From an uncultured Alistipes sp. (lineage in GTDB: Bacteria; Bacteroidota; Bacteroidia; Bacteroidales; Rikenellaceae), in the NCBI GenBank assembly GCA_949286165.1, contig CASDZK010000043.1, positions 1-64,000 of the forward strand: 64,000 bases of DNA, written 5' to 3'. The notes under the pieces are model-generated. The model worked only from the letters and a program-made list of their open reading frames with translations. It did no database searches and was not told the origin of the DNA. A program made the translations under genes and the position numbers. This document shows, piece after piece, positions 1 through 64,000 of the stretch; positions within the stretch are counted from its first letter, which is position 1; every line of letters begins with the position of its first letter.

Positions 1-50
1 GCAAAATGACCGATATATCATCATCACTCCGGACACGAATAAAAAAGAAA

Positions 51-79
51 TCGGCTGCAACTTCAAAAATTGCAGCCGA
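51..79. terminator. Hairpin terminator candidate
   Basis: A perfect 10-bp inverted repeat (tcggctgcaa / ttgcagccga) encloses a 9-base loop. It is preceded by an A-rich run at 41-50, which becomes a U-tract if transcribed on the minus strand. No gene using it lies inside the window. Confidence 0.5.
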
Positions 80-101
80 ATATCATTCTGCATTATGCAA
101 A

Positions 102-138
102 GAAGCCGACCTCAAAAATTCTCTTTTGGGTCGGCCTC
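102..138. repeat. Hairpin repeat shared with the gapA-sdhB gap
   Basis: Arms of about 10 bp (gaagccgacc / ggtcggcctc, one mismatch) enclose a loop ending in tctcttttgg. Both arms and loop are nearly identical to 27332-27374, where the stem is perfect over 13 bp. Two near-identical loops show this is a repeated element, not two independent hairpins. Confidence 0.6.
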
Positions 139-289
139 TTCGTATTTTCGGTTCCGCGATACCGGAGTCACTCTCCGACCGGGCCGACATGACGGAACGG
201 AACTCCTTGCGGGTCAATCCTTCCAAGGTAATCCGGTAATTTCCGGTAAAATCGGACGTATAGAATTTCAACTTGCCAGTATAAAAAGT

Positions 290-318
290 ATGAGGGGCGA
301 CTATTCAGCCCCCCTCAT
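290..318 (-). terminator. gcvT terminator
   Basis: The inverted repeat atgagggg / cccctcat (290-297 with 311-318) lies just past the gcvT stop at 324. On the minus strand it is followed by a T-rich tail, the reverse complement of 281-289. Position and shape fit a rho-independent terminator. Confidence 0.65.
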
Positions 319-323
319 CCGTA

Positions 324-1430
324 TCAGCCTTTTTTATAGAAAGGCGGTTTGACTACCTTCGCTTTCAGCTTTTTGCCGCGCACCTCCACATAAATTTCGC
401 TGCCGGCTTTACTGTACGGCGTCTGCACGTACCCCATGCCGATTCCCCGCTTCAACGAAGGCGACTGCGTTCCGGAAGTTACCGTTCCGATCGGTTCCCC
501 CGCTTCGTTTACCAGCGGATAGCCGTGGCGGGGAATGCCTCGGTCGATCATCTCGAATCCGACCAACTTTCTCGACACCCCTTCGGCTTTCTGCTTTTCC
601 AGTTTGTCGCGGTCGATGAACGCCTTGCCGTCCACGAATTTCGTGATCCAGCCCAGCCCCGCTTCTATCGGGGAAGTGGTATCGTCTATATCGTTCCCGT
701 AAAGGCAAAACCCCATCTCCAGACGTAGCGTATCGCGGGCTCCCAGGCCGATGGACCGGATGCCGTATTCCGCTCCGGCTTCGAACACCGCTTTCCACAG
801 CCGGTCCGCATCCTCGTTCGCCACGTAAATCTCGCATCCGCCCGCTCCGGTATATCCCGTAATCGACAAAATCGCATTCTTTATCCCGGCGATATCCGTC
901 TTTTTAAAGGTATAATACTCCATGTCTTCCACCGGCTCGCTGCACAGTTTCTGAACGACCTTCATGGCCAACGGTCCTTGTACGGCCAGCTGGGCGATCT
1001 CGTCCGAAGCGTTGTACAACTCTCTGCCGATTTCCAACCCCTCCGCTTCCGCGTACCGACACAAAAATTCCCAGTCTTTCTGAATATTCGAAGCATTGAC
1101 CACCAGCAAATAGGTCTCGCCGTCGATCCGGTAAACCAGCAAATCGTCCACAATTCCCCCCTTGCCGTTCGGGAAACAGGAATACTGCACCTTGCCGTCG
1201 TACAGCGCCGCCACGTTATTGGTCGTCACCTTCTGCAAAAAAGCCTCGCTTTTGGGGCCTTTGACCCAGATTTCCCCCATGTGGCTGACATCAAACACCC
1301 CTACCCCGTTGCGCACCGCCGCATGTTCTTCATTGATACCCGTAAACTCAATGGGCATATTGTACCCCGCAAACGGCGCCATCCTGGCTCCCGCTTCGAT
1401 ATGATACTTCGTAAATGCAGTATTTTTCAT
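324..1430 (-). CDS. gcvT: Aminomethyltransferase, glycine cleavage T protein
   Basis: This 368-residue protein is the tetrahydrofolate-dependent aminomethyltransferase of the glycine cleavage system, acting in the cytoplasm on the aminomethyl-lipoyl H protein. The N-terminus ([20 protein letters not shown]), the FDVSHMGEI block, the [21 protein letters not shown] [14 protein letters not shown] stretch and the C-terminal [18 protein letters not shown] block are family hallmarks, and the length is normal. I chose the ATG at 1430 because the longer frame to 1469 starts with an unrelated low-complexity peptide and would overlap the -7 element at 1467-1474. It is transcribed alone on the minus strand and ends at the hairpin at 290-318. 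The H and P proteins are not in the window. Confidence 0.95.
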
Positions 1431-1466
1431 ATTTCGATTTCTGATTGATGAATTTATAATTATATG

Positions 1467-1474
1467 CAAAGATA
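1467..1474 (-). promoter_or_regulatory. gcvT promoter, -7 element
   Basis: The plus strand reads caaagata, which is TATCTTTG on the minus strand and matches the Bacteroidota -7 consensus TAnnTTTG, 36 bp upstream of the chosen gcvT start. No clear -33 box is seen. Confidence 0.5.
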
Positions 1475-1644
1475 AACGATTCTATCCTATTTTTCAGCCA
1501 GGTTCGCTTTTTTTTCAAAAATCGTTAGCGCATTCGTTCCGTCCCACGGTTCCGGCCATCGTCACGGGCCTCCCCTTCTCCGAATGGTACAGTAGTTGAA
1601 ACCCGCGAAAGTTACGGGCCTGCTCCCGACACAATCGTCACGCC

Positions 1645-2583
1645 ATGGGAAACAACGCCTCCAACGGACACCTGTCCCTCATTTTAGCCAACATCATATT
1701 CGGAATGAACTTTTCCCTGTTCGTCTCCGTCATCCACCATTACATGAGTTTCCAGAATCTTTTTTTCATCCGCGTCCTGTTTTCCGCCCTCGTTTTCATT
1801 CCTTTCATCTTCTTTTCCAAACGGCGCATCCACAAAACGGACATCCTGCGTATCATCGGCGTTTCTCTGCTGGTCATTTACGGCAAACAATACCTCATGC
1901 TATGGGGAGCCGGACACACCAGCCCGGTGGATTCCTCCATCCTGGCCACCATGGGTCCTATCTTCACATTGACCGTATCCGCCCTCCTCGTCCACGAAAA
2001 GATACATGCCGTAAAAATCCTCGGCATCTGCTTAGGCATAGCCGGCGCCCTCAGCCTGATTTTCCACAACGGCCTGCCGGAAATGTCGGGCGGCCGGGCT
2101 TTCGGCGACATCCTCATCTTCGCCAGCACCTTCGCCGCCGCCACCAATACGGTATTGATAAAACCGGAACTCATGAAATACGGCACTCCCACGGTCATGG
2201 GCTGGTACTACATCATCGGCCTGCTGGCCACGGCCCCTTTTTTCGCCCGGGATTTTTTCGCGCAGGACTTTGCAGCCATTCCGCTGCAAGGATACATAGA
2301 AATAGGCGTCATCTGCCTGTTGGGAACCATCCTGCCGAACTACCTGCTTTACCTCGGCACGGCACGGCTGACCTCCGTACACACGGCCCTTTATTTCTAT
2401 CTGCAACCCGCCACGGCCACCCTTTTCGCCCTGCTGCGCCATCAGGAGACTTTCGACAAAACCAATCTCGTCGCCGCCATACTCATCTTCACGGGCGTCG
2501 TGCTCATCATCATCTCTTACCGGAAATACAAATTTCCGCCCGTTACCGTTCCGAACGAACCGGCGACGAACGGGCCGGAATAA
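1645..2583 (+). CDS. EamA/DMT-family transporter
   Basis: This 312-residue inner-membrane protein has about ten hydrophobic segments arranged as two similar EamA halves. The first starts near LSLILANIIFGMNFSL; the second begins around residue 155 with DILIFASTFAAATNTVLIK. A conserved membrane stretch, LGTARLTSVHTALYFYLQP, lies near residue 240 and is typical of the drug/metabolite transporter superfamily. The substrate cannot be told from sequence; members export amino acids, sugars or small metabolites. It stands alone on the plus strand and converges on trmB, with an imperfect hairpin in the 67-bp gap. Confidence 0.85.
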   Translation: MGNNASNGHLSLILANIIFGMNFSLFVSVIHHYMSFQNLFFIRVLFSALVFIPFIFFSKRRIHKTDILRIIGVSLLVIYGKQYLMLWGAGHTSPVDSSILATMGPIFTLTVSALLVHEKIHAVKILGICLGIAGALSLIFHNGLPEMSGGRAFGDILIFASTFAAATNTVLIKPELMKYGTPTVMGWYYIIGLLATAPFFARDFFAQDFAAIPLQGYIEIGVICLLGTILPNYLLYLGTARLTSVHTALYFYLQPATATLFALLRHQETFDKTNLVAAILIFTGVVLIIISYRKYKFPPVTVPNEPATNGPE

Positions 2584-2650
2584 AACGCCGGCGGCGAAAA
2601 GCACGGACGTCTCCCGCCTTTCGTCGCCGTACACGATATGTCGTCAAACC

Positions 2651-3385
2651 TCAATCCTCGAAATTACCGGTCTCGTCCTCCGGGAAAACCCCTTCATCGA
2701 ACCGTTCCTTCCCTTCCAAGGAAAACCGCAAATACGTAATCGGTTTCCCTTCGGCCAGAAAACGGTTCTCATACGTCGTCTGCAGGGTCACTACCTCGGG
2801 CGGCATACGGTCCCTTTCCGCATACACATCTTCGCTGCACAACTCTTCCCGCAATCCGTTTTCCTGTAAAATCCAGCGGGTGTAACGGTGCAGATGCCGA
2901 CTATCCGTTTTCAAATGGATGGTTCCGTCCGGTTTCAGAAACCGGGCGTACCGATTCAGAAACAACGACGAAGTCAGCCGTTTCCCGGCCCGGTTCTTCT
3001 TCAGTTGCGGATCGGCGAACGTAATCCATATTTCGTCCACCTCGCCCTCGGCGAAAAACGATTCGATAAATTCGATCCGGGTCCGCAGGAAACCGACGTT
3101 TTCCATGCCTTCGTCCGTCGCCGTACGGCCGCCCCGCCACATCCGGGCTCCCTTGATATCCACGCCGATAAAATTCCGGTCCGGGTAAAGCCGGGCCAGA
3201 CCTATGGTATATTCGCCTCTGCCGCAGCCCAACTCCAAAACGATCGGCCGGTCGTTCTTGAAAAAGTCCTCCCGCCATTTTCCTTTAAGCCGGTAATCCC
3301 GGTTGAACACCTCCTCGAAAAGAGGCTGTACCATACAAGCGAACGTTTCGTTTTCCTGAAACCGCTTTAACTTGTCTTTTCCCAT
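2651..3385 (-). CDS. trmB: tRNA (guanine46-N7)-methyltransferase
   Basis: This cytoplasmic SAM-dependent enzyme makes m7G46 in the tRNA variable loop. The 244-residue protein carries the SAM-binding loop LELGCGRGEYT near residue 51, the ITFADPQLKKNRAGKRL stretch that is the Bacteroidota form of the family PDPWPKKRH motif, and a TTYENRFLAEGKPI block near the C-terminus matching the conserved TxYE substrate motif. It is the last gene of a ricT-gldH-trmB minus-strand operon; the gldH stop lies four bases upstream of its start, so translational coupling is likely. Confidence 0.93.
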   Translation of the reverse strand: MGKDKLKRFQENETFACMVQPLFEEVFNRDYRLKGKWREDFFKNDRPIVLELGCGRGEYTIGLARLYPDRNFIGVDIKGARMWRGGRTATDEGMENVGFLRTRIEFIESFFAEGEVDEIWITFADPQLKKNRAGKRLTSSLFLNRYARFLKPDGTIHLKTDSRHLHRYTRWILQENGLREELCSEDVYAERDRMPPEVVTLQTTYENRFLAEGKPITYLRFSLEGKERFDEGVFPEDETGNFED

Positions 3386-3389
3386 AACT

Positions 3390-3851
3390 CTATTCTCGTT
3401 TTCTGACGACCAGCCCCACCGACGTCACACCGGACGACACCGCAACCGGCATCAGCGTCATGCGATAAACGCCCCGTTCGCCGAATACGGCCCGCTCCAC
3501 GATACATCGCTCCAGATTATACAGGGCCGCCATTTTCCCGTCCTCGAAACGCCGGGTCTCCGGGTCGAACAATTCCAGCGACAACGTGTCGGAAAACCAA
3601 CGGTTCGTCGGCGACAGACAATCGAACCGGAACCGGACACGGTCGTATCCGAATTTCTCGGTATATCGCAGCGACAGAATGATATCGCGCCGCGACAAAG
3701 TGTCCGTATTGGAATAATTGAAATAAATCCGTTCCGGAAGGGGACGGTCCTCGCGGTATTCCGACATCATCACGCAGTCTCCAACCGGCTGCGAGCAGGA
3801 AAACATCCCCGCCAGCCCCAGCAACCATCCCGTCCATCTACCCCTTTCCAT
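3390..3851 (-). CDS. gldH: Gliding motility lipoprotein GldH
   Basis: This 153-residue lipoprotein has an N-terminal hydrophobic signal followed by the lipobox-like LAGMFSC, so it should be anchored in the envelope. The FNYSNTDTLSRRDIILSLRY and FDCLSPTNRWFSDTLSLEL stretches and the size match the GldH family, first known from Flavobacterium gliding and widespread in non-gliding Bacteroidota. I chose the ATG at 3851 over a GTG at 3860. It sits nine bases after ricT and four before trmB. A ricT-gldH neighbourhood is, from memory, common in the phylum and supports the call. Confidence 0.82.
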   Translation of the reverse strand: MERGRWTGWLLGLAGMFSCSQPVGDCVMMSEYREDRPLPERIYFNYSNTDTLSRRDIILSLRYTEKFGYDRVRFRFDCLSPTNRWFSDTLSLELFDPETRRFEDGKMAALYNLERCIVERAVFGERGVYRMTLMPVAVSSGVTSVGLVVRKRE

Positions 3852-3860
3852 CCCGGCCAC

Positions 3861-5237
3861 CTACTCTCCGGCCGTTTTTTTAACCGGATTATTGTTCCTG
3901 CGTCCGTTGTTCCGCTTCCGGGAAGCGTTATTCGAAACACGGTTCTGCTGTTCTCCGCTCCCTCCGGCATTTTGCGCCGGACGGCTTCCCCGCCGCTCCC
4001 GATTCTCCCGCGACGGGCGCTCCTTCGGATTCGCCGCAGACGGTTGGGACGAAGTTTTCTTCGCCGGATTTTCCGCCCGGTCGTTCGGACGTCCGCCGCC
4101 CGAACGATTCCCCCGGTTCCGGTCGCCGCGTTTCCGGCGGGGTTTGCTGTTATCGAAACGGGTAATGCTCTCTTCTCCCACGACATTCTTATAATCCGGT
4201 TCGACAATCACTTCCTGCAAGGAATCCGGCTGCAACCGGTCCACTTTGATTCCTTTCCGATTCTGCCGGATAATCTCGCGCACCCGCGACACGGGAATGG
4301 TAATGACATTGACCGAAGAAGAAGGATCGCTGGAAAAACTCATTTCCCGCTTAAAAATATCCGATTTTACCAAATAATAAGAAGCCTCCGTCGTTTCGAG
4401 CGGTGCGTTGATTTGCGGGAAATCCCTGCGGGCATCGATGTAAGAATCCACCTCGTAGTTCAAACAACATTTCAGTTTCCCGCACTGTCCGGCCAACTTC
4501 TGCGGATTCAGGGAGATCTCCTGAAACCGGGCGGAATTGGTCGTTACCGACACGAAATTGGAAACCCACGACGAACAGCACAATTCCCGTCCGCAAGATC
4601 CGATACCGCCGATACGGCCCGCCTCTTGCCGGGCTCCGATCTGTTTCATTTCGATACGTACGCGGAACTGTTCGGCGAATATTTTGATCAGTTCCCGGAA
4701 ATCCACCCGTTCATCGGCGATATAATAAAAGATGGCCTTTACCTTATCGCCCTGATACTCCACATCCCCGATCTTCATGTTCAGCCCCAGCGAGGCCGCA
4801 ATGACCCGGGCCCGTATCATGGTCGAATACTCCAAAGCGATGGCTTCCTGCCATTTGGCGATATCCGCGGGCTTGGCTATACGGTATATCTTTTTGAATT
4901 CCACGCCTTCGGGGTTAAAGCCGTTTTTCTTCATTTGCAGCGCCACCATCTCCCCGCCCAGCGAAACGATGCCGATATCGTGGCCCGGCGAAGATTCTAC
5001 CGCCACGATGTCCCCTTTCTTCAGAGGCAGGTTGTTCACGTTCCGATAATACCCTTTCCGGGTGTTTTTAAAACGTACCTCGAAAATATCGCCCTGCGGC
5101 AACAACGCCTCCACGTCCTGCAGCCAGTCGAAACTGTTCAATTTGTTCGCACCGTCGCACCGTTCCGCAGAAATTTCATCGTCCGCATTCCGTTTGAAAC
5201 GACATCCCCGCCCTATATCTAATTTATAATCGCTCAT
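3861..5237 (-). CDS. ricT: PSP1/RicT-like regulatory protein with a basic tail
   Basis: This 458-residue protein belongs to the PSP1 family. In Bacillus, RicT forms the RicAFT complex, which carries Fe-S clusters and assists RNase Y processing; its role in Bacteroidota is unclear. The core, to about residue 330, contains the cysteine blocks GSCGRELCCSSW and CGKLKCCLNYE that ligate metal in the family. After about residue 365 comes a tail of roughly 95 residues rich in Arg, Asn and Gly that looks disordered and RNA-binding. The ATG at 5237 fits the family N-terminus; the longer frame to 5270 would pass through the -7 element. It leads the ricT-gldH-trmB operon. Confidence 0.85.
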   Translation of the reverse strand: MSDYKLDIGRGCRFKRNADDEISAERCDGANKLNSFDWLQDVEALLPQGDIFEVRFKNTRKGYYRNVNNLPLKKGDIVAVESSPGHDIGIVSLGGEMVALQMKKNGFNPEGVEFKKIYRIAKPADIAKWQEAIALEYSTMIRARVIAASLGLNMKIGDVEYQGDKVKAIFYYIADERVDFRELIKIFAEQFRVRIEMKQIGARQEAGRIGGIGSCGRELCCSSWVSNFVSVTTNSARFQEISLNPQKLAGQCGKLKCCLNYEVDSYIDARRDFPQINAPLETTEASYYLVKSDIFKREMSFSSDPSSSVNVITIPVSRVREIIRQNRKGIKVDRLQPDSLQEVIVEPDYKNVVGEESITRFDNSKPRRKRGDRNRGNRSGGGRPNDRAENPAKKTSSQPSAANPKERPSRENRERRGSRPAQNAGGSGEQQNRVSNNASRKRNNGRRNNNPVKKTAGE

Positions 5238-5259
5238 TTTCACAAACAGTTTAATATTG

Positions 5260-5290
5260 CAAAGATACACTTTTTTACAAACGAATGAAA
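5260..5290 (-). promoter_or_regulatory. ricT operon promoter
   Basis: On the minus strand there is TATCTTTG (5260-5267), a match to TAnnTTTG, with TTTC (5287-5290) 19 bp upstream as the -33 box. The initiation point would lie just ahead of the ATG at 5237. Confidence 0.6.
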
Positions 5291-5343
5291 AGGCCGTCCG
5301 GCAACGACTTCTTTTGAAAATTCACGCCCGTCCAAAAACGCAA

Positions 5344-5380
5344 TCGTCCCGTCGCGGCTGAACAAACCGCGACGGGACGA
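5344..5380 (-). terminator. ssb operon terminator
   Basis: A 14-bp perfect stem (5344-5357 with 5367-5380) with a 9-base loop lies just past the ssb stop. On the minus strand it is followed by gcgtttttgg. This separates ssb from the ricT promoter. Confidence 0.8.
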
Positions 5381-5405
5381 CACCTGCTTTTCTCCGTAAA
5401 TCGCC

Positions 5406-5864
5406 TCAGAACGGCAGATCGTCGGTTTCCGGCACGGGAAGCGGTTCCTGCATTTCCCGAACGGGTTCCGCGGAAACTCCCGGAGACGCCGATTGATATT
5501 CTCCGGAAACAGACTGTCCGCTTATCTCTTCCCGGTTACGACCGCCGATCATCCGCATATCGTCGACATAAATCTCGACGGCGATATGCTGCACACCCGA
5601 CGCATCCTCCCATTGGCGCGAACGAATCCGTCCTTCCACGTACAATTGCGTACCTTTCTTGACATACATCTCCACCACCCCGGCCAGACCGCGACGGAAA
5701 ATCAACGTATGCCATTCGGTGTGTTCCGTCTGCTGCTGCGTAGTCGGATTGAAAATACGTTCGGAAGTAGCCAGCCGCAAACGAGCTATTTTCCCTCCGT
5801 TTTCGAATATGCGGACTTCGGGTTCCGTACCGACGCGTCCGACCAGAATAACTTTATTTACCAT
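5406..5864 (-). CDS. ssb: Single-stranded DNA-binding protein
   Basis: This 152-residue protein has the OB-fold of bacterial SSB: MVNKVILVGRVGTEPEVR at the start, TEWHTLIFRRGLA in the middle and GTQLYVEGRIRSRQW near residue 80. It ends in the acidic tip ETDDLPF, which recruits replication and repair partners. It coats single-stranded DNA as a tetramer in the cytoplasm. Its start overlaps the last seven bases of the upstream DUF5723 gene, so it appears to be co-transcribed with two envelope genes, an unusual setting. A strong hairpin follows it. Confidence 0.95.
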   Translation of the reverse strand: MVNKVILVGRVGTEPEVRIFENGGKIARLRLATSERIFNPTTQQQTEHTEWHTLIFRRGLAGVVEMYVKKGTQLYVEGRIRSRQWEDASGVQHIAVEIYVDDMRMIGGRNREEISGQSVSGEYQSASPGVSAEPVREMQEPLPVPETDDLPF

Positions 5865-7201
5865 AATACGCTTTTATTTAATTTTTCCAACCGGTATTTG
5901 CCCAGATAACAGTTGAAACCCCACCGGAATCCCACGCTGCGCAGATTTCCCATTGACGCCAACGCCGACATGCTGCCGTCCGCCAGAATATAAAACTGGA
6001 ATCCCCGGGTATTAGTCATGATGCCGGCGCCCAGCGACATCGGATCGGTATTCTTGTGGGTTAATGTTCCGACGACCGAAAATTTCCCGCTTCGGGTCGT
6101 ATAGCGGTAACCGGCTGTAATCGCGTAATTGAACCGCTTCCGCTGCGAGAATATGCCCAACATGTTCATAGACACCATGTGCATATTGTCCCCGCGAACG
6201 TCGTATTCCCCGCTGACATTCATGGTAACAGGCAGCGTGGTCCGACAACGGACCCCCGAAAGGGTATCGACCTCCATGACATCCATGATATCCCGGTAAA
6301 CGGAATCCAGCAAATCGCCCACGTTACCCGCTCCGAAAACATCGTTCAGATTCCCCAGGCCATTGAAATGATATACCTTGCCCGGATTCATCGACACGAT
6401 TCTGGAAGAACTGCCCGCATTCCAGTTGATGAATCCCATGTCCGTCAGAGAAAGTCCCACGCGCCATCCTCGTTTGGAATTATACATGGCTCCTATGTCG
6501 AATGCCACGCCGGGATTGTTCAGCAACGTATTCGTTCCGAATTCGCTGTTCCCCGCATCGTAATTGCCCAACATGATATCCACGTCTCCCCGGAGAGTAT
6601 AAGCATCCAATTGTTTGTCGATCGTGACACGGGAGTTTCCCGTATTGACGGCGGCGGCTCCCAACAAGAATTTCACTTTCGCGCCGACACTCCAATGGTC
6701 GTCGATTTGCAAGGTGTATCCCAAAGCCGTTTCATCCCAGGCCATGATCCGGCTGTTCATCGGAATATCGAACGAACGGGTAGAAAGCAACGGATTATCG
6801 AACACGAACGCGAAAATGTCGTGCGGATAATTGATACCCGCCGACGCCCGCAAACGATTCGACACGGTAATCATCTGATTCTGTCGAAAACGGATTCCGA
6901 ACGAAAACAAGTCGTCGCTGAACCGCAACGACATCGGATTGTTGTTCCTTACCCGACGCATCAGTTTAGAAGTATTGACGAAGCCATTATCGAACATCGC
7001 ATTATAGCTGAAAGAGTTTTCCGCTCCGACCGACAACGCTCCGATGAAGGGAACCGTCAAAAAAGAAGCTCTCGGCATATAGGCCGGATTGATCTGGTTG
7101 CGTTGCGGCGTTTCGCCCATGGCCGTCATCATATAATCCTGCGCTGCCGCCATGTTGCAAACGGCCAGCCCGATAATCAAACAAATATATAATCTTTTCA
7201 T
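5858..7201 (-). CDS. DUF5723-type outer-membrane protein
   Basis: This 447-residue protein has a short signal peptide ending near AAAQ, then repeated amphipathic strands with alternating aromatic and polar residues, as expected of an outer-membrane beta-barrel. The early stretch NPAYMPRASFLTVP resembles the N-terminal block of the Bacteroidota DUF5723/PorP-like group. The function is unknown; relatives are abundant outer-membrane proteins in the phylum. It lies 11 bp after the lipoprotein gene at 7213-8754, overlaps ssb by seven bases, and is probably part of one operon with both. Confidence 0.7.
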   Translation of the reverse strand: MKRLYICLIIGLAVCNMAAAQDYMMTAMGETPQRNQINPAYMPRASFLTVPFIGALSVGAENSFSYNAMFDNGFVNTSKLMRRVRNNNPMSLRFSDDLFSFGIRFRQNQMITVSNRLRASAGINYPHDIFAFVFDNPLLSTRSFDIPMNSRIMAWDETALGYTLQIDDHWSVGAKVKFLLGAAAVNTGNSRVTIDKQLDAYTLRGDVDIMLGNYDAGNSEFGTNTLLNNPGVAFDIGAMYNSKRGWRVGLSLTDMGFINWNAGSSSRIVSMNPGKVYHFNGLGNLNDVFGAGNVGDLLDSVYRDIMDVMEVDTLSGVRCRTTLPVTMNVSGEYDVRGDNMHMVSMNMLGIFSQRKRFNYAITAGYRYTTRSGKFSVVGTLTHKNTDPMSLGAGIMTNTRGFQFYILADGSMSALASMGNLRSVGFRWGFNCYLGKYRLEKLNKSVLW

Positions 7202-7212
7202 TTCTCTGCCGA

Positions 7213-8754
7213 TTACAATTCAATTTCTCCGTTTACTCCTATCGTCAATCTCAGGTCCAGATAGGATCCCTCATAAATTTTCACATTCTCCTTCTCCGCC
7301 GCATTGCGCGTAGAAGCCTTCAACTTGAAATAGATTTTTTCCGCATTGACAAAAGCGTCGGTCTGCTCCTTGTTCAACGTAATCAACTGAAAATTCGAAG
7401 CGTCCATCCGATACGGCTCGAATCCCGCTTCTTCCGGTTTTACATCGTTGGCCGGTCCTATTTCCACAGGCATCTCATTCAGCACCGTCTCTTCATGCGT
7501 ATATTTGTCCACACTGATCAACTGCAGGCTCAGGTCGAGCGGAAACCCGTTTTCCCCGGTTACGGCCAACTGCACCTGATTCAGCATATAATCTTCCATA
7601 TCCAGATTAAAGTCGAAATCACTCTCCAACGAGAATCCTTCCAGACAACCGTCCAACGGCAAAACGAACAACGTCCGGTTAAGCAGTTCGGAATCGTAAC
7701 GGAAGATATTGACCGTACCCGGCACGTATCCTTCGTCCATCAAATCTTCCTTCGTCGGATTGACTATTGTTTCCACAATGAGTTCGACACGGGAAAAGTC
7801 CCTGCCGATCGCGTCACTGATCCCCGTACCGCTTTCCGTATTGCCGTTATCGAACCGAACGACACTTTCTCCCGGTTCAATCAAAAAACGGTTTTTGTCG
7901 AATCCGTCCTGCAAAACGATTTCCCGGCCATTGACCTGCAATGAGCGCAGAATCACAGCCACTGGAATCTCCAGGTCGTTCCGGATCCGAAATTCAACAT
8001 AAGGGTCGGCTAAATAAATTTCATCGATCTGTTCGAAAAACTCCACAGCTTCGCTGCTAGCATCCAGATAAATCCGGGTTTCATCCAGCTCCTTCCGCCC
8101 GATGTATCCCGTTATTTCCTCAAATTCCATGTTTTCAAAATCGACACGCACTTCCGCATCAGCCGAAGAACCGGCATAATGTCCGGAATAGACGAAAGTA
8201 AGCCCGTTGGCAACCGTTTCGCTATGAAACGGTTCCATGACGGCCCCATCCAAGGAAACGGACCGCCCCGGCTCCAGCACCACCGGTTCCCCGTTCGGCA
8301 AAGTCAGCTCCCGGACAGTGCAACGCACCCCGGCCAATGCCGCATCTTCCTGCATAACCACGGTCCCTCCGCGCAATACGAGCCGGTCGATCCGCTGCCC
8401 TTCCGAAACCGACAAATCAAAATCCATCTCCACATCGGGAATATCCCCGTCCACCGACAAACCGGACAACCGATGGTCCACATGCTGATCCTCGATCGTA
8501 AACAAATCGTCCATTTTCGCCGGGTCCACCAACTGCGATTCGGTCGATTCCTGAATGGAAAACACCCCTTCGTCATTGACCTCCAACGTATTCTTCAAAG
8601 CCGTTTGTTCGAACAACTCCCGATCGTCCAGATAATAGTTTCCCAACGGCAACGACGCGTTTATCGGCAACTTCAGATCGTCCGTCTTGTCCATGTCCAT
8701 GCAGGACCCCAACACCGTCGCTCCCATCAAAAGAAATAAACTTTTTCCTTTCAT
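7213..8754 (-). CDS. Large envelope lipoprotein, function unknown
   Basis: This 513-residue protein begins with a lipoprotein signal and the lipobox LGSC, with Cys18 as the lipid-modified residue, followed by acidic residues. The mature part is rich in beta-strand-like segments and is acidic throughout, with several repeated hydrophobic-polar strands suggesting stacked immunoglobulin-like or similar domains. No catalytic motif is visible. It is the first gene of an apparent operon with the DUF5723 barrel protein, 11 bp downstream, so it may be the periplasmic or surface partner of that barrel. That partnership is inference from position. Confidence 0.65.
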   Translation of the reverse strand: MKGKSLFLLMGATVLGSCMDMDKTDDLKLPINASLPLGNYYLDDRELFEQTALKNTLEVNDEGVFSIQESTESQLVDPAKMDDLFTIEDQHVDHRLSGLSVDGDIPDVEMDFDLSVSEGQRIDRLVLRGGTVVMQEDAALAGVRCTVRELTLPNGEPVVLEPGRSVSLDGAVMEPFHSETVANGLTFVYSGHYAGSSADAEVRVDFENMEFEEITGYIGRKELDETRIYLDASSEAVEFFEQIDEIYLADPYVEFRIRNDLEIPVAVILRSLQVNGREIVLQDGFDKNRFLIEPGESVVRFDNGNTESGTGISDAIGRDFSRVELIVETIVNPTKEDLMDEGYVPGTVNIFRYDSELLNRTLFVLPLDGCLEGFSLESDFDFNLDMEDYMLNQVQLAVTGENGFPLDLSLQLISVDKYTHEETVLNEMPVEIGPANDVKPEEAGFEPYRMDASNFQLITLNKEQTDAFVNAEKIYFKLKASTRNAAEKENVKIYEGSYLDLRLTIGVNGEIEL

Positions 8755-8774
8755 AAATCCATCAATTTAACGCA

Positions 8775-8782
8775 CAAAGATA
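8775..8782 (-). promoter_or_regulatory. Lipoprotein/DUF5723/ssb promoter, -7 element
   Basis: The plus strand has caaagata, giving TATCTTTG on the minus strand, 21 bp ahead of the lipoprotein start. Candidate -33 boxes at 8800-8807 have slightly off spacing (17 or 21 bp). Confidence 0.5.
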
Positions 8783-8883
8783 ACTGTTTTCATTTAAACC
8801 AAACAATCCGGTCCGAACAAACAGAAACATCTCATTTCCCGTTCATTCGGACCACTTTCCCGGATTGCATGCCACAAAATACG

Positions 8884-9939
8884 TTATCTCAATTTTTCCA
8901 CATAATCCCGGATATTCTGTTCCCGTTCTTTACGGCAAATCAACAAAGCGTCTCCGCTATCCGCCACGATATATCCCTCCAATCCTTCCACAACGGCCTT
9001 TTTCCCGTCGGGAATCTTAATGACAGAATCCGTCGTATGAACGGCAACCACATGCTCCGTCAGACAAGCATTGCCGTCGCCGTCTTTCTCCGCATGCATA
9101 TACAGCGATCCCCAGGTCCCCACGTCGGACCACCCGAAATCGCCGCAACAGACATATACGTTCCGCGCGTGCTCCATCACGCCGTAATCGATGGAAATAT
9201 TATCGCATTCCGGATAAATGGAATCGATGAACAACTGTTCGGCCGGGGTATTGTAAACGTCCGTTCCGCGAGAAAAAGCCGTCGCCACGTCGGGAATAAA
9301 GGCCGACATGGCTTTGATGATGCTTTTGACGCTCCAGATGAAAATTCCGGAATTCCAGAAAAATTCTCCGCTTTCCAGAAAAGCCCGGGCCGTATCGACA
9401 TTGGGTTTTTCCGTAAACGTCTTTACCCGGCAAACCCCGTTTTCCCGCTTTTCATCGCTTACCTGTATATAGCCGTACCCCGTTTCGGGACGGTTCGGAT
9501 GAATTCCGATCGTCATCAACACATCGTTTTTTTCCGCGAAATCCAAACTGTCCTGCACGATCTTCTCAAACTGGTGCTGGTTGGTCACGATATGGTCCGA
9601 AGGCGTAACGATCATCGTCGCGAACGGATCGATCGTCGCGATCCGATAAGCGGCATAGGCAATGCAGGGGGCCGTATTCCGCCGGACCGGTTCGCACAAT
9701 ATCTGCGACTCGGAAATTTCCGGCAACTGCTCCAATACCAGTTCCCGATGCTGCCGGTTGGTTACGATAATGAAATTTTCAGCCGGGATAAAAGCGTTGA
9801 AACGTTCGAAAGTCTGCTGAATGAACGTCCGGCCGGTCCCGAATATGTCGATGAATTGTTTCGGTTTTTCCTCCTTGCTGAGCGGCCAGAAGCGGCTCCC
9901 GATTCCGCCGGCCATAATTACGCAATAACGGTTACTCAT
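8884..9939 (-). CDS. manC: Mannose-1-phosphate guanylyltransferase
   Basis: This cytoplasmic enzyme makes GDP-mannose from mannose-1-phosphate and GTP, feeding O-glycans, capsule and fucose synthesis. The 351-residue protein shows the signature GGIGSRFWPLSKEEKPKQF at the N-terminus, TPSDHIV near residue 105, the FTEKP block and the WNSGIFIW stretch of the nucleotidyltransferase fold. It lacks the C-terminal isomerase domain of two-domain ManC/AlgA proteins. The ATG at 9939 is chosen because the longer frame begins with TTG at 9960, inside the -7 element at 9958-9965. It is a single gene on the minus strand. Confidence 0.93.
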   Translation of the reverse strand: MSNRYCVIMAGGIGSRFWPLSKEEKPKQFIDIFGTGRTFIQQTFERFNAFIPAENFIIVTNRQHRELVLEQLPEISESQILCEPVRRNTAPCIAYAAYRIATIDPFATMIVTPSDHIVTNQHQFEKIVQDSLDFAEKNDVLMTIGIHPNRPETGYGYIQVSDEKRENGVCRVKTFTEKPNVDTARAFLESGEFFWNSGIFIWSVKSIIKAMSAFIPDVATAFSRGTDVYNTPAEQLFIDSIYPECDNISIDYGVMEHARNVYVCCGDFGWSDVGTWGSLYMHAEKDGDGNACLTEHVVAVHTTDSVIKIPDGKKAVVEGLEGYIVADSGDALLICRKEREQNIRDYVEKLR

Positions 9940-9957
9940 ATTTTCATGGTTTTGCGA

Positions 9958-9965
9958 CAAATATA
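9958..9965 (-). promoter_or_regulatory. manC promoter, -7 element
   Basis: The plus strand caaatata gives TATATTTG on the minus strand, matching TAnnTTTG. It overlaps the upstream TTG start of the longer frame, which decides the manC start at 9939. Confidence 0.55.
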
Positions 9966-10110
9966 GTGAAATAAAACGGAAAGACCGAAGCTGTGTTTCA
10001 GAAGAAAGGGCGGCCGAACCCGCGACAAAACCGGGAAACGGGGAACCGGCCGGAAAAACGGAAACGTTTTTTTAACAAAATATTCATACCTTGCCCATCC
10101 ATACCGAATC

Positions 10111-10155
10111 AAAAAAACGAAAAAAACGAAAAAAACGAAAAAAACGAAAAAAACG
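10111..10155 (+). repeat. Five exact copies of a 9-bp repeat before the GNAT gene
   Basis: The unit aaaaaaacg is repeated five times without change, ending four bases before the ATG at 10160. Read in frame from 10091 it would encode a Lys-Lys-Arg repeat, but it more likely forms the A-rich leader that Bacteroidota ribosomes favour. Nine-base units keep any upstream frame open but change leader length. Confidence 0.9.
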
Positions 10156-10159
10156 AAAT

Positions 10160-10654
10160 ATGGAAACTTTTCGAATCTGCGAACCGAACGGCTGCGTTGC
10201 CGACCTCTCCCGCATGGTCCGGGACCTCGGAAACCTGCTGGAACAACTGACGTCCTCTCCGGTACGGTTTACCGAAAACGAGTTGCAGGCGATGCTGTCC
10301 GACAAGAACAGCCGGCTTTTCCTGCTTTTTCTCGGGGAAAAAATCGTCGGCATGCTGACGTTAGCCCGTTACCGAACTCCCACGGGCGTCAAAATCTGGA
10401 TCGAAGACGTCGCGGTGGACCGCAATTTCAGAGGGAGGAAATTAGGCCGCCTACTGGTAGAACACGCAATAAAAAAGGCCCAGGCGTGGGGACCGGGGAG
10501 CTTGATGCTGACGTCGAACCCGTCCCGCATAGCGGCCAACCGGCTCTATTCGTCCGCCGGATTCACATTGAAACCGACCAACGTCTATAAAATGGACCTC
10601 CGGGAAACTACCGCCGGCCTTCCTGCCTCTCCGCCGGAAACGGAAATCCAGTAA
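10160..10654 (+). CDS. GNAT-family N-acetyltransferase
   Basis: This 164-residue protein has the GNAT core: the strand IWIEDVAVDRNFRGRKLGR containing the acetyl-CoA pyrophosphate loop RGRKLGR (Q/RxxGxG/A type), then LLVEHAIKKA and the C-terminal NPSRIAANRLYSSAGF block. The acceptor is unknown; candidates are amino acids, peptides or small amines in the cytoplasm. I chose the ATG at 10160 because the frame open from 10091 is only a Lys/Arg repeat encoded by a tandem DNA repeat. No operon partner lies near; a dispersed repeat follows at 10675. Confidence 0.88.
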   Translation: METFRICEPNGCVADLSRMVRDLGNLLEQLTSSPVRFTENELQAMLSDKNSRLFLLFLGEKIVGMLTLARYRTPTGVKIWIEDVAVDRNFRGRKLGRLLVEHAIKKAQAWGPGSLMLTSNPSRIAANRLYSSAGFTLKPTNVYKMDLRETTAGLPASPPETEIQ

Positions 10655-10674
10655 AATGCATGAGAGTATCGAAT

Positions 10675-10728
10675 AGCTCTCTTTCATATTTTACCGGCAA
10701 GTTGAAGTCAAAAAGGCTTCATCTGCTA
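10675..10728 (+). repeat. Dispersed repeat, copy A
   Basis: The core accggcaagtt followed by tcaaaaaggcttcatctgc matches copies near 34921-35015 (opposite strand) and 50568-50660. The flanking ctctttcat is also shared with the second copy. Function unknown. Confidence 0.6.
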
Positions 10729-10761
10729 TATGTTACTGCCTTCCAATTTTTTTCCGTCTAT

Positions 10762-12531
10762 TTACCGTACCCAGCTGCGGTATTTATCGACCGTTTCCGC
10801 CAAACTGCCGTTCCGGACTCCCGAAACGCCCTCTTCCCCGGTCAGGCTGAAAGCGAACGGTTCGTATAAAGTCGGGCAATCCGGATGCTTTTTCAATTCG
10901 TTCCATTCGTTCCATAGCGCGTCATAACGCGACAACGCATCCCGTACCGCCGTTTTATCCAATACGCCGGACAATTCGTATTCCTTACCGTAGAGAAACA
11001 ACTCCTGAGCCAGCGCGGCAATGCCGTGCTTGATTCGGCCGTAAGTCGCCGATACCCGGAGAAACTCTTCCCGGGACTTGTCGTTCATCCGGATTCCCCC
11101 GGCCAACCGCTCGATTTCGGCCCAGATTTCGCCGGCTTCCCGCTTTTCCTCCAACAAACGGCGTTGCATGTCTCCTTTGACCACATAAGTCATGAAACCG
11201 GAAAGCGAATTTTCGCCCGAAAAATACTGATCGCGCGTCCACCAGATATTGAATCCGCTACGTCCGGGATCAATCAGACTGTACTGCGCCCGGACCACCC
11301 CCTTCTCCGCCAGTTTCAGCAACCGGACAAAGTCGGGAACGGATGCCCGTTTCACACCCACCCGGCGGGCCGTCGCCTCCAACACTTCCGCTTCCGTCAG
11401 GGAGGTATCGCGGCTCCAAATTGCCGCAGCCAGCGTATTCACATCGCACCACAACTCATCGGAAATATACGGTCCGCGCCAACCTCCGCCGCGCGACCAT
11501 GTCCAGATGCCGCGAAAACGAGCGTCTCCGGCAAATTCGGCCACACCCTGCGGTCCCTCCGGCAACAGCCGTTCGTTCTCTTCGAACCCGTTCAGCATGC
11601 CGCCGAACACATAAACCGGATGGGCCCCTTTCCCGCAATATTCGGGTTGTCCCTGAAATTCGACGATGAACGGATGCTTCCCGGCCCCGATCGTCCGGTT
11701 GAAACGGACCAGCCGATGAAAATCCCCTTCGGTATATTTGATCGAAAACACCAGATTCGGATGCGGCTCCACCCGGTCGGTAATCCGCCGGAACATATCG
11801 GCGGAAGTATGGAAAGAGTCCATCCCCCAAGTCCGGTAAAACAATTTCTTGCCGTGTTTCTCGCACACCCATTCCCGCAACAGGCCGATGAACTTCACGT
11901 GCGCTTCGATGCCCGCCTCCCCCCGCTCGCGAACGGGACTTCCTCCGGAATGGTAAGGCGTATCGTACAGGTAAGTCTCCCCGAAACGGACGACCAGCCC
12001 GTCCAGTTCGGGAAACAGGGCGAATATTTCATCGATCTGCGCCCGCATGACCGTCTCGGTCAGCGGCTGGTTGATATCCGGCGCCATACGGCCGTGGATC
12101 ACATCGAACGAAGCCCGACGTTCGTCGGGGCGCACCAGCCGGTCTTTGTATTTTTCCAACAGCAACGTCGGCAGCACCATCACATCGGTAAAGGCGTAAA
12201 CGGCCATTCCCTTTTTCTTCGCTTCGCGCAACTTGCCGCTTACCTCTTTCCGTTTGTTCAATATCCATTCCCGTTCCTTCGAGCCTTCGGGGATTACCCC
12301 TTCGTCGAAAGCATCGTACGTCAATGCGCATTGCACATGCCATTGCGGAACCATGCCGTTGAACCCCGCCTTCCGCAAAAAAGCGGGATCGTTGTACTTC
12401 GATACCGTAGCCGGCTCTCCCGGATTGTTATGCACCATATCGAACAGCCAAGGCAACCGGTCCGACTGGGCGGAAACGGCCAGGCTCAATCCCCCGAACA
12501 GGCAGGCAAAAATTTTTCCTCTTATGTTCAT
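10762..12531 (-). CDS. Secreted glycosidase-like protein, GH67-like
   Basis: This 589-residue protein has a signal peptide (cleavage near AVSAQ) and should be periplasmic or surface exposed. The layout resembles alpha-glucuronidase-type GH67 barrels: an acid-containing LDGLVVRFGETY stretch near residue 180, the HPFIVEFQGQPEYCGKG block near residue 285, WTWSRGGGWRGPY near residue 345, and an AAIWSRDTSLTEAE helix like the GH67 C-terminal region. I cannot confirm catalytic residues or substrate, so a GH67-like TIM-barrel hydrolase is the best guess. It lies seven bases after the 12539-14398 gene and is likely the last gene of a three-gene secreted-hydrolase operon. Confidence 0.5.
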   Translation of the reverse strand: MNIRGKIFACLFGGLSLAVSAQSDRLPWLFDMVHNNPGEPATVSKYNDPAFLRKAGFNGMVPQWHVQCALTYDAFDEGVIPEGSKEREWILNKRKEVSGKLREAKKKGMAVYAFTDVMVLPTLLLEKYKDRLVRPDERRASFDVIHGRMAPDINQPLTETVMRAQIDEIFALFPELDGLVVRFGETYLYDTPYHSGGSPVRERGEAGIEAHVKFIGLLREWVCEKHGKKLFYRTWGMDSFHTSADMFRRITDRVEPHPNLVFSIKYTEGDFHRLVRFNRTIGAGKHPFIVEFQGQPEYCGKGAHPVYVFGGMLNGFEENERLLPEGPQGVAEFAGDARFRGIWTWSRGGGWRGPYISDELWCDVNTLAAAIWSRDTSLTEAEVLEATARRVGVKRASVPDFVRLLKLAEKGVVRAQYSLIDPGRSGFNIWWTRDQYFSGENSLSGFMTYVVKGDMQRRLLEEKREAGEIWAEIERLAGGIRMNDKSREEFLRVSATYGRIKHGIAALAQELFLYGKEYELSGVLDKTAVRDALSRYDALWNEWNELKKHPDCPTLYEPFAFSLTGEEGVSGVRNGSLAETVDKYRSWVR

Positions 12532-12538
12532 ACGCCGG

Positions 12539-14398
12539 TTATAAATTCCATTCCAACAAGGTTTTACCTTCCGTGTTCAACACCGTTACCGTCAGCGCAC
12601 CGCCCCGTTTCTTCAATACGGTCAGAGTAGCACCGTCCAACGTAGGCGCGCCTCCTACGATAACCGGATAGTTATTGCCGTCTTCCCCCTTTTCATAATG
12701 GGCGAAACGGTGCGTATGAGCGTTCAGACTGATATCGAAAGGCGCCTTGGACAACAAGGGCGTCCACAATTCCCGGCAAGGATGGTATTTGCCCAAATCG
12801 GCGCCGTAAATGGGAATATGATGCAGCAATATCCTTTTTTCCGCCTTTTTAAACGGTTTGGAAGCCAACTCTTTTTTCAAAAACTCCACCTGATTCTCGC
12901 GCAAAGAAGTAAAGTCGTTCAACCCGTAATACACCCACGTATCGTCCGGCTTGTCCTCCCCGCAGTCCAACATGACGAACCGGGTATCGCCCCAACTGAA
13001 CGCCCCGTAGGTCCTGTCGCCCACGTAGTCCAGCAGATCGCGCAACTTGATCGAATAGGCATTGCGGATCTCATGGTTTCCCCGCAGATAGAACACGGGA
13101 ACCCCATCGGCTCCCACCGTTTCGTGCAGAACCGTCATGAACGACAATACCTCCGCTTCGTTCTTCGGATCGTCAATGCAGTCGCCGTTGAATATCGCGA
13201 AATCGTACCCGATGTCCGGCAACAATGCGGCGAAACGGTTCAGCACCGCCTTGTTCTTATGCAGGTCGTTGAACACTACGGCGGTAAAATCGGTCCCGCG
13301 GTCGTCCGGCATGGTAAAGGAACGGACCCCGGAACAGGCCGTCGCCCCGAACTCCTTGTAATACGCCTGATAGAGGGTTATTTCTTTGGAGCATACCCGA
13401 TAATAGTAAGTTTTCCCCGGTTCCAACCCTTCCAGCCGGATTTTATGATGTTTATTGCCGGCCACGACCTGCCCGTCCACCAGCGTATGCGCCTTCCGTC
13501 CCAATTCGGGCGTCGTTCCGTATTCCACCCAGCCGTACACCGGGACATTCGTCAGCCACGATACCGTAATGCCGCCACCCACCGGATTCTGCAAGAAAGG
13601 CTGCGTCCGCATGATAGCTGCACTGTCGGCGGCAATCCGCACATCGGCGAACAGCGGGCGATGGTCCGATGCCACCGGTTCGTCCATAACCTGCCTCGAA
13701 ACTACGGTATAAGCGTGTCCGCCGGACGTATAGCCGAAAATATAATCGATACAATCTTTCGGCTCGTCGGCCGGGCAGGTCGGTTTCTTCGGATCATTCA
13801 ATACCTTGAAATCTTTTTTCAACTCCGTAATGACCGGAGATTCGGGAACAGAATTCAAGTCCCCGGCAAAAAATACGGGTTTCCGCACTCCGGACAAAGC
13901 CTCGCGAAGAATCGCCACCGACGCCTCCGCATCGGCCGCCGTCAAAGAGAAGTGGGCGGCGCAAAACAGATAATCGTCGAACTCCGCAATCAGCAGCACC
14001 CGGGCTTCTTCCCGACCGGGGAGAGGAATCCTCCGGCATTGCAACGGCTTTTCCTTCGACAAGATGCCGATGCCGTATTTCCCGCCCTGAAATTCGATAG
14101 CCGCGGCATAAGTGCCGAACATCCCCGTCCGGAGGGCGAGTTCCTGTAACACGTATTTCCCTTTCGAACGCTGCGTCACGCTATCCAGCTCCTGCACGGA
14201 CACAATGTCAGGCCCCGCTTTCCGGATAACCGCCGCCGTCCGGTCGTAATCCCGCACATTGTCGATTCCCACGCCTCCGCGCACATTGAAACTCATCACA
14301 CGCACCGTGTTCTCTTCCTTTTCGTACAGCGGCCGGGCTTGCAGGGAAAGCGTTCCGCACAGCAACGTCAGGGCCGTCAATATCCTTTTCGCATTCAT
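12539..14398 (-). CDS. Fusion of EEP-type phosphohydrolase and metallophosphatase
   Basis: This secreted 619-residue protein joins two phosphoester-hydrolase modules. After a signal peptide (about 1-21), residues 30-255 form an endonuclease/exonuclease/phosphatase domain, with VMSFNVRGGVG, QELD, FFAGDLNSVPESPV and a terminal SDHRPLFADV block. A fibronectin-like purple-acid-phosphatase N domain follows (about 265-365). Then comes a calcineurin-like phosphatase with FNDLH, FNGDCIDD, LRGNHEIR, LLHHIPIYG and NAHTHRF, which supply the metal ligands. Likely substrates are phosphodiesters such as nucleic acids, phospholipids or inositol phosphates. It sits between the SGNH and GH67-like genes on the minus strand, with short gaps. 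Confidence 0.85.
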   Translation of the reverse strand: MNAKRILTALTLLCGTLSLQARPLYEKEENTVRVMSFNVRGGVGIDNVRDYDRTAAVIRKAGPDIVSVQELDSVTQRSKGKYVLQELALRTGMFGTYAAAIEFQGGKYGIGILSKEKPLQCRRIPLPGREEARVLLIAEFDDYLFCAAHFSLTAADAEASVAILREALSGVRKPVFFAGDLNSVPESPVITELKKDFKVLNDPKKPTCPADEPKDCIDYIFGYTSGGHAYTVVSRQVMDEPVASDHRPLFADVRIAADSAAIMRTQPFLQNPVGGGITVSWLTNVPVYGWVEYGTTPELGRKAHTLVDGQVVAGNKHHKIRLEGLEPGKTYYYRVCSKEITLYQAYYKEFGATACSGVRSFTMPDDRGTDFTAVVFNDLHKNKAVLNRFAALLPDIGYDFAIFNGDCIDDPKNEAEVLSFMTVLHETVGADGVPVFYLRGNHEIRNAYSIKLRDLLDYVGDRTYGAFSWGDTRFVMLDCGEDKPDDTWVYYGLNDFTSLRENQVEFLKKELASKPFKKAEKRILLHHIPIYGADLGKYHPCRELWTPLLSKAPFDISLNAHTHRFAHYEKGEDGNNYPVIVGGAPTLDGATLTVLKKRGGALTVTVLNTEGKTLLEWNL

Positions 14399-14422
14399 CG
14401 TTTTATTTTTTATACCATTATT

Positions 14423-16159
14423 TCACTTCACGAACGTCTCTCCGATCCGCCGGTAGCCCGCCTGATTCAGATGCAGCCCGTCCTGCAGGTAATATTGCGG
14501 ATCCATTTTCCCGTCAGGACCGGTCAACAAAGGCGTCAAATCCAGAAATTCCGTATTCGTCTCCCGCGCCATCGCCTCCAGATCGGCATTGAGCCGTTTC
14601 AAATGGGCCTCTTCTCCCCGGCGGGGCGGAATTCCGACCAAACGCAACGAAGCCGCAGGCTGCCGGTAACGAATCGCCCCCAGCAGAAACCGGATTCCCT
14701 CCACGATCTCTTCGTCGGGAACGTCGTTCAGATTGTTCGTCCCGATCATCACGACAATCTTGTCCGCCCGGTAACCGTCCAGTTCCCCATGATATACCCG
14801 CCATAACAGATTTTCGATCCGGTCCCAGCCGAATCCCAGGTTAATCGCTCCGAGCGGAGCGACGGTACGGTTCCATCCGGCGCTGTCCCGGGCAATCCGG
14901 AAAGCCGGTTCCCCGCCCCAGTGATGCGTCAGCGAATTGCCCAACAGCAACAGTTCAGGCGACCGCTCCCGGCAAAGGGACAACACCTGCTCGTGACGTT
15001 CGCGCCACTCGTAATTTCCCGGTTCCCTGCGCTGGGTTACCGGCTGTTGCGTAGAGAACCGTCCGACCGGCTCGTGCAGCACCTCCCGCAGTTTCCTTTC
15101 ATACGCAGCCGCCAGAGCCGCCATGCCGTAATCGTTCGGATGCACCCCTTCCACCGTAGCGTCCAGGGGCTGCGCCATCTCCTCCGCCGTAAACAGATAC
15201 AACGCCTCCGTCTTTTCCGCTTTCAAACGCTCGTAAGCCTGCCGCACGGCCTCGTTGCAAACCGTATAAAGCTCCTTTTGCCGCGCGCTCGAACTGCCGT
15301 GAGGATAACCGGCGTGTTCCGACAAAATCAGCGGAACTCCGGGCCGTACCTTTTTCAGTCTCCGGACCGCCCGGACAATGCTGTCCGCCAAACGATCCCG
15401 GTCCATCCCCGTCAGGTTGGGCATACAATCGAACACGTACGCTTTGGCGTCCACCTCCGCCAGCAGGTCGATAACCGCATCCTCCAGTTTTCCGTTTCCC
15501 GAAAAACCCATATTGACCAGTTCGCCGCCCAACCGGCGGGTCAGGATATTGGTCCACGCCATACCGGGACGGGAAGCGCAGGCCCCCTGCGCAATGGATG
15601 TGCCGTACACCACGACAGGACGTTCCTGCGTAGCCGGAGCGAAAACGAACCGGCTTTCTTCATCCACGCCGATCTCCAACCATTTTACCCGGTTGTAAAG
15701 CGGCAGAAACAACCGGTACTCGCGTCCGTAAGGCGATTCCGTATCCAATGAGGCGTAATGATAGACAATCGTGTCGGCAAACCGGTAAGTTCCCCCGCAC
15801 CACAACTCCTTTCCGTGTTTATCCACAGCGTAAAGATCCACGCCCGATACGCCCGTCGCAGGCATGTGGGGCATGGCGAAATCGTGTTCCACCCCGTAAC
15901 GGACGGAGATGTTCGGGGAGTCGGTATAAAAACGCAGGTACAAACCGGCGCTCTGGCATCCCAGGTACCAGATCCCTTCGCGCACTTGCGCCCGGGCCTT
16001 ATCGGGCAGCCGATGATAAATATGGCTGCGGATGTCCGTTTTCCATCCTTGTCCTCCGACCACCTGCTGCGCCTCGCGTTGCGGATCGAACCAACGGATG
16101 GCGGCCGTTCCCTGCAAAAAACTTCCCAGGAACCCGACAAACAATAACAAAAATTTCAT
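14423..16159 (-). CDS. Secreted protein with two SGNH/GDSL hydrolase domains
   Basis: This 578-residue protein has a signal peptide starting at the ATG at 16159; the longer frame to 16201 adds an unrelated basic leader. The N-terminal half has a GxDLY-type beta domain (GVSGVDLYAV) and a first SGNH module with the nucleophile block VVYGTSIAQGA (Ser188), NMGFSGNGKLE and HPNDYGM. The C-terminal half is a second SGNH module with LLLGNSLTHHWGG, MIGTNNLNDV and DGLHLNQAGY. Such enzymes remove acetyl or other esters from glycans. It is the first gene of the three-gene minus-strand operon, so it likely prepares substrate for the downstream glycosidase. Confidence 0.88.
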   Translation of the reverse strand: MKFLLLFVGFLGSFLQGTAAIRWFDPQREAQQVVGGQGWKTDIRSHIYHRLPDKARAQVREGIWYLGCQSAGLYLRFYTDSPNISVRYGVEHDFAMPHMPATGVSGVDLYAVDKHGKELWCGGTYRFADTIVYHYASLDTESPYGREYRLFLPLYNRVKWLEIGVDEESRFVFAPATQERPVVVYGTSIAQGACASRPGMAWTNILTRRLGGELVNMGFSGNGKLEDAVIDLLAEVDAKAYVFDCMPNLTGMDRDRLADSIVRAVRRLKKVRPGVPLILSEHAGYPHGSSSARQKELYTVCNEAVRQAYERLKAEKTEALYLFTAEEMAQPLDATVEGVHPNDYGMAALAAAYERKLREVLHEPVGRFSTQQPVTQRREPGNYEWRERHEQVLSLCRERSPELLLLGNSLTHHWGGEPAFRIARDSAGWNRTVAPLGAINLGFGWDRIENLLWRVYHGELDGYRADKIVVMIGTNNLNDVPDEEIVEGIRFLLGAIRYRQPAASLRLVGIPPRRGEEAHLKRLNADLEAMARETNTEFLDLTPLLTGPDGKMDPQYYLQDGLHLNQAGYRRIGETFVK

Positions 16160-16200
16160 CCGATTTTTCAATATTCGAGAAAAAACAAGGTTCTTCAGCA

Positions 16201-16208
16201 CAAAGATA
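16201..16208 (-). promoter_or_regulatory. SGNH operon promoter, -7 element
   Basis: The plus strand caaagata is TATCTTTG on the minus strand, about 42 bp ahead of the SGNH start. No clear -33 box is seen. Confidence 0.45.
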
Positions 16209-16558
16209 ATCTTTTATTCCAAATCGATTATCGGATCCTGTTCCGATTTTCGATTTGCGTCAGACAGATTCAGCCGGTCTTTTCCAAGAGCATGGCAACC
16301 CGCGTCGAAGGAAAAGCCGATAAAAGATACCGGTTAATCAAAAATGTCCACGGATAGCCTCACGACCGTCCGAATCCGGCAAAAAACGCCTCTCCGCCCA
16401 ATAAAAGAACCGTTCCACAAGACCTATTTATTTCTGGAAATGCTTTACGACAATCCGGTCGTTTTCGTCACTCCGACAAACGGAGGTAAGGCTTGCATAT
16501 CCAATCGTGTAAAATATTCGATTTTAAGAAGAAAAGAGCGGGATATCGCTTTTTTTTA

Positions 16559-16566
16559 TACTTTTG
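16559..16566 (+). promoter_or_regulatory. ileS promoter, -7 element
   Basis: TACTTTTG matches TAnnTTTG 27 bp ahead of the ileS ATG. The -33 region is A/T-rich without a clear TTTG. Confidence 0.5.
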
Positions 16567-16592
16567 CAATTTGATAAAACCAAGCGATAAAT

Positions 16593-19500
16593 ATGAATAG
16601 CAAGTTCCCTGAGTACAAAGGATTGAACCTGGCCGATATCAATCGGGAGATATTGGAGCAATGGAAACAAGAAGATACCTTTCAGAAAAGCATAGACACC
16701 CGGGAAGGACATCCGGCTTTCGTATTTTACGAAGGTCCTCCTTCGGCGAACGGAACGCCGGGCATCCATCATGTCATGGCCCGCACCATCAAGGACTTGA
16801 TCTGCCGTTATAAAACGCAGCAGGGGTTTCAGGTGCGCCGCAAGGCCGGATGGGACACTCACGGGCTGCCCGTGGAATTGGGCGTGGAGAAGAAACTCGG
16901 CATTACAAAAGAGGATATCGGAACCAAAATATCCATCGAAGAGTACAATAAGACCTGCCGTCGGGAGGTCATGACCTATACGGACCAGTGGAAGGAGCTG
17001 ACCGGCAAGATGGGGTATTGGGTCAATATGGACGATCCCTACATCACGTATGACAATAAATACATAGAAACGCTGTGGTGGATGTTGAAGGAGTTGTTCA
17101 ACAAGGGGCTGTTGTACAAGGGATACACCATTCAACCCTATTCGCCGGCGGCCGGTACCGGTCTTTCCAACCATGAATTGAATCAGCCGGGTTGTTATCG
17201 GGATGTGAAAGATACTACCTGCACCGCCCAGTTCAAGGCGGTGCGCGACGACCGGTCGGCCTTTCTGTTCGACGGAACGGTAGGGGGCGACCTCTATTTT
17301 CTGGCCTGGACCACGACGCCGTGGACCCTGCCTTCCAATACGGCGCTGGCCGTTCATCCCGAGGTAACCTACCTCCGGGTAAACAGTTATAATCCTTATA
17401 CGGGAGAACCGGTAACCGTGATTTTGGCGGAACCGCTGCTCGACAAGTATTTTCCGAAAAAGAACGCCGCATTGAAGATAGACGAATATGCCGGCGACGG
17501 GAAAAATATTCCTTTTGAAGTGACCGGTTCGTACAAAGGGGCCGATTTGACCGGTATCCGTTACGAACAGCTGGTGCCATGGGTAAAACCCGACGGCGAC
17601 GCGTTCCGGGTAATTCCCGGCGATTACGTGACGACGGAGGACGGGACTGGTATCGTGCATATCGCGCCGACGTTCGGCGCCGACGACGACCGGGTGGCCA
17701 AAGCGGCGGGAATCGCTCCGCTGCTCATGGTGGACAAAAACGGCAAGACGGCTCCCATGGTGGACCGTACCGGCAAGTTCTTTCTGATAGAGGATCTCGA
17801 TCCCCGGTTTGTCCGGGAACAGGTCGATACGAAGGCTTACGGCGAATATGCCGGCCGGTATGTGAAAAATGCGTACGACGATACGCTGACGGAGAACGAT
17901 CCGACGCTCGACATCGATCTTTGCGTCATGCTGAAAGCGGCCAACCGGGTCTTCAAGATCGAAAAACACGTGCATAACTATCCGCATTGCTGGCGGACGG
18001 ACAAACCGGTGTTGTATTATCCGCTCGATTCGTGGTTCATCAAGACCACGGCGTTCCGGGACCGCATGATCGAACTGAACAATACGGTCAATTGGAAACC
18101 GCAGTCTACGGGGATGGGGCGTTTCGGCAAGTGGCTGGAAAACCTTGTGGACTGGAACCTGTCGCGTTCCCGTTACTGGGGCACTCCGCTGCCCATCTGG
18201 TCGGACGAAAATCATACGGAGTTCAAATGCATCGGTTCCGTGGCCGAATTGAAGGCGGAGATCGACAAATCGGTAGCGGCCGGCTTTATGACGGAAAATC
18301 CGTTGGCCGAATTTGCGGAAGGCGATTTCTCCAAAGCCAATTACGAGAAATTCGACCTGCACCGTCCTTATGTAGATCGCATCGTGCTGGTGTCGTCGAA
18401 AGGGGAGAGGATGCAGCGGGAGAGCGATCTGATCGATGTTTGGTTCGATTCCGGCGCCATGCCCTACGCTCAGGTGCATTTCCCCTTCGAGATTTCCGCC
18501 GAAGAGTTCCGCCGGGTTTATCCGGCCGATTTCGTGGCGGAAGGGGTAGATCAGACGCGGGGATGGTTCTTTACTTTGCATGCGCTGGCGACGATGCTGT
18601 TCGATTCGGTCGCATTCAAAAATATCATATCGAACGGCCTGGTGCTCGACAAGAACGGGAACAAGATGAGCAAACGGCTCGGCAATGCCGTCAATCCGTT
18701 CGAAGTGATCGATGTTTACGGCGCCGATGCGGTGCGCTGGTACATGGTCAGCAACTCGCAGCCGTGGGATAACCTGAAATTCGATGTGGACGGGGTCGAT
18801 GAGGTCCGCCGCAAATTTTTCGGCACGTTATACAATACGTACAGCTTCTTCGCGTTGTATGCCAACGTCGATCGGTTTACGGGGGAGGAACCCCAGGTTC
18901 CGATGTCCGAACGTCCCGAAATCGACCGTTGGATCGTTTCTTTGCTGAATACGCTGGTAAAACGGGTAACGGCGAGTCTTGAAGACTACGATCCGACCCC
19001 TGCCGCCCGGGCCATTTCCGATTTCGTAAACGAAAACCTGTCGAACTGGTACGTGCGGCTGAACCGCAAACGTTTCTGGGGCGGCGGAATGACGACGGAC
19101 AAACTGGCCGCTTACCAGACGCTTTACCAATGCTTGAAAACGGTCGCTTTGCTTTCGGCTCCGTTCGCTCCGTTTATCTCCGACAAACTGTACCGGGATT
19201 TGACCGGCGGCGGCGAATCGGTGCATCTGGCGGCTTTCCCGGTTTGCGACGAAACGGCCGTCGATGCTTCGTTGGAGGAAAAGATGGATATCGCCCAGCG
19301 GGTCTCTTCCATGGTTCTGGCCTTGCGAAGGAAGGTCAATATCAAGGTCCGCCAGCCGTTGTCCAAGATCATGATGCCCGTGCTCGACCCGGCATTGAAA
19401 GAGGCGGTGGAAGCGGTAAAAGGGCTGATCCTTTCGGAAGTGAATGTCAAGGAACTCGAATACATCGTCGATACTACCGGCGTGCTGGTCAAGAAAATCA

Positions 19501-20009
19501 AACCGAATTTCAAGACCCTCGGTCCCCGGTACGGGAAGCAGATGAAACAGATCGGCAACGCCGTGGCTGCGCTCGGTCAGGCTGAAATCAACCGGATCGA
19601 AGCGGAAGGCCGGTACGCGCTGGAAGTGGACGGACAGCTATTGGAACTTTCCCGCGAGGATTTCGACATTACTTCGGAAGATATTCCCGGGTGGCTCGTG
19701 GCTACGGAAGGCCGGCTTACCGTGGCGTTGGACATTCACGTATCCGATGAACTGCGGAGCGAAGGAATCGCCCGCGAACTGGTCAATCGGATTCAGAATA
19801 TCCGGAAAGATTCCGGTTTCGAGGTAACGGATAAGATAAAAGTGTTTATCCGACGCAACGAACTGGTCAATCGGGCGGTGGAAACGCATGCGGCGTATAT
19901 CGCGGCCCAGACTTTGGCACTGGATGTGCAGCTGGTGGATGAGCTGGACCGGCCGCAGTCCGTCGAAATCGACGATGCGGAAGTTTTTCTGTCCGTCGTG
20001 CGCCAGTAG
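16593..20009 (+). CDS. ileS: Isoleucyl-tRNA synthetase
   Basis: This cytoplasmic class I synthetase charges tRNA-Ile. The 1138-residue protein is of the long IleS form common in Bacteroidota. The N-terminal catalytic part has PPSANGTPGIHHVMA with the HIGH-type motif HHVM at residues 59-62, and KMSKR at 691-695. Between them lies the editing (CP1) domain, with a TTPWTLPSNTALAVHP block near residue 240. The C-terminal part contains the anticodon-binding helices and an RELVNRIQNIRKDSGFEV block. It stands alone; the TraR/DksA-like gene follows under its own promoter. Confidence 0.97.
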   Translation: MNSKFPEYKGLNLADINREILEQWKQEDTFQKSIDTREGHPAFVFYEGPPSANGTPGIHHVMARTIKDLICRYKTQQGFQVRRKAGWDTHGLPVELGVEKKLGITKEDIGTKISIEEYNKTCRREVMTYTDQWKELTGKMGYWVNMDDPYITYDNKYIETLWWMLKELFNKGLLYKGYTIQPYSPAAGTGLSNHELNQPGCYRDVKDTTCTAQFKAVRDDRSAFLFDGTVGGDLYFLAWTTTPWTLPSNTALAVHPEVTYLRVNSYNPYTGEPVTVILAEPLLDKYFPKKNAALKIDEYAGDGKNIPFEVTGSYKGADLTGIRYEQLVPWVKPDGDAFRVIPGDYVTTEDGTGIVHIAPTFGADDDRVAKAAGIAPLLMVDKNGKTAPMVDRTGKFFLIEDLDPRFVREQVDTKAYGEYAGRYVKNAYDDTLTENDPTLDIDLCVMLKAANRVFKIEKHVHNYPHCWRTDKPVLYYPLDSWFIKTTAFRDRMIELNNTVNWKPQSTGMGRFGKWLENLVDWNLSRSRYWGTPLPIWSDENHTEFKCIGSVAELKAEIDKSVAAGFMTENPLAEFAEGDFSKANYEKFDLHRPYVDRIVLVSSKGERMQRESDLIDVWFDSGAMPYAQVHFPFEISAEEFRRVYPADFVAEGVDQTRGWFFTLHALATMLFDSVAFKNIISNGLVLDKNGNKMSKRLGNAVNPFEVIDVYGADAVRWYMVSNSQPWDNLKFDVDGVDEVRRKFFGTLYNTYSFFALYANVDRFTGEEPQVPMSERPEIDRWIVSLLNTLVKRVTASLEDYDPTPAARAISDFVNENLSNWYVRLNRKRFWGGGMTTDKLAAYQTLYQCLKTVALLSAPFAPFISDKLYRDLTGGGESVHLAAFPVCDETAVDASLEEKMDIAQRVSSMVLALRRKVNIKVRQPLSKIMMPVLDPALKEAVEAVKGLILSEVNVKELEYIVDTTGVLVKKIKPNFKTLGPRYGKQMKQIGNAVAALGQAEINRIEAEGRYALEVDGQLLELSREDFDITSEDIPGWLVATEGRLTVALDIHVSDELRSEGIARELVNRIQNIRKDSGFEVTDKIKVFIRRNELVNRAVETHAAYIAAQTLALDVQLVDELDRPQSVEIDDAEVFLSVVRQ

Positions 20010-20049
20010 GAGAAGAGCATTTTTCCTTCCGGAAGAAATTCGTACCGAA

Positions 20050-20081
20050 TTTGTGCATGCCGGAAGAATATGCTATCTTTA
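20050..20081 (+). promoter_or_regulatory. Promoter of the TraR/DksA-like gene
   Basis: TTTG (20050-20053) and TATCTTTA (20074-20081) are separated by 20 bp, matching the Bacteroidota TTTG-N19/20-TAnnTTTG form. The gene starts at 20128, leaving a leader of about 40 bases. Confidence 0.65.
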
Positions 20082-20127
20082 CCCTATATCGAAATGTTTA
20101 ATATTTATTATAAAGTAAGAAAGAGTT

Positions 20128-20514
20128 ATGGCAGAAGTAGAAAAAACGAGGTATTCGGATGAAGATTTGGCGGAATTCAAGGAAATTATTCTGGCCAAGT
20201 TGGAAAAGGCCCGTGCCGATTACGACCTCTTACGAGCAACGATTACTCAAACCGAAAGCAACGGGACCGACGATACATCACCTACCTTTAAGATCTTGGA
20301 AGAAGGAGCGGCAACTTTGTCGAAGGAAGAATCGGGCCGTTTGGCTCAGCGTCAGCTGAAATTCATCCAGCATCTGGAAGCGGCGTTGGTGCGTATCGAA
20401 AACAAAACGTACGGCGTATGCCGGGAAACCGGGAAACTCATTTCGAAAGAACGGTTGAAGGTGGTTCCCCACGCTACGCTTTCCATGGAGGCCAAGAACA
20501 GCGGAACGAAATAG
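20128..20514 (+). CDS. TraR/DksA-family protein with reduced zinc finger
   Basis: This 128-residue protein has the long helical hairpin of DksA-like proteins (residues 8-85), then the remnant of the zinc-finger tail: YGVCRETGKLISKERLKVVP, with only one cysteine where classical DksA has four. Reduced-cysteine forms of this kind are, from memory, usual in Bacteroidota. Relatives bind in the RNA polymerase secondary channel and modulate transcription, often with ppGpp; whether this one does is not known. In many Bacteroidota a lipoprotein signal peptidase gene follows it, but here a strong terminator and a flippase gene follow instead. Confidence 0.8.
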   Translation: MAEVEKTRYSDEDLAEFKEIILAKLEKARADYDLLRATITQTESNGTDDTSPTFKILEEGAATLSKEESGRLAQRQLKFIQHLEAALVRIENKTYGVCRETGKLISKERLKVVPHATLSMEAKNSGTK

Positions 20515-20535
20515 GTTGCGCTGCATTTGCAGGCG

Positions 20536-20589
20536 GGTTGTCCTAAAACGGGTTGAGGCCGGAATGTGCGGTTGGGTTTTAGGACAACC
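20536..20589 (+). terminator. Terminator after the TraR/DksA-like gene
   Basis: A perfect 14-bp inverted repeat (ggttgtcctaaaac / gttttaggacaacc) with a 26-base loop is followed by tgtctttttat. It lies 22 bp after the stop codon. Confidence 0.8.
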
Positions 20590-20639
20590 TGTCTTTTTAT
20601 TCCGGATTTGCGAATTTTCAGAGAACAGAAAAAGAGATT

Positions 20640-22181
20640 ATGGGGTCCGAACGGTTGAAATACAGTATTGCGAATGCGAAAACTTCGCTGCTGTTTTATT
20701 TCGTCATGCTGGCCGTCAATCTCGTTTCCCGCCGGATTTTTCTGGACATGTTGGGCGACAGCGCCATGGGAACGGCTGCGACCATGCAGCGTACGGTAGG
20801 TTTACTGAACATGGCCGAGATGGGCATTACCACCAGCATTACCTGCGCGCTGTTCGCTCCCATCTACCGGCAGGACCGGGAAGAGATCAACCGCATCGTT
20901 TCGTTGTTCTGTTATCTGTTCCGGCTCGTGGGCGTCGCCATTCTGGTTATCGGCGCCGGCATCTCCTTTTTTACCCCCATGCTGATCGAGGGCGAAGTCA
21001 GCCGGCTTTATATCTACGCCTCTTTCTTTACGTTTCTGTTCACGACTTCCCTCGGCTATTTTTTCAATTACAAGCAGTTTCTGCTGCTGGCTTCCCAGAA
21101 AACCTATATCGTCACGCGGATAACCAATTACGTGCTGATCGCCAAAATCGTTTGTCAGGTCATCGTCATCCGGTTTCTGGGGGCGGGGTATCTTTCCTGG
21201 CTGGCCCTCGAAGCGGTCTTCGCCCTGCTCTTCACGCTCGTGTTAGAAAGGCGGGTAGGCCGCGAATACCCGTGGCTATCCCCTTCTTACGCTTTGGGAA
21301 GGAGAATCCGGAAAGAGTACCGGTATATTTTCCGGAATATGAAGCAGGTCGTGTCCCATAAAATCGCCAATGTCATGCTGACCCAGACCGACACGCTCAT
21401 TGTCAGCAAGATGATTTCGGTCGTCATGGTTACCTTTTATGTCAATTATGCGATGATCGCCACCAAGATCGTGACGCTGACCGGTTCCATGTTTTCCGGC
21501 GTATGGGCGAGCGTCGGCCATTTGATTTCGGAAGGGGATTCCCGAAAGATACGGCTGGTTTTCCGGCAATTCTCCGCAATCTCTTTTTTCATCGGAGGCG
21601 TGGTCTCCCTCTGCGTCTGGCATCTGGCCTCCCCGTTCATTTCGTTCATGTTCGGCGAACGTTACGTTTTGTCCGACGATATTCTGTTTTGCATCGTCGC
21701 CGCCATGTTTGTTTCCATCGTTCGCCAGCCGCTGCTGGTTTTCCTGAACGGTTATTCGTTGTACCGCGACGTTTGGGCGGCCTGGTGCGAAGCGGGGCTG
21801 AACTTATGCATTTCCATCGCGGGAGCCTATTATTGGGGACTGTTGGGCGTGGTGCTCGGAACGGCGGTCAGCACGGGGTTGATTTCGCTGGGCTGGAAAC
21901 CTTATTTTTTGTTCCGGAACGCTTTTCGGATGTCGCCGCGGGGATATTACCTGAGTTTTCTGAAGTATATGGCGATGCTTGCAGTGACCGCCTGGGCGGC
22001 CGCCCGGTTGCTGGATTTGGCGGGCGGGGTCTCCTGTTCCGGATTCGGTGGCTTCCTGTTGTACGCTTCCGCTTTGTTCGGCTTTTCTTCGGTCGTTTAC
22101 GGCGGATTGCTCTATGCCGTTTCCCCGGCCATGCGCGAGGCCATGCGTCTGGGCTGGCAGATAGTGCGGAAAAAACGGTAA
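20640..22181 (+). CDS. Polysaccharide flippase, Wzx/MATE-like
   Basis: This 513-residue inner-membrane protein has about 12-14 hydrophobic segments. The N-terminal block, with NLVSRRIFLDMLGDSAMGTAA and LLNMAEMGITTSI, is typical of oligosaccharide flippases of the MOP superfamily, which move lipid-linked glycan units across the membrane. No other glycan-synthesis genes flank it, so its substrate is unknown; manC is 11 kb away. The gene begins 51 bp after the terminator of the TraR/DksA-like gene. No promoter of the usual form was recognised directly upstream. Confidence 0.85.
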   Translation: MGSERLKYSIANAKTSLLFYFVMLAVNLVSRRIFLDMLGDSAMGTAATMQRTVGLLNMAEMGITTSITCALFAPIYRQDREEINRIVSLFCYLFRLVGVAILVIGAGISFFTPMLIEGEVSRLYIYASFFTFLFTTSLGYFFNYKQFLLLASQKTYIVTRITNYVLIAKIVCQVIVIRFLGAGYLSWLALEAVFALLFTLVLERRVGREYPWLSPSYALGRRIRKEYRYIFRNMKQVVSHKIANVMLTQTDTLIVSKMISVVMVTFYVNYAMIATKIVTLTGSMFSGVWASVGHLISEGDSRKIRLVFRQFSAISFFIGGVVSLCVWHLASPFISFMFGERYVLSDDILFCIVAAMFVSIVRQPLLVFLNGYSLYRDVWAAWCEAGLNLCISIAGAYYWGLLGVVLGTAVSTGLISLGWKPYFLFRNAFRMSPRGYYLSFLKYMAMLAVTAWAAARLLDLAGGVSCSGFGGFLLYASALFGFSSVVYGGLLYAVSPAMREAMRLGWQIVRKKR

Positions 22182-22199
22182 CGGGACCAGTCGCGGAAT

Positions 22200-22231
22200 T
22201 TTGGCCGGAGGATGGAAAATGGTTATCTTTA
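22200..22231 (+). promoter_or_regulatory. Sulfatase promoter
   Basis: TTTG (22200-22203), a 20-bp spacer and TATCTTTA (22224-22231) match the Bacteroidota promoter form. The leader to the ATG at 22270 is about 30 bases. Confidence 0.65.
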
Positions 22232-22269
22232 CGAACGGATCGCTGAAGATTCGGAAATTTCTGGAATAA

Positions 22270-23784
22270 ATGAAAAAAACGCTTTCTTTCTCGTTGGCAT
22301 TGCTGGCCGGGCAGGCTTTGTCGGCTCAGGAACGCCCGAATATCATCGTTTTTCTGGTCGATGACATGGGGCTGATGGACACTTCCCTGCCTTTTTTGAC
22401 GGATGTATCGGGGAAGCCGGTCGAATATCCGTTGAACGAATGGTACCGGACGCCCAATATGGAACGGATGGCCCGGCAGGGGATCCGGTTTTCCACGTTT
22501 TACGCGCAAAGCGTCAGCTCTCCGTCGCGGGCTTCTATCCTGACCGGGCAGAACGCTACGCGTCACGGGGTTACGAACTGGATCAATTCCGAAAGCAACA
22601 ACCGTACGCCTTACGGCCCGCAGGGGTGGAACTGGCAAGGGCTTTCCGTGGCCGACGCGCCGCTGCCCTATGTCCTGCAACAGGCCGGCTATCGGACGAT
22701 TCATGTCGGGAAAGCCCATTTCGGATGCATCGGCAGCGAAGGGGAAGACCCCTCCCGTCTCGGATTCGATGTGAATATCGCCGGTTCTTCCATCGGGGAA
22801 CCGGGCAGTTATTACGGAGAATCGGGATACGGGCATTTGAAGGGAAATAAAAGCCGGGCGGTTCCCGGCTTGCAGAAATATCACGGAACGGATCTGTTTT
22901 TGACGGAGGCCCTGACCCTGGAAGCCGAAGAACAGATTGCCCGGGCGGCGAAGGACAAGACACCGTTTTTCTTATATATGGCCCATTATGCGGTGCATAC
23001 TCCGCTGGAACCGGACCCGCGGTTCGCCGCCCGTTACCGGGATTCGGGGAAATCGCCGCGGGCGCAGGCTTTCGCTACCTTGATCGAGGGCATGGACCGT
23101 TCGCTCGGGGAGATCATGGATTGTTTGGAGGAGCAGGGCATTGCCGAAAACACGTTGATCCTTTTCCTGGGAGACAACGGTTCCGATGCTCCGTTGGGAG
23201 CGGAAAAGGAACATACCTCTTCCGCTCCGTTGCGGGGTAAAAAGGGGACGGAATTCGAAGGAGGCGTGCGCGTTCCTTTCATCGCCTGCTGGGGCAAACC
23301 CGACCGGAACAACCGGAACCAGCGCAGGCTTCCCATACGGGCGAATGCCGTGCAGCTGCAATCGGGAACGGTCATGGATATTTATCCCACCGTGTTGCGT
23401 GCGGCGGGCGTGCCCGAACCGGAGAACCACATCCTGGACGGCCGGGATTTGGGACGGCGGCTGCAAGGGAAAAAAGACGGGAAAAGCCCGGAAACCATGT
23501 TGGTCCATTTCCCCCATCAACACCGGGGAAGCTATTTTACGGCTTACCGGAACGGCGCGTGGAAACTGATTTATTATTACCGGCCGGAAAACCCCTCGGA
23601 ACCGGAATACCGTCTGTACAATCTGGAGGAAGATCCGTGGGAAGACCGGGACCTTTCCGGATCGGAACGGGTTAAGCTGGCGGAAATGGTCCGGGAAATG
23701 CGGGACCGCCTGGAGGCAGAGGGCGCGCTGTATCCCGAAGACGCCGAAGGCCGGCCGTTGAAACCGGTTGTCCCCGAATCGTAA
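22270..23784 (+). CDS. Secreted S-type sulfatase
   Basis: This 504-residue sulfatase has a signal peptide (cleavage near ALSAQ). It shows RPNIIVFLVDDMG with the metal-binding Asp pair at 31-32, and the maturation motif SSPSR at residues 83-87, in which Ser83 rather than Cys would become formylglycine. It also has VGKAHFG and FLGDNGSDAP, which supply further active-site residues. Serine-type sulfatases need a radical-SAM maturase (anSME); none is in the window. Substrates are probably sulfated host or algal glycans. It is a single gene; the peptidase downstream starts 82 bp later at the chosen ATG. Confidence 0.92.
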   Translation: MKKTLSFSLALLAGQALSAQERPNIIVFLVDDMGLMDTSLPFLTDVSGKPVEYPLNEWYRTPNMERMARQGIRFSTFYAQSVSSPSRASILTGQNATRHGVTNWINSESNNRTPYGPQGWNWQGLSVADAPLPYVLQQAGYRTIHVGKAHFGCIGSEGEDPSRLGFDVNIAGSSIGEPGSYYGESGYGHLKGNKSRAVPGLQKYHGTDLFLTEALTLEAEEQIARAAKDKTPFFLYMAHYAVHTPLEPDPRFAARYRDSGKSPRAQAFATLIEGMDRSLGEIMDCLEEQGIAENTLILFLGDNGSDAPLGAEKEHTSSAPLRGKKGTEFEGGVRVPFIACWGKPDRNNRNQRRLPIRANAVQLQSGTVMDIYPTVLRAAGVPEPENHILDGRDLGRRLQGKKDGKSPETMLVHFPHQHRGSYFTAYRNGAWKLIYYYRPENPSEPEYRLYNLEEDPWEDRDLSGSERVKLAEMVREMRDRLEAEGALYPEDAEGRPLKPVVPES

Positions 23785-23866
23785 GCCCGGTATTGCCGCG
23801 GGGCGGAAATCGAACTATGTTATAGGGTATCGCCGGCGCGTCAGAGCCGGCTTGTATCGGTCGAAA

Positions 23867-25927
23867 ATGAAAATAGAGGTAAAACATTATCCGGCGGCCC
23901 GTGCGGACGCTTCTGTCCGGGACGACTATTTCGGAACGGAAGTCGCTGACCCTTACCGGTGGCTCGAAACCTCCGGTTCGGAAGAGACGCGAACGTGGAT
24001 AAAGGAGGAAAATGCGGTAACGGAAGATTATCTTTCGCAGATTCCGTTTCGGGAAGCGATCCGGCGGCGTCTGACCGAATTGTTCGACTATCCCAAATAC
24101 GGGCTTCCCGAAAGGCACGGCCCCTATACTGTTTTTTTCGAAAACGACGGGTTGCGGGCGCAAAGCGTGTGTTATATCCGTCGGGAGCCGGGAGGGGAAA
24201 AGAAAGTCTTGCTGGACCCCAATACGTTTTCTTCCGACGGTACGGCGGCCTTGATGTCGTTTACCGTTTCCCGGGACAACCGGTACGCCGCTTACGGCGT
24301 TTCGTCCGCGGGATCGGACTGGCAGCAAATCCGCATTGTCGATCTGGATTCGCGGCAGGTGTTGCCCGACGTCGTCGGCCGGGTCAAGTTTTCCGAAGCG
24401 GTATGGGCCGACGGGGGTTTTTATTACAGCCGTTACGACGAACCGGAAGCGGCCGGCGAGTTTTCCGCGGCCAATGCCTGCCAAAAGGTCTGTTTCCATC
24501 GCGTCGGCACGTCTCAGGCGGAAGATGAACGGGTGTTCGAGGATCCGAAGCACCCGTTGCGTTATTTTACCCCGTATGTAAGCCGCGACGGGGAATATCT
24601 CTTTGTTCTGGCGTCGGAAGGGACCTCCGGAACCGAGGTGTATTGCCGTCGCCGGGGGGAAGAGGAGTTTCGCGTGCTGTTTCCCGGTTTCCGATACGAT
24701 TATTTGCCTGTGGAGTGCGAGAACGGGCGTTTGCTGATGCTGACCAACGCGGACGCGCCCATGTTCCGCCTGACGGTTACCGACCTGACGGCGAAGAACC
24801 CTGTCGCCGCCGATTTGATTCCGGCTTCCGACCGGCTGTTGGAGCGCGTGTCCGTGTCGTGTGGTAGGATTTTTGCGATGTATCTTCGCGACGCCTCTTC
24901 CGAAGTGCGGGTTTTCGACCGGGAAGGACGGTTCCTGCATGCCCTCGCTTTGCCGGCTGTCGGCACGGTAACGGGCTTCGGGGGCGGTCCCGACGATCCG
25001 ACGACTTTTTATTCGTTCGTCAGTTTCAACAGTCCGCCCGTCATTTTCGAATATTACCCGGATACGGGAGCGAGTACATTGTTCAGAAAGAGCGCGACGA
25101 ATTTCGATCCGGACGATTTCGTCGTGGAGCAACGTTTCTTCGAAAGCAAGGACAAAACACGGATTCCGATGTTCGTTTGCTATCGGAAGGGTTTGCGACG
25201 GAACGGAAAAAACCTGGCGCATTTGTCCGGTTACGGCGGGTTCGACATCAGCCGTACCCCGGCTTTCTCCCCGGCCGACGTGCTGTTGATGGAACAGGGA
25301 GGCGTTTATGCTTCGGTAAATTTGCGGGGCGGGGGCGAATACGGAGAAGCCTGGCATCGGGCCGGCATGTTGTCCGAGAAACAGAACGTGTTCGACGATT
25401 TCATGGCCGCGGCCGACTTTCTGATAGCGGAAGGATATACCGGACCGGGGAAAATCGCCGCTTCGGGCGGTTCCAACGGGGGTCTGCTGGTCGGAGCCTG
25501 CCTGGTTCAGCGTCCCGACCTTTATACCGTCGTTTTCCCCCGCGTAGGCGTTCTCGACATGCTCCGTTACCATAAGTTTACCGTCGGTTGGGGCTGGGTC
25601 GTGGAATACGGCAGCAGCGACAATGCGGAACAGTTCGCTTATCTGCTCCGTTATTCTCCTTTGCATAATATCCGGCAAGGGGTCCGTTATCCTTCCGTGC
25701 TGGTCATGACGGCGGACCATGACGACCGGGTGGTTCCCGCCCATTCGTTCAAGTTCGCCGCGACTCTGCAGGCGGCGCAGGGCGGTCCGAATCCGGTGCT
25801 GATCCGCATCGACGACCGGGCGGGACACGGTGCGGGCAAGCCTACGGGCAAGATGATCGACGAATGGACGGACATGTATGCCTTCATGTTCCATGAGACC
25901 GAAACGCCGTTTATTACCCGTAAATAA
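23867..25927 (+). CDS. Prolyl oligopeptidase family serine peptidase
   Basis: This 686-residue protein begins at the ATG at 23867 (MKIEVKHYPAARAD); the longer frame to 23768 overlaps the sulfatase end and is rejected. The N-terminal third contains the DPYRWLE block usual in S9A peptidases, then a beta-propeller, then the alpha/beta-hydrolase domain. There, SGGSNGGLLVG holds the nucleophile Ser536, and later DDRVVPAHSFK and GHGAGKPTGK supply Asp and His. The family cleaves short peptides after proline. There is no clear signal peptide, so it is likely cytoplasmic or periplasmic by another route. Confidence 0.93.
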   Translation: MKIEVKHYPAARADASVRDDYFGTEVADPYRWLETSGSEETRTWIKEENAVTEDYLSQIPFREAIRRRLTELFDYPKYGLPERHGPYTVFFENDGLRAQSVCYIRREPGGEKKVLLDPNTFSSDGTAALMSFTVSRDNRYAAYGVSSAGSDWQQIRIVDLDSRQVLPDVVGRVKFSEAVWADGGFYYSRYDEPEAAGEFSAANACQKVCFHRVGTSQAEDERVFEDPKHPLRYFTPYVSRDGEYLFVLASEGTSGTEVYCRRRGEEEFRVLFPGFRYDYLPVECENGRLLMLTNADAPMFRLTVTDLTAKNPVAADLIPASDRLLERVSVSCGRIFAMYLRDASSEVRVFDREGRFLHALALPAVGTVTGFGGGPDDPTTFYSFVSFNSPPVIFEYYPDTGASTLFRKSATNFDPDDFVVEQRFFESKDKTRIPMFVCYRKGLRRNGKNLAHLSGYGGFDISRTPAFSPADVLLMEQGGVYASVNLRGGGEYGEAWHRAGMLSEKQNVFDDFMAAADFLIAEGYTGPGKIAASGGSNGGLLVGACLVQRPDLYTVVFPRVGVLDMLRYHKFTVGWGWVVEYGSSDNAEQFAYLLRYSPLHNIRQGVRYPSVLVMTADHDDRVVPAHSFKFAATLQAAQGGPNPVLIRIDDRAGHGAGKPTGKMIDEWTDMYAFMFHETETPFITRK

Positions 25928-26098
25928 GGCGGCGGCCATGCGCGGCGACGGGAAAAAGAGCGATTTTTTTTGTTTTTTTCAGGCTCGTTTTTCTTCTTAC
26001 TTTTTCGGAGGGCGGCCTTTTCGGGTTTCAAATTTCCGGAAACGGAGGGAAAAAGGGCTGAAATGGCAATATTTATGAATATGAATCAACGCTTTAGT

Positions 26099-26130
26099 GT
26101 TGAGAATAAAAAAATAATTACGTATTTTTG
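26099..26130 (+). promoter_or_regulatory. gapA promoter
   Basis: TATTTTTG (26123-26130) matches TAnnTTTG, with GTTG (26099-26102) 20 bp upstream as an imperfect -33 box. The leader to 26188 is about 50 bases. Confidence 0.6.
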
Positions 26131-26175
26131 CAATGCGCTTGAATGCGCGGTTACGGCGAAGTTTCAAACCTTTAA

Positions 26176-27195
<1,020 letters not shown>

Positions 27196-27244
27196 GTTTT
27201 TGAAATAAAACATGTTCGTCGAAAAATTTTCGGCAGATTAGGTA

Positions 27245-27275
27245 ATGGGGCTGTTCCAGAATCGGACAGCCCCAT
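27245..27275 (+). terminator. gapA terminator
   Basis: The arms atggggctgt (27245-27254) and acagccccat (27266-27275) pair over 10 bp, extended by two further pairs past a bulge, and are followed by ttgctattatttc. It lies 50 bp after the gapA stop. Confidence 0.7.
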
Positions 27276-27331
27276 TTGCTATTATTTCTCCCGTAAACTC
27301 TTACTGTTTTTTTACCGAAACAAACATAGCA

Positions 27332-27374
27332 AAAGAGGCCGACCTCAAGAAATCTCTTTTGGGTCGGCCTCTTT
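27332..27374. terminator. Bidirectional terminator between gapA and sdhB, repeat copy
   Basis: A perfect 13-bp stem (aaagaggccgacc / ggtcggcctcttt) lies between convergent genes. Its loop and arms are almost identical to 102-138. Within the loop, ctctttt can pair instead with the start of the left arm, giving an alternative fold. Confidence 0.75.
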
Positions 27375-27395
27375 CCCGTTATGATAAAATCAACA

Positions 27396-28139
27396 TTAAT
27401 CTTTCAATTTCGCCGCCAAAAATTCACGGTTCAAACGGGCGATGTGCGAAATGGAAATTCCTTTGGGACATTCTGCCTCGCAAGCGCCGGTATTGGTACA
27501 TCCGCCGAAACCCAGTTCGTCCATCTTGGCCACCATGGCTTTCGCCCGGCGGGCCGCTTCCACACGTCCCTGCGGCAGTTTGGCCAAAGCCGAAACACGG
27601 GCCGCCACGAACAACATGGCCGATCCGTTCTTACAGGTCGCCACGCAGGCGCCGCAACCGATGCAGGCGGAAGCGTCCATACTTTCATCGGCATCCTTTT
27701 TGGGAATGGGAATAGCGTTCGCGTCGGGCACTCCCCCGGTATTGACGGAAATGAATCCGCCGGCCTGGAGAATCTTGTCGAAAGCGGAACGATCTACTGC
27801 CAAGTCCTTGATGATCGGGAAAGCGGCCGAACGCCACGGCTCGATCGTAATGGTATCGCCGTCCTTGAACTTGCGCATGTGCAACTGACAGGTCGTGATA
27901 TCATCGTCGGGTCCGTGAGCACGACCGTCGATGAACAACGAACACATCCCGCAGATTCCTTCGCGACAGTCATGATCGAACACGACAGGCTCCTTACCCT
28001 CGTGAATCAGATTATTGTTTAAAATATCCAGCATTTCGAGAAAAGAGGTATCCGGCGAGATATTCTCTACATGATACTCTTCGAAACGCCCTTGTTCCTT
28101 GGCGCTTTTCTGACGCCATATTTTTAATTTCAGATTCAT
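27396..28139 (-). CDS. sdhB: Succinate dehydrogenase/fumarate reductase iron-sulfur subunit
   Basis: This 247-residue subunit passes electrons between the flavoprotein and the quinone site. It has the ferredoxin-type [2Fe-2S] cysteines in [17 protein letters not shown], and the [4Fe-4S]/[3Fe-4S] cysteines in [15 protein letters not shown] and [15 protein letters not shown]. It is the last gene of the order sdhC-sdhA-sdhB on the minus strand, 14 bp after sdhA. In anaerobic Bacteroidota this complex usually works as fumarate reductase; direction cannot be read from sequence. Confidence 0.95.
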
Positions 28140-28153
28140 GCTATTCTTCCCCC

Positions 28154-30097
28154 TTAATCTTTATAGTTGCGTTGCGCAACTTTTATGTTTTCAAAATGAA
28201 GTTCTTCCTTATGCAACACGGGTTCGGCATTTTCGCCCTTGTTTTCCCAAACGGCCACATAAGAAAAATGTTCGTCGTCGCGGAGCGCTTCCCCTTCTTC
28301 GGTCTGGTACTCTTCGCGGAAATGACCGCCGCAAGACTCTTCGCGGTTCAGCGCGTCGCGGGCCATCAACTCGCCCAGTTCCAGAAAATCCGCCAACCGA
28401 AGGGCTTTTTCCAGCTCCTGATTAAACTCTTCATTGGTTCCCGGAATCCGGACTTCTTTCCAGAACTTTCCGCGCAATTCGCGGATCAACTCCATTGCTT
28501 TCGTCAGACCGGCTTTGTTTCTCGCCATACCGACGTAGTTCCACATGATATGCCCCAGTTCCTTATGAATGTCGTCCACCGAACGGGTTCCCTGAATAGC
28601 GAGCAGTTTCGCGATTTTTTCCCGAACCGCTTTTTCCGCCGCATCGAATTCCGGCGTATTGGTATCGATCTTGGGGGTTTGGATATCCTTCGACAGATAA
28701 TCGCCGATGGTATAAGGAATCACAAAATACCCGTCGGCCAACCCCTGCATCAACGCCGACGCGCCCAGACGGTTCGCGCCGTGGTCGGAGAAGTTGGCTT
28801 CGCCCAACGCATACAATCCGGGAATAGTGGTCATCAGATTGTAATCCACCCAGATACCGCCCATCGTATAGTGAACGGCCGGATAGATCATCATCGGTTC
28901 TTCGTACGGATTCACGTCGGTAATCTTTTCGTACATCTGGAACAGGTTACCGTAACGCTGCGAAATGATCTCTTTCCCCAACCGGGCGATTGCCGTGGAG
29001 AAATCCAGGAACACGGCCAGTCCGGTATCATTCACGCCGAAACCGGCGTCGCAACGTTCCTTGGCGGCACGCGAAGCGACGTCGCGGGGAACCAGGTTAC
29101 CGAAAGCCGGATAACGGCGTTCCAGATAGTAATCGCGCTGGTCTTCGGGAATCTGGGAGGCCTTAATCTCTTTCTTCCGCAGTTTTTCCACGTCTTCCTT
29201 GCGTTTGGGAACCCAGATACGGCCGTCGTTCCGCAACGATTCGGACATCAGCGTCAGTTTCGACTGCTGCGTGCCGTGTACCGGAATACAGGTCGGATGA
29301 ATCTGCGTAAAGCAGGGATTAGCGAACATGGCCCCTTTCTTGTAACACTGCCAAGCCGCCGAACCGTTCGAGTTCATGGCATTGGTAGAGAGGAAGAACA
29401 CGTTGCCGTAACCGCCGGAAGCGATAATGACGGCATGAGCGCCGAAACGTTCGATTTCTCCGGTCACGAGATTCCGGGTAATGATCCCGCGCGCCTTGCC
29501 GTCCACCAATACCAGGTCCAGCATTTCATGACGCGGGTAGCTCTTCACGGTTCCTTTGGCGATCTGGCGGTTCAGAGCGGCATAGGCTCCCAACAGAAGC
29601 TGCTGTCCGGTTTGACCGCGGGCATAGAACGTACGCGACACCTGCGCACCGCCGAACGAGCGGTTGTCGAGCAATCCGCCGTAGTCGCGGGCGAAAGGCA
29701 CGCCCTGCGCCACGCACTGGTCGATAATCAGGTTGGAAACCTGTGCGAGGCGATATACGTTCGCTTCACGGGCGCGATAGTCGCCCCCCTTGATGGTATC
29801 GTAGAACAGGCGGTACACCGAGTCGTTGTCGGTCTGGTGGTGTTTCGCCGCGTTGATCCCTCCCTGCGCTGCGATGGAGTGCGCACGGCGAGGAGAATCG
29901 GAGATGCAAAACACCTTGACGTTGTAGCCCAACTCGCCCAATGAGGCCGCAGCCGCGCCGCCGCCGAGTCCCGTTCCGATCACAATGATGTCCAGTTTGC
30001 GTTTGTTGGCCGGACTAACCACTTTTATATCTGCTTTATGCTTGTTCCATTTTTCAGCCAACGGACCAGCAGGTACTTTTGAATCTAATACACTCAT
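28154..30097 (-). CDS. sdhA: Succinate dehydrogenase/fumarate reductase flavoprotein subunit
   Basis: This 647-residue catalytic subunit interconverts fumarate and succinate. It has the dinucleotide fold [20 protein letters not shown] and the covalent FAD region [19 protein letters not shown]. Further along are the HPTCIPVHG block, [14 protein letters not shown] with active-site residues, and [16 protein letters not shown]. It matches the long Bacteroidota/epsilon-type flavoprotein. I chose the ATG at 30097 ([12 protein letters not shown]) over an upstream in-frame start at 30127. It lies between sdhC and sdhB in one operon. Confidence 0.95.
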
Positions 30098-30181
30098 GAT
30101 ATCTCTTTTTTTCTTTATCATTAACATTTTCTGTCGGCATTCCGCCCCGGGTGTTCCACCCCGAACAGTCTGCCTTTGCGG

Positions 30182-30856
30182 CTAAAGGGAACCGCAGACG
30201 AAACGTTGGGCCAAAACGTACAGGGGAATGATCGTAAATCCTACGGCCACAACCAACGCATATATTTTGGCGATGCATTTCCACCGGCTGATCCAGATCT
30301 GGTTGTCCAGCCCGACAGTATGGAAAGCGGACCAGAAACCGTGACGGAGATGGAACCACAAGGCCCACACCCAAACGATATAAATCAGGGCCATCAACGG
30401 ATTGGAAAATTTGTCGATAACCAATTCATAGGGATTCTCGGTCGGCGTTCCCCCGATAAAATGCTGAAGCTGCATCTGAGACCAGAAATCGAACAGGTGG
30501 ATGATGATGATCCCCAACACGATTATACCGAGTACCAGCATGTTGCGCGACTCCCAAGTGGACGATTTCGACAGATCCTGCACGGCATAACGCATGTTTC
30601 CGCGGGCTTTCCGGTTATTCAGCGTAACGATGAAGGCATACAGGATATGAATGATGAACCCCAACGCCAACACCGGAACCATAATCCGGATAAAGATGTT
30701 CGTATCCATGAATTCGCACATGGCATTGTAAGCGCTTTCCCCTCCGAAAACGGTAAGGTTGGCCCCCAAATGCACCAGCAAGAAGAGTATCAGGAAAAGT
30801 CCCGACAGGCTCATAACCAATTTCTTCCCAATGGAAGAGGTGAACAAATTACTCAT
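30182..30856 (-). CDS. sdhC: Succinate dehydrogenase/fumarate reductase cytochrome b subunit
   Basis: This 224-residue membrane anchor has five hydrophobic segments and conserved histidines (LLVHLGANL, IILGIIIIHLFDFW, WFHLRHGFWSAFH) that bind haem b and line the quinone site. It is the single-subunit, five-helix anchor found with Bacteroidota-type complexes. The ATG at 30856 gives the family start MSNLFTSSIGKKLVMSLSG; the frame running to 30997 passes through the promoter and is rejected. It is the first gene of the operon. Confidence 0.93.
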   Translation of the reverse strand: MSNLFTSSIGKKLVMSLSGLFLILFLLVHLGANLTVFGGESAYNAMCEFMDTNIFIRIMVPVLALGFIIHILYAFIVTLNNRKARGNMRYAVQDLSKSSTWESRNMLVLGIIVLGIIIIHLFDFWSQMQLQHFIGGTPTENPYELVIDKFSNPLMALIYIVWVWALWFHLRHGFWSAFHTVGLDNQIWISRWKCIAKIYALVVAVGFTIIPLYVLAQRFVCGSL

Positions 30857-30897
30857 AAAAATACTGTTTATTAATTGATGTAAGCGGTAATGATGGG

Positions 30898-30928
30898 CAA
30901 ATTTAGCCACTGTTTCCCGAATAACAAT
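30898..30928 (-). promoter_or_regulatory. sdhCAB promoter
   Basis: On the minus strand there is TAAATTTG (30898-30905), with ATTG (30925-30928) 19 bp upstream. It is about 42 bp ahead of the sdhC start. Confidence 0.6.
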
Positions 30929-31007
30929 AGAAAATCCGTTTTTTTTGGAAGCGTCCCGCTCCTGTTCCCAACCCGTTTTTCCCCGGCAACCGAACAAAAC
31001 GCCCGGC

Positions 31008-31655
31008 TTATATTTCCACCAGATGGTTCTTGATGGCGAACACCACCAGATTCGCCGTATTCTTGCAATTGGTCTTGAACAGAATATTGGCCCGGTGCTT
31101 GTCCACCGTCCGTTTTGAAATGAACAGCTCCTCCCCGATTTCCTGATTGGAATACCCCTTGCAAATCAGCAGCAGAATCTCCATTTCCCGTTCGGACAAC
31201 AACGAATTGGATGTCAAAGCGTTGTCACTGTTCGTCCGCAGATTGCTGACCAGATTGAACAGCAATTCCTGCGAAAAATAGGTCCCCCCCTCCACAACCG
31301 TATCGAGAGCCGTACACACCTCCTGTATGTCGGAATTTTTCAGGACGAAACCTTTTACCCCCAACGACACCATCTTGAAATAATAATCTTCCTCCCCGTA
31401 CATGGACAACGTAATGATCGGCAGGGCAGGATAACGGGCCAGAGCGATGGACGCCGCCTCGATGCCGTCCATTTCGGGCATGGAAATATCGAGCAGCACC
31501 ACATTGGGCACGATGCGGTCCAGCAGCTCTAAAAACTCCTTGCCGTTGGAAGCCTCCGCCGCTACCCGAAAATGAGAAGTGTTGTTTATCAGTAACTTCA
31601 AACCGTTCCGGAACAAAGTATGATCGTCCACCAAAATGACCTGTTTATATTCCAC
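31008..31655 (-). CDS. NarL/LuxR-family response regulator
   Basis: This 215-residue DNA-binding regulator has a receiver domain with the acid pair VDDH near residue 10 and the phospho-acceptor Asp56 in VVLLDISMPEMDG. The switch residues lie in ITLSMYG and VKGFVLKNSD. A C-terminal LuxR helix-turn-helix follows, with LSEREMEILLLICKGYSNQEIGEELFIS split over residues 153-180. It begins with GTG, 16 bp after the histidine kinase stop, so the two are co-transcribed and form a cognate pair. The regulon is unknown; the operon diverges from porX. Confidence 0.92.
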   Translation of the reverse strand: MEYKQVILVDDHTLFRNGLKLLINNTSHFRVAAEASNGKEFLELLDRIVPNVVLLDISMPEMDGIEAASIALARYPALPIITLSMYGEEDYYFKMVSLGVKGFVLKNSDIQEVCTALDTVVEGGTYFSQELLFNLVSNLRTNSDNALTSNSLLSEREMEILLLICKGYSNQEIGEELFISKRTVDKHRANILFKTNCKNTANLVVFAIKNHLVEI

Positions 31656-31671
31656 AGCCGTTCCTCCCCGT

Positions 31672-32634
31672 TTAATTCAACGTGTTGATGACAATGGTTA
31701 CCCGCGTTCCCTTGCCTTTCGCGCTGTCCACCGTCATGCTCCCCTTGAGGGAACTGATGCGGGAATTGATGTTGTACAGCCCCATGCCCGGCCGCGAGGC
31801 GCTCTCCAGCACGGACGTATCGAAACCTTCGCCGTTATCTTCCACCTTCAGGGTAATGTTTTGATCTTCCAGATTCAACGAAACCCGGATCTGCGTCGCT
31901 TTGCTGTGCTTGATCGCGTTGTTTACCAGTTCGCAGGTCACGCGGTAGAGAATGGCCTCGATATTGGAGGAAAAACGGGTGTTTTTCAGATTGGTGTCGA
32001 ACCGTATCTTCATCTGCATCGGCAGGGTCAGCTTATTGATGAAGTTATTGACGGCACGCGCCACGCCGAAATTGTTCAGAATATGCGGACTGAGGTTGTT
32101 GGAAATTTCCTTCAGGCTTTTGATCGCCTCCTCGATCACGTAATCGGCGTTCTGAATGATCTCTTTTTTGGAATCGTCCATTTCGATTTTCGACAATGCG
32201 GAAACCGACATTTTTACCGACGACAGCAACGGCCCCAGACCGTCGTGCAGATCTTTCGAAAACCGCCGCCGTTCCTTCTCCTCCGTACTGATGATGGTAT
32301 TGAGGATGCGTTTTTCGGTCAGGCGGTGTTTTTCGTTCATCTGCGAAATGTAATAGATGATCTTGCGGATATAGAACAGGGCGACGGCGAAACAGAGCGA
32401 CGTGATTACCCCTATCCATACCATGAAATCCTTCGGAAAAGAGAGCAACCAGTCGAAATCGACCACCACCATATTGACGAATTCGGCAATCAGCTGAAAG
32501 ACCATCAAGGAGAGGGCGATGGCGAACAGGAGCCATGCCGAATTGAATTTGGTTACCCGCATCATCCGGATAGCGATGATGGCCGCCACCAATTGCAGCA
32601 GGATCGATATGACCAACAATATTTTCAGGACCAT
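31672..32634 (-). CDS. Membrane sensor histidine kinase, HisKA_3 type
   Basis: This 320-residue kinase has three N-terminal membrane helices (about 3-22, 32-52, 68-90), almost no periplasmic part, and a short linker. The dimerisation helix EEKERRRFSKDLHDGLGPLL follows, with phospho-acceptor His130. The C-terminal ATPase shows CELVNNAIKHSKAT (N box), VEDNGEGFD (G1) and GMGLYNINSRI (G2). With so little external domain it probably senses a membrane or cytoplasmic signal. It is the first gene of the pair with the NarL-type regulator. Confidence 0.93.
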   Translation of the reverse strand: MVLKILLVISILLQLVAAIIAIRMMRVTKFNSAWLLFAIALSLMVFQLIAEFVNMVVVDFDWLLSFPKDFMVWIGVITSLCFAVALFYIRKIIYYISQMNEKHRLTEKRILNTIISTEEKERRRFSKDLHDGLGPLLSSVKMSVSALSKIEMDDSKKEIIQNADYVIEEAIKSLKEISNNLSPHILNNFGVARAVNNFINKLTLPMQMKIRFDTNLKNTRFSSNIEAILYRVTCELVNNAIKHSKATQIRVSLNLEDQNITLKVEDNGEGFDTSVLESASRPGMGLYNINSRISSLKGSMTVDSAKGKGTRVTIVINTLN

Positions 32635-32669
32635 TCCATTTTTCTTTTTAATTTCACAGCGTAAATTTA

Positions 32670-32677
32670 CAAAATTA
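32670..32677 (-). promoter_or_regulatory. Kinase/regulator promoter, -7 element
   Basis: The plus strand caaaatta gives TAATTTTG on the minus strand, a match to TAnnTTTG 36 bp ahead of the kinase start. It lies in the 113-bp gap shared with porX. Confidence 0.5.
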
Positions 32678-32747
32678 TCCGGAAGAACGTCGCCCGACCA
32701 TAATTAATTCGTTCTTCCTCCCGTTATACAAAAAAACCGATGACCGC

Positions 32748-34304
32748 ATGGAAACGAGAATACTTTGGGTAGACGATGAAATCGAACTGCTGAGGCCCCA
32801 TATCCTGTTTTTGGAAAACAAAGGCTACCGAATCGACACGAGCAACAACGGCTACGACGCCATTGAAACCATCGGCTCCAAAAAATACGACCTGATCATT
32901 CTCGACGAGATGATGCCGGGACTGACCGGTCTGGAAACCCTCTCGCGGATCAAGGAGCTGGAACCCGGAACGCCCGTCGTGATGGTTACGAAAAGCGAAG
33001 AGGAGGACATCATGAACAAGGCGGTAGGCTCCAAAATCGCCGATTACCTCATCAAGCCGGTCAATCCCAACCAAGTGCTGCTTTCCATCAAAAAAAACGT
33101 ACACAAACAACAGCTGGTCTCGGAAAAAAGCACGGCCGATTACCGGGCCGAATTTTCGGCGATCTCCAACTCCTTTTCCGAAGCCCGCTCGTTCAACGAC
33201 TGGGTAAACATCTACAAAAAGCTCGTGACGTGGGAGCTGGAATTGAACGAATTGTCGGACACCGGCATCAAGGAGATCCTGTTTTACCAGAAAAACGAAG
33301 CGAACAACGAGTTTGCCAAATTCATCCGGAACAATTATACGAACTGGTTCAAGGACAAGAGCCTCGACAAGCCGGTGCTCTCGCATACGCTGATGCGGAA
33401 CAAGGTTTTTCCCATCGTGGACAAAAACCGGAAAACGACGTTTCTGCTGATCGATAATTTCCGTTTCGACCAGTGGCGCACCATCCGGCCGATGCTGCAC
33501 GGCGTATTCGACGTCCGGAGCGAAGATTTCTACTGCAGCATCCTTCCCACCGCCACCCAATACGCCCGTAACGCCCTTTTCGCGGGCCTGACTCCGCTGG
33601 CCATCGAGAAAATCATGCCGGGCCTGTGGCTCAACGACAACGAAGAAGGCGGCAAAAACCGGTACGAAGAGGATTTCCTGCGCCGGCAACTGCAATCGTT
33701 AGGCAAAAATTACAAACTCTATTTCGAAAAACTGGTCCGTTCCGAAGCGGGGAAGAAACTGCTCGACAACCTCGAAAAAGTGCATAATGCGGATTTCTCA
33801 GTCATCGTGTTCAACTTCTTGGACATCCTGTCGCACGCCCGCACCGATACCGAGATCATCCGGGAACTGGCGGAAGACGAAGCGGCTTTCCGTTCCCTGA
33901 CAGCCTCGTGGTTCGAACATTCGGACTTATGGGCCATCATGCGCGAGCTGGCGGCCCGCCGGCACACCGTCATCGTTACCTCCGACCATGGAACCGTCCA
34001 TGTCGATAATCCCATCAAAATACAGGGCGACAAGGAAACGTCGGTCAATCTGCGTTACAAAACGGGGAAAAATCTGAATTACAACACGAAACAACTGTTC
34101 GTCGTCTCCGATCCGGCCCAGATACACCTGCCCAAAAGCAACCTCTCCTCCTCTTACGTGTTCGCCTGCAACAACGACTTCCTCGTCTATCCGAACAACT
34201 ACAACCATTATGTAAGGTATTACCGGAACACTTTCCAGCACGGCGGCATCTCGATGGAAGAGATGATCGTCCCGTTCATCGTCCTCGATCCCAAAACAGC
34301 CTGA
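32748..34304 (+). CDS. porX: PorX, response regulator with PglZ domain
   Basis: This 518-residue protein has an N-terminal receiver domain (acid pair D9-D10, phospho-acceptor Asp53 in LIILDEMMPG, Lys86 in MVTKSEE). A helical linker follows, then a PglZ/alkaline-phosphatase-like domain from about residue 215 with LLIDNFRFDQWR, IVFNFLDILSHART and VTSDHGTVHVDNP metal-site stretches. In Porphyromonas, PorX with PorY and the sigma factor SigP controls the type IX secretion system. The protein matches that architecture from end to end. It diverges from the NarL-type pair; porY is not in the window. Its presence with gldH implies the strain has type IX secretion or its relics. Confidence 0.93.
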   Translation: METRILWVDDEIELLRPHILFLENKGYRIDTSNNGYDAIETIGSKKYDLIILDEMMPGLTGLETLSRIKELEPGTPVVMVTKSEEEDIMNKAVGSKIADYLIKPVNPNQVLLSIKKNVHKQQLVSEKSTADYRAEFSAISNSFSEARSFNDWVNIYKKLVTWELELNELSDTGIKEILFYQKNEANNEFAKFIRNNYTNWFKDKSLDKPVLSHTLMRNKVFPIVDKNRKTTFLLIDNFRFDQWRTIRPMLHGVFDVRSEDFYCSILPTATQYARNALFAGLTPLAIEKIMPGLWLNDNEEGGKNRYEEDFLRRQLQSLGKNYKLYFEKLVRSEAGKKLLDNLEKVHNADFSVIVFNFLDILSHARTDTEIIRELAEDEAAFRSLTASWFEHSDLWAIMRELAARRHTVIVTSDHGTVHVDNPIKIQGDKETSVNLRYKTGKNLNYNTKQLFVVSDPAQIHLPKSNLSSSYVFACNNDFLVYPNNYNHYVRYYRNTFQHGGISMEEMIVPFIVLDPKTA

Positions 34305-34335
34305 TTTGCACGCACCGAATTATTTTGTAGTTTTG
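34305..34335 (+). promoter_or_regulatory. tsaE promoter
   Basis: TTTG (34305-34308), 19 bp and TAGTTTTG (34328-34335) match the Bacteroidota consensus fully. Because initiation should occur near 34342, the upstream start at 34338 is excluded and the ATG at 34362 is preferred. Confidence 0.75.
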
Positions 34336-34361
34336 CAATGCAACCGATTTCGCAACCAAGC

Positions 34362-34826
34362 ATGGAAAAAACGTTCACAGCCAAAGACACCGACGATCTG
34401 GAGGAGATAGCGGAAAAACTGATGATTCTGATCGACGACAGGGAAAACGACGGAGCCGATCCCTTCAACATCGTTCTCTTTTACGGTTCCATGGGAGCCG
34501 GCAAAACCACCCTCATCCGGGCCTTATGCAACGCCATGCACGTCACGGATCCCGTGACCAGCCCTACCTTCGCCCTGATCAACGAATACGGGACCGAATA
34601 CGGGCGGCGCATTTACCACTTCGACTTTTACCGGATCGAGTCGTTGGAAGAGGTGTTCGACCTGGGTTACGAAGAATATTTTTACAGTCCTGATTTGTCG
34701 CTGATCGAATGGCCCGAAAAAATCGAGCCGTTATTGCCCGATCCCTCCGACCGGTCGGTCCGGGTAGGGCGCATCGATATCGAGGTAAACTCCAAAGGAG
34801 ACCGCACCATCACTTTCCGAGGATAA
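34362..34826 (+). CDS. tsaE: tRNA threonylcarbamoyladenosine biosynthesis ATPase TsaE
   Basis: This 154-residue cytoplasmic ATPase powers the TsaB-TsaD-TsaE complex that installs t6A at position 37 of ANN-decoding tRNAs. It has a Walker A YGSMGAGKTTLIRALC, the switch-like SPTFALINEY, HFDFYRIES and LIEWPEKIEPLLP, all family hallmarks, and a normal length. The start at 34362 is set by the promoter. It is a single gene; a 440-bp gap with a dispersed repeat separates it from the sigma-factor cluster. Confidence 0.93.
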   Translation: MEKTFTAKDTDDLEEIAEKLMILIDDRENDGADPFNIVLFYGSMGAGKTTLIRALCNAMHVTDPVTSPTFALINEYGTEYGRRIYHFDFYRIESLEEVFDLGYEEYFYSPDLSLIEWPEKIEPLLPDPSDRSVRVGRIDIEVNSKGDRTITFRG

Positions 34827-34920
34827 TTTCCCGACATGCAATATGGAAGAGGAGGACGACTCAAGATGTTCGTCCGCCGATTACCGCTTTCCTAACAGAT
34901 TCCGGTCTCGTACGTCCGTA

Positions 34921-35015
34921 CGCTCCCCCCATCTTTGGGAATCAAAGCCTTGCACCTGAAGCCTTTTTGAACACTTGCCGGGAAAGCATGAAAGAGAGGT
35001 TGTTTAGACACCCTC
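34921..35015 (-). repeat. Dispersed repeat, copy B
   Basis: Read on the minus strand it gives gtgtctaaa, aacctctctttcat, cccggcaag and ttcaaaaaggcttc in the same order and spacing as copy C at 50568-50660. The shared core also occurs at 10675-10728. It lies at the left edge of the sigma/Hsp70 cluster. Confidence 0.65.
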
Positions 35016-35119
35016 CTGTTCTCAATTCCGGCGTCTTCCGCTCCGCACGTCCGCCGTAACCTCCTTCCGAAAAACATTAAAAAAAAGATATGTCCTTCCT
35101 AATTTTTCCGTATTTTGCG

Positions 35120-35127
35120 TATATTTG
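35120..35127 (+). promoter_or_regulatory. Promoter of the sigma-like gene, -7 element
   Basis: TATATTTG matches TAnnTTTG, so the housekeeping sigma factor probably transcribes the regulator gene. The -33 region lacks a clear TTTG. The leader would be about 135 bases to the ATG at 35269. Confidence 0.5.
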
Positions 35128-35268
35128 TAGCATATAGGATACGGTTCGGCAATCCTTTGAAAGCAAATTCTCACGATTGCTTGCGTTTTCCTAATATTCC
35201 ATAATGAAGTGAGCGGACAGAACCGCCGCGAAAAACCAAAGACACTTTCAGTAAAACTGCTACGGAAC

Positions 35269-36018
35269 ATGACTAACAACTTTCAAAAGATGCCGTTGCC
35301 CGTCCTGGTCCCCCTGCTGGGAAAAAATATCGATGCCGACAAAGCGTTCGCACGGCGCATAACCTGCAACGACACTCCTTACGTTTCATTTTTTCTGGAC
35401 GATTTCAGCAAACCGATATTACAATACATCGTTACCCGCATTCTGAAAAAAAACAAGGCGACGGAAGACTCCGTCCGGAATATTTTCGGAGATTACTACG
35501 ATTTCGTTTCCCCTCCGCTCGACGAAAAGACACGACAGCCCCGCTGGCATAAAATAGCTTTATATGCAGGCAAAAACAACGCCTGCCTGCGCACTTACGT
35601 GACGCAAATCAGCAGCCGGCACTTCTGCCGCATAAAAAAAAGACAGGAAAAAACGGAAAACAGCCGGACCGAACTGCTGGATTTTTTCGATTACGAGGCT
35701 CTATTACGATACGACACGGCCGAAGAAGCGACCGATCTTTCGGAATCTCCCGAATACCGGTTGGTCATGAAAGCGTTCGGCCGACTGAAGGAACGCGACC
35801 GGGAAGCATTGTACTATCTGGTCATGTGTAAAATGAATGGTCTGGAAGCCTTTGAAAAGCTGAAAAAACACCTGAATCCCGACGGAGGGAAAGCGGTCAT
35901 GGACAGCTGGGACAACAAACGGAAACAAACCGCCATGTCGTTGCTGAAAGGACGCGCTTTGGACCATATATGGAAAGAGATGCAAAAAATCGAAAAAGAA
36001 AGAACCCATGAAAAATAA
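35269..36018 (+). CDS. ECF-like RNA polymerase sigma factor
   Basis: This 249-residue protein has the two-part plan of extracytoplasmic-function sigma factors. The region-2-like part (about 35-120) includes FFLDDFSKPILQYIVTRIL, TEDSVRNIFGDYYDFV and the basic LRTYVTQISSRHFCRIKKRQ. The region-4-like part (about 170-235) includes EYRLVMKAFGRLKERDREAL and a helix-turn-helix candidate, FEKLKKHLN. It is longer than most ECF factors because of an acidic linker. I chose the ATG at 35269; an in-frame GTG at 35209 would add 20 residues. Its 3' end overlaps the next gene by 11 bp. Position at the head of the cluster suggests it controls the downstream genes. Confidence 0.7.
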   Translation: MTNNFQKMPLPVLVPLLGKNIDADKAFARRITCNDTPYVSFFLDDFSKPILQYIVTRILKKNKATEDSVRNIFGDYYDFVSPPLDEKTRQPRWHKIALYAGKNNACLRTYVTQISSRHFCRIKKRQEKTENSRTELLDFFDYEALLRYDTAEEATDLSESPEYRLVMKAFGRLKERDREALYYLVMCKMNGLEAFEKLKKHLNPDGGKAVMDSWDNKRKQTAMSLLKGRALDHIWKEMQKIEKERTHEK

Positions 36019-36298
36019 TAAGGAGATATCGGACGAACTGTTCGTCCAATACGTCAACAACGAATTGACGACGGAAGAGATGAAAGAGGTGGAAGCCGCC
36101 CTGATCGCCAACGGCGAATCGGAAGCCGTTTTTCACGCCGCTGTAGGCAATTACTACGCGATGAAAGAGTTAGCCGACGAATTATTGGGCAAGGACGAAG
36201 ACGAAACGGAAAACGCCTCCGTTCCGGAAACCGTCCGGCGCGACTTCGCCTTGACCGTCGATATGAACCGCCTTCCGCTGGCCGCGAAAAAAAAATAA
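36008..36298 (+). CDS. Small anti-sigma-like protein
   Basis: This 96-residue soluble protein has an N-terminal helical stretch, ELFVQYVNNELTTEEMKEVE, of the kind that opens anti-sigma factors, but no zinc-binding cysteines and no membrane helix. The C-terminal half is acidic, then ends in a basic tail. It overlaps the sigma-like gene by 11 bp, so the two are translationally coupled, the usual arrangement of a sigma factor and its inhibitor. The anti-sigma role is inferred from position and the N-terminal resemblance only; I do not recognise a named family. Confidence 0.55.
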   Translation: MKNNKEISDELFVQYVNNELTTEEMKEVEAALIANGESEAVFHAAVGNYYAMKELADELLGKDEDETENASVPETVRRDFALTVDMNRLPLAAKKK

Positions 36299-36327
36299 AA
36301 AAAAACTGCTATATCCGGAACCTCCGG

Positions 36328-36345
36328 GCCTCTATTAAGAAAAGC
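36328..36345 (+). promoter_or_regulatory. Shared box, copy 1, candidate sigma target
   Basis: gcctctattaagaaaagc lies 36 bp before the membrane-protein gene at 36382. Almost the same sequence (gcctctattgaagaaacc) is at 44337-44354, ahead of the second half of the cluster. It does not match the housekeeping TAnnTTTG form. Confidence 0.45.
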
Positions 36346-36381
36346 AACCTAATCATTTAATCAATCGTAAAACACACAACC

Positions 36382-37521
36382 ATGAAAAAATTCGATTTAA
36401 CCCCGGAAGAGGCACAGCAGGTAAAAACGATGACCGAAACCTTTCTGCAAACCGAAGACCCGTCGAAATCCATCAAAGAAAACATGATCGGTTTTTACGC
36501 GGCACAGTTCGACAATATCGCCCAGGAAGAGATTGAGACCACGGTGGACAAATTGATACAAGGGACCCGGACGCTTACCGAGACCTACGCCCAAGCGCTC
36601 CAGAACGAAGGATTCGATTACGCGGAAGCGTTGAACGAAAAATGCGAAGAGTTGTCGCTGAAGGAAAAATACGAATTGTACCTGAATTTTCTGGCAGCCT
36701 TGCGCACCATCGACTACGACAACGCGACCGGCACGGAAAACGTCAATGCGTCGTTCGAAGAGATCAAAGGCAAATTATTGACCGTCCATGAAGTCGTTAC
36801 GCCGGAAATGTGCGACAAACTGCTCGAAGAAATCGGCGAATCGCTCAACAACTCCACGTTCTTCGCGACCGGAAACCAAACGATCCGCCAATTGCTGGAC
36901 GCTGCGACCGAGGGGCAAACCGCCGTAAGCGACTATCTGAATGCCAACTACGACGACATGAAACTCAAACAGTACACCGCCCTGGCCACCTACATCGCCT
37001 TTCAAAAGGGGGAAATCCCTTCCATTCCTGCAGACACCCTGCCCGAAATCGTCGCTCTGGGCATAGCGGCAGGCATCGAACAGGAAAAAATCATCGAAGA
37101 CGTGAAATCCGGCAACAAAACGTTCGAAACGGCGGCTTTATGCCTCAAGATACTGGGCGGCGTAGCGCTCTTCTGCGCCTTGGGACTGCTCATGCTATAC
37201 GTTTTAGCCGTAGCACAGGGGGCCATCATTTCCTCCGTACTCGCGCTTTTCGGAACAAGTACCATCGCCATGATCGCCGCCGGAACCATCGGCATTCTGG
37301 TTGCCGTAGGCGTCTGTCCCTACATGGTGGAAGCGGGCGGATACGTCATGTCGAAAGCCGGAGAGATTTACGACCGGATTATCGCTTTCGTCGAAGAAAC
37401 CGCCTACCCCTGGGCAGCGGAAAAGATACGCCGTTTCGTCGCATTCATCAAACAAAAACTCAGCCGGCGGGAAATTGCCACGACCGAACCCGTACAAGTC
37501 GCCCGAACCGCCGCATTTTAA
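36382..37521 (+). CDS. Membrane protein of the sigma/Hsp70 cluster, function unknown
   Basis: This 379-residue protein has a largely helical, acidic N-terminal domain (1-250), with no signal peptide. Two or three hydrophobic helices follow (about 253-278 and 280-312), then a short amphipathic, basic C-terminal tail (FVAFIKQKLSRRE). The topology suggests a large cytoplasmic sensor or scaffold tethered to the inner membrane. I recognise no family. It is the first gene after the shared box at 36328 and lies 12 bp ahead of the metalloprotease-like gene, so it probably opens the main operon. Confidence 0.7.
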   Translation: MKKFDLTPEEAQQVKTMTETFLQTEDPSKSIKENMIGFYAAQFDNIAQEEIETTVDKLIQGTRTLTETYAQALQNEGFDYAEALNEKCEELSLKEKYELYLNFLAALRTIDYDNATGTENVNASFEEIKGKLLTVHEVVTPEMCDKLLEEIGESLNNSTFFATGNQTIRQLLDAATEGQTAVSDYLNANYDDMKLKQYTALATYIAFQKGEIPSIPADTLPEIVALGIAAGIEQEKIIEDVKSGNKTFETAALCLKILGGVALFCALGLLMLYVLAVAQGAIISSVLALFGTSTIAMIAAGTIGILVAVGVCPYMVEAGGYVMSKAGEIYDRIIAFVEETAYPWAAEKIRRFVAFIKQKLSRREIATTEPVQVARTAAF

Positions 37522-37533
37522 ACCGTACGGAAT

Positions 37534-38202
37534 ATGTTAGCCCTGACGAAATTAATCTGCAAGACGATAGCCTGGATAGCGAAAGCCGCCCGGGCTATCG
37601 TCGCCCGTTTCAGACGATGGAACGAAATCCGGAACCTCGAACGCGAACGCCTCCGGCAAAAGGGAGAATACATGCGTGTACTGCTCGATTCCGACGCCGT
37701 TTACCGACCGGAAGAGTGCGACCGGCAACTGATCGAGAAATGCAAAGCGCTGGTTTCGGAGTATTTCCCCCAAGGCGTCGAAGCGACGCTTCTCCCGCTT
37801 TCGCTCGAAGCCCGGGCGGAACTGGTCCGGAAATTCACACAGGCGGCGGCGGAAACGATGGAGGTACAGATCGACGACGTCGTCTTCTCGCACCAGATGA
37901 ACGGACAAGGGTTCTTCAATTACAACACCCGGTCCGTTACCCTCAACCTGGCCTACCTCTACGTGGACGAGCCGGCAGTGTTGCGCGACGTCATCAACAC
38001 CGTTTTCCACGAGTGCAAGCACGCGCGCCAGTACCGGGCCATTCTGGAAGGGGCGGACTACGGATACAGCACCGACCTGCTGCGGGAATGGGTCCGCAAC
38101 ATCAATTTATACATCCGTCCGGAAGAGTGCGACGAAGCCTACCTGAAACAGCCGATAGAGCTCGACGCCTTCGGATTCGCCGACAGTATCATCAAATGTT
38201 AA
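37534..38202 (+). CDS. HExxH metalloprotease-like protein
   Basis: This 222-residue protein contains VFHECKHARQY, an HExxH zinc motif with His159, Glu160 and His163 on a helix. A conserved-looking ELDAFGFADS near residue 209 could give the third ligand. The N-terminus is a basic amphipathic helix (residues 1-30) that could lie on the membrane. Single-domain HExxH proteins of this size include regulators that cleave repressors, such as ImmA/IrrE, but overall similarity to them is not visible. It lies 12 bp after the membrane-protein gene and 10 bp before the next. Proteolytic activity is inferred from the motif alone. Confidence 0.65.
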   Translation: MLALTKLICKTIAWIAKAARAIVARFRRWNEIRNLERERLRQKGEYMRVLLDSDAVYRPEECDRQLIEKCKALVSEYFPQGVEATLLPLSLEARAELVRKFTQAAAETMEVQIDDVVFSHQMNGQGFFNYNTRSVTLNLAYLYVDEPAVLRDVINTVFHECKHARQYRAILEGADYGYSTDLLREWVRNINLYIRPEECDEAYLKQPIELDAFGFADSIIKC

Positions 38203-38212
38203 AACGAACCGT

Positions 38213-38629
38213 ATGAAAATCATCAAATACAAAGACCTCCTCAACTACCTCATCGAGGAAGACGGACTAACCATTCCCGAAGCCCTGCGGACCATCCGCC
38301 GGATTCGGCAGCTGGATCCCCGGATCCTGAAAGGAATCGAAGCCTGGATCGACGGGGACACCCCCGACCTGGCTTTCGCCGGCGTTTCTTATGCCGATTT
38401 GGTCGAGACCGAAAAAATGCGGCCCGTCCGGGCCTTCCTGTTCCTGGACTGGCTCAGGCGGGAACCGGCCATAGCCACCGACTATCTATGCACGAAACTG
38501 AAAAAAGACTCCGTCGCCGAACTGGACGACGCCAACCGGACCTTGCTGGAAGAAGCGGCCCGCCGACTGCAAGCGGACCCGGACGAACCGGACCGGCCGG
38601 AAGACGAAACCGATATCCGTATCCCTTAA
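38213..38629 (+). CDS. Small helical protein of unknown function
   Basis: This 138-residue soluble protein is mostly alpha-helical and carries a strongly acidic tail (ADPDEPDRPEDETD). There is no signal peptide, membrane segment or catalytic motif. I do not recognise a family. It lies 10 bp after the HExxH gene and 16 bp before the AAA+ gene, within the same operon, so an adaptor or regulatory role for one of these neighbours is possible. Confidence 0.65.
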   Translation: MKIIKYKDLLNYLIEEDGLTIPEALRTIRRIRQLDPRILKGIEAWIDGDTPDLAFAGVSYADLVETEKMRPVRAFLFLDWLRREPAIATDYLCTKLKKDSVAELDDANRTLLEEAARRLQADPDEPDRPEDETDIRIP

Positions 38630-38645
38630 CCCTCAACGTCCCATC

Positions 38646-40565
38646 ATGAACTTCAAAGAGACCCAGGCGGGAAAAGTGGCCGAAGCCGTCAAACTGGCCT
38701 ACCTTTCGCATACGCCGTTCGTCCACATCGTCACGAACGAGCTGGAGCTGTGCAACCGCATATTCGACACGCGATTTTGCAGCATCATCCAGCCTTGCCG
38801 GATTCAGAACTCCGTAAAACAACTGTCGAACTACCAATATAAGAATACGTTCAAATTGACGGATTACGAGAAAATGCCGATTCTGAACGTCATCGTCACG
38901 CCTTCCGCCATCGACCCGAGCGACGCCCTCCAGTTCCTGAATCTTTACCTGAACCTGCCCCCGTCGTCCTATTCGGAAAAAACCTCCTATTCCGACACGG
39001 CTGTCGCCAACGCCCGGAAATCCCTCTGGGTAACCCTGTCGCCTTCCGCCGAAATCCCCAAAGAGATCGCGGCCTATACCCAACTGATATTCGCAGACCC
39101 CTTGTCGGACGAGGAGATCGCGGAAACCATCGGATCGGTGCTGGACGACTTCCGCATCCCCGCGGGAAACGGGGAACTCGTCAACCGGATGACCGTCAGT
39201 TTCCGAGGGTTCGGAAAAGGTAAGATACGGCAAGCTTTGGAAAAAATGATCGTGGCCGAATATCTGGGGAAAGAAGACGCCGACGAAGAAAAAATCTTCA
39301 AAATCATCCAGGCCGAAAAAAAACAACTGTTGGACAAAAGCGAAGGACTGCGTTGGGAAACTTATACCGACCAGGAAGCCTCCGGGCTGGCCGCCATTTC
39401 CGACTGGCTGGACGAACGGATCGATATCTTCAACGACATCGAACATGCGAGACGTCAGGGCATAGACGCACCCAAAGGGGTACTGATATCGGGCATTCCG
39501 GGGTCCGGAAAATCCCTGATGGCGAAATTCGCGGCTTCCAAGCTCGGCCTGCCCCTGATATCGATGGACATGGGCGCCTTGATGGGGGGCATCGTCGGTT
39601 CCAGCGAGCACAACATGATCGAGGCCCTGCGGATGGCGGAAACGATGGCTCCCTGCGTCCTCTGGATCGACGAGATAGAAAAGGCGTTTTCCGGAGCCAA
39701 AAGCAGCCAGTCGGACGGCGGCGTGGCCCAACGCATGTTCGGCCGCTTTCTAACCTGGATGCAGGAAAAAACCGCTGCCTGCTTCGTATTCGCCACCTCC
39801 AACGACATTACGGACCTGCCGTCCGAACTGTTTCGCAGCGAACGTTTCGACCGGAAATTCTATACTTTCATGCCTTCCGCCGCCGAATGCTGCGAAATCT
39901 TCGCCGGAAACATCCGATACCAGAACCGGGTATTCCGCAAGGAACAGGAGAAATCGGCTCCATTCGGCTCCCACGGTTTGAAACAGCTTTTTTCGACCCG
40001 TATGGAAGATCCGGCATTCTGGCTGCCGATTCTGGAAACGGCCTGCCTCCCGAACGGTTGCGAACTGGAACAGGACAAGAAAAACGGCGCCTGGAAATGG
40101 AAAGACAACCGCAAGCCCAAAAACAAATTGCTGACGGGCGCCGACATCAGCGTCATCCTGAAAGAAGCGAAATTCGCCGTATTCAAGCAACGCCTTACCC
40201 ACGAATCCAAAACCGCCGTGTACAGCGACCGGGCAATGGAACAGGCAGTCAGAAAAGTCGTCGCCGGCTTCAGTTCCTATGGAGAAACCAACCTGAAGAA
40301 TATCGTAAAATGTTTCCTGAAGCTGCATGAAAACGAATTCGATCCGGCTTCGGGCCGATGCATCATCGATTTCTCCCGTTACGACGACGACGATTTCATC
40401 TACCATTTTACCGAACAGGATACGGCGAACCTGAAATCCGAATACGACAAAGTACTGCTCAAAACCCTGACGGGCGCCATCAACCGTTACGCGGAAGATC
40501 TGGTTTGCGAAAACACGAACCGGACGCGGGTAGTAGTCGACGACCCTAAACAGAACACGTTATGA
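38646..40565 (+). CDS. Ycf46-like AAA+ ATPase
   Basis: This 639-residue ATPase has an N-terminal helical domain (1-240), then a AAA+ core with Walker A GIPGSGKS (283-290) and Walker B CVLWIDEIEKAF (337-348). Sensor-1 is FATSND with Asn386, and arginine-finger candidates lie in RSERFDRKF (397-405). The run WLDERIDIF, then PKGVLISGIPGSGKSLMAK, and the EALRMAETMAPCVLWIDEIEKAF stretch match the Ycf46 group of FtsH-like AAA proteins. The C-terminal 230 residues are an unrecognised helical region. It lacks an own protease site, so it may unfold substrates for the HExxH protein or remodel a complex with the Hsp70-like protein. Its last four bases overlap the next gene. Confidence 0.85.
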   Translation: MNFKETQAGKVAEAVKLAYLSHTPFVHIVTNELELCNRIFDTRFCSIIQPCRIQNSVKQLSNYQYKNTFKLTDYEKMPILNVIVTPSAIDPSDALQFLNLYLNLPPSSYSEKTSYSDTAVANARKSLWVTLSPSAEIPKEIAAYTQLIFADPLSDEEIAETIGSVLDDFRIPAGNGELVNRMTVSFRGFGKGKIRQALEKMIVAEYLGKEDADEEKIFKIIQAEKKQLLDKSEGLRWETYTDQEASGLAAISDWLDERIDIFNDIEHARRQGIDAPKGVLISGIPGSGKSLMAKFAASKLGLPLISMDMGALMGGIVGSSEHNMIEALRMAETMAPCVLWIDEIEKAFSGAKSSQSDGGVAQRMFGRFLTWMQEKTAACFVFATSNDITDLPSELFRSERFDRKFYTFMPSAAECCEIFAGNIRYQNRVFRKEQEKSAPFGSHGLKQLFSTRMEDPAFWLPILETACLPNGCELEQDKKNGAWKWKDNRKPKNKLLTGADISVILKEAKFAVFKQRLTHESKTAVYSDRAMEQAVRKVVAGFSSYGETNLKNIVKCFLKLHENEFDPASGRCIIDFSRYDDDDFIYHFTEQDTANLKSEYDKVLLKTLTGAINRYAEDLVCENTNRTRVVVDDPKQNTL

Positions 40566-41602
40566 AACTGAACGATACCCTGATTACCTCCCCCGACGAT
40601 TTTGCCCGTCATTTTTCGTTTGTCGAATTCTGGATCAAGCACGATCTGTTTCTCCGCGACCTGAATCCCGAACGGATTTTCTACGCGACCGACCGGCAAC
40701 GGCAGCTTTACAAAGTAGTGGAAGCCTGGCTGAAAACGGAAGAAAGCGAAACGCCGGAACCTCCGACATACGTATTCGACGAAACGGCCCGGGCCATCAT
40801 CCGGACAACCGTTTCCGAACCGGACGAAGCCCCCTGCACACTGCCGGTACAGATAAACGGCGACGCCGTTCCCGCAATGAAATCAGTTACCGGGACGAAC
40901 GCCGCCCGGACGGCCGGCATCCTGGCCCTGTACGAATTAGCGGAAAAACCGTTAGACATAACCGATTTGAAAACCGCCTTCGCCGAAGTCGATCTCGACT
41001 CGGACGAAATTATCCTGCAAGCCGGCATTACCAAGAACTTTCCGTCCGACCTGTCGAAAATTCGGGGGAAACTGACCCTGAAAAAAATCCGCATTTGCGG
41101 CACAAGCCCTTTGGAAACGCGCATCCTTTTCAACGGGAAAGAGGCCGGCACACTGAAATCCGGCGAATGCGCCTACGTCACGGCAGCCAACGGGCAGTTC
41201 ATCGAATTGCTGGACCACCGGCTGGAAAACGAACGGTATTGCCTGAACCTGCGCTGCGCCGAAAACGGAAAGACCTATTTAGAAATCTACGACAAGAAAC
41301 AGGAGCGGGTGGAACGGCAGGAAGATATTACCTCGTTCGCGCTGGCGGGCAATGAAGACTACGTATATCTGTACAAAAAGAAAATCAGAAGCACCCGGGC
41401 CGATTCCGACAAGCTTTACTATCTGCTGGACTTAGGCGACGAACCGCTGTACATCAAATCGGCCGGCCGGCATTTTATCGTCCTGCTGAACGACGGCACG
41501 GTAAAATCCACCGACAAAACCTGCGAAAGGCACGGCGTATTTTCGACGCGCGTTACCCCGAACGGAAAAATCGAATATAACGACAAACGACATGGAAAAT
41601 AA
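40562..41602 (+). CDS. Beta-rich protein of unknown function
   Basis: This 346-residue protein has a helical N-terminal part (about 1-60), then predicted beta segments with a PEGA-like repeat flavour (RILFNGKEAGTLKSGECAYV, EIYDKKQERVERQEDI). The C-terminal strands (YLYKKKIRST, FIVLLNDGTVKS) look like blades of a small propeller. There is no signal peptide. It overlaps the AAA+ gene by four bases and the next gene by 11 bp, so all three are translationally coupled. I do not recognise a family; a substrate-recognition partner is possible by position only. Confidence 0.65.
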   Translation: MKLNDTLITSPDDFARHFSFVEFWIKHDLFLRDLNPERIFYATDRQRQLYKVVEAWLKTEESETPEPPTYVFDETARAIIRTTVSEPDEAPCTLPVQINGDAVPAMKSVTGTNAARTAGILALYELAEKPLDITDLKTAFAEVDLDSDEIILQAGITKNFPSDLSKIRGKLTLKKIRICGTSPLETRILFNGKEAGTLKSGECAYVTAANGQFIELLDHRLENERYCLNLRCAENGKTYLEIYDKKQERVERQEDITSFALAGNEDYVYLYKKKIRSTRADSDKLYYLLDLGDEPLYIKSAGRHFIVLLNDGTVKSTDKTCERHGVFSTRVTPNGKIEYNDKRHGK

Positions 41603-42386
41603 AGAAAATTACGAAAAACAGATCGAACAACTGCTGGCCCGGCAAGGAACGGCCGACGAATTGCAGAACCTTTGCCGCAACATAGCCTGCGAAGCGTTGA
41701 ACAGGCTGTACGGCATGTCGGAAGAAAAGAAACGGGCCGCCCTGCGGTTATGCCGGGAATACCATTTCCACATCCGGGAAAAAGCCGGCGCCGCACCGGC
41801 CGCCTCTTCCCCCTCGTTCCTGCAATACGCAGGCGTCGTTGCGGCCGTTACAGGCATGGCATTGCTGACCTATTGGGACGTTTCCACAGGAAAAGCCTGC
41901 CTGATCGGCCTGGTCATAGGCATAGTCGTCCACTATTTTTCGACCGGGAGACAGATACCCGCCGAACACCGGACGAAGGAACACGGACGGATAGAAACGA
42001 CCGCGAACGAACTGGTCCGGCAAATCGAAACGCTGTTGTCCGTCTTGGAAACCCTGGCCCGAACGGAACAAACCGAAGACGAAGAGACCTACCCGTTAGA
42101 CGGCAAATACCGGGACATTCTCGCTTTCCTGAACAACTCCTACATGGACTGCCTGGGATTCGGAGAAGAATGCGCCCTCTTTTTCCGGAAACAGATCAAA
42201 AAAATCCTGGCCGTTTCCGGATACGAGCTGCTCGACTATTCTCCCGAAGAGGCGGACCGTTTCGATACGGATTACGCCAACGGGATCGACCAGCCCGACA
42301 TCGCCGAATACGCCATCCGCAACAAAAAGACGGACCGGACCGTAGTGAAAGGAAAAGTTTTCCTGCCGAACAGCAAACAACAGTAA
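41592..42386 (+). CDS. Membrane protein with GrpE-like C-terminal domain
   Basis: This 264-residue protein has a helical N-terminus, two adjacent membrane helices (about 77-95 and 100-117), a long helix from 125 to 160, and a C-terminal domain. That domain runs from a helix near 170-210 into GYELLDYSPEEADRFD and ends with VVKGKVFLPN. It resembles the end of GrpE, the nucleotide-exchange factor of Hsp70: a long helix, then a beta head with a KGY-like terminal strand. The next gene encodes an Hsp70-like ATPase, which strengthens the reading. It would be a membrane-anchored exchange factor; this is inference. Confidence 0.6.
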   Translation: MENKENYEKQIEQLLARQGTADELQNLCRNIACEALNRLYGMSEEKKRAALRLCREYHFHIREKAGAAPAASSPSFLQYAGVVAAVTGMALLTYWDVSTGKACLIGLVIGIVVHYFSTGRQIPAEHRTKEHGRIETTANELVRQIETLLSVLETLARTEQTEDEETYPLDGKYRDILAFLNNSYMDCLGFGEECALFFRKQIKKILAVSGYELLDYSPEEADRFDTDYANGIDQPDIAEYAIRNKKTDRTVVKGKVFLPNSKQQ

Positions 42387-42419
42387 TTCCTGCAAACAAC
42401 ATATCCCAAAACCGAAATC

Positions 42420-44243
42420 ATGAAGATACAATACCTGATCGGCGGAGACTTCGGCCACGGCGAAACAACCATTTCCAAATTCGACCTGGCTAAAGGTATT
42501 CTGCAACACGAACCCATCGTAAAATCAAGCAAAGACGAAGAAAAAAAAGTCATATCGGCCATCTGTAAAGACCGGCAGTCGGGCCGGTGGAAATTCGTAC
42601 TCAACGAAAGCGATTACGTCAATCCTTACCTGAACGCCTGTCTCAAGGGCCGCATATCGGAAATAAAGGACGACCCCGAACGCGTAGAAGCTTTCAAAGC
42701 GTTCATCGGACTGGTATTCGACGCCATTTTGGATAACGACAACGATCTGACATACAACCCCGAAACGGGAGAAAAGAATTTCATGTTCTTCATCGCCTGC
42801 CCTTCCGGATGGGAGGAGAAGGACCACAACGCCCCCAAGGAATATATCGAGTTTTTCAGGCAGGTCCTTCCGGCGGAATGGGTCATCAAAGAGTCGGACG
42901 CCGCATTCTTCAAATTCAAGGAACAATATGCGGGACAAACCGTCCTGATTATCGACATCGGTTCCAGCACCATCGACTTCACGGCCTACGGCGACGACCG
43001 TCTGATCTGTTCCTTCGGAGCCAACGAAGGCGCCCATCAAGTGGAACGGACCCTTCTCGAATACATCGAAGAGACCGAAGAAACGCATCCGGAAGCCTAT
43101 ATGGAAGTAAAACAATGGAACGAGGCCCACGGCAACGCCCGGATTCGAATCCGTCAGGGAGAAGAACTGTATATCCGGGAACAGAAAGAAAACTTCCATA
43201 CCTACGAGAAAGATTGCATCGATCTAAGCCTGCGCTGCCATCAACTGGCTCCCTTGTTCCCGAACAAAACCAAACGCCTGCTCGATTACACCTATTCCCG
43301 GCAGGAGTTCGACAAGATTATCGGCACCTACAAACAAAATCTCCGCAAAGCCTTGCTCGAAGCCAAACAACGGCTGGTTTCGAAAGGTTTTACCCCCGAT
43401 ACCGTCATCCTTTCGGGAGGCGCTTCCCGTATGACCTTCATTGAGGAGATGCTGCGGGAAATTTTCCCGTCTTCCAACATAGAGACGGACGGCCACCCGG
43501 AATACGTAGTTTCCGACGGCATCGTGGAATACGCCAAAGTATATGTCCTGTGCGAAGAATCCATCCGTAAACTGTTCGAAGAGTTTTGCTCCTGGGCGGA
43601 CTGTCCGGACCATTCCCTGAAAAATCCGCCTAAAACCGTCTTAGCCCAAAAAATCAAACGTTCGATCGAGTCGGCCATGGACGCAGGGGACGCGGAACTG
43701 CTGCAAAAAGAACTGACCGTGCGGTACGTGGACCCGGAACCGACGCCCGAAGCGGACCGGACGGCTTTCAAATACCTGTACGACACGGCCGACGACATTA
43801 TCGCGCATTTCAGCGACTTTGCGGAAAAGTTCAGCGACATCGTGAACGGCATACTGAACCGGGACCTGAACGACTACTTTTCGGACAAAATCAAGGAGCT
43901 GATCCGTACCCACTACAAGAAAGAAATCGACATCAGATTTTCGGTCGATATCGACCTGTCCGACTTTATCAAAACGCTGAGATTTACCCTCTCGAAACCC
44001 ATGAAGAATCTGGGCTGGACAGGATGGTTCTACTTCAAGGACCGGGATATTTCCAGAAACAGGGAGGTCCGGAAAGAAGCGGCCGAACATCTGGTCAAAG
44101 AGTACAAGTCCTATTTTGAAGGATGGACGGTCAATTTGGGCGAAAACACCATGCAACAAATCATCGACCAGATAAAAACCGCCGTCCACGACAAAATCCG
44201 GCAGACTGTATCGGAGAACGAGCTGTTCAAACTGACCAAATAA
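42420..44243 (+). CDS. Hsp70-like ATPase with a non-canonical C-terminus
   Basis: This 607-residue protein has the actin/Hsp70 ATPase fold. Phosphate-1 is IGGDFGHGETTISKFD (7-22), phosphate-2 is LIIDIGSSTIDFTAYG (176-191), and the adenosine loop is VILSGGASRM (329-338), followed by SDGIVEYAKV. The N-terminal 380 residues are therefore a full nucleotide-binding domain. The remaining 225 residues are helical and show no similarity to the beta-sandwich substrate-binding domain of DnaK. No DnaJ with an HPD motif is in the window; the GrpE-like gene is just upstream. It ends before an intrinsic terminator at 44266, so it closes the main operon. Confidence 0.85.
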   Translation: MKIQYLIGGDFGHGETTISKFDLAKGILQHEPIVKSSKDEEKKVISAICKDRQSGRWKFVLNESDYVNPYLNACLKGRISEIKDDPERVEAFKAFIGLVFDAILDNDNDLTYNPETGEKNFMFFIACPSGWEEKDHNAPKEYIEFFRQVLPAEWVIKESDAAFFKFKEQYAGQTVLIIDIGSSTIDFTAYGDDRLICSFGANEGAHQVERTLLEYIEETEETHPEAYMEVKQWNEAHGNARIRIRQGEELYIREQKENFHTYEKDCIDLSLRCHQLAPLFPNKTKRLLDYTYSRQEFDKIIGTYKQNLRKALLEAKQRLVSKGFTPDTVILSGGASRMTFIEEMLREIFPSSNIETDGHPEYVVSDGIVEYAKVYVLCEESIRKLFEEFCSWADCPDHSLKNPPKTVLAQKIKRSIESAMDAGDAELLQKELTVRYVDPEPTPEADRTAFKYLYDTADDIIAHFSDFAEKFSDIVNGILNRDLNDYFSDKIKELIRTHYKKEIDIRFSVDIDLSDFIKTLRFTLSKPMKNLGWTGWFYFKDRDISRNREVRKEAAEHLVKEYKSYFEGWTVNLGENTMQQIIDQIKTAVHDKIRQTVSENELFKLTK

Positions 44244-44265
44244 AAAGCCTGCACGGCCGGCCCCC

Positions 44266-44305
44266 ATGCGGAACAACGAAAAAAACGGTTGTCCCGCATT
44301 TTTTT
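44266..44305 (+). terminator. Intrinsic terminator after the Hsp70-like gene
   Basis: The arms atgcggaacaac (44266-44277) and gttgtcccgcat (44288-44299) pair with one mismatch and run directly into seven T residues. It splits the cluster into two transcription units. Confidence 0.85.
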
Positions 44306-44336
44306 CGTCGTTCGGGATAGATCGGTCCTCTCGTCC

Positions 44337-44354
44337 GCCTCTATTGAAGAAACC
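44337..44354 (+). promoter_or_regulatory. Shared box, copy 2, candidate sigma target
   Basis: gcctctattgaagaaacc is nearly the same as 36328-36345. It lies 32 bp after the terminator's T-run and 17 bp before the DUF1232 gene, in the right place for a promoter of the second half of the cluster. Confidence 0.45.
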
Positions 44355-44371
44355 GCTAAAATATTCTCATC

Positions 44372-44743
44372 ATGAAAAAGCACGTTACCGACGGTTCTCC
44401 GATCTGGGGAAAAATTCCGGGAAAAATCGGCGAATATGCCGGAAAAATCGGACGGGCGAGTACGCGCCCCCTCCTTCTTCTGTATTACGTCCTGCAAAGT
44501 CCCGACACACCGAAACAGGACAAGCTCCTGATTCTCTCCGCCCTGTCGTACCTGATTCTCCCTGTCGATCTGATTTCGGCCAGACGGCTGCCGGTTATCG
44601 GCTGGATCGACGAAATCATCGCCTTGGGAACCGCCTACCGAAAAGCCCGCCGATACGTTACCCCGGCCATGGAGGCGAAAGCCGACAAGGTATTGAACCA
44701 ATGGTTTCCCGAATATGCGGAATATGGAACGCTCCCCGAATAA
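44372..44743 (+). CDS. DUF1232 (YkvA-like) protein
   Basis: This 123-residue protein contains the DUF1232 signature: LILSALSYLILPVDLIS followed by LPVIGWIDEIIALGTAYR, a hydrophobic hairpin found in small membrane-associated proteins of unknown function across bacteria. It opens the second transcription unit of the cluster, after the terminator at 44266 and the shared box at 44337. It overlaps the next gene by about 20 bp. Members often sit beside stress or defence genes, but no biochemical role is established. Confidence 0.82.
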   Translation: MKKHVTDGSPIWGKIPGKIGEYAGKIGRASTRPLLLLYYVLQSPDTPKQDKLLILSALSYLILPVDLISARRLPVIGWIDEIIALGTAYRKARRYVTPAMEAKADKVLNQWFPEYAEYGTLPE

Positions 44744-45266
44744 CGACCGCCTCGAATGGTTAAACCGGGAAGTCGGCTACGTTCTCCGGGGAACGGCTGC
44801 CGGAACCGTATTCGAAGGCGAAACATGGGTAAACGAACTGCTGGCAGCCCCTGCTTACGACAATGTCGTGCGTATCATAGCCCGAAGGTTCGAAGGCCGT
44901 TTTTCATTTGCATGGCCGGGCCTGTTATGCCAGACCGGCCGGGCCTCATGGGACGAAAAATACGGATTGATGGCTCTGTTCAATCGCGGAACCCACCGGA
45001 TGTACATGCCGGTAAACGCCCGCCAACTCAGCGACTCCCGATGGGCAAAATATCCGCAGGAACGTTTGCGCCTGCTGAAACGGGGAAGCCTGTTGGCATA
45101 CCTGTCCCGCATGCCAGACGGGCAAATCGAGCTTCTCCACCGCTTCCGGAAACCGGCCAACGGGAACCAGGAAGACGACGAACCGGAAATATGGATGCAA
45201 GGCATTTACGACAAGCGGGGGCACCTGACGGCCCCGTTCGCATTGGAAGAAATCGAATCCTGCTAA
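44724..45266 (+). CDS. Protein of unknown function
   Basis: This 180-residue protein starts at the ATG at 44724 (MERSPNNDRLEWL), three codons inside the longest frame. It is rich in Arg and aromatic residues, with segments such as AWPGLLCQTGRASWDEKYG and RGTHRMYMPVNARQL that look like beta strands of a compact globular domain. The tail is acidic. There is no signal peptide or membrane helix and I recognise no family. It overlaps the DUF1232 gene and precedes the FtsZ-C-like gene by 49 bp. Confidence 0.65.
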   Translation: MERSPNNDRLEWLNREVGYVLRGTAAGTVFEGETWVNELLAAPAYDNVVRIIARRFEGRFSFAWPGLLCQTGRASWDEKYGLMALFNRGTHRMYMPVNARQLSDSRWAKYPQERLRLLKRGSLLAYLSRMPDGQIELLHRFRKPANGNQEDDEPEIWMQGIYDKRGHLTAPFALEEIESC

Positions 45267-45315
45267 CGCCAACGGCGACGGCATAACCGACCATCTTTGA
45301 AAAACACCGAATATC

Positions 45316-45738
45316 ATGAAAAAAATAACTCCGAAAGAGGCAATGGACCTCCTGTGCCCAGACCGAAACACCCAAGGCATCGATACCGGCGACTTACGGC
45401 TGCTTTTCGCCGACAACTGCGAAATACGGGCAAACACCGTTTCCACGGTTGAAAAAGCCGGCGATCCGGACCGTCCCGGAAGAATCCGCCATCTGCTGCA
45501 CGAACAAGCCGAGGCATTCGCCCCGTACTTTACGACGGCCCGAAGCGCGGTCGTCATGATAGAGACCGCCGGCTCTTTCCCGTTGATGATGCATGAAATG
45601 CAGTTTTTTTCCGAATTTTTCGAAAAATTCTCCCCGGCAACGAACATCCGATGGGCCGTAAAAACCGTCGACACGGAAGAGTTCGCACTTAAAATACATG
45701 TCGCCGTGGCCAATGAAGAAAAACAGCCGCAACCATGA
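45316..45738 (+). CDS. Small protein resembling the FtsZ C-terminal domain
   Basis: This 140-residue protein has a C-terminal half (about 74-133) reading ARSAVVMIETAGSFPL, then a helix with FFSEFFEKFS and strands NIRWAVKTVD and ALKIHVAVAN. The order strand, loop with small residues, helix, strand, charged loop, strand is that of the FtsZ/tubulin C-terminal domain, where the family reads like INITGG, then IIFG, then VRVTVIA. The GTPase domain is absent. If correct, it might bind FtsZ or a relative as an inhibitor, but this is inference from pattern. It overlaps the next gene by four bases. Confidence 0.5.
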   Translation: MKKITPKEAMDLLCPDRNTQGIDTGDLRLLFADNCEIRANTVSTVEKAGDPDRPGRIRHLLHEQAEAFAPYFTTARSAVVMIETAGSFPLMMHEMQFFSEFFEKFSPATNIRWAVKTVDTEEFALKIHVAVANEEKQPQP

Positions 45739-46076
45739 AACGAACGGTACATAGCCTCTGTCTGCACGCCTGTTCCAAAAACGATACCGGCACGGACGTC
45801 ACGGCCTATATCGAAAACGGCATTCTTTCGGTCGTTCGGACGGACTGGGGAGGAATAGCCTACGATTACGCCAGCGACGGAGAAATCGAAAGTTCCCTGT
45901 TTTTCGACCCGGTTCATACCGCTAAACTGGCCAACAGTCTGCAAGCCCAAGGAGACCGCATGCTGCTCGAAAAGCTCCTGAAACGCTTCGGCCGGTACGG
46001 ATCGTCCGCCCCGGACGAAATCCGCCGGTATTGCGACAAGAAAGGCATCGCCTATACGACATACATACATTACTGA
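45735..46076 (+). CDS. Small protein of unknown function, last of the cluster
   Basis: This 113-residue protein overlaps the FtsZ-C-like gene by four bases (ATGA type), so it is translated with it. It seems to have beta strands in the first half (DVTAYIENGILSVVR, IAYDYASDGEIESSLFF) and helices in the second (LLEKLLKRFG). No family is recognised. It ends the run of thirteen plus-strand genes; a weak hairpin follows at 46080-46100 without a T-run. Confidence 0.65.
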   Translation: MKRTVHSLCLHACSKNDTGTDVTAYIENGILSVVRTDWGGIAYDYASDGEIESSLFFDPVHTAKLANSLQAQGDRMLLEKLLKRFGRYGSSAPDEIRRYCDKKGIAYTTYIHY

Positions 46077-46584
46077 TATCCGGCAGCACCCGAATGCCGG
46101 CAACCTTTCCGATAATGGACGGACACCGATCATTTCGAACGTTTCAATATTTCCGGCTTCGCAGACAGGAGACAAGGCATTCCGATACGCCTCGGACCGT
46201 CACGACATAACCGGCATTCCGAACGCCGCACAAACAGACCTGTTCACGGCCAACGGCAACAATAGACACGATCTTCGTCCCGTCCGTACCCGACAAAAAA
46301 ATATATATCGATAGGAAATTACTGACAAGGGGAATAAATATTGACAATGCAACAGGTAATATTGAGAAAACCAGGAAAGAATTGAAAGCATTAGCCCCCC
46401 CTATTCCCTAACTTGCAGATTCAGCCCCATTAATATCATGATCAAACCTGTATAAAGGATAAATCATTACTAAGTCAAAACTGATTTAACGCTACAAAAC
46501 CGGGATGGACAGTTTACATACCCGAATCGGCAATAAGTTCCATTTAGCACAGTGAAAGAGGGACATTCCCCCAAAACACGATAG

Positions 46585-46610
46585 GGTCGGGATTATGAAC
46601 AATCTCGGCC
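46585..46610 (+). terminator. Hairpin, possible terminator
   Basis: ggtcgggatt (46585-46594) pairs with aatctcggcc (46601-46610) over 10 bp with two G-U pairs on the plus-strand RNA. It is followed by ccggtttattctc. It may end readthrough from the cluster before the RNA candidate. Confidence 0.4.
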
Positions 46611-46655
46611 CCGGTTTATTCTCTTCCCTCGATCTTCTTTTTGTCATATATTTTA

Positions 46656-46663
46656 TATCTTTA
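46656..46663 (+). promoter_or_regulatory. -7 element before the structured RNA candidate
   Basis: TATCTTTA, one base from TAnnTTTG, lies about 28 bp before the first stem of the RNA candidate at 46692. No clear -33 box is seen at 19-20 bp. Confidence 0.4.
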
Positions 46664-46691
46664 CCGCTATAAACCCATTAAATCAAGAATG

Positions 46692-46911
46692 TGCCTATGG
46701 CGTAACAGGAATAATTAAGGCAATAAAATATAAAAAGCGTTAGCTTTTATTCTTGTCTCTGAAACTTCGACAATTTCAAGACCTAACAGGAGTAAAGCGT
46801 AAACGCTCATGGCAACGTGGGCTTTACTCATTTATTTGTTAGGCAGGTAGTCGAAGACCTCAGAGACGGATAATAAAGTATTGTCCCACGTCTTTTTTAT
46901 ATCCATAGGCA
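46692..46911 (+). ncRNA. Structured rod-shaped RNA candidate
   Basis: Seven nested complementary segments fold this region into one long rod. They are 46692-46700/46903-46911 (tgcctatgg/ccataggca), 46728-46737/46892-46902, 46744-46751/46872-46878, 46755-46761/46861-46867, 46765-46771/46850-46856, 46782-46788/46837-46843 and 46790-46798/46821-46829. The loop bases 46815-46820 can also pair with 46886-46891 as a pseudoknot. A -7 element precedes it and a T-run (46893-46898) lies near its end. A rod with internal bubbles resembles 6S RNA, but no family is confirmed; a folded mobile repeat or a leader of the 46952 gene are alternatives. Confidence 0.5.
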
Positions 46912-46951
46912 AGCCACTGTCGAGTCATCGAACGAACACAATTTTACGTAT

Positions 46952-48214
46952 ATGGGAATTTTGGAGAAACTGTTTTTTGCGGCGGGCTGTCTGTCTTTTG
47001 TCGGCACGGCAACGGGAGCTTCCGGAGGTCCGGCAGGGGAGACCCGGGATTCTGTAGTGCAGCACACGAGCATCTATTTTTCCCGAGGCAACGGCGAATG
47101 GATCGAGAAGAGCGAATACCGCAGGGCCGGCGGTTTTCTGCGTTGGGCGTTGGAGAATCCCGAACCGATGATCCGTCTCGTGGGCTGGAGTGACGGGACC
47201 GGTTCCGAAGAGTTCAACAAGCGTCTTTCGTTGCGGCGGGCCGTAACCCTCAGCCGCTATCTCGTGCGTAAAGGCGTCGCCGCCGGGCGCATTACCACGG
47301 AGGGACGCGGCGTGGATACCGGAGCAGCCAACGATTCTGTGGCTCGCCGTGTGGATATGGTGGGATGGTTGCCGGCGGCCGTATCGTCACAGGCTCCCCG
47401 ACCGTCCGTAACAAAACCGCAGGAAACCGATACTGTCCGGACGGATGCGAACGCTTCCGGCGCCACCGTACGGAAAGAGGAACAACGACCGGAACCCCGG
47501 CAGACCGCGGAAACGCCCCCGCAAGCCGGAGAGCAGACCGTTCCCGGGCCGCATGCCGTCCCTCCCCGCTGGAACGTAGGCCTGAATGCGGGGATCCCGT
47601 TCTTCTGGGGAGATATGATTTCCATGTCGGCGGACAAGACCTATGTCGGCTTTGCCGCAGGAGTACAGGGCGGCTATCATATTTCCGACCTGCTGGCCGT
47701 GTCGCTTTCGGTGGACTACGCTCGGGGAAAACTCGGCGCCAGGGATTACGCGCGGGACTACCTGCTCGCCCCCGACGGCATGACAGGGTACGTGCCGCAA
47801 CAACAGTCCATGCAACGTTACGGCGACCTCTGCTCGAAAGTGTCGCTCGTGAACGTGGGGTTGAGCCTCGATGTGAACATGAACCGAATATTCAGCCAGC
47901 GGGCTGCAGAACATCGCTTCACGGTATGGGTGTCGCCTACCGTGTACGGACAGTTTTTTTCGGCCGACATTTACACGAAGGCAGACGACAAACGCTATTC
48001 GGACGGTACGACAAAACCCTGCGGGTTGTCTTTAGGATTGGGTGGGGCGTTATCCCTGCGTTACCGTGTTGCCCGTGAGGTGGACCTGCATCTGAAAAAC
48101 TCGTTGTTCTGGATGACCGACAACCGTTTCGACGGTATCCGAACGATTTTCGGAAAGACGAAACACAACGCCGCATGGATACCGCAAATCGGCGTTGTCT
48201 GGAATATCCGATAG
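46952..48214 (+). CDS. OmpA-like domain plus C-terminal beta-barrel protein
   Basis: This 420-residue exported protein has a signal peptide (about 1-24). An OmpA-C-like peptidoglycan-binding domain follows (about 35-125), with RLVGWSDGTGSEEFNKRLSLRRA in the usual order. Next come a Pro/Thr/Glu-rich linker (130-200) and a C-terminal part of alternating beta strands (205-420) that ends in VVWNIR, like an outer-membrane barrel. The order is the reverse of classical OmpA, where the barrel comes first. It probably links the outer membrane to peptidoglycan. The DUF4988 lipoprotein gene follows after 50 bp and may be co-transcribed. Confidence 0.75.
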   Translation: MGILEKLFFAAGCLSFVGTATGASGGPAGETRDSVVQHTSIYFSRGNGEWIEKSEYRRAGGFLRWALENPEPMIRLVGWSDGTGSEEFNKRLSLRRAVTLSRYLVRKGVAAGRITTEGRGVDTGAANDSVARRVDMVGWLPAAVSSQAPRPSVTKPQETDTVRTDANASGATVRKEEQRPEPRQTAETPPQAGEQTVPGPHAVPPRWNVGLNAGIPFFWGDMISMSADKTYVGFAAGVQGGYHISDLLAVSLSVDYARGKLGARDYARDYLLAPDGMTGYVPQQQSMQRYGDLCSKVSLVNVGLSLDVNMNRIFSQRAAEHRFTVWVSPTVYGQFFSADIYTKADDKRYSDGTTKPCGLSLGLGGALSLRYRVAREVDLHLKNSLFWMTDNRFDGIRTIFGKTKHNAAWIPQIGVVWNIR

Positions 48215-48264
48215 AAGAGTACCGTAACAGAAATCAATTTTACATTCAAAAAACCTGAAAAATA

Positions 48265-50388
48265 ATGAAGAGAACAAGAAAGATTGCGGCGGCACTGCTG
48301 CTGGTCGGCCTCTCTTTCGGCATGGGCAGTTGCGCGAAAGAGGACATCGACGACATCCGGAAAGAGTTGCAGGAACACGATGACCGTTTGACAAGTCTCG
48401 AAGAATGGCAGAAGTCCGTGAACACGAACATTTCGTCGTTGCAGGGGCTTATCGAGGCGCTTGAAAATGAGGATTACGTGACGGGGGTAACGCCGCTCGC
48501 AGACGGAAGCGGGTATGAGATTTCGTTCCTGAAAAGCGGGAAAATAACCATTAAGCACGGCGAACAGGGCGAAAAAGGCGAGGCGGGAACCACACCCGTC
48601 ATCAGCGTGAAACAGGACGCTGACGGGAAATACTATTTGGACGGTAAACGGAGAATGGCTGCTTGACGGCGGCAACAAAATGCCCGTAACCGGAGAGAAA
48701 GGCGACGAGGGGGAGACCCCTATATCGGCAGCAATGGCAACTGGTGGATCGGGACGACCGACACCGGGATAAAAGCGGAGGGAGAACAAGGAAAACCGGG
48801 GATAAGTGCCATAGCCCCGCAGGTACGGATTAATACGGCCTCCAACGAATGGGAAATATCGACCGACGGCGGCCAGATATGGACTTCGACGGGTATCAGG
48901 GCCACGGGAAGTAAGGGCGACAGCTTCTTTGAGTACGTGACCGTGGATGAACAGGCCGGATATGTAGAGATCAAGATACAGGAAGAAGATGCCTTCAGAA
49001 TCCCGTTTTTCCAAAACAGACTGACATTCGCATTGAACGGAACCTCATTGACGGATTTGACCGCCCAAATCTTGGTGCTGAAAGGCGAACTGACCTTCTC
49101 CGCTCCGAAGGACAAGCAAGTCTCTGTACGCGTATTGGATGGCAAGGACTGGTCGGCAACGATTGAAGGCAATACGATTAAGCTGACGACAGGTAGCGGC
49201 CCTGCGGTGTTGGAGGTAGTTTTGACCGACAACGGCAAAGTAATCGAGACCTACCGTTTGAACCTTTCTCTTTTCTCAGGAAACGGGACGACAGGCGATC
49301 CTTATCTAATTACTTCGTCGGAGGAGTTCATCGCCTTGTCGGAACAAACCAATGTCGACATGACATACGCCAATACCTGTTTTAAGCTGACGAACGACAT
49401 TGATCTGACGGATACGGATTTCAAACCGTTCCATGTTTTTGCAGGTTCATTCGATGGACAAGGGAATACCGTTCGCGGACTGAATATCGTGGATGATGCG
49501 CAATACACGCATATCGGAATGTTCAGGCAACTCAACGGCACTTTGTCTAATCTTAATGTGGAGGGAACCGTACATAAAGTAAGGAAAGCGGCGGAACAAA
49601 CGAGCAGCATACACGCGATAGGCGGTATAGTCGCCAGAAACAACGGTACGATTAAGAATTGCACCTTCAAAGGAAATGTCATCAGCGATGTGAACGACTT
49701 CTGGGATTATATAGGCGGTGTAATCGGAATTGTTCAAAACAATGGCGTAGTCGATGGGTGCGCCTATCTGGCGTCTGCCGGCGGTAAAATCGATGTGAAG
49801 CGGGCACAATCGACAGGCGGCGTAGTCGGCTGGTGTAATGAAGGCAGCGATGTGATAGGCTGTTATAATACGGGGAATATAGTTTACGGAAATACCGCCG
49901 GCTCCGTAGGCGGCATGGTCGGTACCGTTTACGAAGGGACCGTAGCTTGTTACAATATCGGAACGATCACGGTTCCTTCAGGAATGCGGGGCGCTGCAGG
50001 AATAAACGGCAATGCTACGTGGGATACAAATATCATAACGGCTTGTTATGATGCGGCCAACAATAACGAGGATGTTTATGCGATTGGCGCTTCGGGCACG
50101 GCTCTCGATGATATGCCATCTACAAGATATAATACTTGCTATTGGTTGAAGGCGGACAATCGCATAGGTATCGGTTATAAAGGAAGCTCTGAAGGCAAGG
50201 ATTTATATAACGATATTCCGTTTACCGACTGTACCGCCAAAGACGAGATGGAACTGAAAAGCCAAACGGCGGTCGATGCCTTGAACGCCGCAATCGCAAC
50301 GTGGAACGAGACGCACAACAATCGCTGCATCTATCTTTTCGAAGCGGACGCAAATGGCGGTTATCCCGTTCTTGTCGCTCAAGATTAA
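48265..50388 (+). pseudogene. DUF4988/GLUG surface lipoprotein, broken by two frameshifts
   Basis: The frame opens with a lipoprotein signal (lipobox GMGSC, Cys23), a coiled-coil start, DUF4988-like modules and collagen-like GEQGEKGEAG segments. It is broken near 48643 by an apparent one-base insertion (YYLDG... instead of YYLDVNGEWLL), which gives a TGA at 48664. Near 48717-48721 a base is missing from a C-run, restoring the original frame, which then runs to 50388 with YIGSNGNWWIG and three GLUG-type repeats (about 49620-49960). About 25 codons are out of frame. Without correction the products are 133 residues (48265-48666) and a fragment from 48937. This may be true decay or sequencing error. 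Confidence 0.75.
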
Positions 50389-50433
50389 ACGATAACGGAT
50401 CGGCCTTACGGCATTACCCAATGGAGAAAAACA

Positions 50434-50483
50434 CAAGAGGGTGCCCCCAAAGTCAACAGAAGACTTGGAGGTCACTCTCTTTG
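50434..50483 (+). terminator. Terminator after the DUF4988 lipoprotein
   Basis: An imperfect inverted repeat of about 20 bp per arm (caagagggtgcccccaaagtc with gacttggaggtcactctcttt) is followed by tgtatatttg. It lies 45 bp after the stop codon. Confidence 0.6.
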
Positions 50484-50567
50484 TATATTTGACACGCATA
50501 AACAAATTTCAGTGTTGTCTGGGAAAGCGTTTGTTTTTTGTATGTAAGGGATAGATGACAAAAGAAA

Positions 50568-50660
50568 GGTGTCAAAATAACCTCCCCCCTCATACCTTAC
50601 CGGCAGGTTGTTCAAAAAGGCAGCAGATGGATGCAAGGTTTTGATTTTCGAAGACGAGGG
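50568..50660 (+). repeat. Dispersed repeat, copy C
   Basis: It shares ggtgtc, aacctc, accggcaggttgttcaaaaa and gatgcaagg...tttgatt segments, in order and spacing, with the minus strand of 34921-35015. The core is also at 10675-10728. A second, inverted piece (gcagatgaagcctttttgg) follows near 50689-50707, making this copy palindromic in part. Confidence 0.65.
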
Positions 50661-51033
50661 AACGTACTGGCTTGGAAAGCAGCAACGCAGCAGATGAAGC
50701 CTTTTTGGATAACTTTCTCGTGTTCAGGAATAGGCAGGGAAATGTCCCACAGAGGATGGAGGATAGAAAGATTAGTAAAAGGACTCCTTCCTCGACAGAA
50801 CACACCCGTTTCATGAAACATAACAATCAAGACTTGTTTCCCAACTATTTTACCATCGGACAAAAATCTAATGCTATCACTCGTGTCGGTCCCATTTTTC
50901 ATTACAATAAATGATTGAAAATCAAAAACATCACAATCCAACAACCTCTTCAAACATCCATATCGCCGGACATCGCACCTGTTTACCGAACAGATTCAAC
51001 GTTTTGTCAATTCATATTTTTTTTATAAAATCA

Positions 51034-51064
51034 TTTTCATTTCCCAATTTTTTTAATAATTTTG
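51034..51064 (+). promoter_or_regulatory. Promoter of the oxidoreductase operon with long leader
   Basis: TTTC (51034-51037) and TAATTTTG (51057-51064) are separated by 19 bp. The ATG at 51227 leaves about 155 bases of A-rich leader, long enough for regulation, although no clear stem was seen. Confidence 0.55.
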
Positions 51065-51226
51065 CAGAGAACAATCGATAAATAACTAACAGTAACCTAA
51101 CAAAAAACGCACAAATAAAGACAAACTAAAACCAGTATATTGTTTTCGGTCATCAATCAAGACTAACCTCTTCCGCTGTTTCGTATTTATTTTCGATACC
51201 GAACAAACCTAACCAAAATAAATATT

Positions 51227-52645
51227 ATGACAACACGCAAAGAATTTTTAAAAAAAATGGCTTTGGTCTCGGCAGGTCTCGCCGTCGGCGGTAACAGCCT
51301 GCTGAATGCCAAAAGTTACAGCCGCGTTTCCGGAGCGAACCGAAAGGTAAACATCGCCTATATAGGCATCGGCAACCGGGGCGCACAAATCATCCGGGAC
51401 TTCGCCAAAACGGGTCGGGTAAACGTAGTTGCCCTTTGCGACGTCGATATGGGCGCCAAGCACACGCAGGCTACACTGAAAATGTATCCGGAAGCCAAAC
51501 GTTTCACGGACTTCCGGCAAATGTTCGACAAGGTCGGAAACGAAATAGAGGCCGTAGCCGTAGCCACGCCCGACCATTCCCATTTCCCTATATGCATGTT
51601 GGCGCTGGCGAACGGCAAACACGTTTACGTGGAAAAACCGATGGCGCGCACCTTCCTCGAAGCCGAACTGATGATGCAGGCCGCCCGGATGCATCCCGAA
51701 GCGGTCACGCAGGTCGGTAACCAGGGACACTCCGAAGCGAACTACTTTCAATTCAAGGCATGGCAGGAAGCCGGCATCATCAAAGACGTGACGGCCGTAA
51801 CCGCACACATGAACAACTCCCGCCGGTGGCACAACTGGAGCGCAGATATCTATAAATACCCGGACGCACAACCCACGCCCGAAACATTGGACTGGATGAC
51901 CTGGCTCTGTTCCGCGCAATACCACGATTACAACCCCAAATACCATTACGGCGACTGGCGGTGCTGGTACGATTTCGGCATGGGAGCCTTGGGCGACTGG
52001 GGAGCCCATATTCTGGATACGGTCCACGAATTTCTCCAACTCGGTCTCCCCTACGAAATCAATATGTTGAACGCGAAGGGACACAACGATTACTTCTTCC
52101 CCTACTCCTCCACCATCCTGTTCCGTTTTCCGCAGCGGAAAAAAATGCCGCCGGTGGACGTCACGTGGTACGACGGACTGGACAATCTGCCGCCTCTTCC
52201 GGAAGGCTACGGCGTTTCGGCGCTCGACCCGAATATTCCCGCCAGCAGTCAGGGCGACATCAAAGACACGAAACTGAATCCCGGAAAGATCATTTACACC
52301 CGCGATCTGACCTTCAAGGGGGGAACGCACGGCAGCACCCTCTCCATCATTCCGGAAGAAAAGGCCAAAGAGATGGCGAGCAAGCTGCCCGAAGTGCCGC
52401 CCAGCCCGTCCAACCACTTCGAGAATTTCCTGCGGGCTTGCTGCGGCGAAGAAAAAACGCGTTCGCCGTTCGAAATATTCGGTCCCATGACGCAGATGTT
52501 CTGTCTGGGCGTCATCGCCCAACGACTGAATACCCAGTTGCTTTTCGACGCAGGAAGCAAACGGTTCACGAACAACGATTTCGCCAACGCCATGCTGTCG
52601 GGGATGCCGCCCCGCAAAGGTTGGGAAGATTTTTACAAACTATAA
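51227..52645 (+). CDS. Gfo/Idh/MocA-family oxidoreductase, exported
   Basis: This 472-residue NAD(P)-dependent enzyme has an N-terminal export signal of the Tat/Sec-like form [20 protein letters not shown]. The Rossmann fold follows ([20 protein letters not shown]), with [13 protein letters not shown] and the catalytic EKP motif in HVYVEKPMA. The extended C-terminal part with [15 protein letters not shown] [17 protein letters not shown] matches the large secreted Bacteroidota group. Relatives oxidise sugars or open glycosides by oxidation and elimination; the substrate is unknown. The DUF1080 gene follows after 17 bp, a common pairing in glycan-use loci. Confidence 0.9.
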
Positions 52646-52662
52646 AACAGATCACACGGGAA

Positions 52663-54018
52663 ATGATGATAAAAAAATACGGATTGTGCGGCGTATTGCT
52701 GTTAGCCGCCGTCACGTTGTCCGCCCAGGAAAAATGGGAACCGCTGTTTAACGGGAGAAACCTGAAAGGATGGAAAATCCTCAACGGAGAGGCGGAATAC
52801 AAAGTAGAAGACAAAACCATCGTAGGCATCTCCAAAAGAGGCACGCCGAACACCTTTTTAGTCACGCCGAAATCGTACGGAGATTTCATCCTCGAATTCG
52901 AATTCAAGATCGACGACGGACTGAACTCGGGCGTACAGCTCCGCAGCGAAAGTCTGGAAACCTATAAAAACGGACGGGTACACGGCTACCAGTTCGAAAT
53001 CGACCCTTCCGACCGGGCCTGGTCCGGAGGCATTTACGACGAAGCCCGTCGCGGATGGCTCTATCCGCTGACACAGAACGAACCGGGACGGAAAGCCTTT
53101 AAAAAGGGAACCTGGAACCAGGCGCGCATAGAAGCCTGCGGTCCCGTCATCCGGACGTGGATCAACGGAATTCCCTGCGCCAACCTGCTGGACGACATGA
53201 CACCGGAAGGATTCATCGCCCTTCAGGTCCATCAGATCAGCAAACCGGAAGACGAAGGGAAAACCGTTTGCTGGCGAAACCTCCGCATCTGTACCGAAGA
53301 CGTGGAAAAATACCTGACGCCGGAAAACCAGGCGGCGCCGGAAGTAACCACAATTCCGAACACCCTTTCCGCACAGGAAAAAGCGGAAGGTTGGAAACTG
53401 CTTTGGGACGGCAAGACGACCGAAGGATGGCGGGGTGCGAAACTAGACCGGTTTCCCGACAAAGGTTGGACGATTAAAGACGGCGTTTTAATCGTACAGA
53501 AAGGCAACGGCGGCGAATCGACCAACGGCGGGGACATCGTGACTACGCGAACCTATAAAAACTTCATTCTGAAAGTCGATTTCAAAATTACCGAAGGGGC
53601 CAACAGCGGCGTCAAATACTTCGTGGATCCGAACATGAACAAGGGCGAAGGTTCCGCCATCGGATGCGAATTCCAGATACTGGACGACGTCAAACATCCG
53701 GACGCCAAATTAGGCGTTCGCGGCAACCGCAAATTAGGCTCCCTGTACGATTTGATTCCGGCTCCGGAGGACAAAGGATTCCGGAAAGGGGAATTCAATA
53801 CGGCCATGATCGTCGTAAAAGACAACCACGTAGAACATTGGCTGAACGGGAAAAAACTGCTCGAATACGAACGCAACAACCAAATGTGGCAAGCGTTGGT
53901 CAATTACAGCAAATACCGGAACTGGCCCAATTTCGGCAATGCCGTCGAAGGCAACATCCTGTTGCAGGATCACGGCGACGAAGTATGGTTCCGGAACATA
54001 AAAATCAAAGAGTTGTAA
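52663..54018 (+). CDS. Secreted protein with two DUF1080 domains
   Basis: This 451-residue protein starts at the ATG at 52663 ([16 protein letters not shown]), giving a signal peptide ending near LSAQ; a longer in-frame reading back to 51961 only overlaps the upstream gene. Two DUF1080 (3-keto-glycoside hydrolase-like) jelly-roll domains follow. The first is at about 25-215 ([15 protein letters not shown] ... [10 protein letters not shown]), and the second at about 240-451 ([15 protein letters not shown] ... GVKYFVDPN). The family binds or hydrolyses 3-keto-glucosides. Pairing with the Gfo/Idh/MocA enzyme, which could make 3-keto sugars, supports a joint role in glycoside cleavage. Confidence 0.9.
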
Positions 54019-54075
54019 AAAAATCGCCGCCGGGCACATTACGCAACGAATGTCCCGGCCAGAGCGGGAAAAACG

Positions 54076-54114
54076 AAATGCGGCCGCAAAATTCAGAATT
54101 TTGCGGCCGCATTT
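54076..54114. terminator. Perfect bidirectional terminator
   Basis: An 18-bp perfect stem (54076-54093 with 54097-54114) has a three-base loop and includes two NotI-like gcggccgc palindromes. It lies between the convergent DUF1080 gene and dnaX. The A-run on one side and the T-run on the other let it act in both directions. Confidence 0.9.
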
Positions 54115-54129
54115 TTCTATCTTAACCCG

Positions 54130-55989
54130 TCAGGTAAAATCCAGATCGAACGCGCTGCACAACGCACTGACCTTCGGATTGACCGAAAGCAATACCTTGA
54201 ACTTATCCTCGTCGCGCACGGGTGCGCTTTTCACTTCCTCCGCATTTTTGTCCACGATCACGCTCACATCCAGTTTCGGAACGCCGCAAAGCCGTTCCAG
54301 CCGTGTCAGCAGTTCATGCTTATTGTTCAATATTTCGTCGGACAAAATGGCGTTGGCCACCACCAATTCTATTTTGCCGTCCACGATCTTGGCCTTTTGA
54401 AAAGGCGTAACCAATCGGGGACGCGTTTCCGCCAGTTCCTGCGCAAAGTTCCGGCATCCCTCCAGCACTTTTTCCCGGTCGGATTCCGCAATCGATACCG
54501 TCCCGGCCGTTTCCCGCTCTTCTTCCGCCGGCTGAGCAGCCTGTTGCTGCTGTTGAAGCAACCCGCCGATGGACAACCCCAGACGCGAGCCGACCGACCG
54601 CGCCGGTTGCTTCGGGACAACGGGCGGTTCCTGCAAAACAACGGCTGTTTTTTCTTCCGGATGAACAGCTTCTTTCGCCGCAACGGCAGCAGACGGCATC
54701 ACAGACGGAGCAGCAGACGGAACAGACTCGGCAGCCGGAGCGGCGGAACGTCCGGTTTTCTCCCGTGTCGGGACCGGTTGCGGAACAACCCGGTTGGCTG
54801 GCCGTTCCGAAGCGGCAGCCGTCCCGGAAGGAACTGCCGTTCCCGAAACGGGAGGCAGATCGTAGGACCGGCCCGCATCGCCGGACGACAATTTGACGGG
54901 CGACAAATTGCACAGTTTCAAGATGGCCAGTTCCGTATGCAGCCGCAAATTGGACGTCTGCCGCAAAGCCGTTTCGGTTCGGGCAATGATGTTCAGTCCG
55001 TCGTACAGAAACGGGACTTGCAGGCTTTTTGCCTGCGCGATGTAACGGTCGGCCACCGACCCGGTCACTTCCAGCAAGGAGCGGGTATTTCCGGAAAGCG
55101 CCACCAGCAAATTTCGCAAATGCGAACCCAGCCCCGACAAAAAAGTCTGCGAGTCGAATCCCTTTTGCAACACCTGATCGTAAGCGACCAGCGCCGACGC
55201 ATAATCCCCCGCGGCCAGGCTATCGGTAAACTGGAAATAGGTATCGTAGTCCAGCACGTTCAGGGCCTCCGCCGTAGCCCGAAAGTTCAGATCCCCGCCG
55301 CAAAAGGAAACGACCTTGTCGTACATCGAAAGCGCGTCGCGCATGCAGCCGTCCGCCTTCTGGGCGATGATATGCAGGGATTCGTCGTCGGTCCGGACGT
55401 TTTCCGACACGGAAATATGTTTCAGATAACCCACTACGTCTTCCGTCTTGATCCGCCGGAAATCGTAAATCTGGCACCGCGACAGAATGGTCGGAATAAT
55501 CTTGTGCTTCTCCGTCGTCGCCAAAATGAACACGGCATGTGCGGGCGGTTCCTCCAACGTTTTCAGAAAAGCGTTGAAAGCCGTGGCGGAAAGCATGTGC
55601 GCCTCGTCGATGATGTAAACGCTGTATTTTCCTACCTGCGGCGGAATCCGCACCTGTTCGGTCAGCGTACGGATATATTCGACGGAATTGTTGGAAGCGG
55701 CGTCCAACTCATGGATATTGTAAGAACGCCCTTCGTTGAAAGCGCGGCAGGACTCGCATTCGTTGCAAGCCTCGGCATTCGACGCGGGATTCATGCAATT
55801 GATGGCTTTGGCCAGAATGCGGGCGCAGGTCGTCTTTCCCACGCCCCGCGGACCGCAGAACAGATAGGCATGCGCCAACTGGTTGCGCATAATGGCGTTG
55901 CGCAGCGTGGAAGTAATGTGCGACTGCCCCACCACCGATTCGAAGTTTACCGGCCGGTATTTCCGGGCCGACACGATATATTTTTCCAT
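54130..55989 (-). CDS. dnaX: DNA polymerase III subunit gamma/tau
   Basis: This 619-residue clamp-loader ATPase loads the beta clamp at replication forks. The N-terminal AAA+ domain has YRPVNFESVVGQ, Walker A GPRGVGKT (46-53), zinc-binding cysteines in CMNPASNAEACNECESC, DEAHML (Walker B) and the sensor block TTEKHKIIPTILSRCQ. After the helical collar (to about 365) comes a Pro/Ala/Ser-rich linker, with a QQQQQ stretch, and a short tau-type end. No frameshift slippery site was identified. It is a single gene on the minus strand. Confidence 0.96.
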   Translation of the reverse strand: MEKYIVSARKYRPVNFESVVGQSHITSTLRNAIMRNQLAHAYLFCGPRGVGKTTCARILAKAINCMNPASNAEACNECESCRAFNEGRSYNIHELDAASNNSVEYIRTLTEQVRIPPQVGKYSVYIIDEAHMLSATAFNAFLKTLEEPPAHAVFILATTEKHKIIPTILSRCQIYDFRRIKTEDVVGYLKHISVSENVRTDDESLHIIAQKADGCMRDALSMYDKVVSFCGGDLNFRATAEALNVLDYDTYFQFTDSLAAGDYASALVAYDQVLQKGFDSQTFLSGLGSHLRNLLVALSGNTRSLLEVTGSVADRYIAQAKSLQVPFLYDGLNIIARTETALRQTSNLRLHTELAILKLCNLSPVKLSSGDAGRSYDLPPVSGTAVPSGTAAASERPANRVVPQPVPTREKTGRSAAPAAESVPSAAPSVMPSAAVAAKEAVHPEEKTAVVLQEPPVVPKQPARSVGSRLGLSIGGLLQQQQQAAQPAEEERETAGTVSIAESDREKVLEGCRNFAQELAETRPRLVTPFQKAKIVDGKIELVVANAILSDEILNNKHELLTRLERLCGVPKLDVSVIVDKNAEEVKSAPVRDEDKFKVLLSVNPKVSALCSAFDLDFT

Positions 55990-56166
55990 TTTTCCGCCGT
56001 TCGATCAATTATTTCAAATATACAAAATTATGTTTTTTATTCCTACTTCCCTCATTTTTCAGCCAAACAAATTCCATTCAGGATATTTCGGCCCACCTGC
56101 ATTCCCGCCTTTTTCCACCACGATTCCGCCTCCGGAAACCTCCCCGGACCATTTCGCCGTTTACGG

Positions 56167-56203
56167 AAAGGGCCGGCATAAGAGGTTCTACTGCCAGCCC
56201 TTT
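56167..56203 (-). terminator. Hairpin after the heparinase-like gene
   Basis: The arms 56167-56178 and 56192-56203 (aaagggccggca with tgccagcccttt) pair over 12 bp with one mismatch. It lies downstream of the minus-strand gene ending at 56237, but no clear U-run follows, so function is uncertain. Confidence 0.4.
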
Positions 56204-56236
56204 CCCCTGCCCGAATATCCGGTCCCGTTCAACGGA

Positions 56237-58099
56237 TCACAATACCGGCCGGTAATCGATCTCCTTATTCTCATCCGGAAGCAGGCACACGCGTATTTTC
56301 TGTTTCGCGCCGCGCTCCAAGTCCGTATCAAAGGATACGATCGAAACTCCTTCATTCGGAGAATCGTAACTGTACGAAGAAACGGCCGGACGGATATTCC
56401 ATGTTATCTTTTCCGGCCCTTCTACCCTGACAAACAACTTCTTCCCGGCCTTCTCCAACATTACCGTCTTGTCGGAAACAACCGTAACGGCAGCAGGCGT
56501 TACCAAGGTCCAGGTCATTTTGGTAAACCTGTCTTTCGACACGATCTCGTCCTCGATTACCCCGTACCGTTTGCCGACCAAGGAAAACGAACGTCTCACG
56601 GATTCCGCCTGCCCCGCGTAAACCGGCGTCAAATCGGAAACGACATACATATGATCGGCACGATCCGACGTTTCCCCTATCTCGGCCTTACCGTTCACAT
56701 TTTGAAGTTTCTCGTTAAAAGCAAGCGTATTGTGAGCGAAATTATTGTACCGGAAAACATCCCACCGCTGGGCGTCCTGCTTCATATTCCACAAATCGAC
56801 CCCTTTTTGTTCAAGACGATCGTATTTTTCCATTCCCAAATCAACGGCCCAATCGATTCCATCCGCTTCAAAAATAAAACTTCCTACATCCATATGGCCG
56901 TGATTGACTTTAGGCGATCCCAACTTGACGCCCAAATAAACTTCCCGATCCGTTTTCCAACCGGAACGCATGAAAACGACCGGATTATCTCCCTCCGCCT
57001 TCCAGAAAGACGTCTGCGGTTCGACGGGATCGGACAAAGAGGCGGAAGCCCCCCAGATCAACATGGCCGGAGCCAGCCGTTCTATGGAACGCATCCCCTC
57101 TTTCCGGAACAAACGCGCCTGATTATACAGTATCGACGCGTCGCCGGTCTTATCGTAAAACCAGAAAAGAGCGGCACACATACCCGACCGGGAACCGTTA
57201 TCGGAATAGGGAAAATTCCTCAACGCCGGCGTCACAGCGTGCAAAACGTATTCTCCTGTTTTCAGGAAACCGGGAATTTCGCCCAATCCGCAGTCCGTTC
57301 CGAAAATTTTTTCTATCGCACTTAAAAACATCACGTTGAACGATGTTCCGTAATCCCAGTATCCCACTCCTTCCGGATAAGCGCCATCGGGACCGTAATG
57401 GCTCATCGGAACGGAAATTTTTTCTATCGCCCGATCAACGATCCGACGGGCCAGCTCCCGGTCCTTCTCCCAGACGGCCAACGCGCCGTAAGCCATTCCC
57501 GCATGGCAAACCTGATTCCAATTATGCCCGGCATCGACAAACCAGTTATACGGTTCGACAAAAGATTGTTTCAGCCCTTTTTCCGTTATCGCCTCCTCCA
57601 AAACAGCTTTCGTTTCGGAAGAAAGCACCGGGTATAACCAATCGTAACCGATCGCTAAAGCCATGGTCATTTCCCCGACATCCAAAAAATGAGAAGGGTT
57701 CCAATCTTCGAAAGAAGCCGCTTTCAGCATCTCCTTTTCGGCACGCGCCGCATACCTTTTATCTTTCGTCATGCGATACGCATAACTAAGCAAGAAAACG
57801 CGTTTCAAATTATCGCGGGAAACGTCCAACAACCTGCGGCCGGTTTTAATTCTTTCATTGACGGGCAATGTCAAACAACGGTCCGCTTCCTTCAATAAAA
57901 TACCGTGTATTTCCGTCCACACGGAATCCCTGCCGATCCGTTTCTTCAAATTTTTCTCTTCCCCCTTCAGGAGAAGCAGGCGAGGATGCTCCGGAAGCTT
58001 TTCCGAGCCGGTTCCCTGCTCCCTTTCCGCAGCCAGCATCGGAAAACAGTACCCGAATAAAAACAAAACGGCAAAAACGGCTTTTCTTAAATCTCTCAT
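56237..58099 (-). CDS. Heparinase II/III-family polysaccharide lyase-like protein
   Basis: This secreted 620-residue protein has a signal peptide (cleavage near LAAE), an alpha/alpha-toroid domain (about 35-370) and a beta-sandwich domain (about 375-620). HNWNQVCHAGMAYGALAVW and HYGPDGAYPEGVGYWDYGTS are family-typical and carry the likely Asn/His/Tyr catalytic residues. HGHMDVGSFIFEADG in the second domain binds metal in relatives. Such lyases cut uronate-containing polymers (heparin/heparan, alginate, ulvan) by elimination; the exact substrate cannot be told. It lies downstream of the uronate operon but after a terminator. Confidence 0.85.
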   Translation of the reverse strand: MRDLRKAVFAVLFLFGYCFPMLAAEREQGTGSEKLPEHPRLLLLKGEEKNLKKRIGRDSVWTEIHGILLKEADRCLTLPVNERIKTGRRLLDVSRDNLKRVFLLSYAYRMTKDKRYAARAEKEMLKAASFEDWNPSHFLDVGEMTMALAIGYDWLYPVLSSETKAVLEEAITEKGLKQSFVEPYNWFVDAGHNWNQVCHAGMAYGALAVWEKDRELARRIVDRAIEKISVPMSHYGPDGAYPEGVGYWDYGTSFNVMFLSAIEKIFGTDCGLGEIPGFLKTGEYVLHAVTPALRNFPYSDNGSRSGMCAALFWFYDKTGDASILYNQARLFRKEGMRSIERLAPAMLIWGASASLSDPVEPQTSFWKAEGDNPVVFMRSGWKTDREVYLGVKLGSPKVNHGHMDVGSFIFEADGIDWAVDLGMEKYDRLEQKGVDLWNMKQDAQRWDVFRYNNFAHNTLAFNEKLQNVNGKAEIGETSDRADHMYVVSDLTPVYAGQAESVRRSFSLVGKRYGVIEDEIVSKDRFTKMTWTLVTPAAVTVVSDKTVMLEKAGKKLFVRVEGPEKITWNIRPAVSSYSYDSPNEGVSIVSFDTDLERGAKQKIRVCLLPDENKEIDYRPVL

Positions 58100-58135
58100 T
58101 TCAATCCTCCATAAAAAACGATTCTAATGATAAAA

Positions 58136-58192
58136 CGACGGACTGAATTTCCGAGCCTCATTCATCGAGCCCGAAAGAAACTCAATCCGTCG
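58136..58192 (-). terminator. Terminator of the uronate operon
   Basis: On the minus-strand RNA, 58178-58192 pairs with 58136-58150 over 15 bp with two G-U pairs, with a further inner stem, and runs into ttttat. It separates uxaC from the heparinase-like gene. Confidence 0.75.
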
Positions 58193-58239
58193 CGGTTTTT
58201 TCGCATTCAGGTCCGGCATTCCGCCGTTTGCCCGTAATG

Positions 58240-59634
58240 TCAGAAATAACGTTTGGCGTTGTAATAACAGATATCCTCTACCATTTGTCCGATAAACGGC
58301 ATTTCCGAAGCCGGCAGCCACCCTTTTTCCACATCTTCTCCCAAAAGGTTGCAAAGAATGCGGCGGAAATACTCGTGCCGCGGATAGGAAAGGAAACTGC
58401 GCGAATCGGTCAGCATCCCCACGAACCGGCTCAACAGACCGAAAGAGGACAAGGTATTCAACTGCCTGATCATGCCGTCCATCTGGTCGAGGAACCACCA
58501 GGCCGCACCGTACTGCATCTTGCCCGCCTGCGACCCGTCGTTGAAGTTGTAAGCCATGGAGACCAGCACTTCGCTGTCTTTCGGGTTCAGGTTGTACAAA
58601 ATGGTCTTCGCCAGCCGGCCTTCGTCATCCAGTCGGGAAAACAGTCTGGACATCTGCGCGGCCACGGAACCGTCCCCGATGGAATCGCAACCGATATCCG
58701 GCCCCAATTGGTCGAAAAGCCGTTTGGAATTGTTCCGGATCGCTCCGAAATGGAATTGCTGCGTCCATCCCCGTTCATGGTTCATGACCGCCAAATGGTA
58801 CAGCATGCCCGACTTGAACAGATCGGCTTCGGCGGCATTCACGGGTTCGCCCCGCAATGCTTTTCCGAACGCCGCGTCCATCCCTTTGCCGGTAAATTCC
58901 CCCGAAGGGAATTCGGACACGCCGTGATCGGAAAGCCGGCAACCCGCCTCCGCGAAGTAAGCCTGCCGTTTCCGAAGCGCCTCCAGCAACGTATCGACCG
59001 AAACGATATCCGTATCGGCCGCGGCGGACAACTGCCGGATGTAGTCGCGGTAAACGGCTCCGCCCTCTATGTTCATGACTTTGTCCGGCCGCCACGTCGG
59101 CAACACTTCGATTCCAAACCCTTCGTCGCGCAACCGTTTGTGATACTCCAGCGTATCGACCGGATCGTCCGTCGTACACAACCGTTCCACCTTCATCATG
59201 CGCAGCAGATTGCGCACCGAATAGGCCGGACGGGACAGCAGCTCGTTACAATGGGCGTAAATCGCCGCCGCCGAACGTTCGTTCAGCAATTCGTCCACGC
59301 CGAAATAACGTTTCAGTTCCAAATGCGTCCAATGGTACAACGGGTTGCGCATCGTATAAGGAACCGTCCGGGCCCAGGCCAAAAACTTGTCCCAGTCGTC
59401 CGCATCGCCGGTAACGTACCGTTCGTCCACGCCGTTGGCGCGCAAAGCCCGCCACTTGTAATGGTCGCCGCCCAGCCATACCTCCGCGATGGACCCGAAA
59501 CGGTAATCCTCGAAGATCAGGCGGGGGTCGAGATGGTTGTGATAATCGATAATCGGCATCCTCGCCGCATGGTCGTGATACAGCTCCTTAGCCGCATCGT
59601 TTCCCAACAAAAAATCGTCGTCGATGTAACTCAT
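58240..59634 (-). CDS. uxaC: Glucuronate isomerase
   Basis: This 464-residue cytoplasmic isomerase converts D-glucuronate to D-fructuronate and D-galacturonate to D-tagaturonate. The start FLLGNDAAKELYHDHAARMP and the IIDYHNHLDPRLI block carry metal-binding histidines; TTDDPVDTLEYHK and the C-terminal SDSRSFLSYPRHEYFRRILCN also match the family, and the length is normal. It is the last gene of the operon, 18 bp after uxuA and just before the terminator at 58136. Confidence 0.96.
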   Translation of the reverse strand: MSYIDDDFLLGNDAAKELYHDHAARMPIIDYHNHLDPRLIFEDYRFGSIAEVWLGGDHYKWRALRANGVDERYVTGDADDWDKFLAWARTVPYTMRNPLYHWTHLELKRYFGVDELLNERSAAAIYAHCNELLSRPAYSVRNLLRMMKVERLCTTDDPVDTLEYHKRLRDEGFGIEVLPTWRPDKVMNIEGGAVYRDYIRQLSAAADTDIVSVDTLLEALRKRQAYFAEAGCRLSDHGVSEFPSGEFTGKGMDAAFGKALRGEPVNAAEADLFKSGMLYHLAVMNHERGWTQQFHFGAIRNNSKRLFDQLGPDIGCDSIGDGSVAAQMSRLFSRLDDEGRLAKTILYNLNPKDSEVLVSMAYNFNDGSQAGKMQYGAAWWFLDQMDGMIRQLNTLSSFGLLSRFVGMLTDSRSFLSYPRHEYFRRILCNLLGEDVEKGWLPASEMPFIGQMVEDICYYNAKRYF

Positions 59635-59652
59635 AACCCTGCGTTTTACCGA

Positions 59653-60834
59653 TTATTCGCCGTACAGCGTACGCCCGATGCCCAATTCGAGCCCGCGCAA
59701 CTCCGCCAGTCCCTTGACCCGTCCGATGGCCGAATACCCCGGATAGGTCTTCTTTTTCAGGTCGTCGAGCATCTGATGCCCGTGGTCGGGACGCATGGGA
59801 AGCGACACCCGGTTTTTCTGCATGACTTCGATCAGATTCTTCATGATCGCATACATGTCGATACTGCCTTCCAGATGGTTCGCTTCGTAGAAGTTCCCCT
59901 GCGCATCGCGCTGCGTGCTGCGCAGATGTACGAAATTGATGCGGTCCCCCAGCTCCTTCGCCATGACGGGCAGGTCGTTGTCGGCCCGCACGCTGAACGA
60001 ACCGGTGCAAAAACAGAGGCCGTTCGACCGGTTGGGTACGGCGGCCACCAGTTTCCTGAAATCGTCCGCCGTACTCAAAATACGGGGCAACCCCAACAGC
60101 TTATAGGGCGGATCGTCCGGATGAATCGCCAGCTTCGCCCCGCACTCGTCGGCTACCGGCGTCACGGCTTTCAAAAAGTCGATCAGGTTGGAACGCAACT
60201 GCTCTTCGCTGATGTCCTTGTACAGGGCCAGCCCTTCGTTGATCTCCCGTTCGGTAAAGCTCTCGTCGGCTCCCGGCAATCCCATCAGGATACTGTCGAG
60301 CAACACCTTCTTGTCGGTTTCGCTCATCTGCGCGAAACGCGCCTTCGCCCGTTCCACCTCTTCCGGCGTATAATCCTGCTCCGCATTTTCCCGTTTCAGG
60401 ATAAACAGGTCGAAAGCCACGAAAGCGGCCCGTTCGAAACGCAAAGCCCTGGAACCGTCTTCCAGCTCGTACACTACCGAAGTGCGGGTCCAGTCCAATA
60501 CCGGCATGAAGTTATAGGTAATTACCTTGATGCCGCAGGCCGCCAGATTCCGGATGCTCTGTTTGTAATTCTCGATATGTTCCAGATACCCCGGCGCCTG
60601 CGTCTTGATCTGCTCGCTGACCGGCAGGCTCTCCACGACCGACCAGGTCAGCCCGGCCGCCTCGATCATCGCCTTGCGTTTGTTGATCTCTTCCACCGTC
60701 CATACCTTTCCCGGAGCGATGTGATGCAAGGCATTTACCACTCCGGTCGCGCCAGCCTGACGGATATCCGCCAGCGACACCACATCGTTGGGTCCGTACC
60801 AGCGGAAAGTCTGCTCGAATTTATATCTTTCCAT
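59653..60834 (-). CDS. uxuA: Mannonate dehydratase
   Basis: This 393-residue cytoplasmic enzyme dehydrates D-mannonate to 2-keto-3-deoxygluconate. Family marks are [22 protein letters not shown] at the start (split here over positions 11-32), [18 protein letters not shown], and [17 protein letters not shown], in which His, Cys and Asp residues bind the metal. [21 protein letters not shown] near residue 300 is also typical. Length is normal. It lies between uxaC and the SDR gene. Confidence 0.96.
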
Positions 60835-60861
60835 AAAATACTCCTTTCTGTGCCACGCACG

Positions 60862-61668
60862 TTATACGCCGCTGTAAACACTGAAACCTCCGTCGATGGG
60901 CAGGATAGTTCCGGTAATGAACTTGGACGCTTCGCTCGCCAGGAACACGATGGCTCCGTTCAGCTCTTCCGGATCCCCCAGACGGCCGAACGGCGTTTCG
61001 CGGATCACATCCTTCGCCCGGTCGGTATAGGATCCGTCGGGATTGGTCATCAGCGTACGGTTCTGCTCTGTCAGGAAAAAGCCGGGAGCGATGGCGTTCA
61101 CGCGCACCCCTTCCCCGAATTTCTTGGCCAGTTCCACCGACAACCATTTGGTAAAATTATCGATGCCCGCTTTGGCGGCCGAATACCCTACCACGCGGGT
61201 AAGCACCGTTTGAGCCGACATGGACGAAATATTGATGATGGAGCCTTTTTTCTGTTTTACCATCTGCGGAGCGAATACCAACGAAGTCAGTACCGTCCCG
61301 GTCAGGTTCAGTTCGAACACCTTGCGGAAGGCGTCGATATTCAGGTCGAAAATGGTCTGGTCGGGACCGATCGTCGCGCCGGCCATGTTCCCTCCGGCCG
61401 CATTGATCAGGATATCCACGCGTCCCCAACGGGAAACCACGGCATCCCTGGCCGCTTCCAACGACTCTTTTTCCAACACGTTCACTTTATAATAAGCCGC
61501 TTCCGTTCCCAGCGCTTCCAGATCGGCCGCCCGTTCGGCGCCAACCTTTTCGTTCAGGTCGAGCAGGGCAATCTTCACGCCCCGCCGGGCCAGGCATTTC
61601 GCCATCGACGTTCCCAGAACGCCGCATCCGCCGGTAATCACGGCGATTTTTCCTTGTAAATCGAACAT
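60862..61668 (-). CDS. uxuB: SDR-family mannonate oxidoreductase
   Basis: This 268-residue enzyme has the short-chain dehydrogenase plan: KIAVITGGCGVLGTSMAK for NAD binding, NAAGGNMAG, and the catalytic Ser in ISSMSAQ with YSAAKAG (Tyr-x3-Lys). Its place between uxuA and kdgK fits D-fructuronate reductase (mannonate oxidoreductase). In E. coli that step is done by an unrelated long-chain enzyme, so the symbol states function, not homology to E. coli UxuB. I used the ATG at 61668; the longer frame to 61707 enters the upstream spacer. Confidence 0.82.
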   Translation of the reverse strand: MFDLQGKIAVITGGCGVLGTSMAKCLARRGVKIALLDLNEKVGAERAADLEALGTEAAYYKVNVLEKESLEAARDAVVSRWGRVDILINAAGGNMAGATIGPDQTIFDLNIDAFRKVFELNLTGTVLTSLVFAPQMVKQKKGSIINISSMSAQTVLTRVVGYSAAKAGIDNFTKWLSVELAKKFGEGVRVNAIAPGFFLTEQNRTLMTNPDGSYTDRAKDVIRETPFGRLGDPEELNGAIVFLASEASKFITGTILPIDGGFSVYSGV

Positions 61669-61769
61669 AACGTTTTCTAATTTATGCACTCGCGTGCCGT
61701 TTATCAATTCTTCGCAATACCGTAAAACGGTCTCCCTTCCGGTCGGAACCGGAAGGAAAACCGCCGTTT

Positions 61770-62810
61770 TTATCGGGACACCCGGCCGGAGGCGTCGCCC
61801 GACATCAATTTTTCCACTTCGTCCACCGTTACCAGATTGAAATCCCCGTAAACGGTATGTTTCAGACAGGAAGCCGCTACGGCGAAATTCAACGCCTTCT
61901 GGTCGTCGTCGGGATAGGTCAGCAAACCGTAGATCAACCCGCCCATGAACGAATCGCCGCCGCCCACGCGATCGACGATATGGGTAATGTCGTAACGGGG
62001 CGATTCGTACAGTTTTTTACCGTCGAACAGCACCCCGCCCCACGTGTTGTGGTTGGCGTTGATGGAACCGCGCAGCGTAACGATCACTTTCCGGGCACGC
62101 GGGAAACGGCTCATTAACTGGGTGCATACCGACTCGAATTCCCCGGCATTTACCCGACCGGCCGTAGCCGTCACGTCGAAACCCTTCGGTTTGATTCCGA
62201 ACACCTTTTCGGCGTCCTCCTCGTTCCCGAGAATCACGTCGCAGCCTTCCACCAGCGCGGGCATCACTTCCGAAGCCTGTTTTCCGTATTTCCACAAATT
62301 CTTGCGGTAATTCAGGTCGCAGGAGACCGTTATCCCCATCTTGTTGGCCGTACGGATCGCTTCCAGGCAAACGTCTGCCGCTCCTTGCGAAAGCGCGGGC
62401 GTAATCCCGGTCCAATGGAACCAGCCGGCCCCTTCGAACACGCTTTCCCAATCGATCATGCCCGGTTCGATCTCCGCTATGGACGAATGGGCACGGTCGT
62501 ACACTACCTTGCTGGCGCGGGCCACGGCGCCCGTTTCCAGAAAATAGATGCCGAGCCGGTCGCCGCCATAGACGATTCCGGAAGTTCCCACACCGTATTT
62601 CCGCAAATCCATCACGCAGGATTTCGCGATGTCGTTCTGCGGCATGCGGGTAACGAAATCTACGGGAATGCCGTAATTGGCCAACGAAACGGCCACATTG
62701 GCTTCTCCGCCGCCGAAAGTGGCGGTAAATTCCTTGGCCTGCGAGAAACGCAGGTATCCGGGGGTCGCCAGACGCAACATGATCTCCCCGAACGTAACTA
62801 CTCTCTTCAT
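61770..62810 (-). CDS. kdgK: 2-keto-3-deoxygluconate kinase
   Basis: This 346-residue PfkB-family kinase phosphorylates 2-keto-3-deoxygluconate to the 6-phosphate. It shows the N-terminal block VTFGEIMLRLATPGYLRF, TFGGGEANVAVSLANYG and the C-terminal catalytic VDRVGGGDSFMGGLIYGL with the base Asp in GGGD (GAGD in most members). The context, among the uxu and kdu genes, points to this sugar acid rather than another substrate. The aldolase that would follow in the pathway is not in the window. Confidence 0.9.
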   Translation of the reverse strand: MKRVVTFGEIMLRLATPGYLRFSQAKEFTATFGGGEANVAVSLANYGIPVDFVTRMPQNDIAKSCVMDLRKYGVGTSGIVYGGDRLGIYFLETGAVARASKVVYDRAHSSIAEIEPGMIDWESVFEGAGWFHWTGITPALSQGAADVCLEAIRTANKMGITVSCDLNYRKNLWKYGKQASEVMPALVEGCDVILGNEEDAEKVFGIKPKGFDVTATAGRVNAGEFESVCTQLMSRFPRARKVIVTLRGSINANHNTWGGVLFDGKKLYESPRYDITHIVDRVGGGDSFMGGLIYGLLTYPDDDQKALNFAVAASCLKHTVYGDFNLVTVDEVEKLMSGDASGRVSR

Positions 62811-62837
62811 TTTCGCTTACAATCGTAAAACCCGTTA

Positions 62838-63632
62838 CTACTCTTCGTTGGACGCCTTGCCCAGCGACGCCAGGATACCGCCGTCCACGTAAACCACATG
62901 GCCGCTCACGAAATCGGAAGCATGCGACGCCAGATAAATCGCCGTGCCGGCCAGATCTTCCGGCTGTCCCCAGCGCATGGCGGGCGTGCGTTTGATAATG
63001 AAATCGTTGAACGGATGCCCTTCGTAACGGATGGGAGCCGTCTGGGCCGTAGCGAAATATCCCGGACCGATGGCATTGACCTGAATGTTGTAGCGCGCCC
63101 ATTCGGTCGCGAGGTTCTTCGTCAGCATTTTCAATCCGCCTTTGGCCGCGGCATAGGCGCTCACGGTATCGCGACCCACCTCGCTCATCATCGAACACAT
63201 GTTGATGATCTTGCCGTAGCCGCGTTCCTTCATCCCTTTGGCCACCGCCTTCGACATGATGAACGGTCCGGTCAGATCGATGTTGATGACCTGCTGCCAG
63301 TCCGCTACCGACATTTCCATCGCCGGAATGCGTTTGATGATGCCGGCATTGTTTACCAGAATATCGATGGGACCTACCTCTTTTTCGATAAGGGCGATAT
63401 GTTTTTCCACCGCAGCCTCGTCGGTCACGTCGAAAATATACCCGTGCGCCGTAATGCCGTTGGCGGCATATTCGGCCACCGCCCCTTTCAGTTTTTCGGC
63501 GGAAACGTCGTTGATTACCAGTTTGGCTCCGGCCTGCGCCAAAGCCGTCGCAATAGCCATTCCCAAACCATGGGTTCCTCCGGTTACCAAAGCGGTTTTT
63601 CCGGTCAGGTCGAATAATTGCAATGCTTTCAT
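62838..63632 (-). CDS. kduD: 2-dehydro-3-deoxy-D-gluconate 5-dehydrogenase
   Basis: This 264-residue short-chain dehydrogenase reduces 2,5-diketo-3-deoxygluconate to 2-keto-3-deoxygluconate. It has GKTALVTGGTHGLGMAIAT (NAD site), ILVNNAGIIKRIPAMEM, and the catalytic NMCSMMSEVGRDTVSAYAAAK (Ser; YAAAK). The ending YVDGGILAS is typical. The strongest evidence for KduD over gluconate 5-dehydrogenase is the adjacent kduI, 34 bp upstream. Confidence 0.9.
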   Translation of the reverse strand: MKALQLFDLTGKTALVTGGTHGLGMAIATALAQAGAKLVINDVSAEKLKGAVAEYAANGITAHGYIFDVTDEAAVEKHIALIEKEVGPIDILVNNAGIIKRIPAMEMSVADWQQVINIDLTGPFIMSKAVAKGMKERGYGKIINMCSMMSEVGRDTVSAYAAAKGGLKMLTKNLATEWARYNIQVNAIGPGYFATAQTAPIRYEGHPFNDFIIKRTPAMRWGQPEDLAGTAIYLASHASDFVSGHVVYVDGGILASLGKASNEE

Positions 63633-63666
63633 GATCGTATGTTTAAAAAATTACTTTTTTCGTTCG

Positions 63667-64000
63667 TTATTTCAATTCCACGGGCTGGCAGGTATCCATA
63701 TCGCCGTAATCCAGATTTTCGCCGGCCATGCCCCAGATAAAGGTATAATTGCTGGTGGCGCTGGCAGAATGAATAGACCACACGGGCGAAATGACCGCCT
63801 GTTCGTTCTTCATCCAGATATGGCGCGTTTCGTCCGTTTCTCCCATGAAATGGCACACGGCCTGATTTTCGGGCACTTCGAAATAGAAATAAGCCTCCAT
63901 GCGCCGATCGTGCGTATGCGCCGGCATGGTGTTCCACACGCTGCCCGGTTTCAGCTCGGTCATGCCCATCTGCAACTGGCAGGTTTCCAATACCTGGGTA
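63667..64000 (-). CDS. kduI: 4-deoxy-L-threo-5-hexosulose-uronate isomerase, 3' part
   Basis: Only the C-terminal ~110 residues are in the window; the reading frame continues past 64000. The visible [20 protein letters not shown] and [20 protein letters not shown] stretches, with the cupin histidines in HTHDRRME and the glutamate that follow, are KduI hallmarks. The enzyme isomerises the 4,5-unsaturated uronate product of polysaccharide lyases to 2,5-diketo-3-deoxygluconate, the substrate of KduD. It is the most upstream gene of the uronate operon seen here. Confidence 0.93.

Follow-up and report, generated by a model that had tools for sequence, protein, structure and literature searches.

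Introduction

In the anti-phage system IetAS, the partner of the AAA+ ATPase is a subtilisin-like serine protease. The GTPase-centred (GAP1-N2) conflict systems employ HSP70 together with GrpE, and some of them add an HSP70 without a peptide-binding domain, according to Kaur et al. (2020; PMC7159879). Here we describe a Bacteroidales locus that combines an Hsp70-type ATPase with a different set of partners. It lies in a 64,000-nt stretch of DNA (the window), for which an earlier note had proposed thirteen tightly packed genes with shared boxes as one functional unit of a make-up not known from any described system. No such system was found among the listed titles and abstracts of the open PMC literature, and no named system was matched, which agrees with that last statement.

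Results

Thirteen intact ORFs, all on the plus strand, span positions 35269-46076 of the window. They are given here with a promoter-type box and a hairpin.

Box, 35120..35127, plus strand: TAnnTTTG-type, TATATTTG, 141 bp upstream of g1
g1, 35269..36018, plus strand: ECF-like sigma factor, 249 aa, by profile comparison with ECF sigma factors
g2, 36008..36298, plus strand: putative anti-sigma-like domain, 96 aa, following the sigma gene
g3, 36382..37521, plus strand: 379 aa, two C-terminal hydrophobic segments (hydropathy, residues 257-275 and 294-312)
g4, 37534..38202, plus strand: HExxH zincin-like protein, 222 aa, by motif and Peptidase_M78 profile comparison
g5, 38213..38629, plus strand: small partner of g4, 138 aa, by its position behind the HExxH gene
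g6, 38646..40565, plus strand: classical-clade AAA+ ATPase, 639 aa (Pfam AAA, E 7e-27)
g7, 40562..41602, plus strand: 346 aa, a rapidly diverging protein encoded next to the AAA+ gene, with orthologues in type I relatives
g8, 41592..42386, plus strand: 264 aa, predicted to be a membrane protein whose C-terminal end resembles GrpE in fold (borderline)
g9, 42420..44243, plus strand: Hsp70-type ATPase, 607 aa, predicted to be without the usual substrate-binding sandwich
Hairpin, 44266..44305, plus strand: terminator-like, between g9 and g10, with 11 pairs over 12 stem positions, a loop of 10 nt and a T tract
g10, 44372..44743, plus strand: DUF1232 protein, 123 aa (Pfam DUF1232, E 1.8e-9), beyond the hairpin
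g11-g13, 44715-45266, 45316-45738 and 45735-46076, plus strand: small unknowns that are not part of the conserved module

The number and strand of the genes were as proposed, and 5 of the 12 junctions overlap; these overlaps, however, measure 4-29 bp, and the remaining seven junctions are gaps of 10-128 bp. A hydropathy scan predicted hydrophobic segments in g3, g8 and g10.

Using g9 as the sole query, we located five loci in other Bacteroidales species (L003-L007, type I) whose gene content, order and strand agree with g1-g9, except that g3 is missing in L004 and the g4-g5 pair in L003 and L006. Since these loci were recovered via g9 alone and yet keep genes, order and strand, the grouping of the block is more than chance. 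Type I orthologues share 22-45% identity. Genes g1-g9 are a rare conserved gene block by presence, recurrence and order in relatives, and the expectation that the neighbours would recur together in other Bacteroidota was borne out. Scattered orthologues and a match to a named system were both looked for and neither was found; the neighbours stay together. As for the proposed functional unit, the recurrence in five other species speaks for it, but not at an extent of 13 genes, given the hairpin between g9 and g10 and the lack of conservation of g11-g13.

In a second group of loci (type II), a HerA-like ATPase occupies the position of the type I AAA+ protein, and the distance matrices of Hsp70 and HerA correlate (Mantel r 0.78, n=24). 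Gene g8 adjoins Hsp70 on the upstream side in 29 of 31 loci, including L030 with its split Hsp70 gene, and also in L065; the correlation between the Hsp70 and g8 matrices is r 0.87 (n=30, P 0.001, Mantel). The invariant core is g8, Hsp70 and an exchangeable ATPase. Hsp70-like relatives without g8 were seen in a Spirochaetaceae locus (L029) and a Clostridia locus (L033); a 392-aa gene of L033 was considered as g7-like and rejected, as it is missed by the g7 profile.

The family is accessory and patchy, being present in 2 of 393 genomes of the order (G000 and G383) and absent from a same-genus genome, including the matching site there. A count of 90 of the 393 genomes was discarded because 87 have their best match at <=30 bits within model positions 177-390, which is generic DnaK. 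G052 scored 46 bits but carries an 830-aa Hsp70 in another context, and the second hit of another family search (18.8 bits) was likewise dropped as generic DnaK. The gene at 46952, a candidate right border of an island, was not found in four relatives in a comparison without a control.

The Pfam Hsp70 match of g9 is sub-threshold, although the protein has the Hsp70 nucleotide-binding fold and active-site residues, in line with the Hsp70-like ATPase noted earlier. Residues D10, K76, E158, D179, T184, G333, G334 and R337, which we take to be catalytic or adenosine-site residues from DnaK/Hsc70 positions, do not vary across the 38 aligned sequences. So is GxDFGHGET in the phosphate loop, the family signature. 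Among window and locus proteins, the first five of these residues are kept in 28 of 30; the exceptions are L030, which is split, and L032, which contains an X. In the model (block pLDDT 55-93), residues 396-607 form helices almost throughout, with no beta-sandwich substrate-binding domain.

The likeness of the C-terminal end of g8 to GrpE comes solely from fold comparison and is borderline (a helical bundle plus a beta head). Profile comparison with 25 GrpE proteins gave an hhalign probability of 0.75% for the full length and 0.67% for the C-terminal domain, and GrpE was absent among the 50 Foldseek matches listed for g8. Of the membrane protein with a GrpE-like end described earlier, the hydrophobic segment and the fold likeness remain, unaccompanied by a sequence-profile match. 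No HPD (J-domain) motif occurs in the 13 window proteins or in the ORFs that make up the module in L003-L007; a J-domain partner may be encoded elsewhere in the genome. The host genome carries a separate canonical GrpE gene next to a DnaJ-like ORF, and g8 and g9 therefore look like a dedicated second Hsp70/GrpE pair.

Six g1 orthologues compared with 12 ECF sigma factors of relatives (hhalign) gave a probability of 96.4% (E 1.2e-9) over 175 columns, profile positions 25-246, where unrelated pairs score <1%; the homology takes in sigma regions 2 and 4. The ECF-like assignment thus stands although no Pfam sigma (Sigma70) model is above cut-off for g1; a FliA region-4 match is weak (E 0.013). The sigma-like gene is the first of the block in the window and in all five type I relatives. 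The sole profile match of g2, to zf-HC2, is weak (E 0.06). In L003 and L007, a single ORF without an anti-sigma profile match joins a g2-like domain to a g3-like part, which are split into two genes here. We infer from this arrangement and from gene position that g2 may be an anti-sigma-like domain; g3 is likely the membrane half of the anti-sigma. Members of the g3 cluster are present in four of the five type I relatives, and g3 itself has a weak PADLOC match to PDC-S32 (E 0.001).

The HExxH protein of the earlier description is g4. All 23 locus members of its cluster carry HExxH, and 22 of them HExxH...QxxExxA. Comparison with Peptidase_M78 gave 64% (E 6.5e-5 over 68 columns, hhalign), and a Pfam M78 match is absent. 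The HExxH proteins of L004, L005 and L007 bear an N-terminal hydrophobic segment. Wherever g5 occurs among the loci (18 of 18), it lies immediately downstream of the HExxH gene, and the two distance matrices correlate (Mantel r 0.84, n=18). Because the HExxH gene is optional, being absent together with g5 from two of the five type I relatives (L003 and L006), the earlier pairing of unfoldase and protease is not the invariant core.

The claimed AAA+ ATPase was recognized in g6 by its Pfam AAA domain. The protein has the Walker motifs of the Cdc48/FtsH class, matches Cdc48/AFG2-type chains (E down to 4e-33), and its family keeps Walker A in seven of seven relatives; the N-terminal half presumably resembles Ycf46. 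Identity of g7 to its orthologues is 27-28% in all five type I relatives, and a protein search with g7 returned only g7 itself and a near-identical fragment.

A hairpin with T tract of equal kind was found in 0 of 15 Markov-1 64-kb controls (one strand each). Taken alone, the folding energy of the window's hairpin is unremarkable, being matched by 27 of 200 shuffled sequences. A looser scan found terminator-like sites at chance level only, as did a promoter scan; it could not report this hairpin, its loop limit being 8 against a 10-nt loop. At the settings used, no terminator-like hairpin follows Hsp70 in L003-L007, so the element is known for the window alone. Because of the hairpin and T tract between g9 and g10, a single 13-gene transcript is unlikely. 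Members of the g10 family occur in 7 of 60 genomes of the order, yet five of the 25 type II loci have g10-like genes after Hsp70; g10, the DUF1232 protein noted earlier, is linked to the system although it lies beyond the hairpin. Homologues of g11-g13 were absent at E 1e-3 from 31 loci, and among 61 family genomes g11 was present only in the one it comes from, the other 60 having none.

The shared boxes did not hold up. Direct repeats sit within ORFs in 40 of 41 copies, and no shared regulatory element was found. TAnnTTTG, which we take to be the -7 box consensus of Bacteroidota promoters, occurs once on the plus strand across 34.4-49.2 kb, upstream of g1; its window-wide number, 28, is at the level of chance. 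In L003, L004 and L006 such a box also lies no farther than 300 bp from the sigma gene, at differing distances; in L005 and L007 it does not. By eye, the upstream regions of the six type I sigma genes showed no common motif.

Discussion

The interpretation offered earlier survives as a conserved unit of sigma-like factor, Hsp70-type ATPase, membrane protein with a borderline GrpE-like end, AAA+ ATPase and metallopeptidase-like protein, but neither with 13 genes nor with shared boxes. Our preferred reading, at a probability of roughly 0.4, is that g1-g9 encode a membrane-tethered protein-remodelling machine, likely a sensor of stress or phage, that would likely free the sigma factor when engaged, g8 being predicted to end in a GrpE fold and g9 to lack the usual substrate-binding domain. 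In such a machine, g2 and g3 would hold g1 at the inner membrane. Folds and invariant residues predict that g8, through its GrpE-like cytosolic end, binds g9 and resets the ATP cycle of g9 at the membrane; the helical tail of g9 would then be a switch or tether rather than a general chaperone clamp. As gene pairing suggests, g6 could pull on or disassemble a client with g7 as adaptor, a HerA-like ATPase taking this part in type II. Where present, the g4-g5 cassette might cut the exposed client or anti-sigma, and freed g1 would boost expression of its own operon.

A possible, somewhat less probable, alternative is a system against phages or mobile elements, in which Hsp70 and AAA+ (or HerA) would sense an invader protein at the membrane once a threshold is passed, with the metallopeptidase and the variable neighbours serving as effectors. 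Regulation by an ECF sigma factor is atypical of defence systems, which counts against it. The accessory, patchy distribution and the fast divergence of g7 and g8 would fit, as would variable type II genes, such as a radical-SAM protein in L024 scoring with viperin models (E 2e-12) and, in L013, an HExxH fusion whose other part weakly matches uracil-DNA-glycosylase (E 0.08). However, no PADLOC system was found: g6 and the L013 ATPase match well only AAA (IetA) and HerA-type models, and the only other good matches were viperin models on the one L024 neighbour. An alignment-based scan of viral contigs gave no relative, and a plasmid search one distant match, on a Calothrix plasmid amid genes mostly annotated 'hypothetical protein'. 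In a scan of 133 of the 190 flanking ORFs, without a control set, PADLOC names at E 1e-10 each fell on one ORF only, with four such names in the 25 families listed out of 59 and seven in the other half. The occurrence of HSP70 with GrpE in GTPase-centred conflict systems (PMC7159879) is in its favour.

A bolder idea, which we regard as rather unlikely, is a new class of membrane sensor, with a clampless Hsp70 cycled by a membrane-anchored GrpE as the switch. Invaders or envelope damage would drive Hsp70-AAA+ (or Hsp70-HerA) to dismantle the anti-sigma complex and start an immune-like programme, in two versions with interchangeable motors across Bacteroidales.

An export or assembly motor of the envelope, with g9/g8 and g6 (HerA-type ATPase in type II) moving a protein or DNA through the membrane or inserting it there, seems improbable. 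A membrane-tethered Hsp70 with GrpE does drive mitochondrial import, HerA-like ATPases stand at the type I AAA+ position, and hydrophobic segments occur in g8, g3 and the L013 ATPase; the hydropathy scan, however, gave just one or two segments per protein, and channel, secretin, relaxase and recognizable cargo are absent among Pfam matches of the conserved genes. Least probable is a plain accessory quality-control operon beside an ordinary sigma/anti-sigma pair with no signalling link between the halves: the type II sigma-like family (C13; 98.3% versus ECF sigma, hhalign) was seen in just four type II loci out of 24, some contigs stopping a short way upstream, and the chaperone core can therefore occur without a sigma-like gene, but such a gene opens every type I block.

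If the remodelling machine is real, Hsp70-GrpE, known as a general folding machine, becomes a dedicated membrane signalling device coupled to a sigma factor and to ATPase motors that can be exchanged, and an undescribed accessory system would be added to Bacteroidales, whose stress and phage biology is largely uncharted. The block offers a defined gene set, a family signature and two architectures.

Compared with known systems, g6 shares with IetAS an AAA domain that scores with IetA models (PADLOC E 8.6e-17), but reaches 57 bits against NCBIfam IteA (cut-off 510), Cdc48, PAN and FtsH models scoring similarly, and no serine or subtilisin-like protease match occurs in the 13 proteins (Pfam, PADLOC). 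The L013 ATPase, the HerA-like type II form, matches the NCBIfam serine-rich protein family NF033849 along residues 239-869 (E 3e-18), at 64.6 bits against a cut-off of 650. With ImmA/IrrE (Peptidase_M78), g4 has in common HExxH and the later glutamate in QxxExxA; it differs by its modest profile score, the missing Pfam match and the N-terminal hydrophobic segment of three relatives. The GAP1-N2 systems likewise join HSP70 and GrpE in an NTPase system, a subset having an extra HSP70 without a peptide-binding domain (PMC7159879); no GTPase, tubulin, vWA, FNIII or DnaJ match was found in the block, nor a GTPase gene among the 13 window proteins, and the block has an AAA+ or HerA ATPase, a sigma-like factor and HExxH instead. 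The block resembles DnaK/GrpE through the nucleotide-binding fold and active-site residues of g9 and the borderline C-terminal fold of g8. Unlike that pair, the g9 model is without a substrate-binding sandwich, the block is without a J-domain motif, and the GrpE-like part of g8 sits behind a hydrophobic segment and is not recognizable by sequence.

Gene content and recurrence of the module

ORF calls at 35269–46076 of the window gave 13 intact ORFs, numbered g1–g13 in order. The neighbours on either side are named as we take them to be.

32748–34826: PorX-like response regulator/TsaE pair (presumed), left neighbours
35269–46076, plus strand: g1–g13
44266–44305: 11-pair stem and T tract, 3' of g9
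46952: OmpA-like gene (presumed), right neighbour

Further to the right, at 48265-50388, a 133-aa lipoprotein-like ORF ends near 48666 and a long ORF begins at 48937, which looks like a single surface protein gene that was broken or split.

A protein search with g9, the Hsp70-like protein, returned 410 relatives, and a first genome scan with g9 as the sole query gave no match. Two conserved peptide patterns, taken from an alignment of 38 relatives, were then run against 84,980 genomes, one for each species; this identified at least 31 loci, a lower bound because the scan was pattern-based. Clustering of the ORFs of these loci revealed two architectures, with either an AAA+ ATPase (type I) or a HerA-like ATPase in its place (type II).

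Type I loci
L003–L007: two uncultured Bacteroidales, Bacteroidaceae, Rikenellaceae, Candidatus Parabacteroides

Type I genes, which include those of the window, lie on a single strand in the order sigma factor, anti-sigma-like/membrane protein, optional HExxH protein and g5, AAA+ ATPase, g7, g8 and Hsp70. Gaps between the mechanically called ORFs range from -68 to +83 bp, except for 344 bp in L005 that contain a g2-like ORF. The g4–g5 pair is missing in L003 and L006, and g3 in L004. Type II (24 of the 31 loci, plus L065) runs g8, Hsp70 and a HerA-like ATPase of ~900 aa, followed by HExxH (19/24) and g5 (14/24), often with a small protein and sometimes with DUF1232. The one HerA-like ATPase tested, from L013, matched Pfam DUF87. 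A sigma-like family, C13, lies upstream in 4 of the 24, several contigs ending within the locus, and L028 has the type II genes plus a second HExxH–g5–AAA+ set. A Spirochaetaceae contig (L029, 7447-17380) carries three Hsp70-like ATPase genes in one cluster, without g8.

The gene for g8 is directly upstream of Hsp70 in 29 of the 31 loci. Since the search began from Hsp70 alone, its neighbours count as independent support for a unit. The earlier note had proposed one 13-gene unit and suggested asking whether its neighbours recur together in other Bacteroidota; g1–g9 do so, while g11–g13 have no relatives across the loci. We put the probability that a nine-gene unit, g1–g9, exists at about 0.95.

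Protein families of the unit

Among the 13 proteins, only g6 (AAA) and g10 (DUF1232) exceeded Pfam cut-offs, the Hsp70 match of g9 being sub-threshold. The AlphaFold2 model of g9 (pLDDT 87) retrieved Hsp70-family nucleotide-binding domains in all 50 matches listed by Foldseek and, except for one entry titled after its complex, in all 50 listed by VIA-align (326–348 residues aligned). Every active-site position tested is invariant across 38/38 sequences, and the phosphate loop, GxDFGHGET, is a family signature. In the model, residues 396–607 form a nearly all-helical stretch that lacks a substrate-binding sandwich. That g9 is an Hsp70-type ATPase, as first noticed from sequence, is nearly certain; g8 is likely its GrpE-like partner.

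Profile comparison matched g1 and its orthologues to ECF sigma factors (96.4%, E 1.2e-9), and C13 likewise (98.3%); seven control pairs, in which other families were compared with the sigma set or with g1, all stayed below 1%. The initial assignment of g1 as a sigma factor is very probably correct. A g2-like domain and a g3-like membrane part form a single ORF in L003 and L007, the g3 half of L007 being tied only via its cluster; the N-terminal extension in L006 is shorter. A membrane anti-sigma would be expected to have this arrangement, and g2/g3 are plausibly such a protein; the profile comparisons of g2/g3 included none proving the anti-sigma identity proposed earlier.

The HExxH and AAA+ assignments also held: the g4 family conserves HExxH and a later QxxExxA glutamate, with a moderate profile match to Peptidase_M78, and g6 is an intact AAA+ ATPase. 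In PADLOC g6 matched IetA models via its AAA region alone, and in NCBIfam it scored similarly with Cdc48, PAN, IteA and FtsH, all far under curated cut-offs. Its neighbour g7 is fast-evolving, with 27–28% identity to locus orthologues; a single-sequence protein search found only g7 itself and a near-identical fragment.

In some type II loci, the genes that surround HExxH downstream of the HerA-like ATPase include MORN-repeat and radical-SAM genes.

MORN-repeat/radical-SAM regions
L024, 14796-16459
L012, 14758-17622
L008, 7090-8758

The L024 radical-SAM protein matched PADLOC viperin (pVip) models (E 2e-12). Two Bacteroides loci have the HExxH domain inside a far larger protein (L013, 14575-16290, 571 aa; L030, 14622-16322, 566 aa); that of L013 is possibly effector-like and matches uracil-DNA-glycosylase weakly (E 0.08).

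Core, cassette and borders

Pairwise distance matrices, with permutations that leave shared ancestry uncorrected, correlated for Hsp70 and g8 (r 0.87, 30 loci), Hsp70 and HerA (r 0.78, 24 loci), g8 and HerA (r 0.88, 24 loci) and HExxH and g5 (r 0.84, 18 loci); within type II, Hsp70 correlated weakly with HExxH (r 0.31, P 0.008) and not significantly with g5 (r 0.17, P 0.2). As g5 also directly follows the HExxH gene in 18/18 cases, these comparisons point to a g8–Hsp70–ATPase core and a more freely exchanged HExxH–g5 cassette.

Across both strands of the window the hairpin search found three sites; in 15 random Markov-1 64-kb sequences, one strand each, it found none. By folding energy alone the hairpin 3' of g9 is unremarkable (z -1.2). 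No similar hairpin was found 3' of Hsp70 in L003–L007, and in L003–L006 the next mapped ORF past Hsp70 is on the opposite strand. DUF1232 occurs in 7/60 genomes of the order, the window genome's own copy being g10. Genes like g10 occur no more than 9 kb downstream of Hsp70 in 5 of the 25 type II loci (L010, L012, L013, L024, L030), about half of the 25 showing less than the full 9 kb. Because ~0.01 would be expected by chance, by our arithmetic from two counts of different searches, g10 is probably part of the wider system although the hairpin separates it from g9.

A short way upstream of the gene at 46952, the region 46740-46900 folds much more stably than its shuffled versions (z -5.7, 0/200 as good), 46755-46885 forming a long hairpin and then a smaller one; no Rfam family reached gathering score there.

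Distribution and genomic position

By our reading of the matches, real module members occur in 2/393 genomes of the order; at E 1e-6 the g8 family was found in 1/395 genomes across the phylum, the window's own. An alignment scan of viral contigs found no relative. In the same-genus genome G001, g9 has no match. There TsaE sits beside a PorX-like protein (96% identical), and a convergent ORF 21 bp on and then a GcvT-like gene come after it in place of the module. The module is accessory. At the same-genus site L097 (764-3191) the GcvT-like gene is close to TsaE, whereas the order after TsaE (34826) differs in the window, where an ORF judged by eye to be GcvT-like is at 324-1469. The module therefore sits at a rearrangement point.

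Possible mechanism and relation to known systems

Hsp70 cycles require nucleotide exchange, which GrpE provides in bacteria, and AAA+ ATPases of the Cdc48 class work by pulling proteins apart. Anti-sigmas, many of which are membrane-bound, hold ECF sigma factors until a conformational change or proteolysis sets them free. Judging from gene anatomy, the module may be a membrane-tethered remodelling machine that would act on a client and also release the sigma factor; we offer this mechanism as a whole only tentatively.

The main rival is an anti-phage role. Sequence does not separate phage sensing from stress sensing. The rival is raised by the HSP70–GrpE found in GTPase-centred systems, which Kaur et al. 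(PMC7159879) treat as predicted conflict systems.
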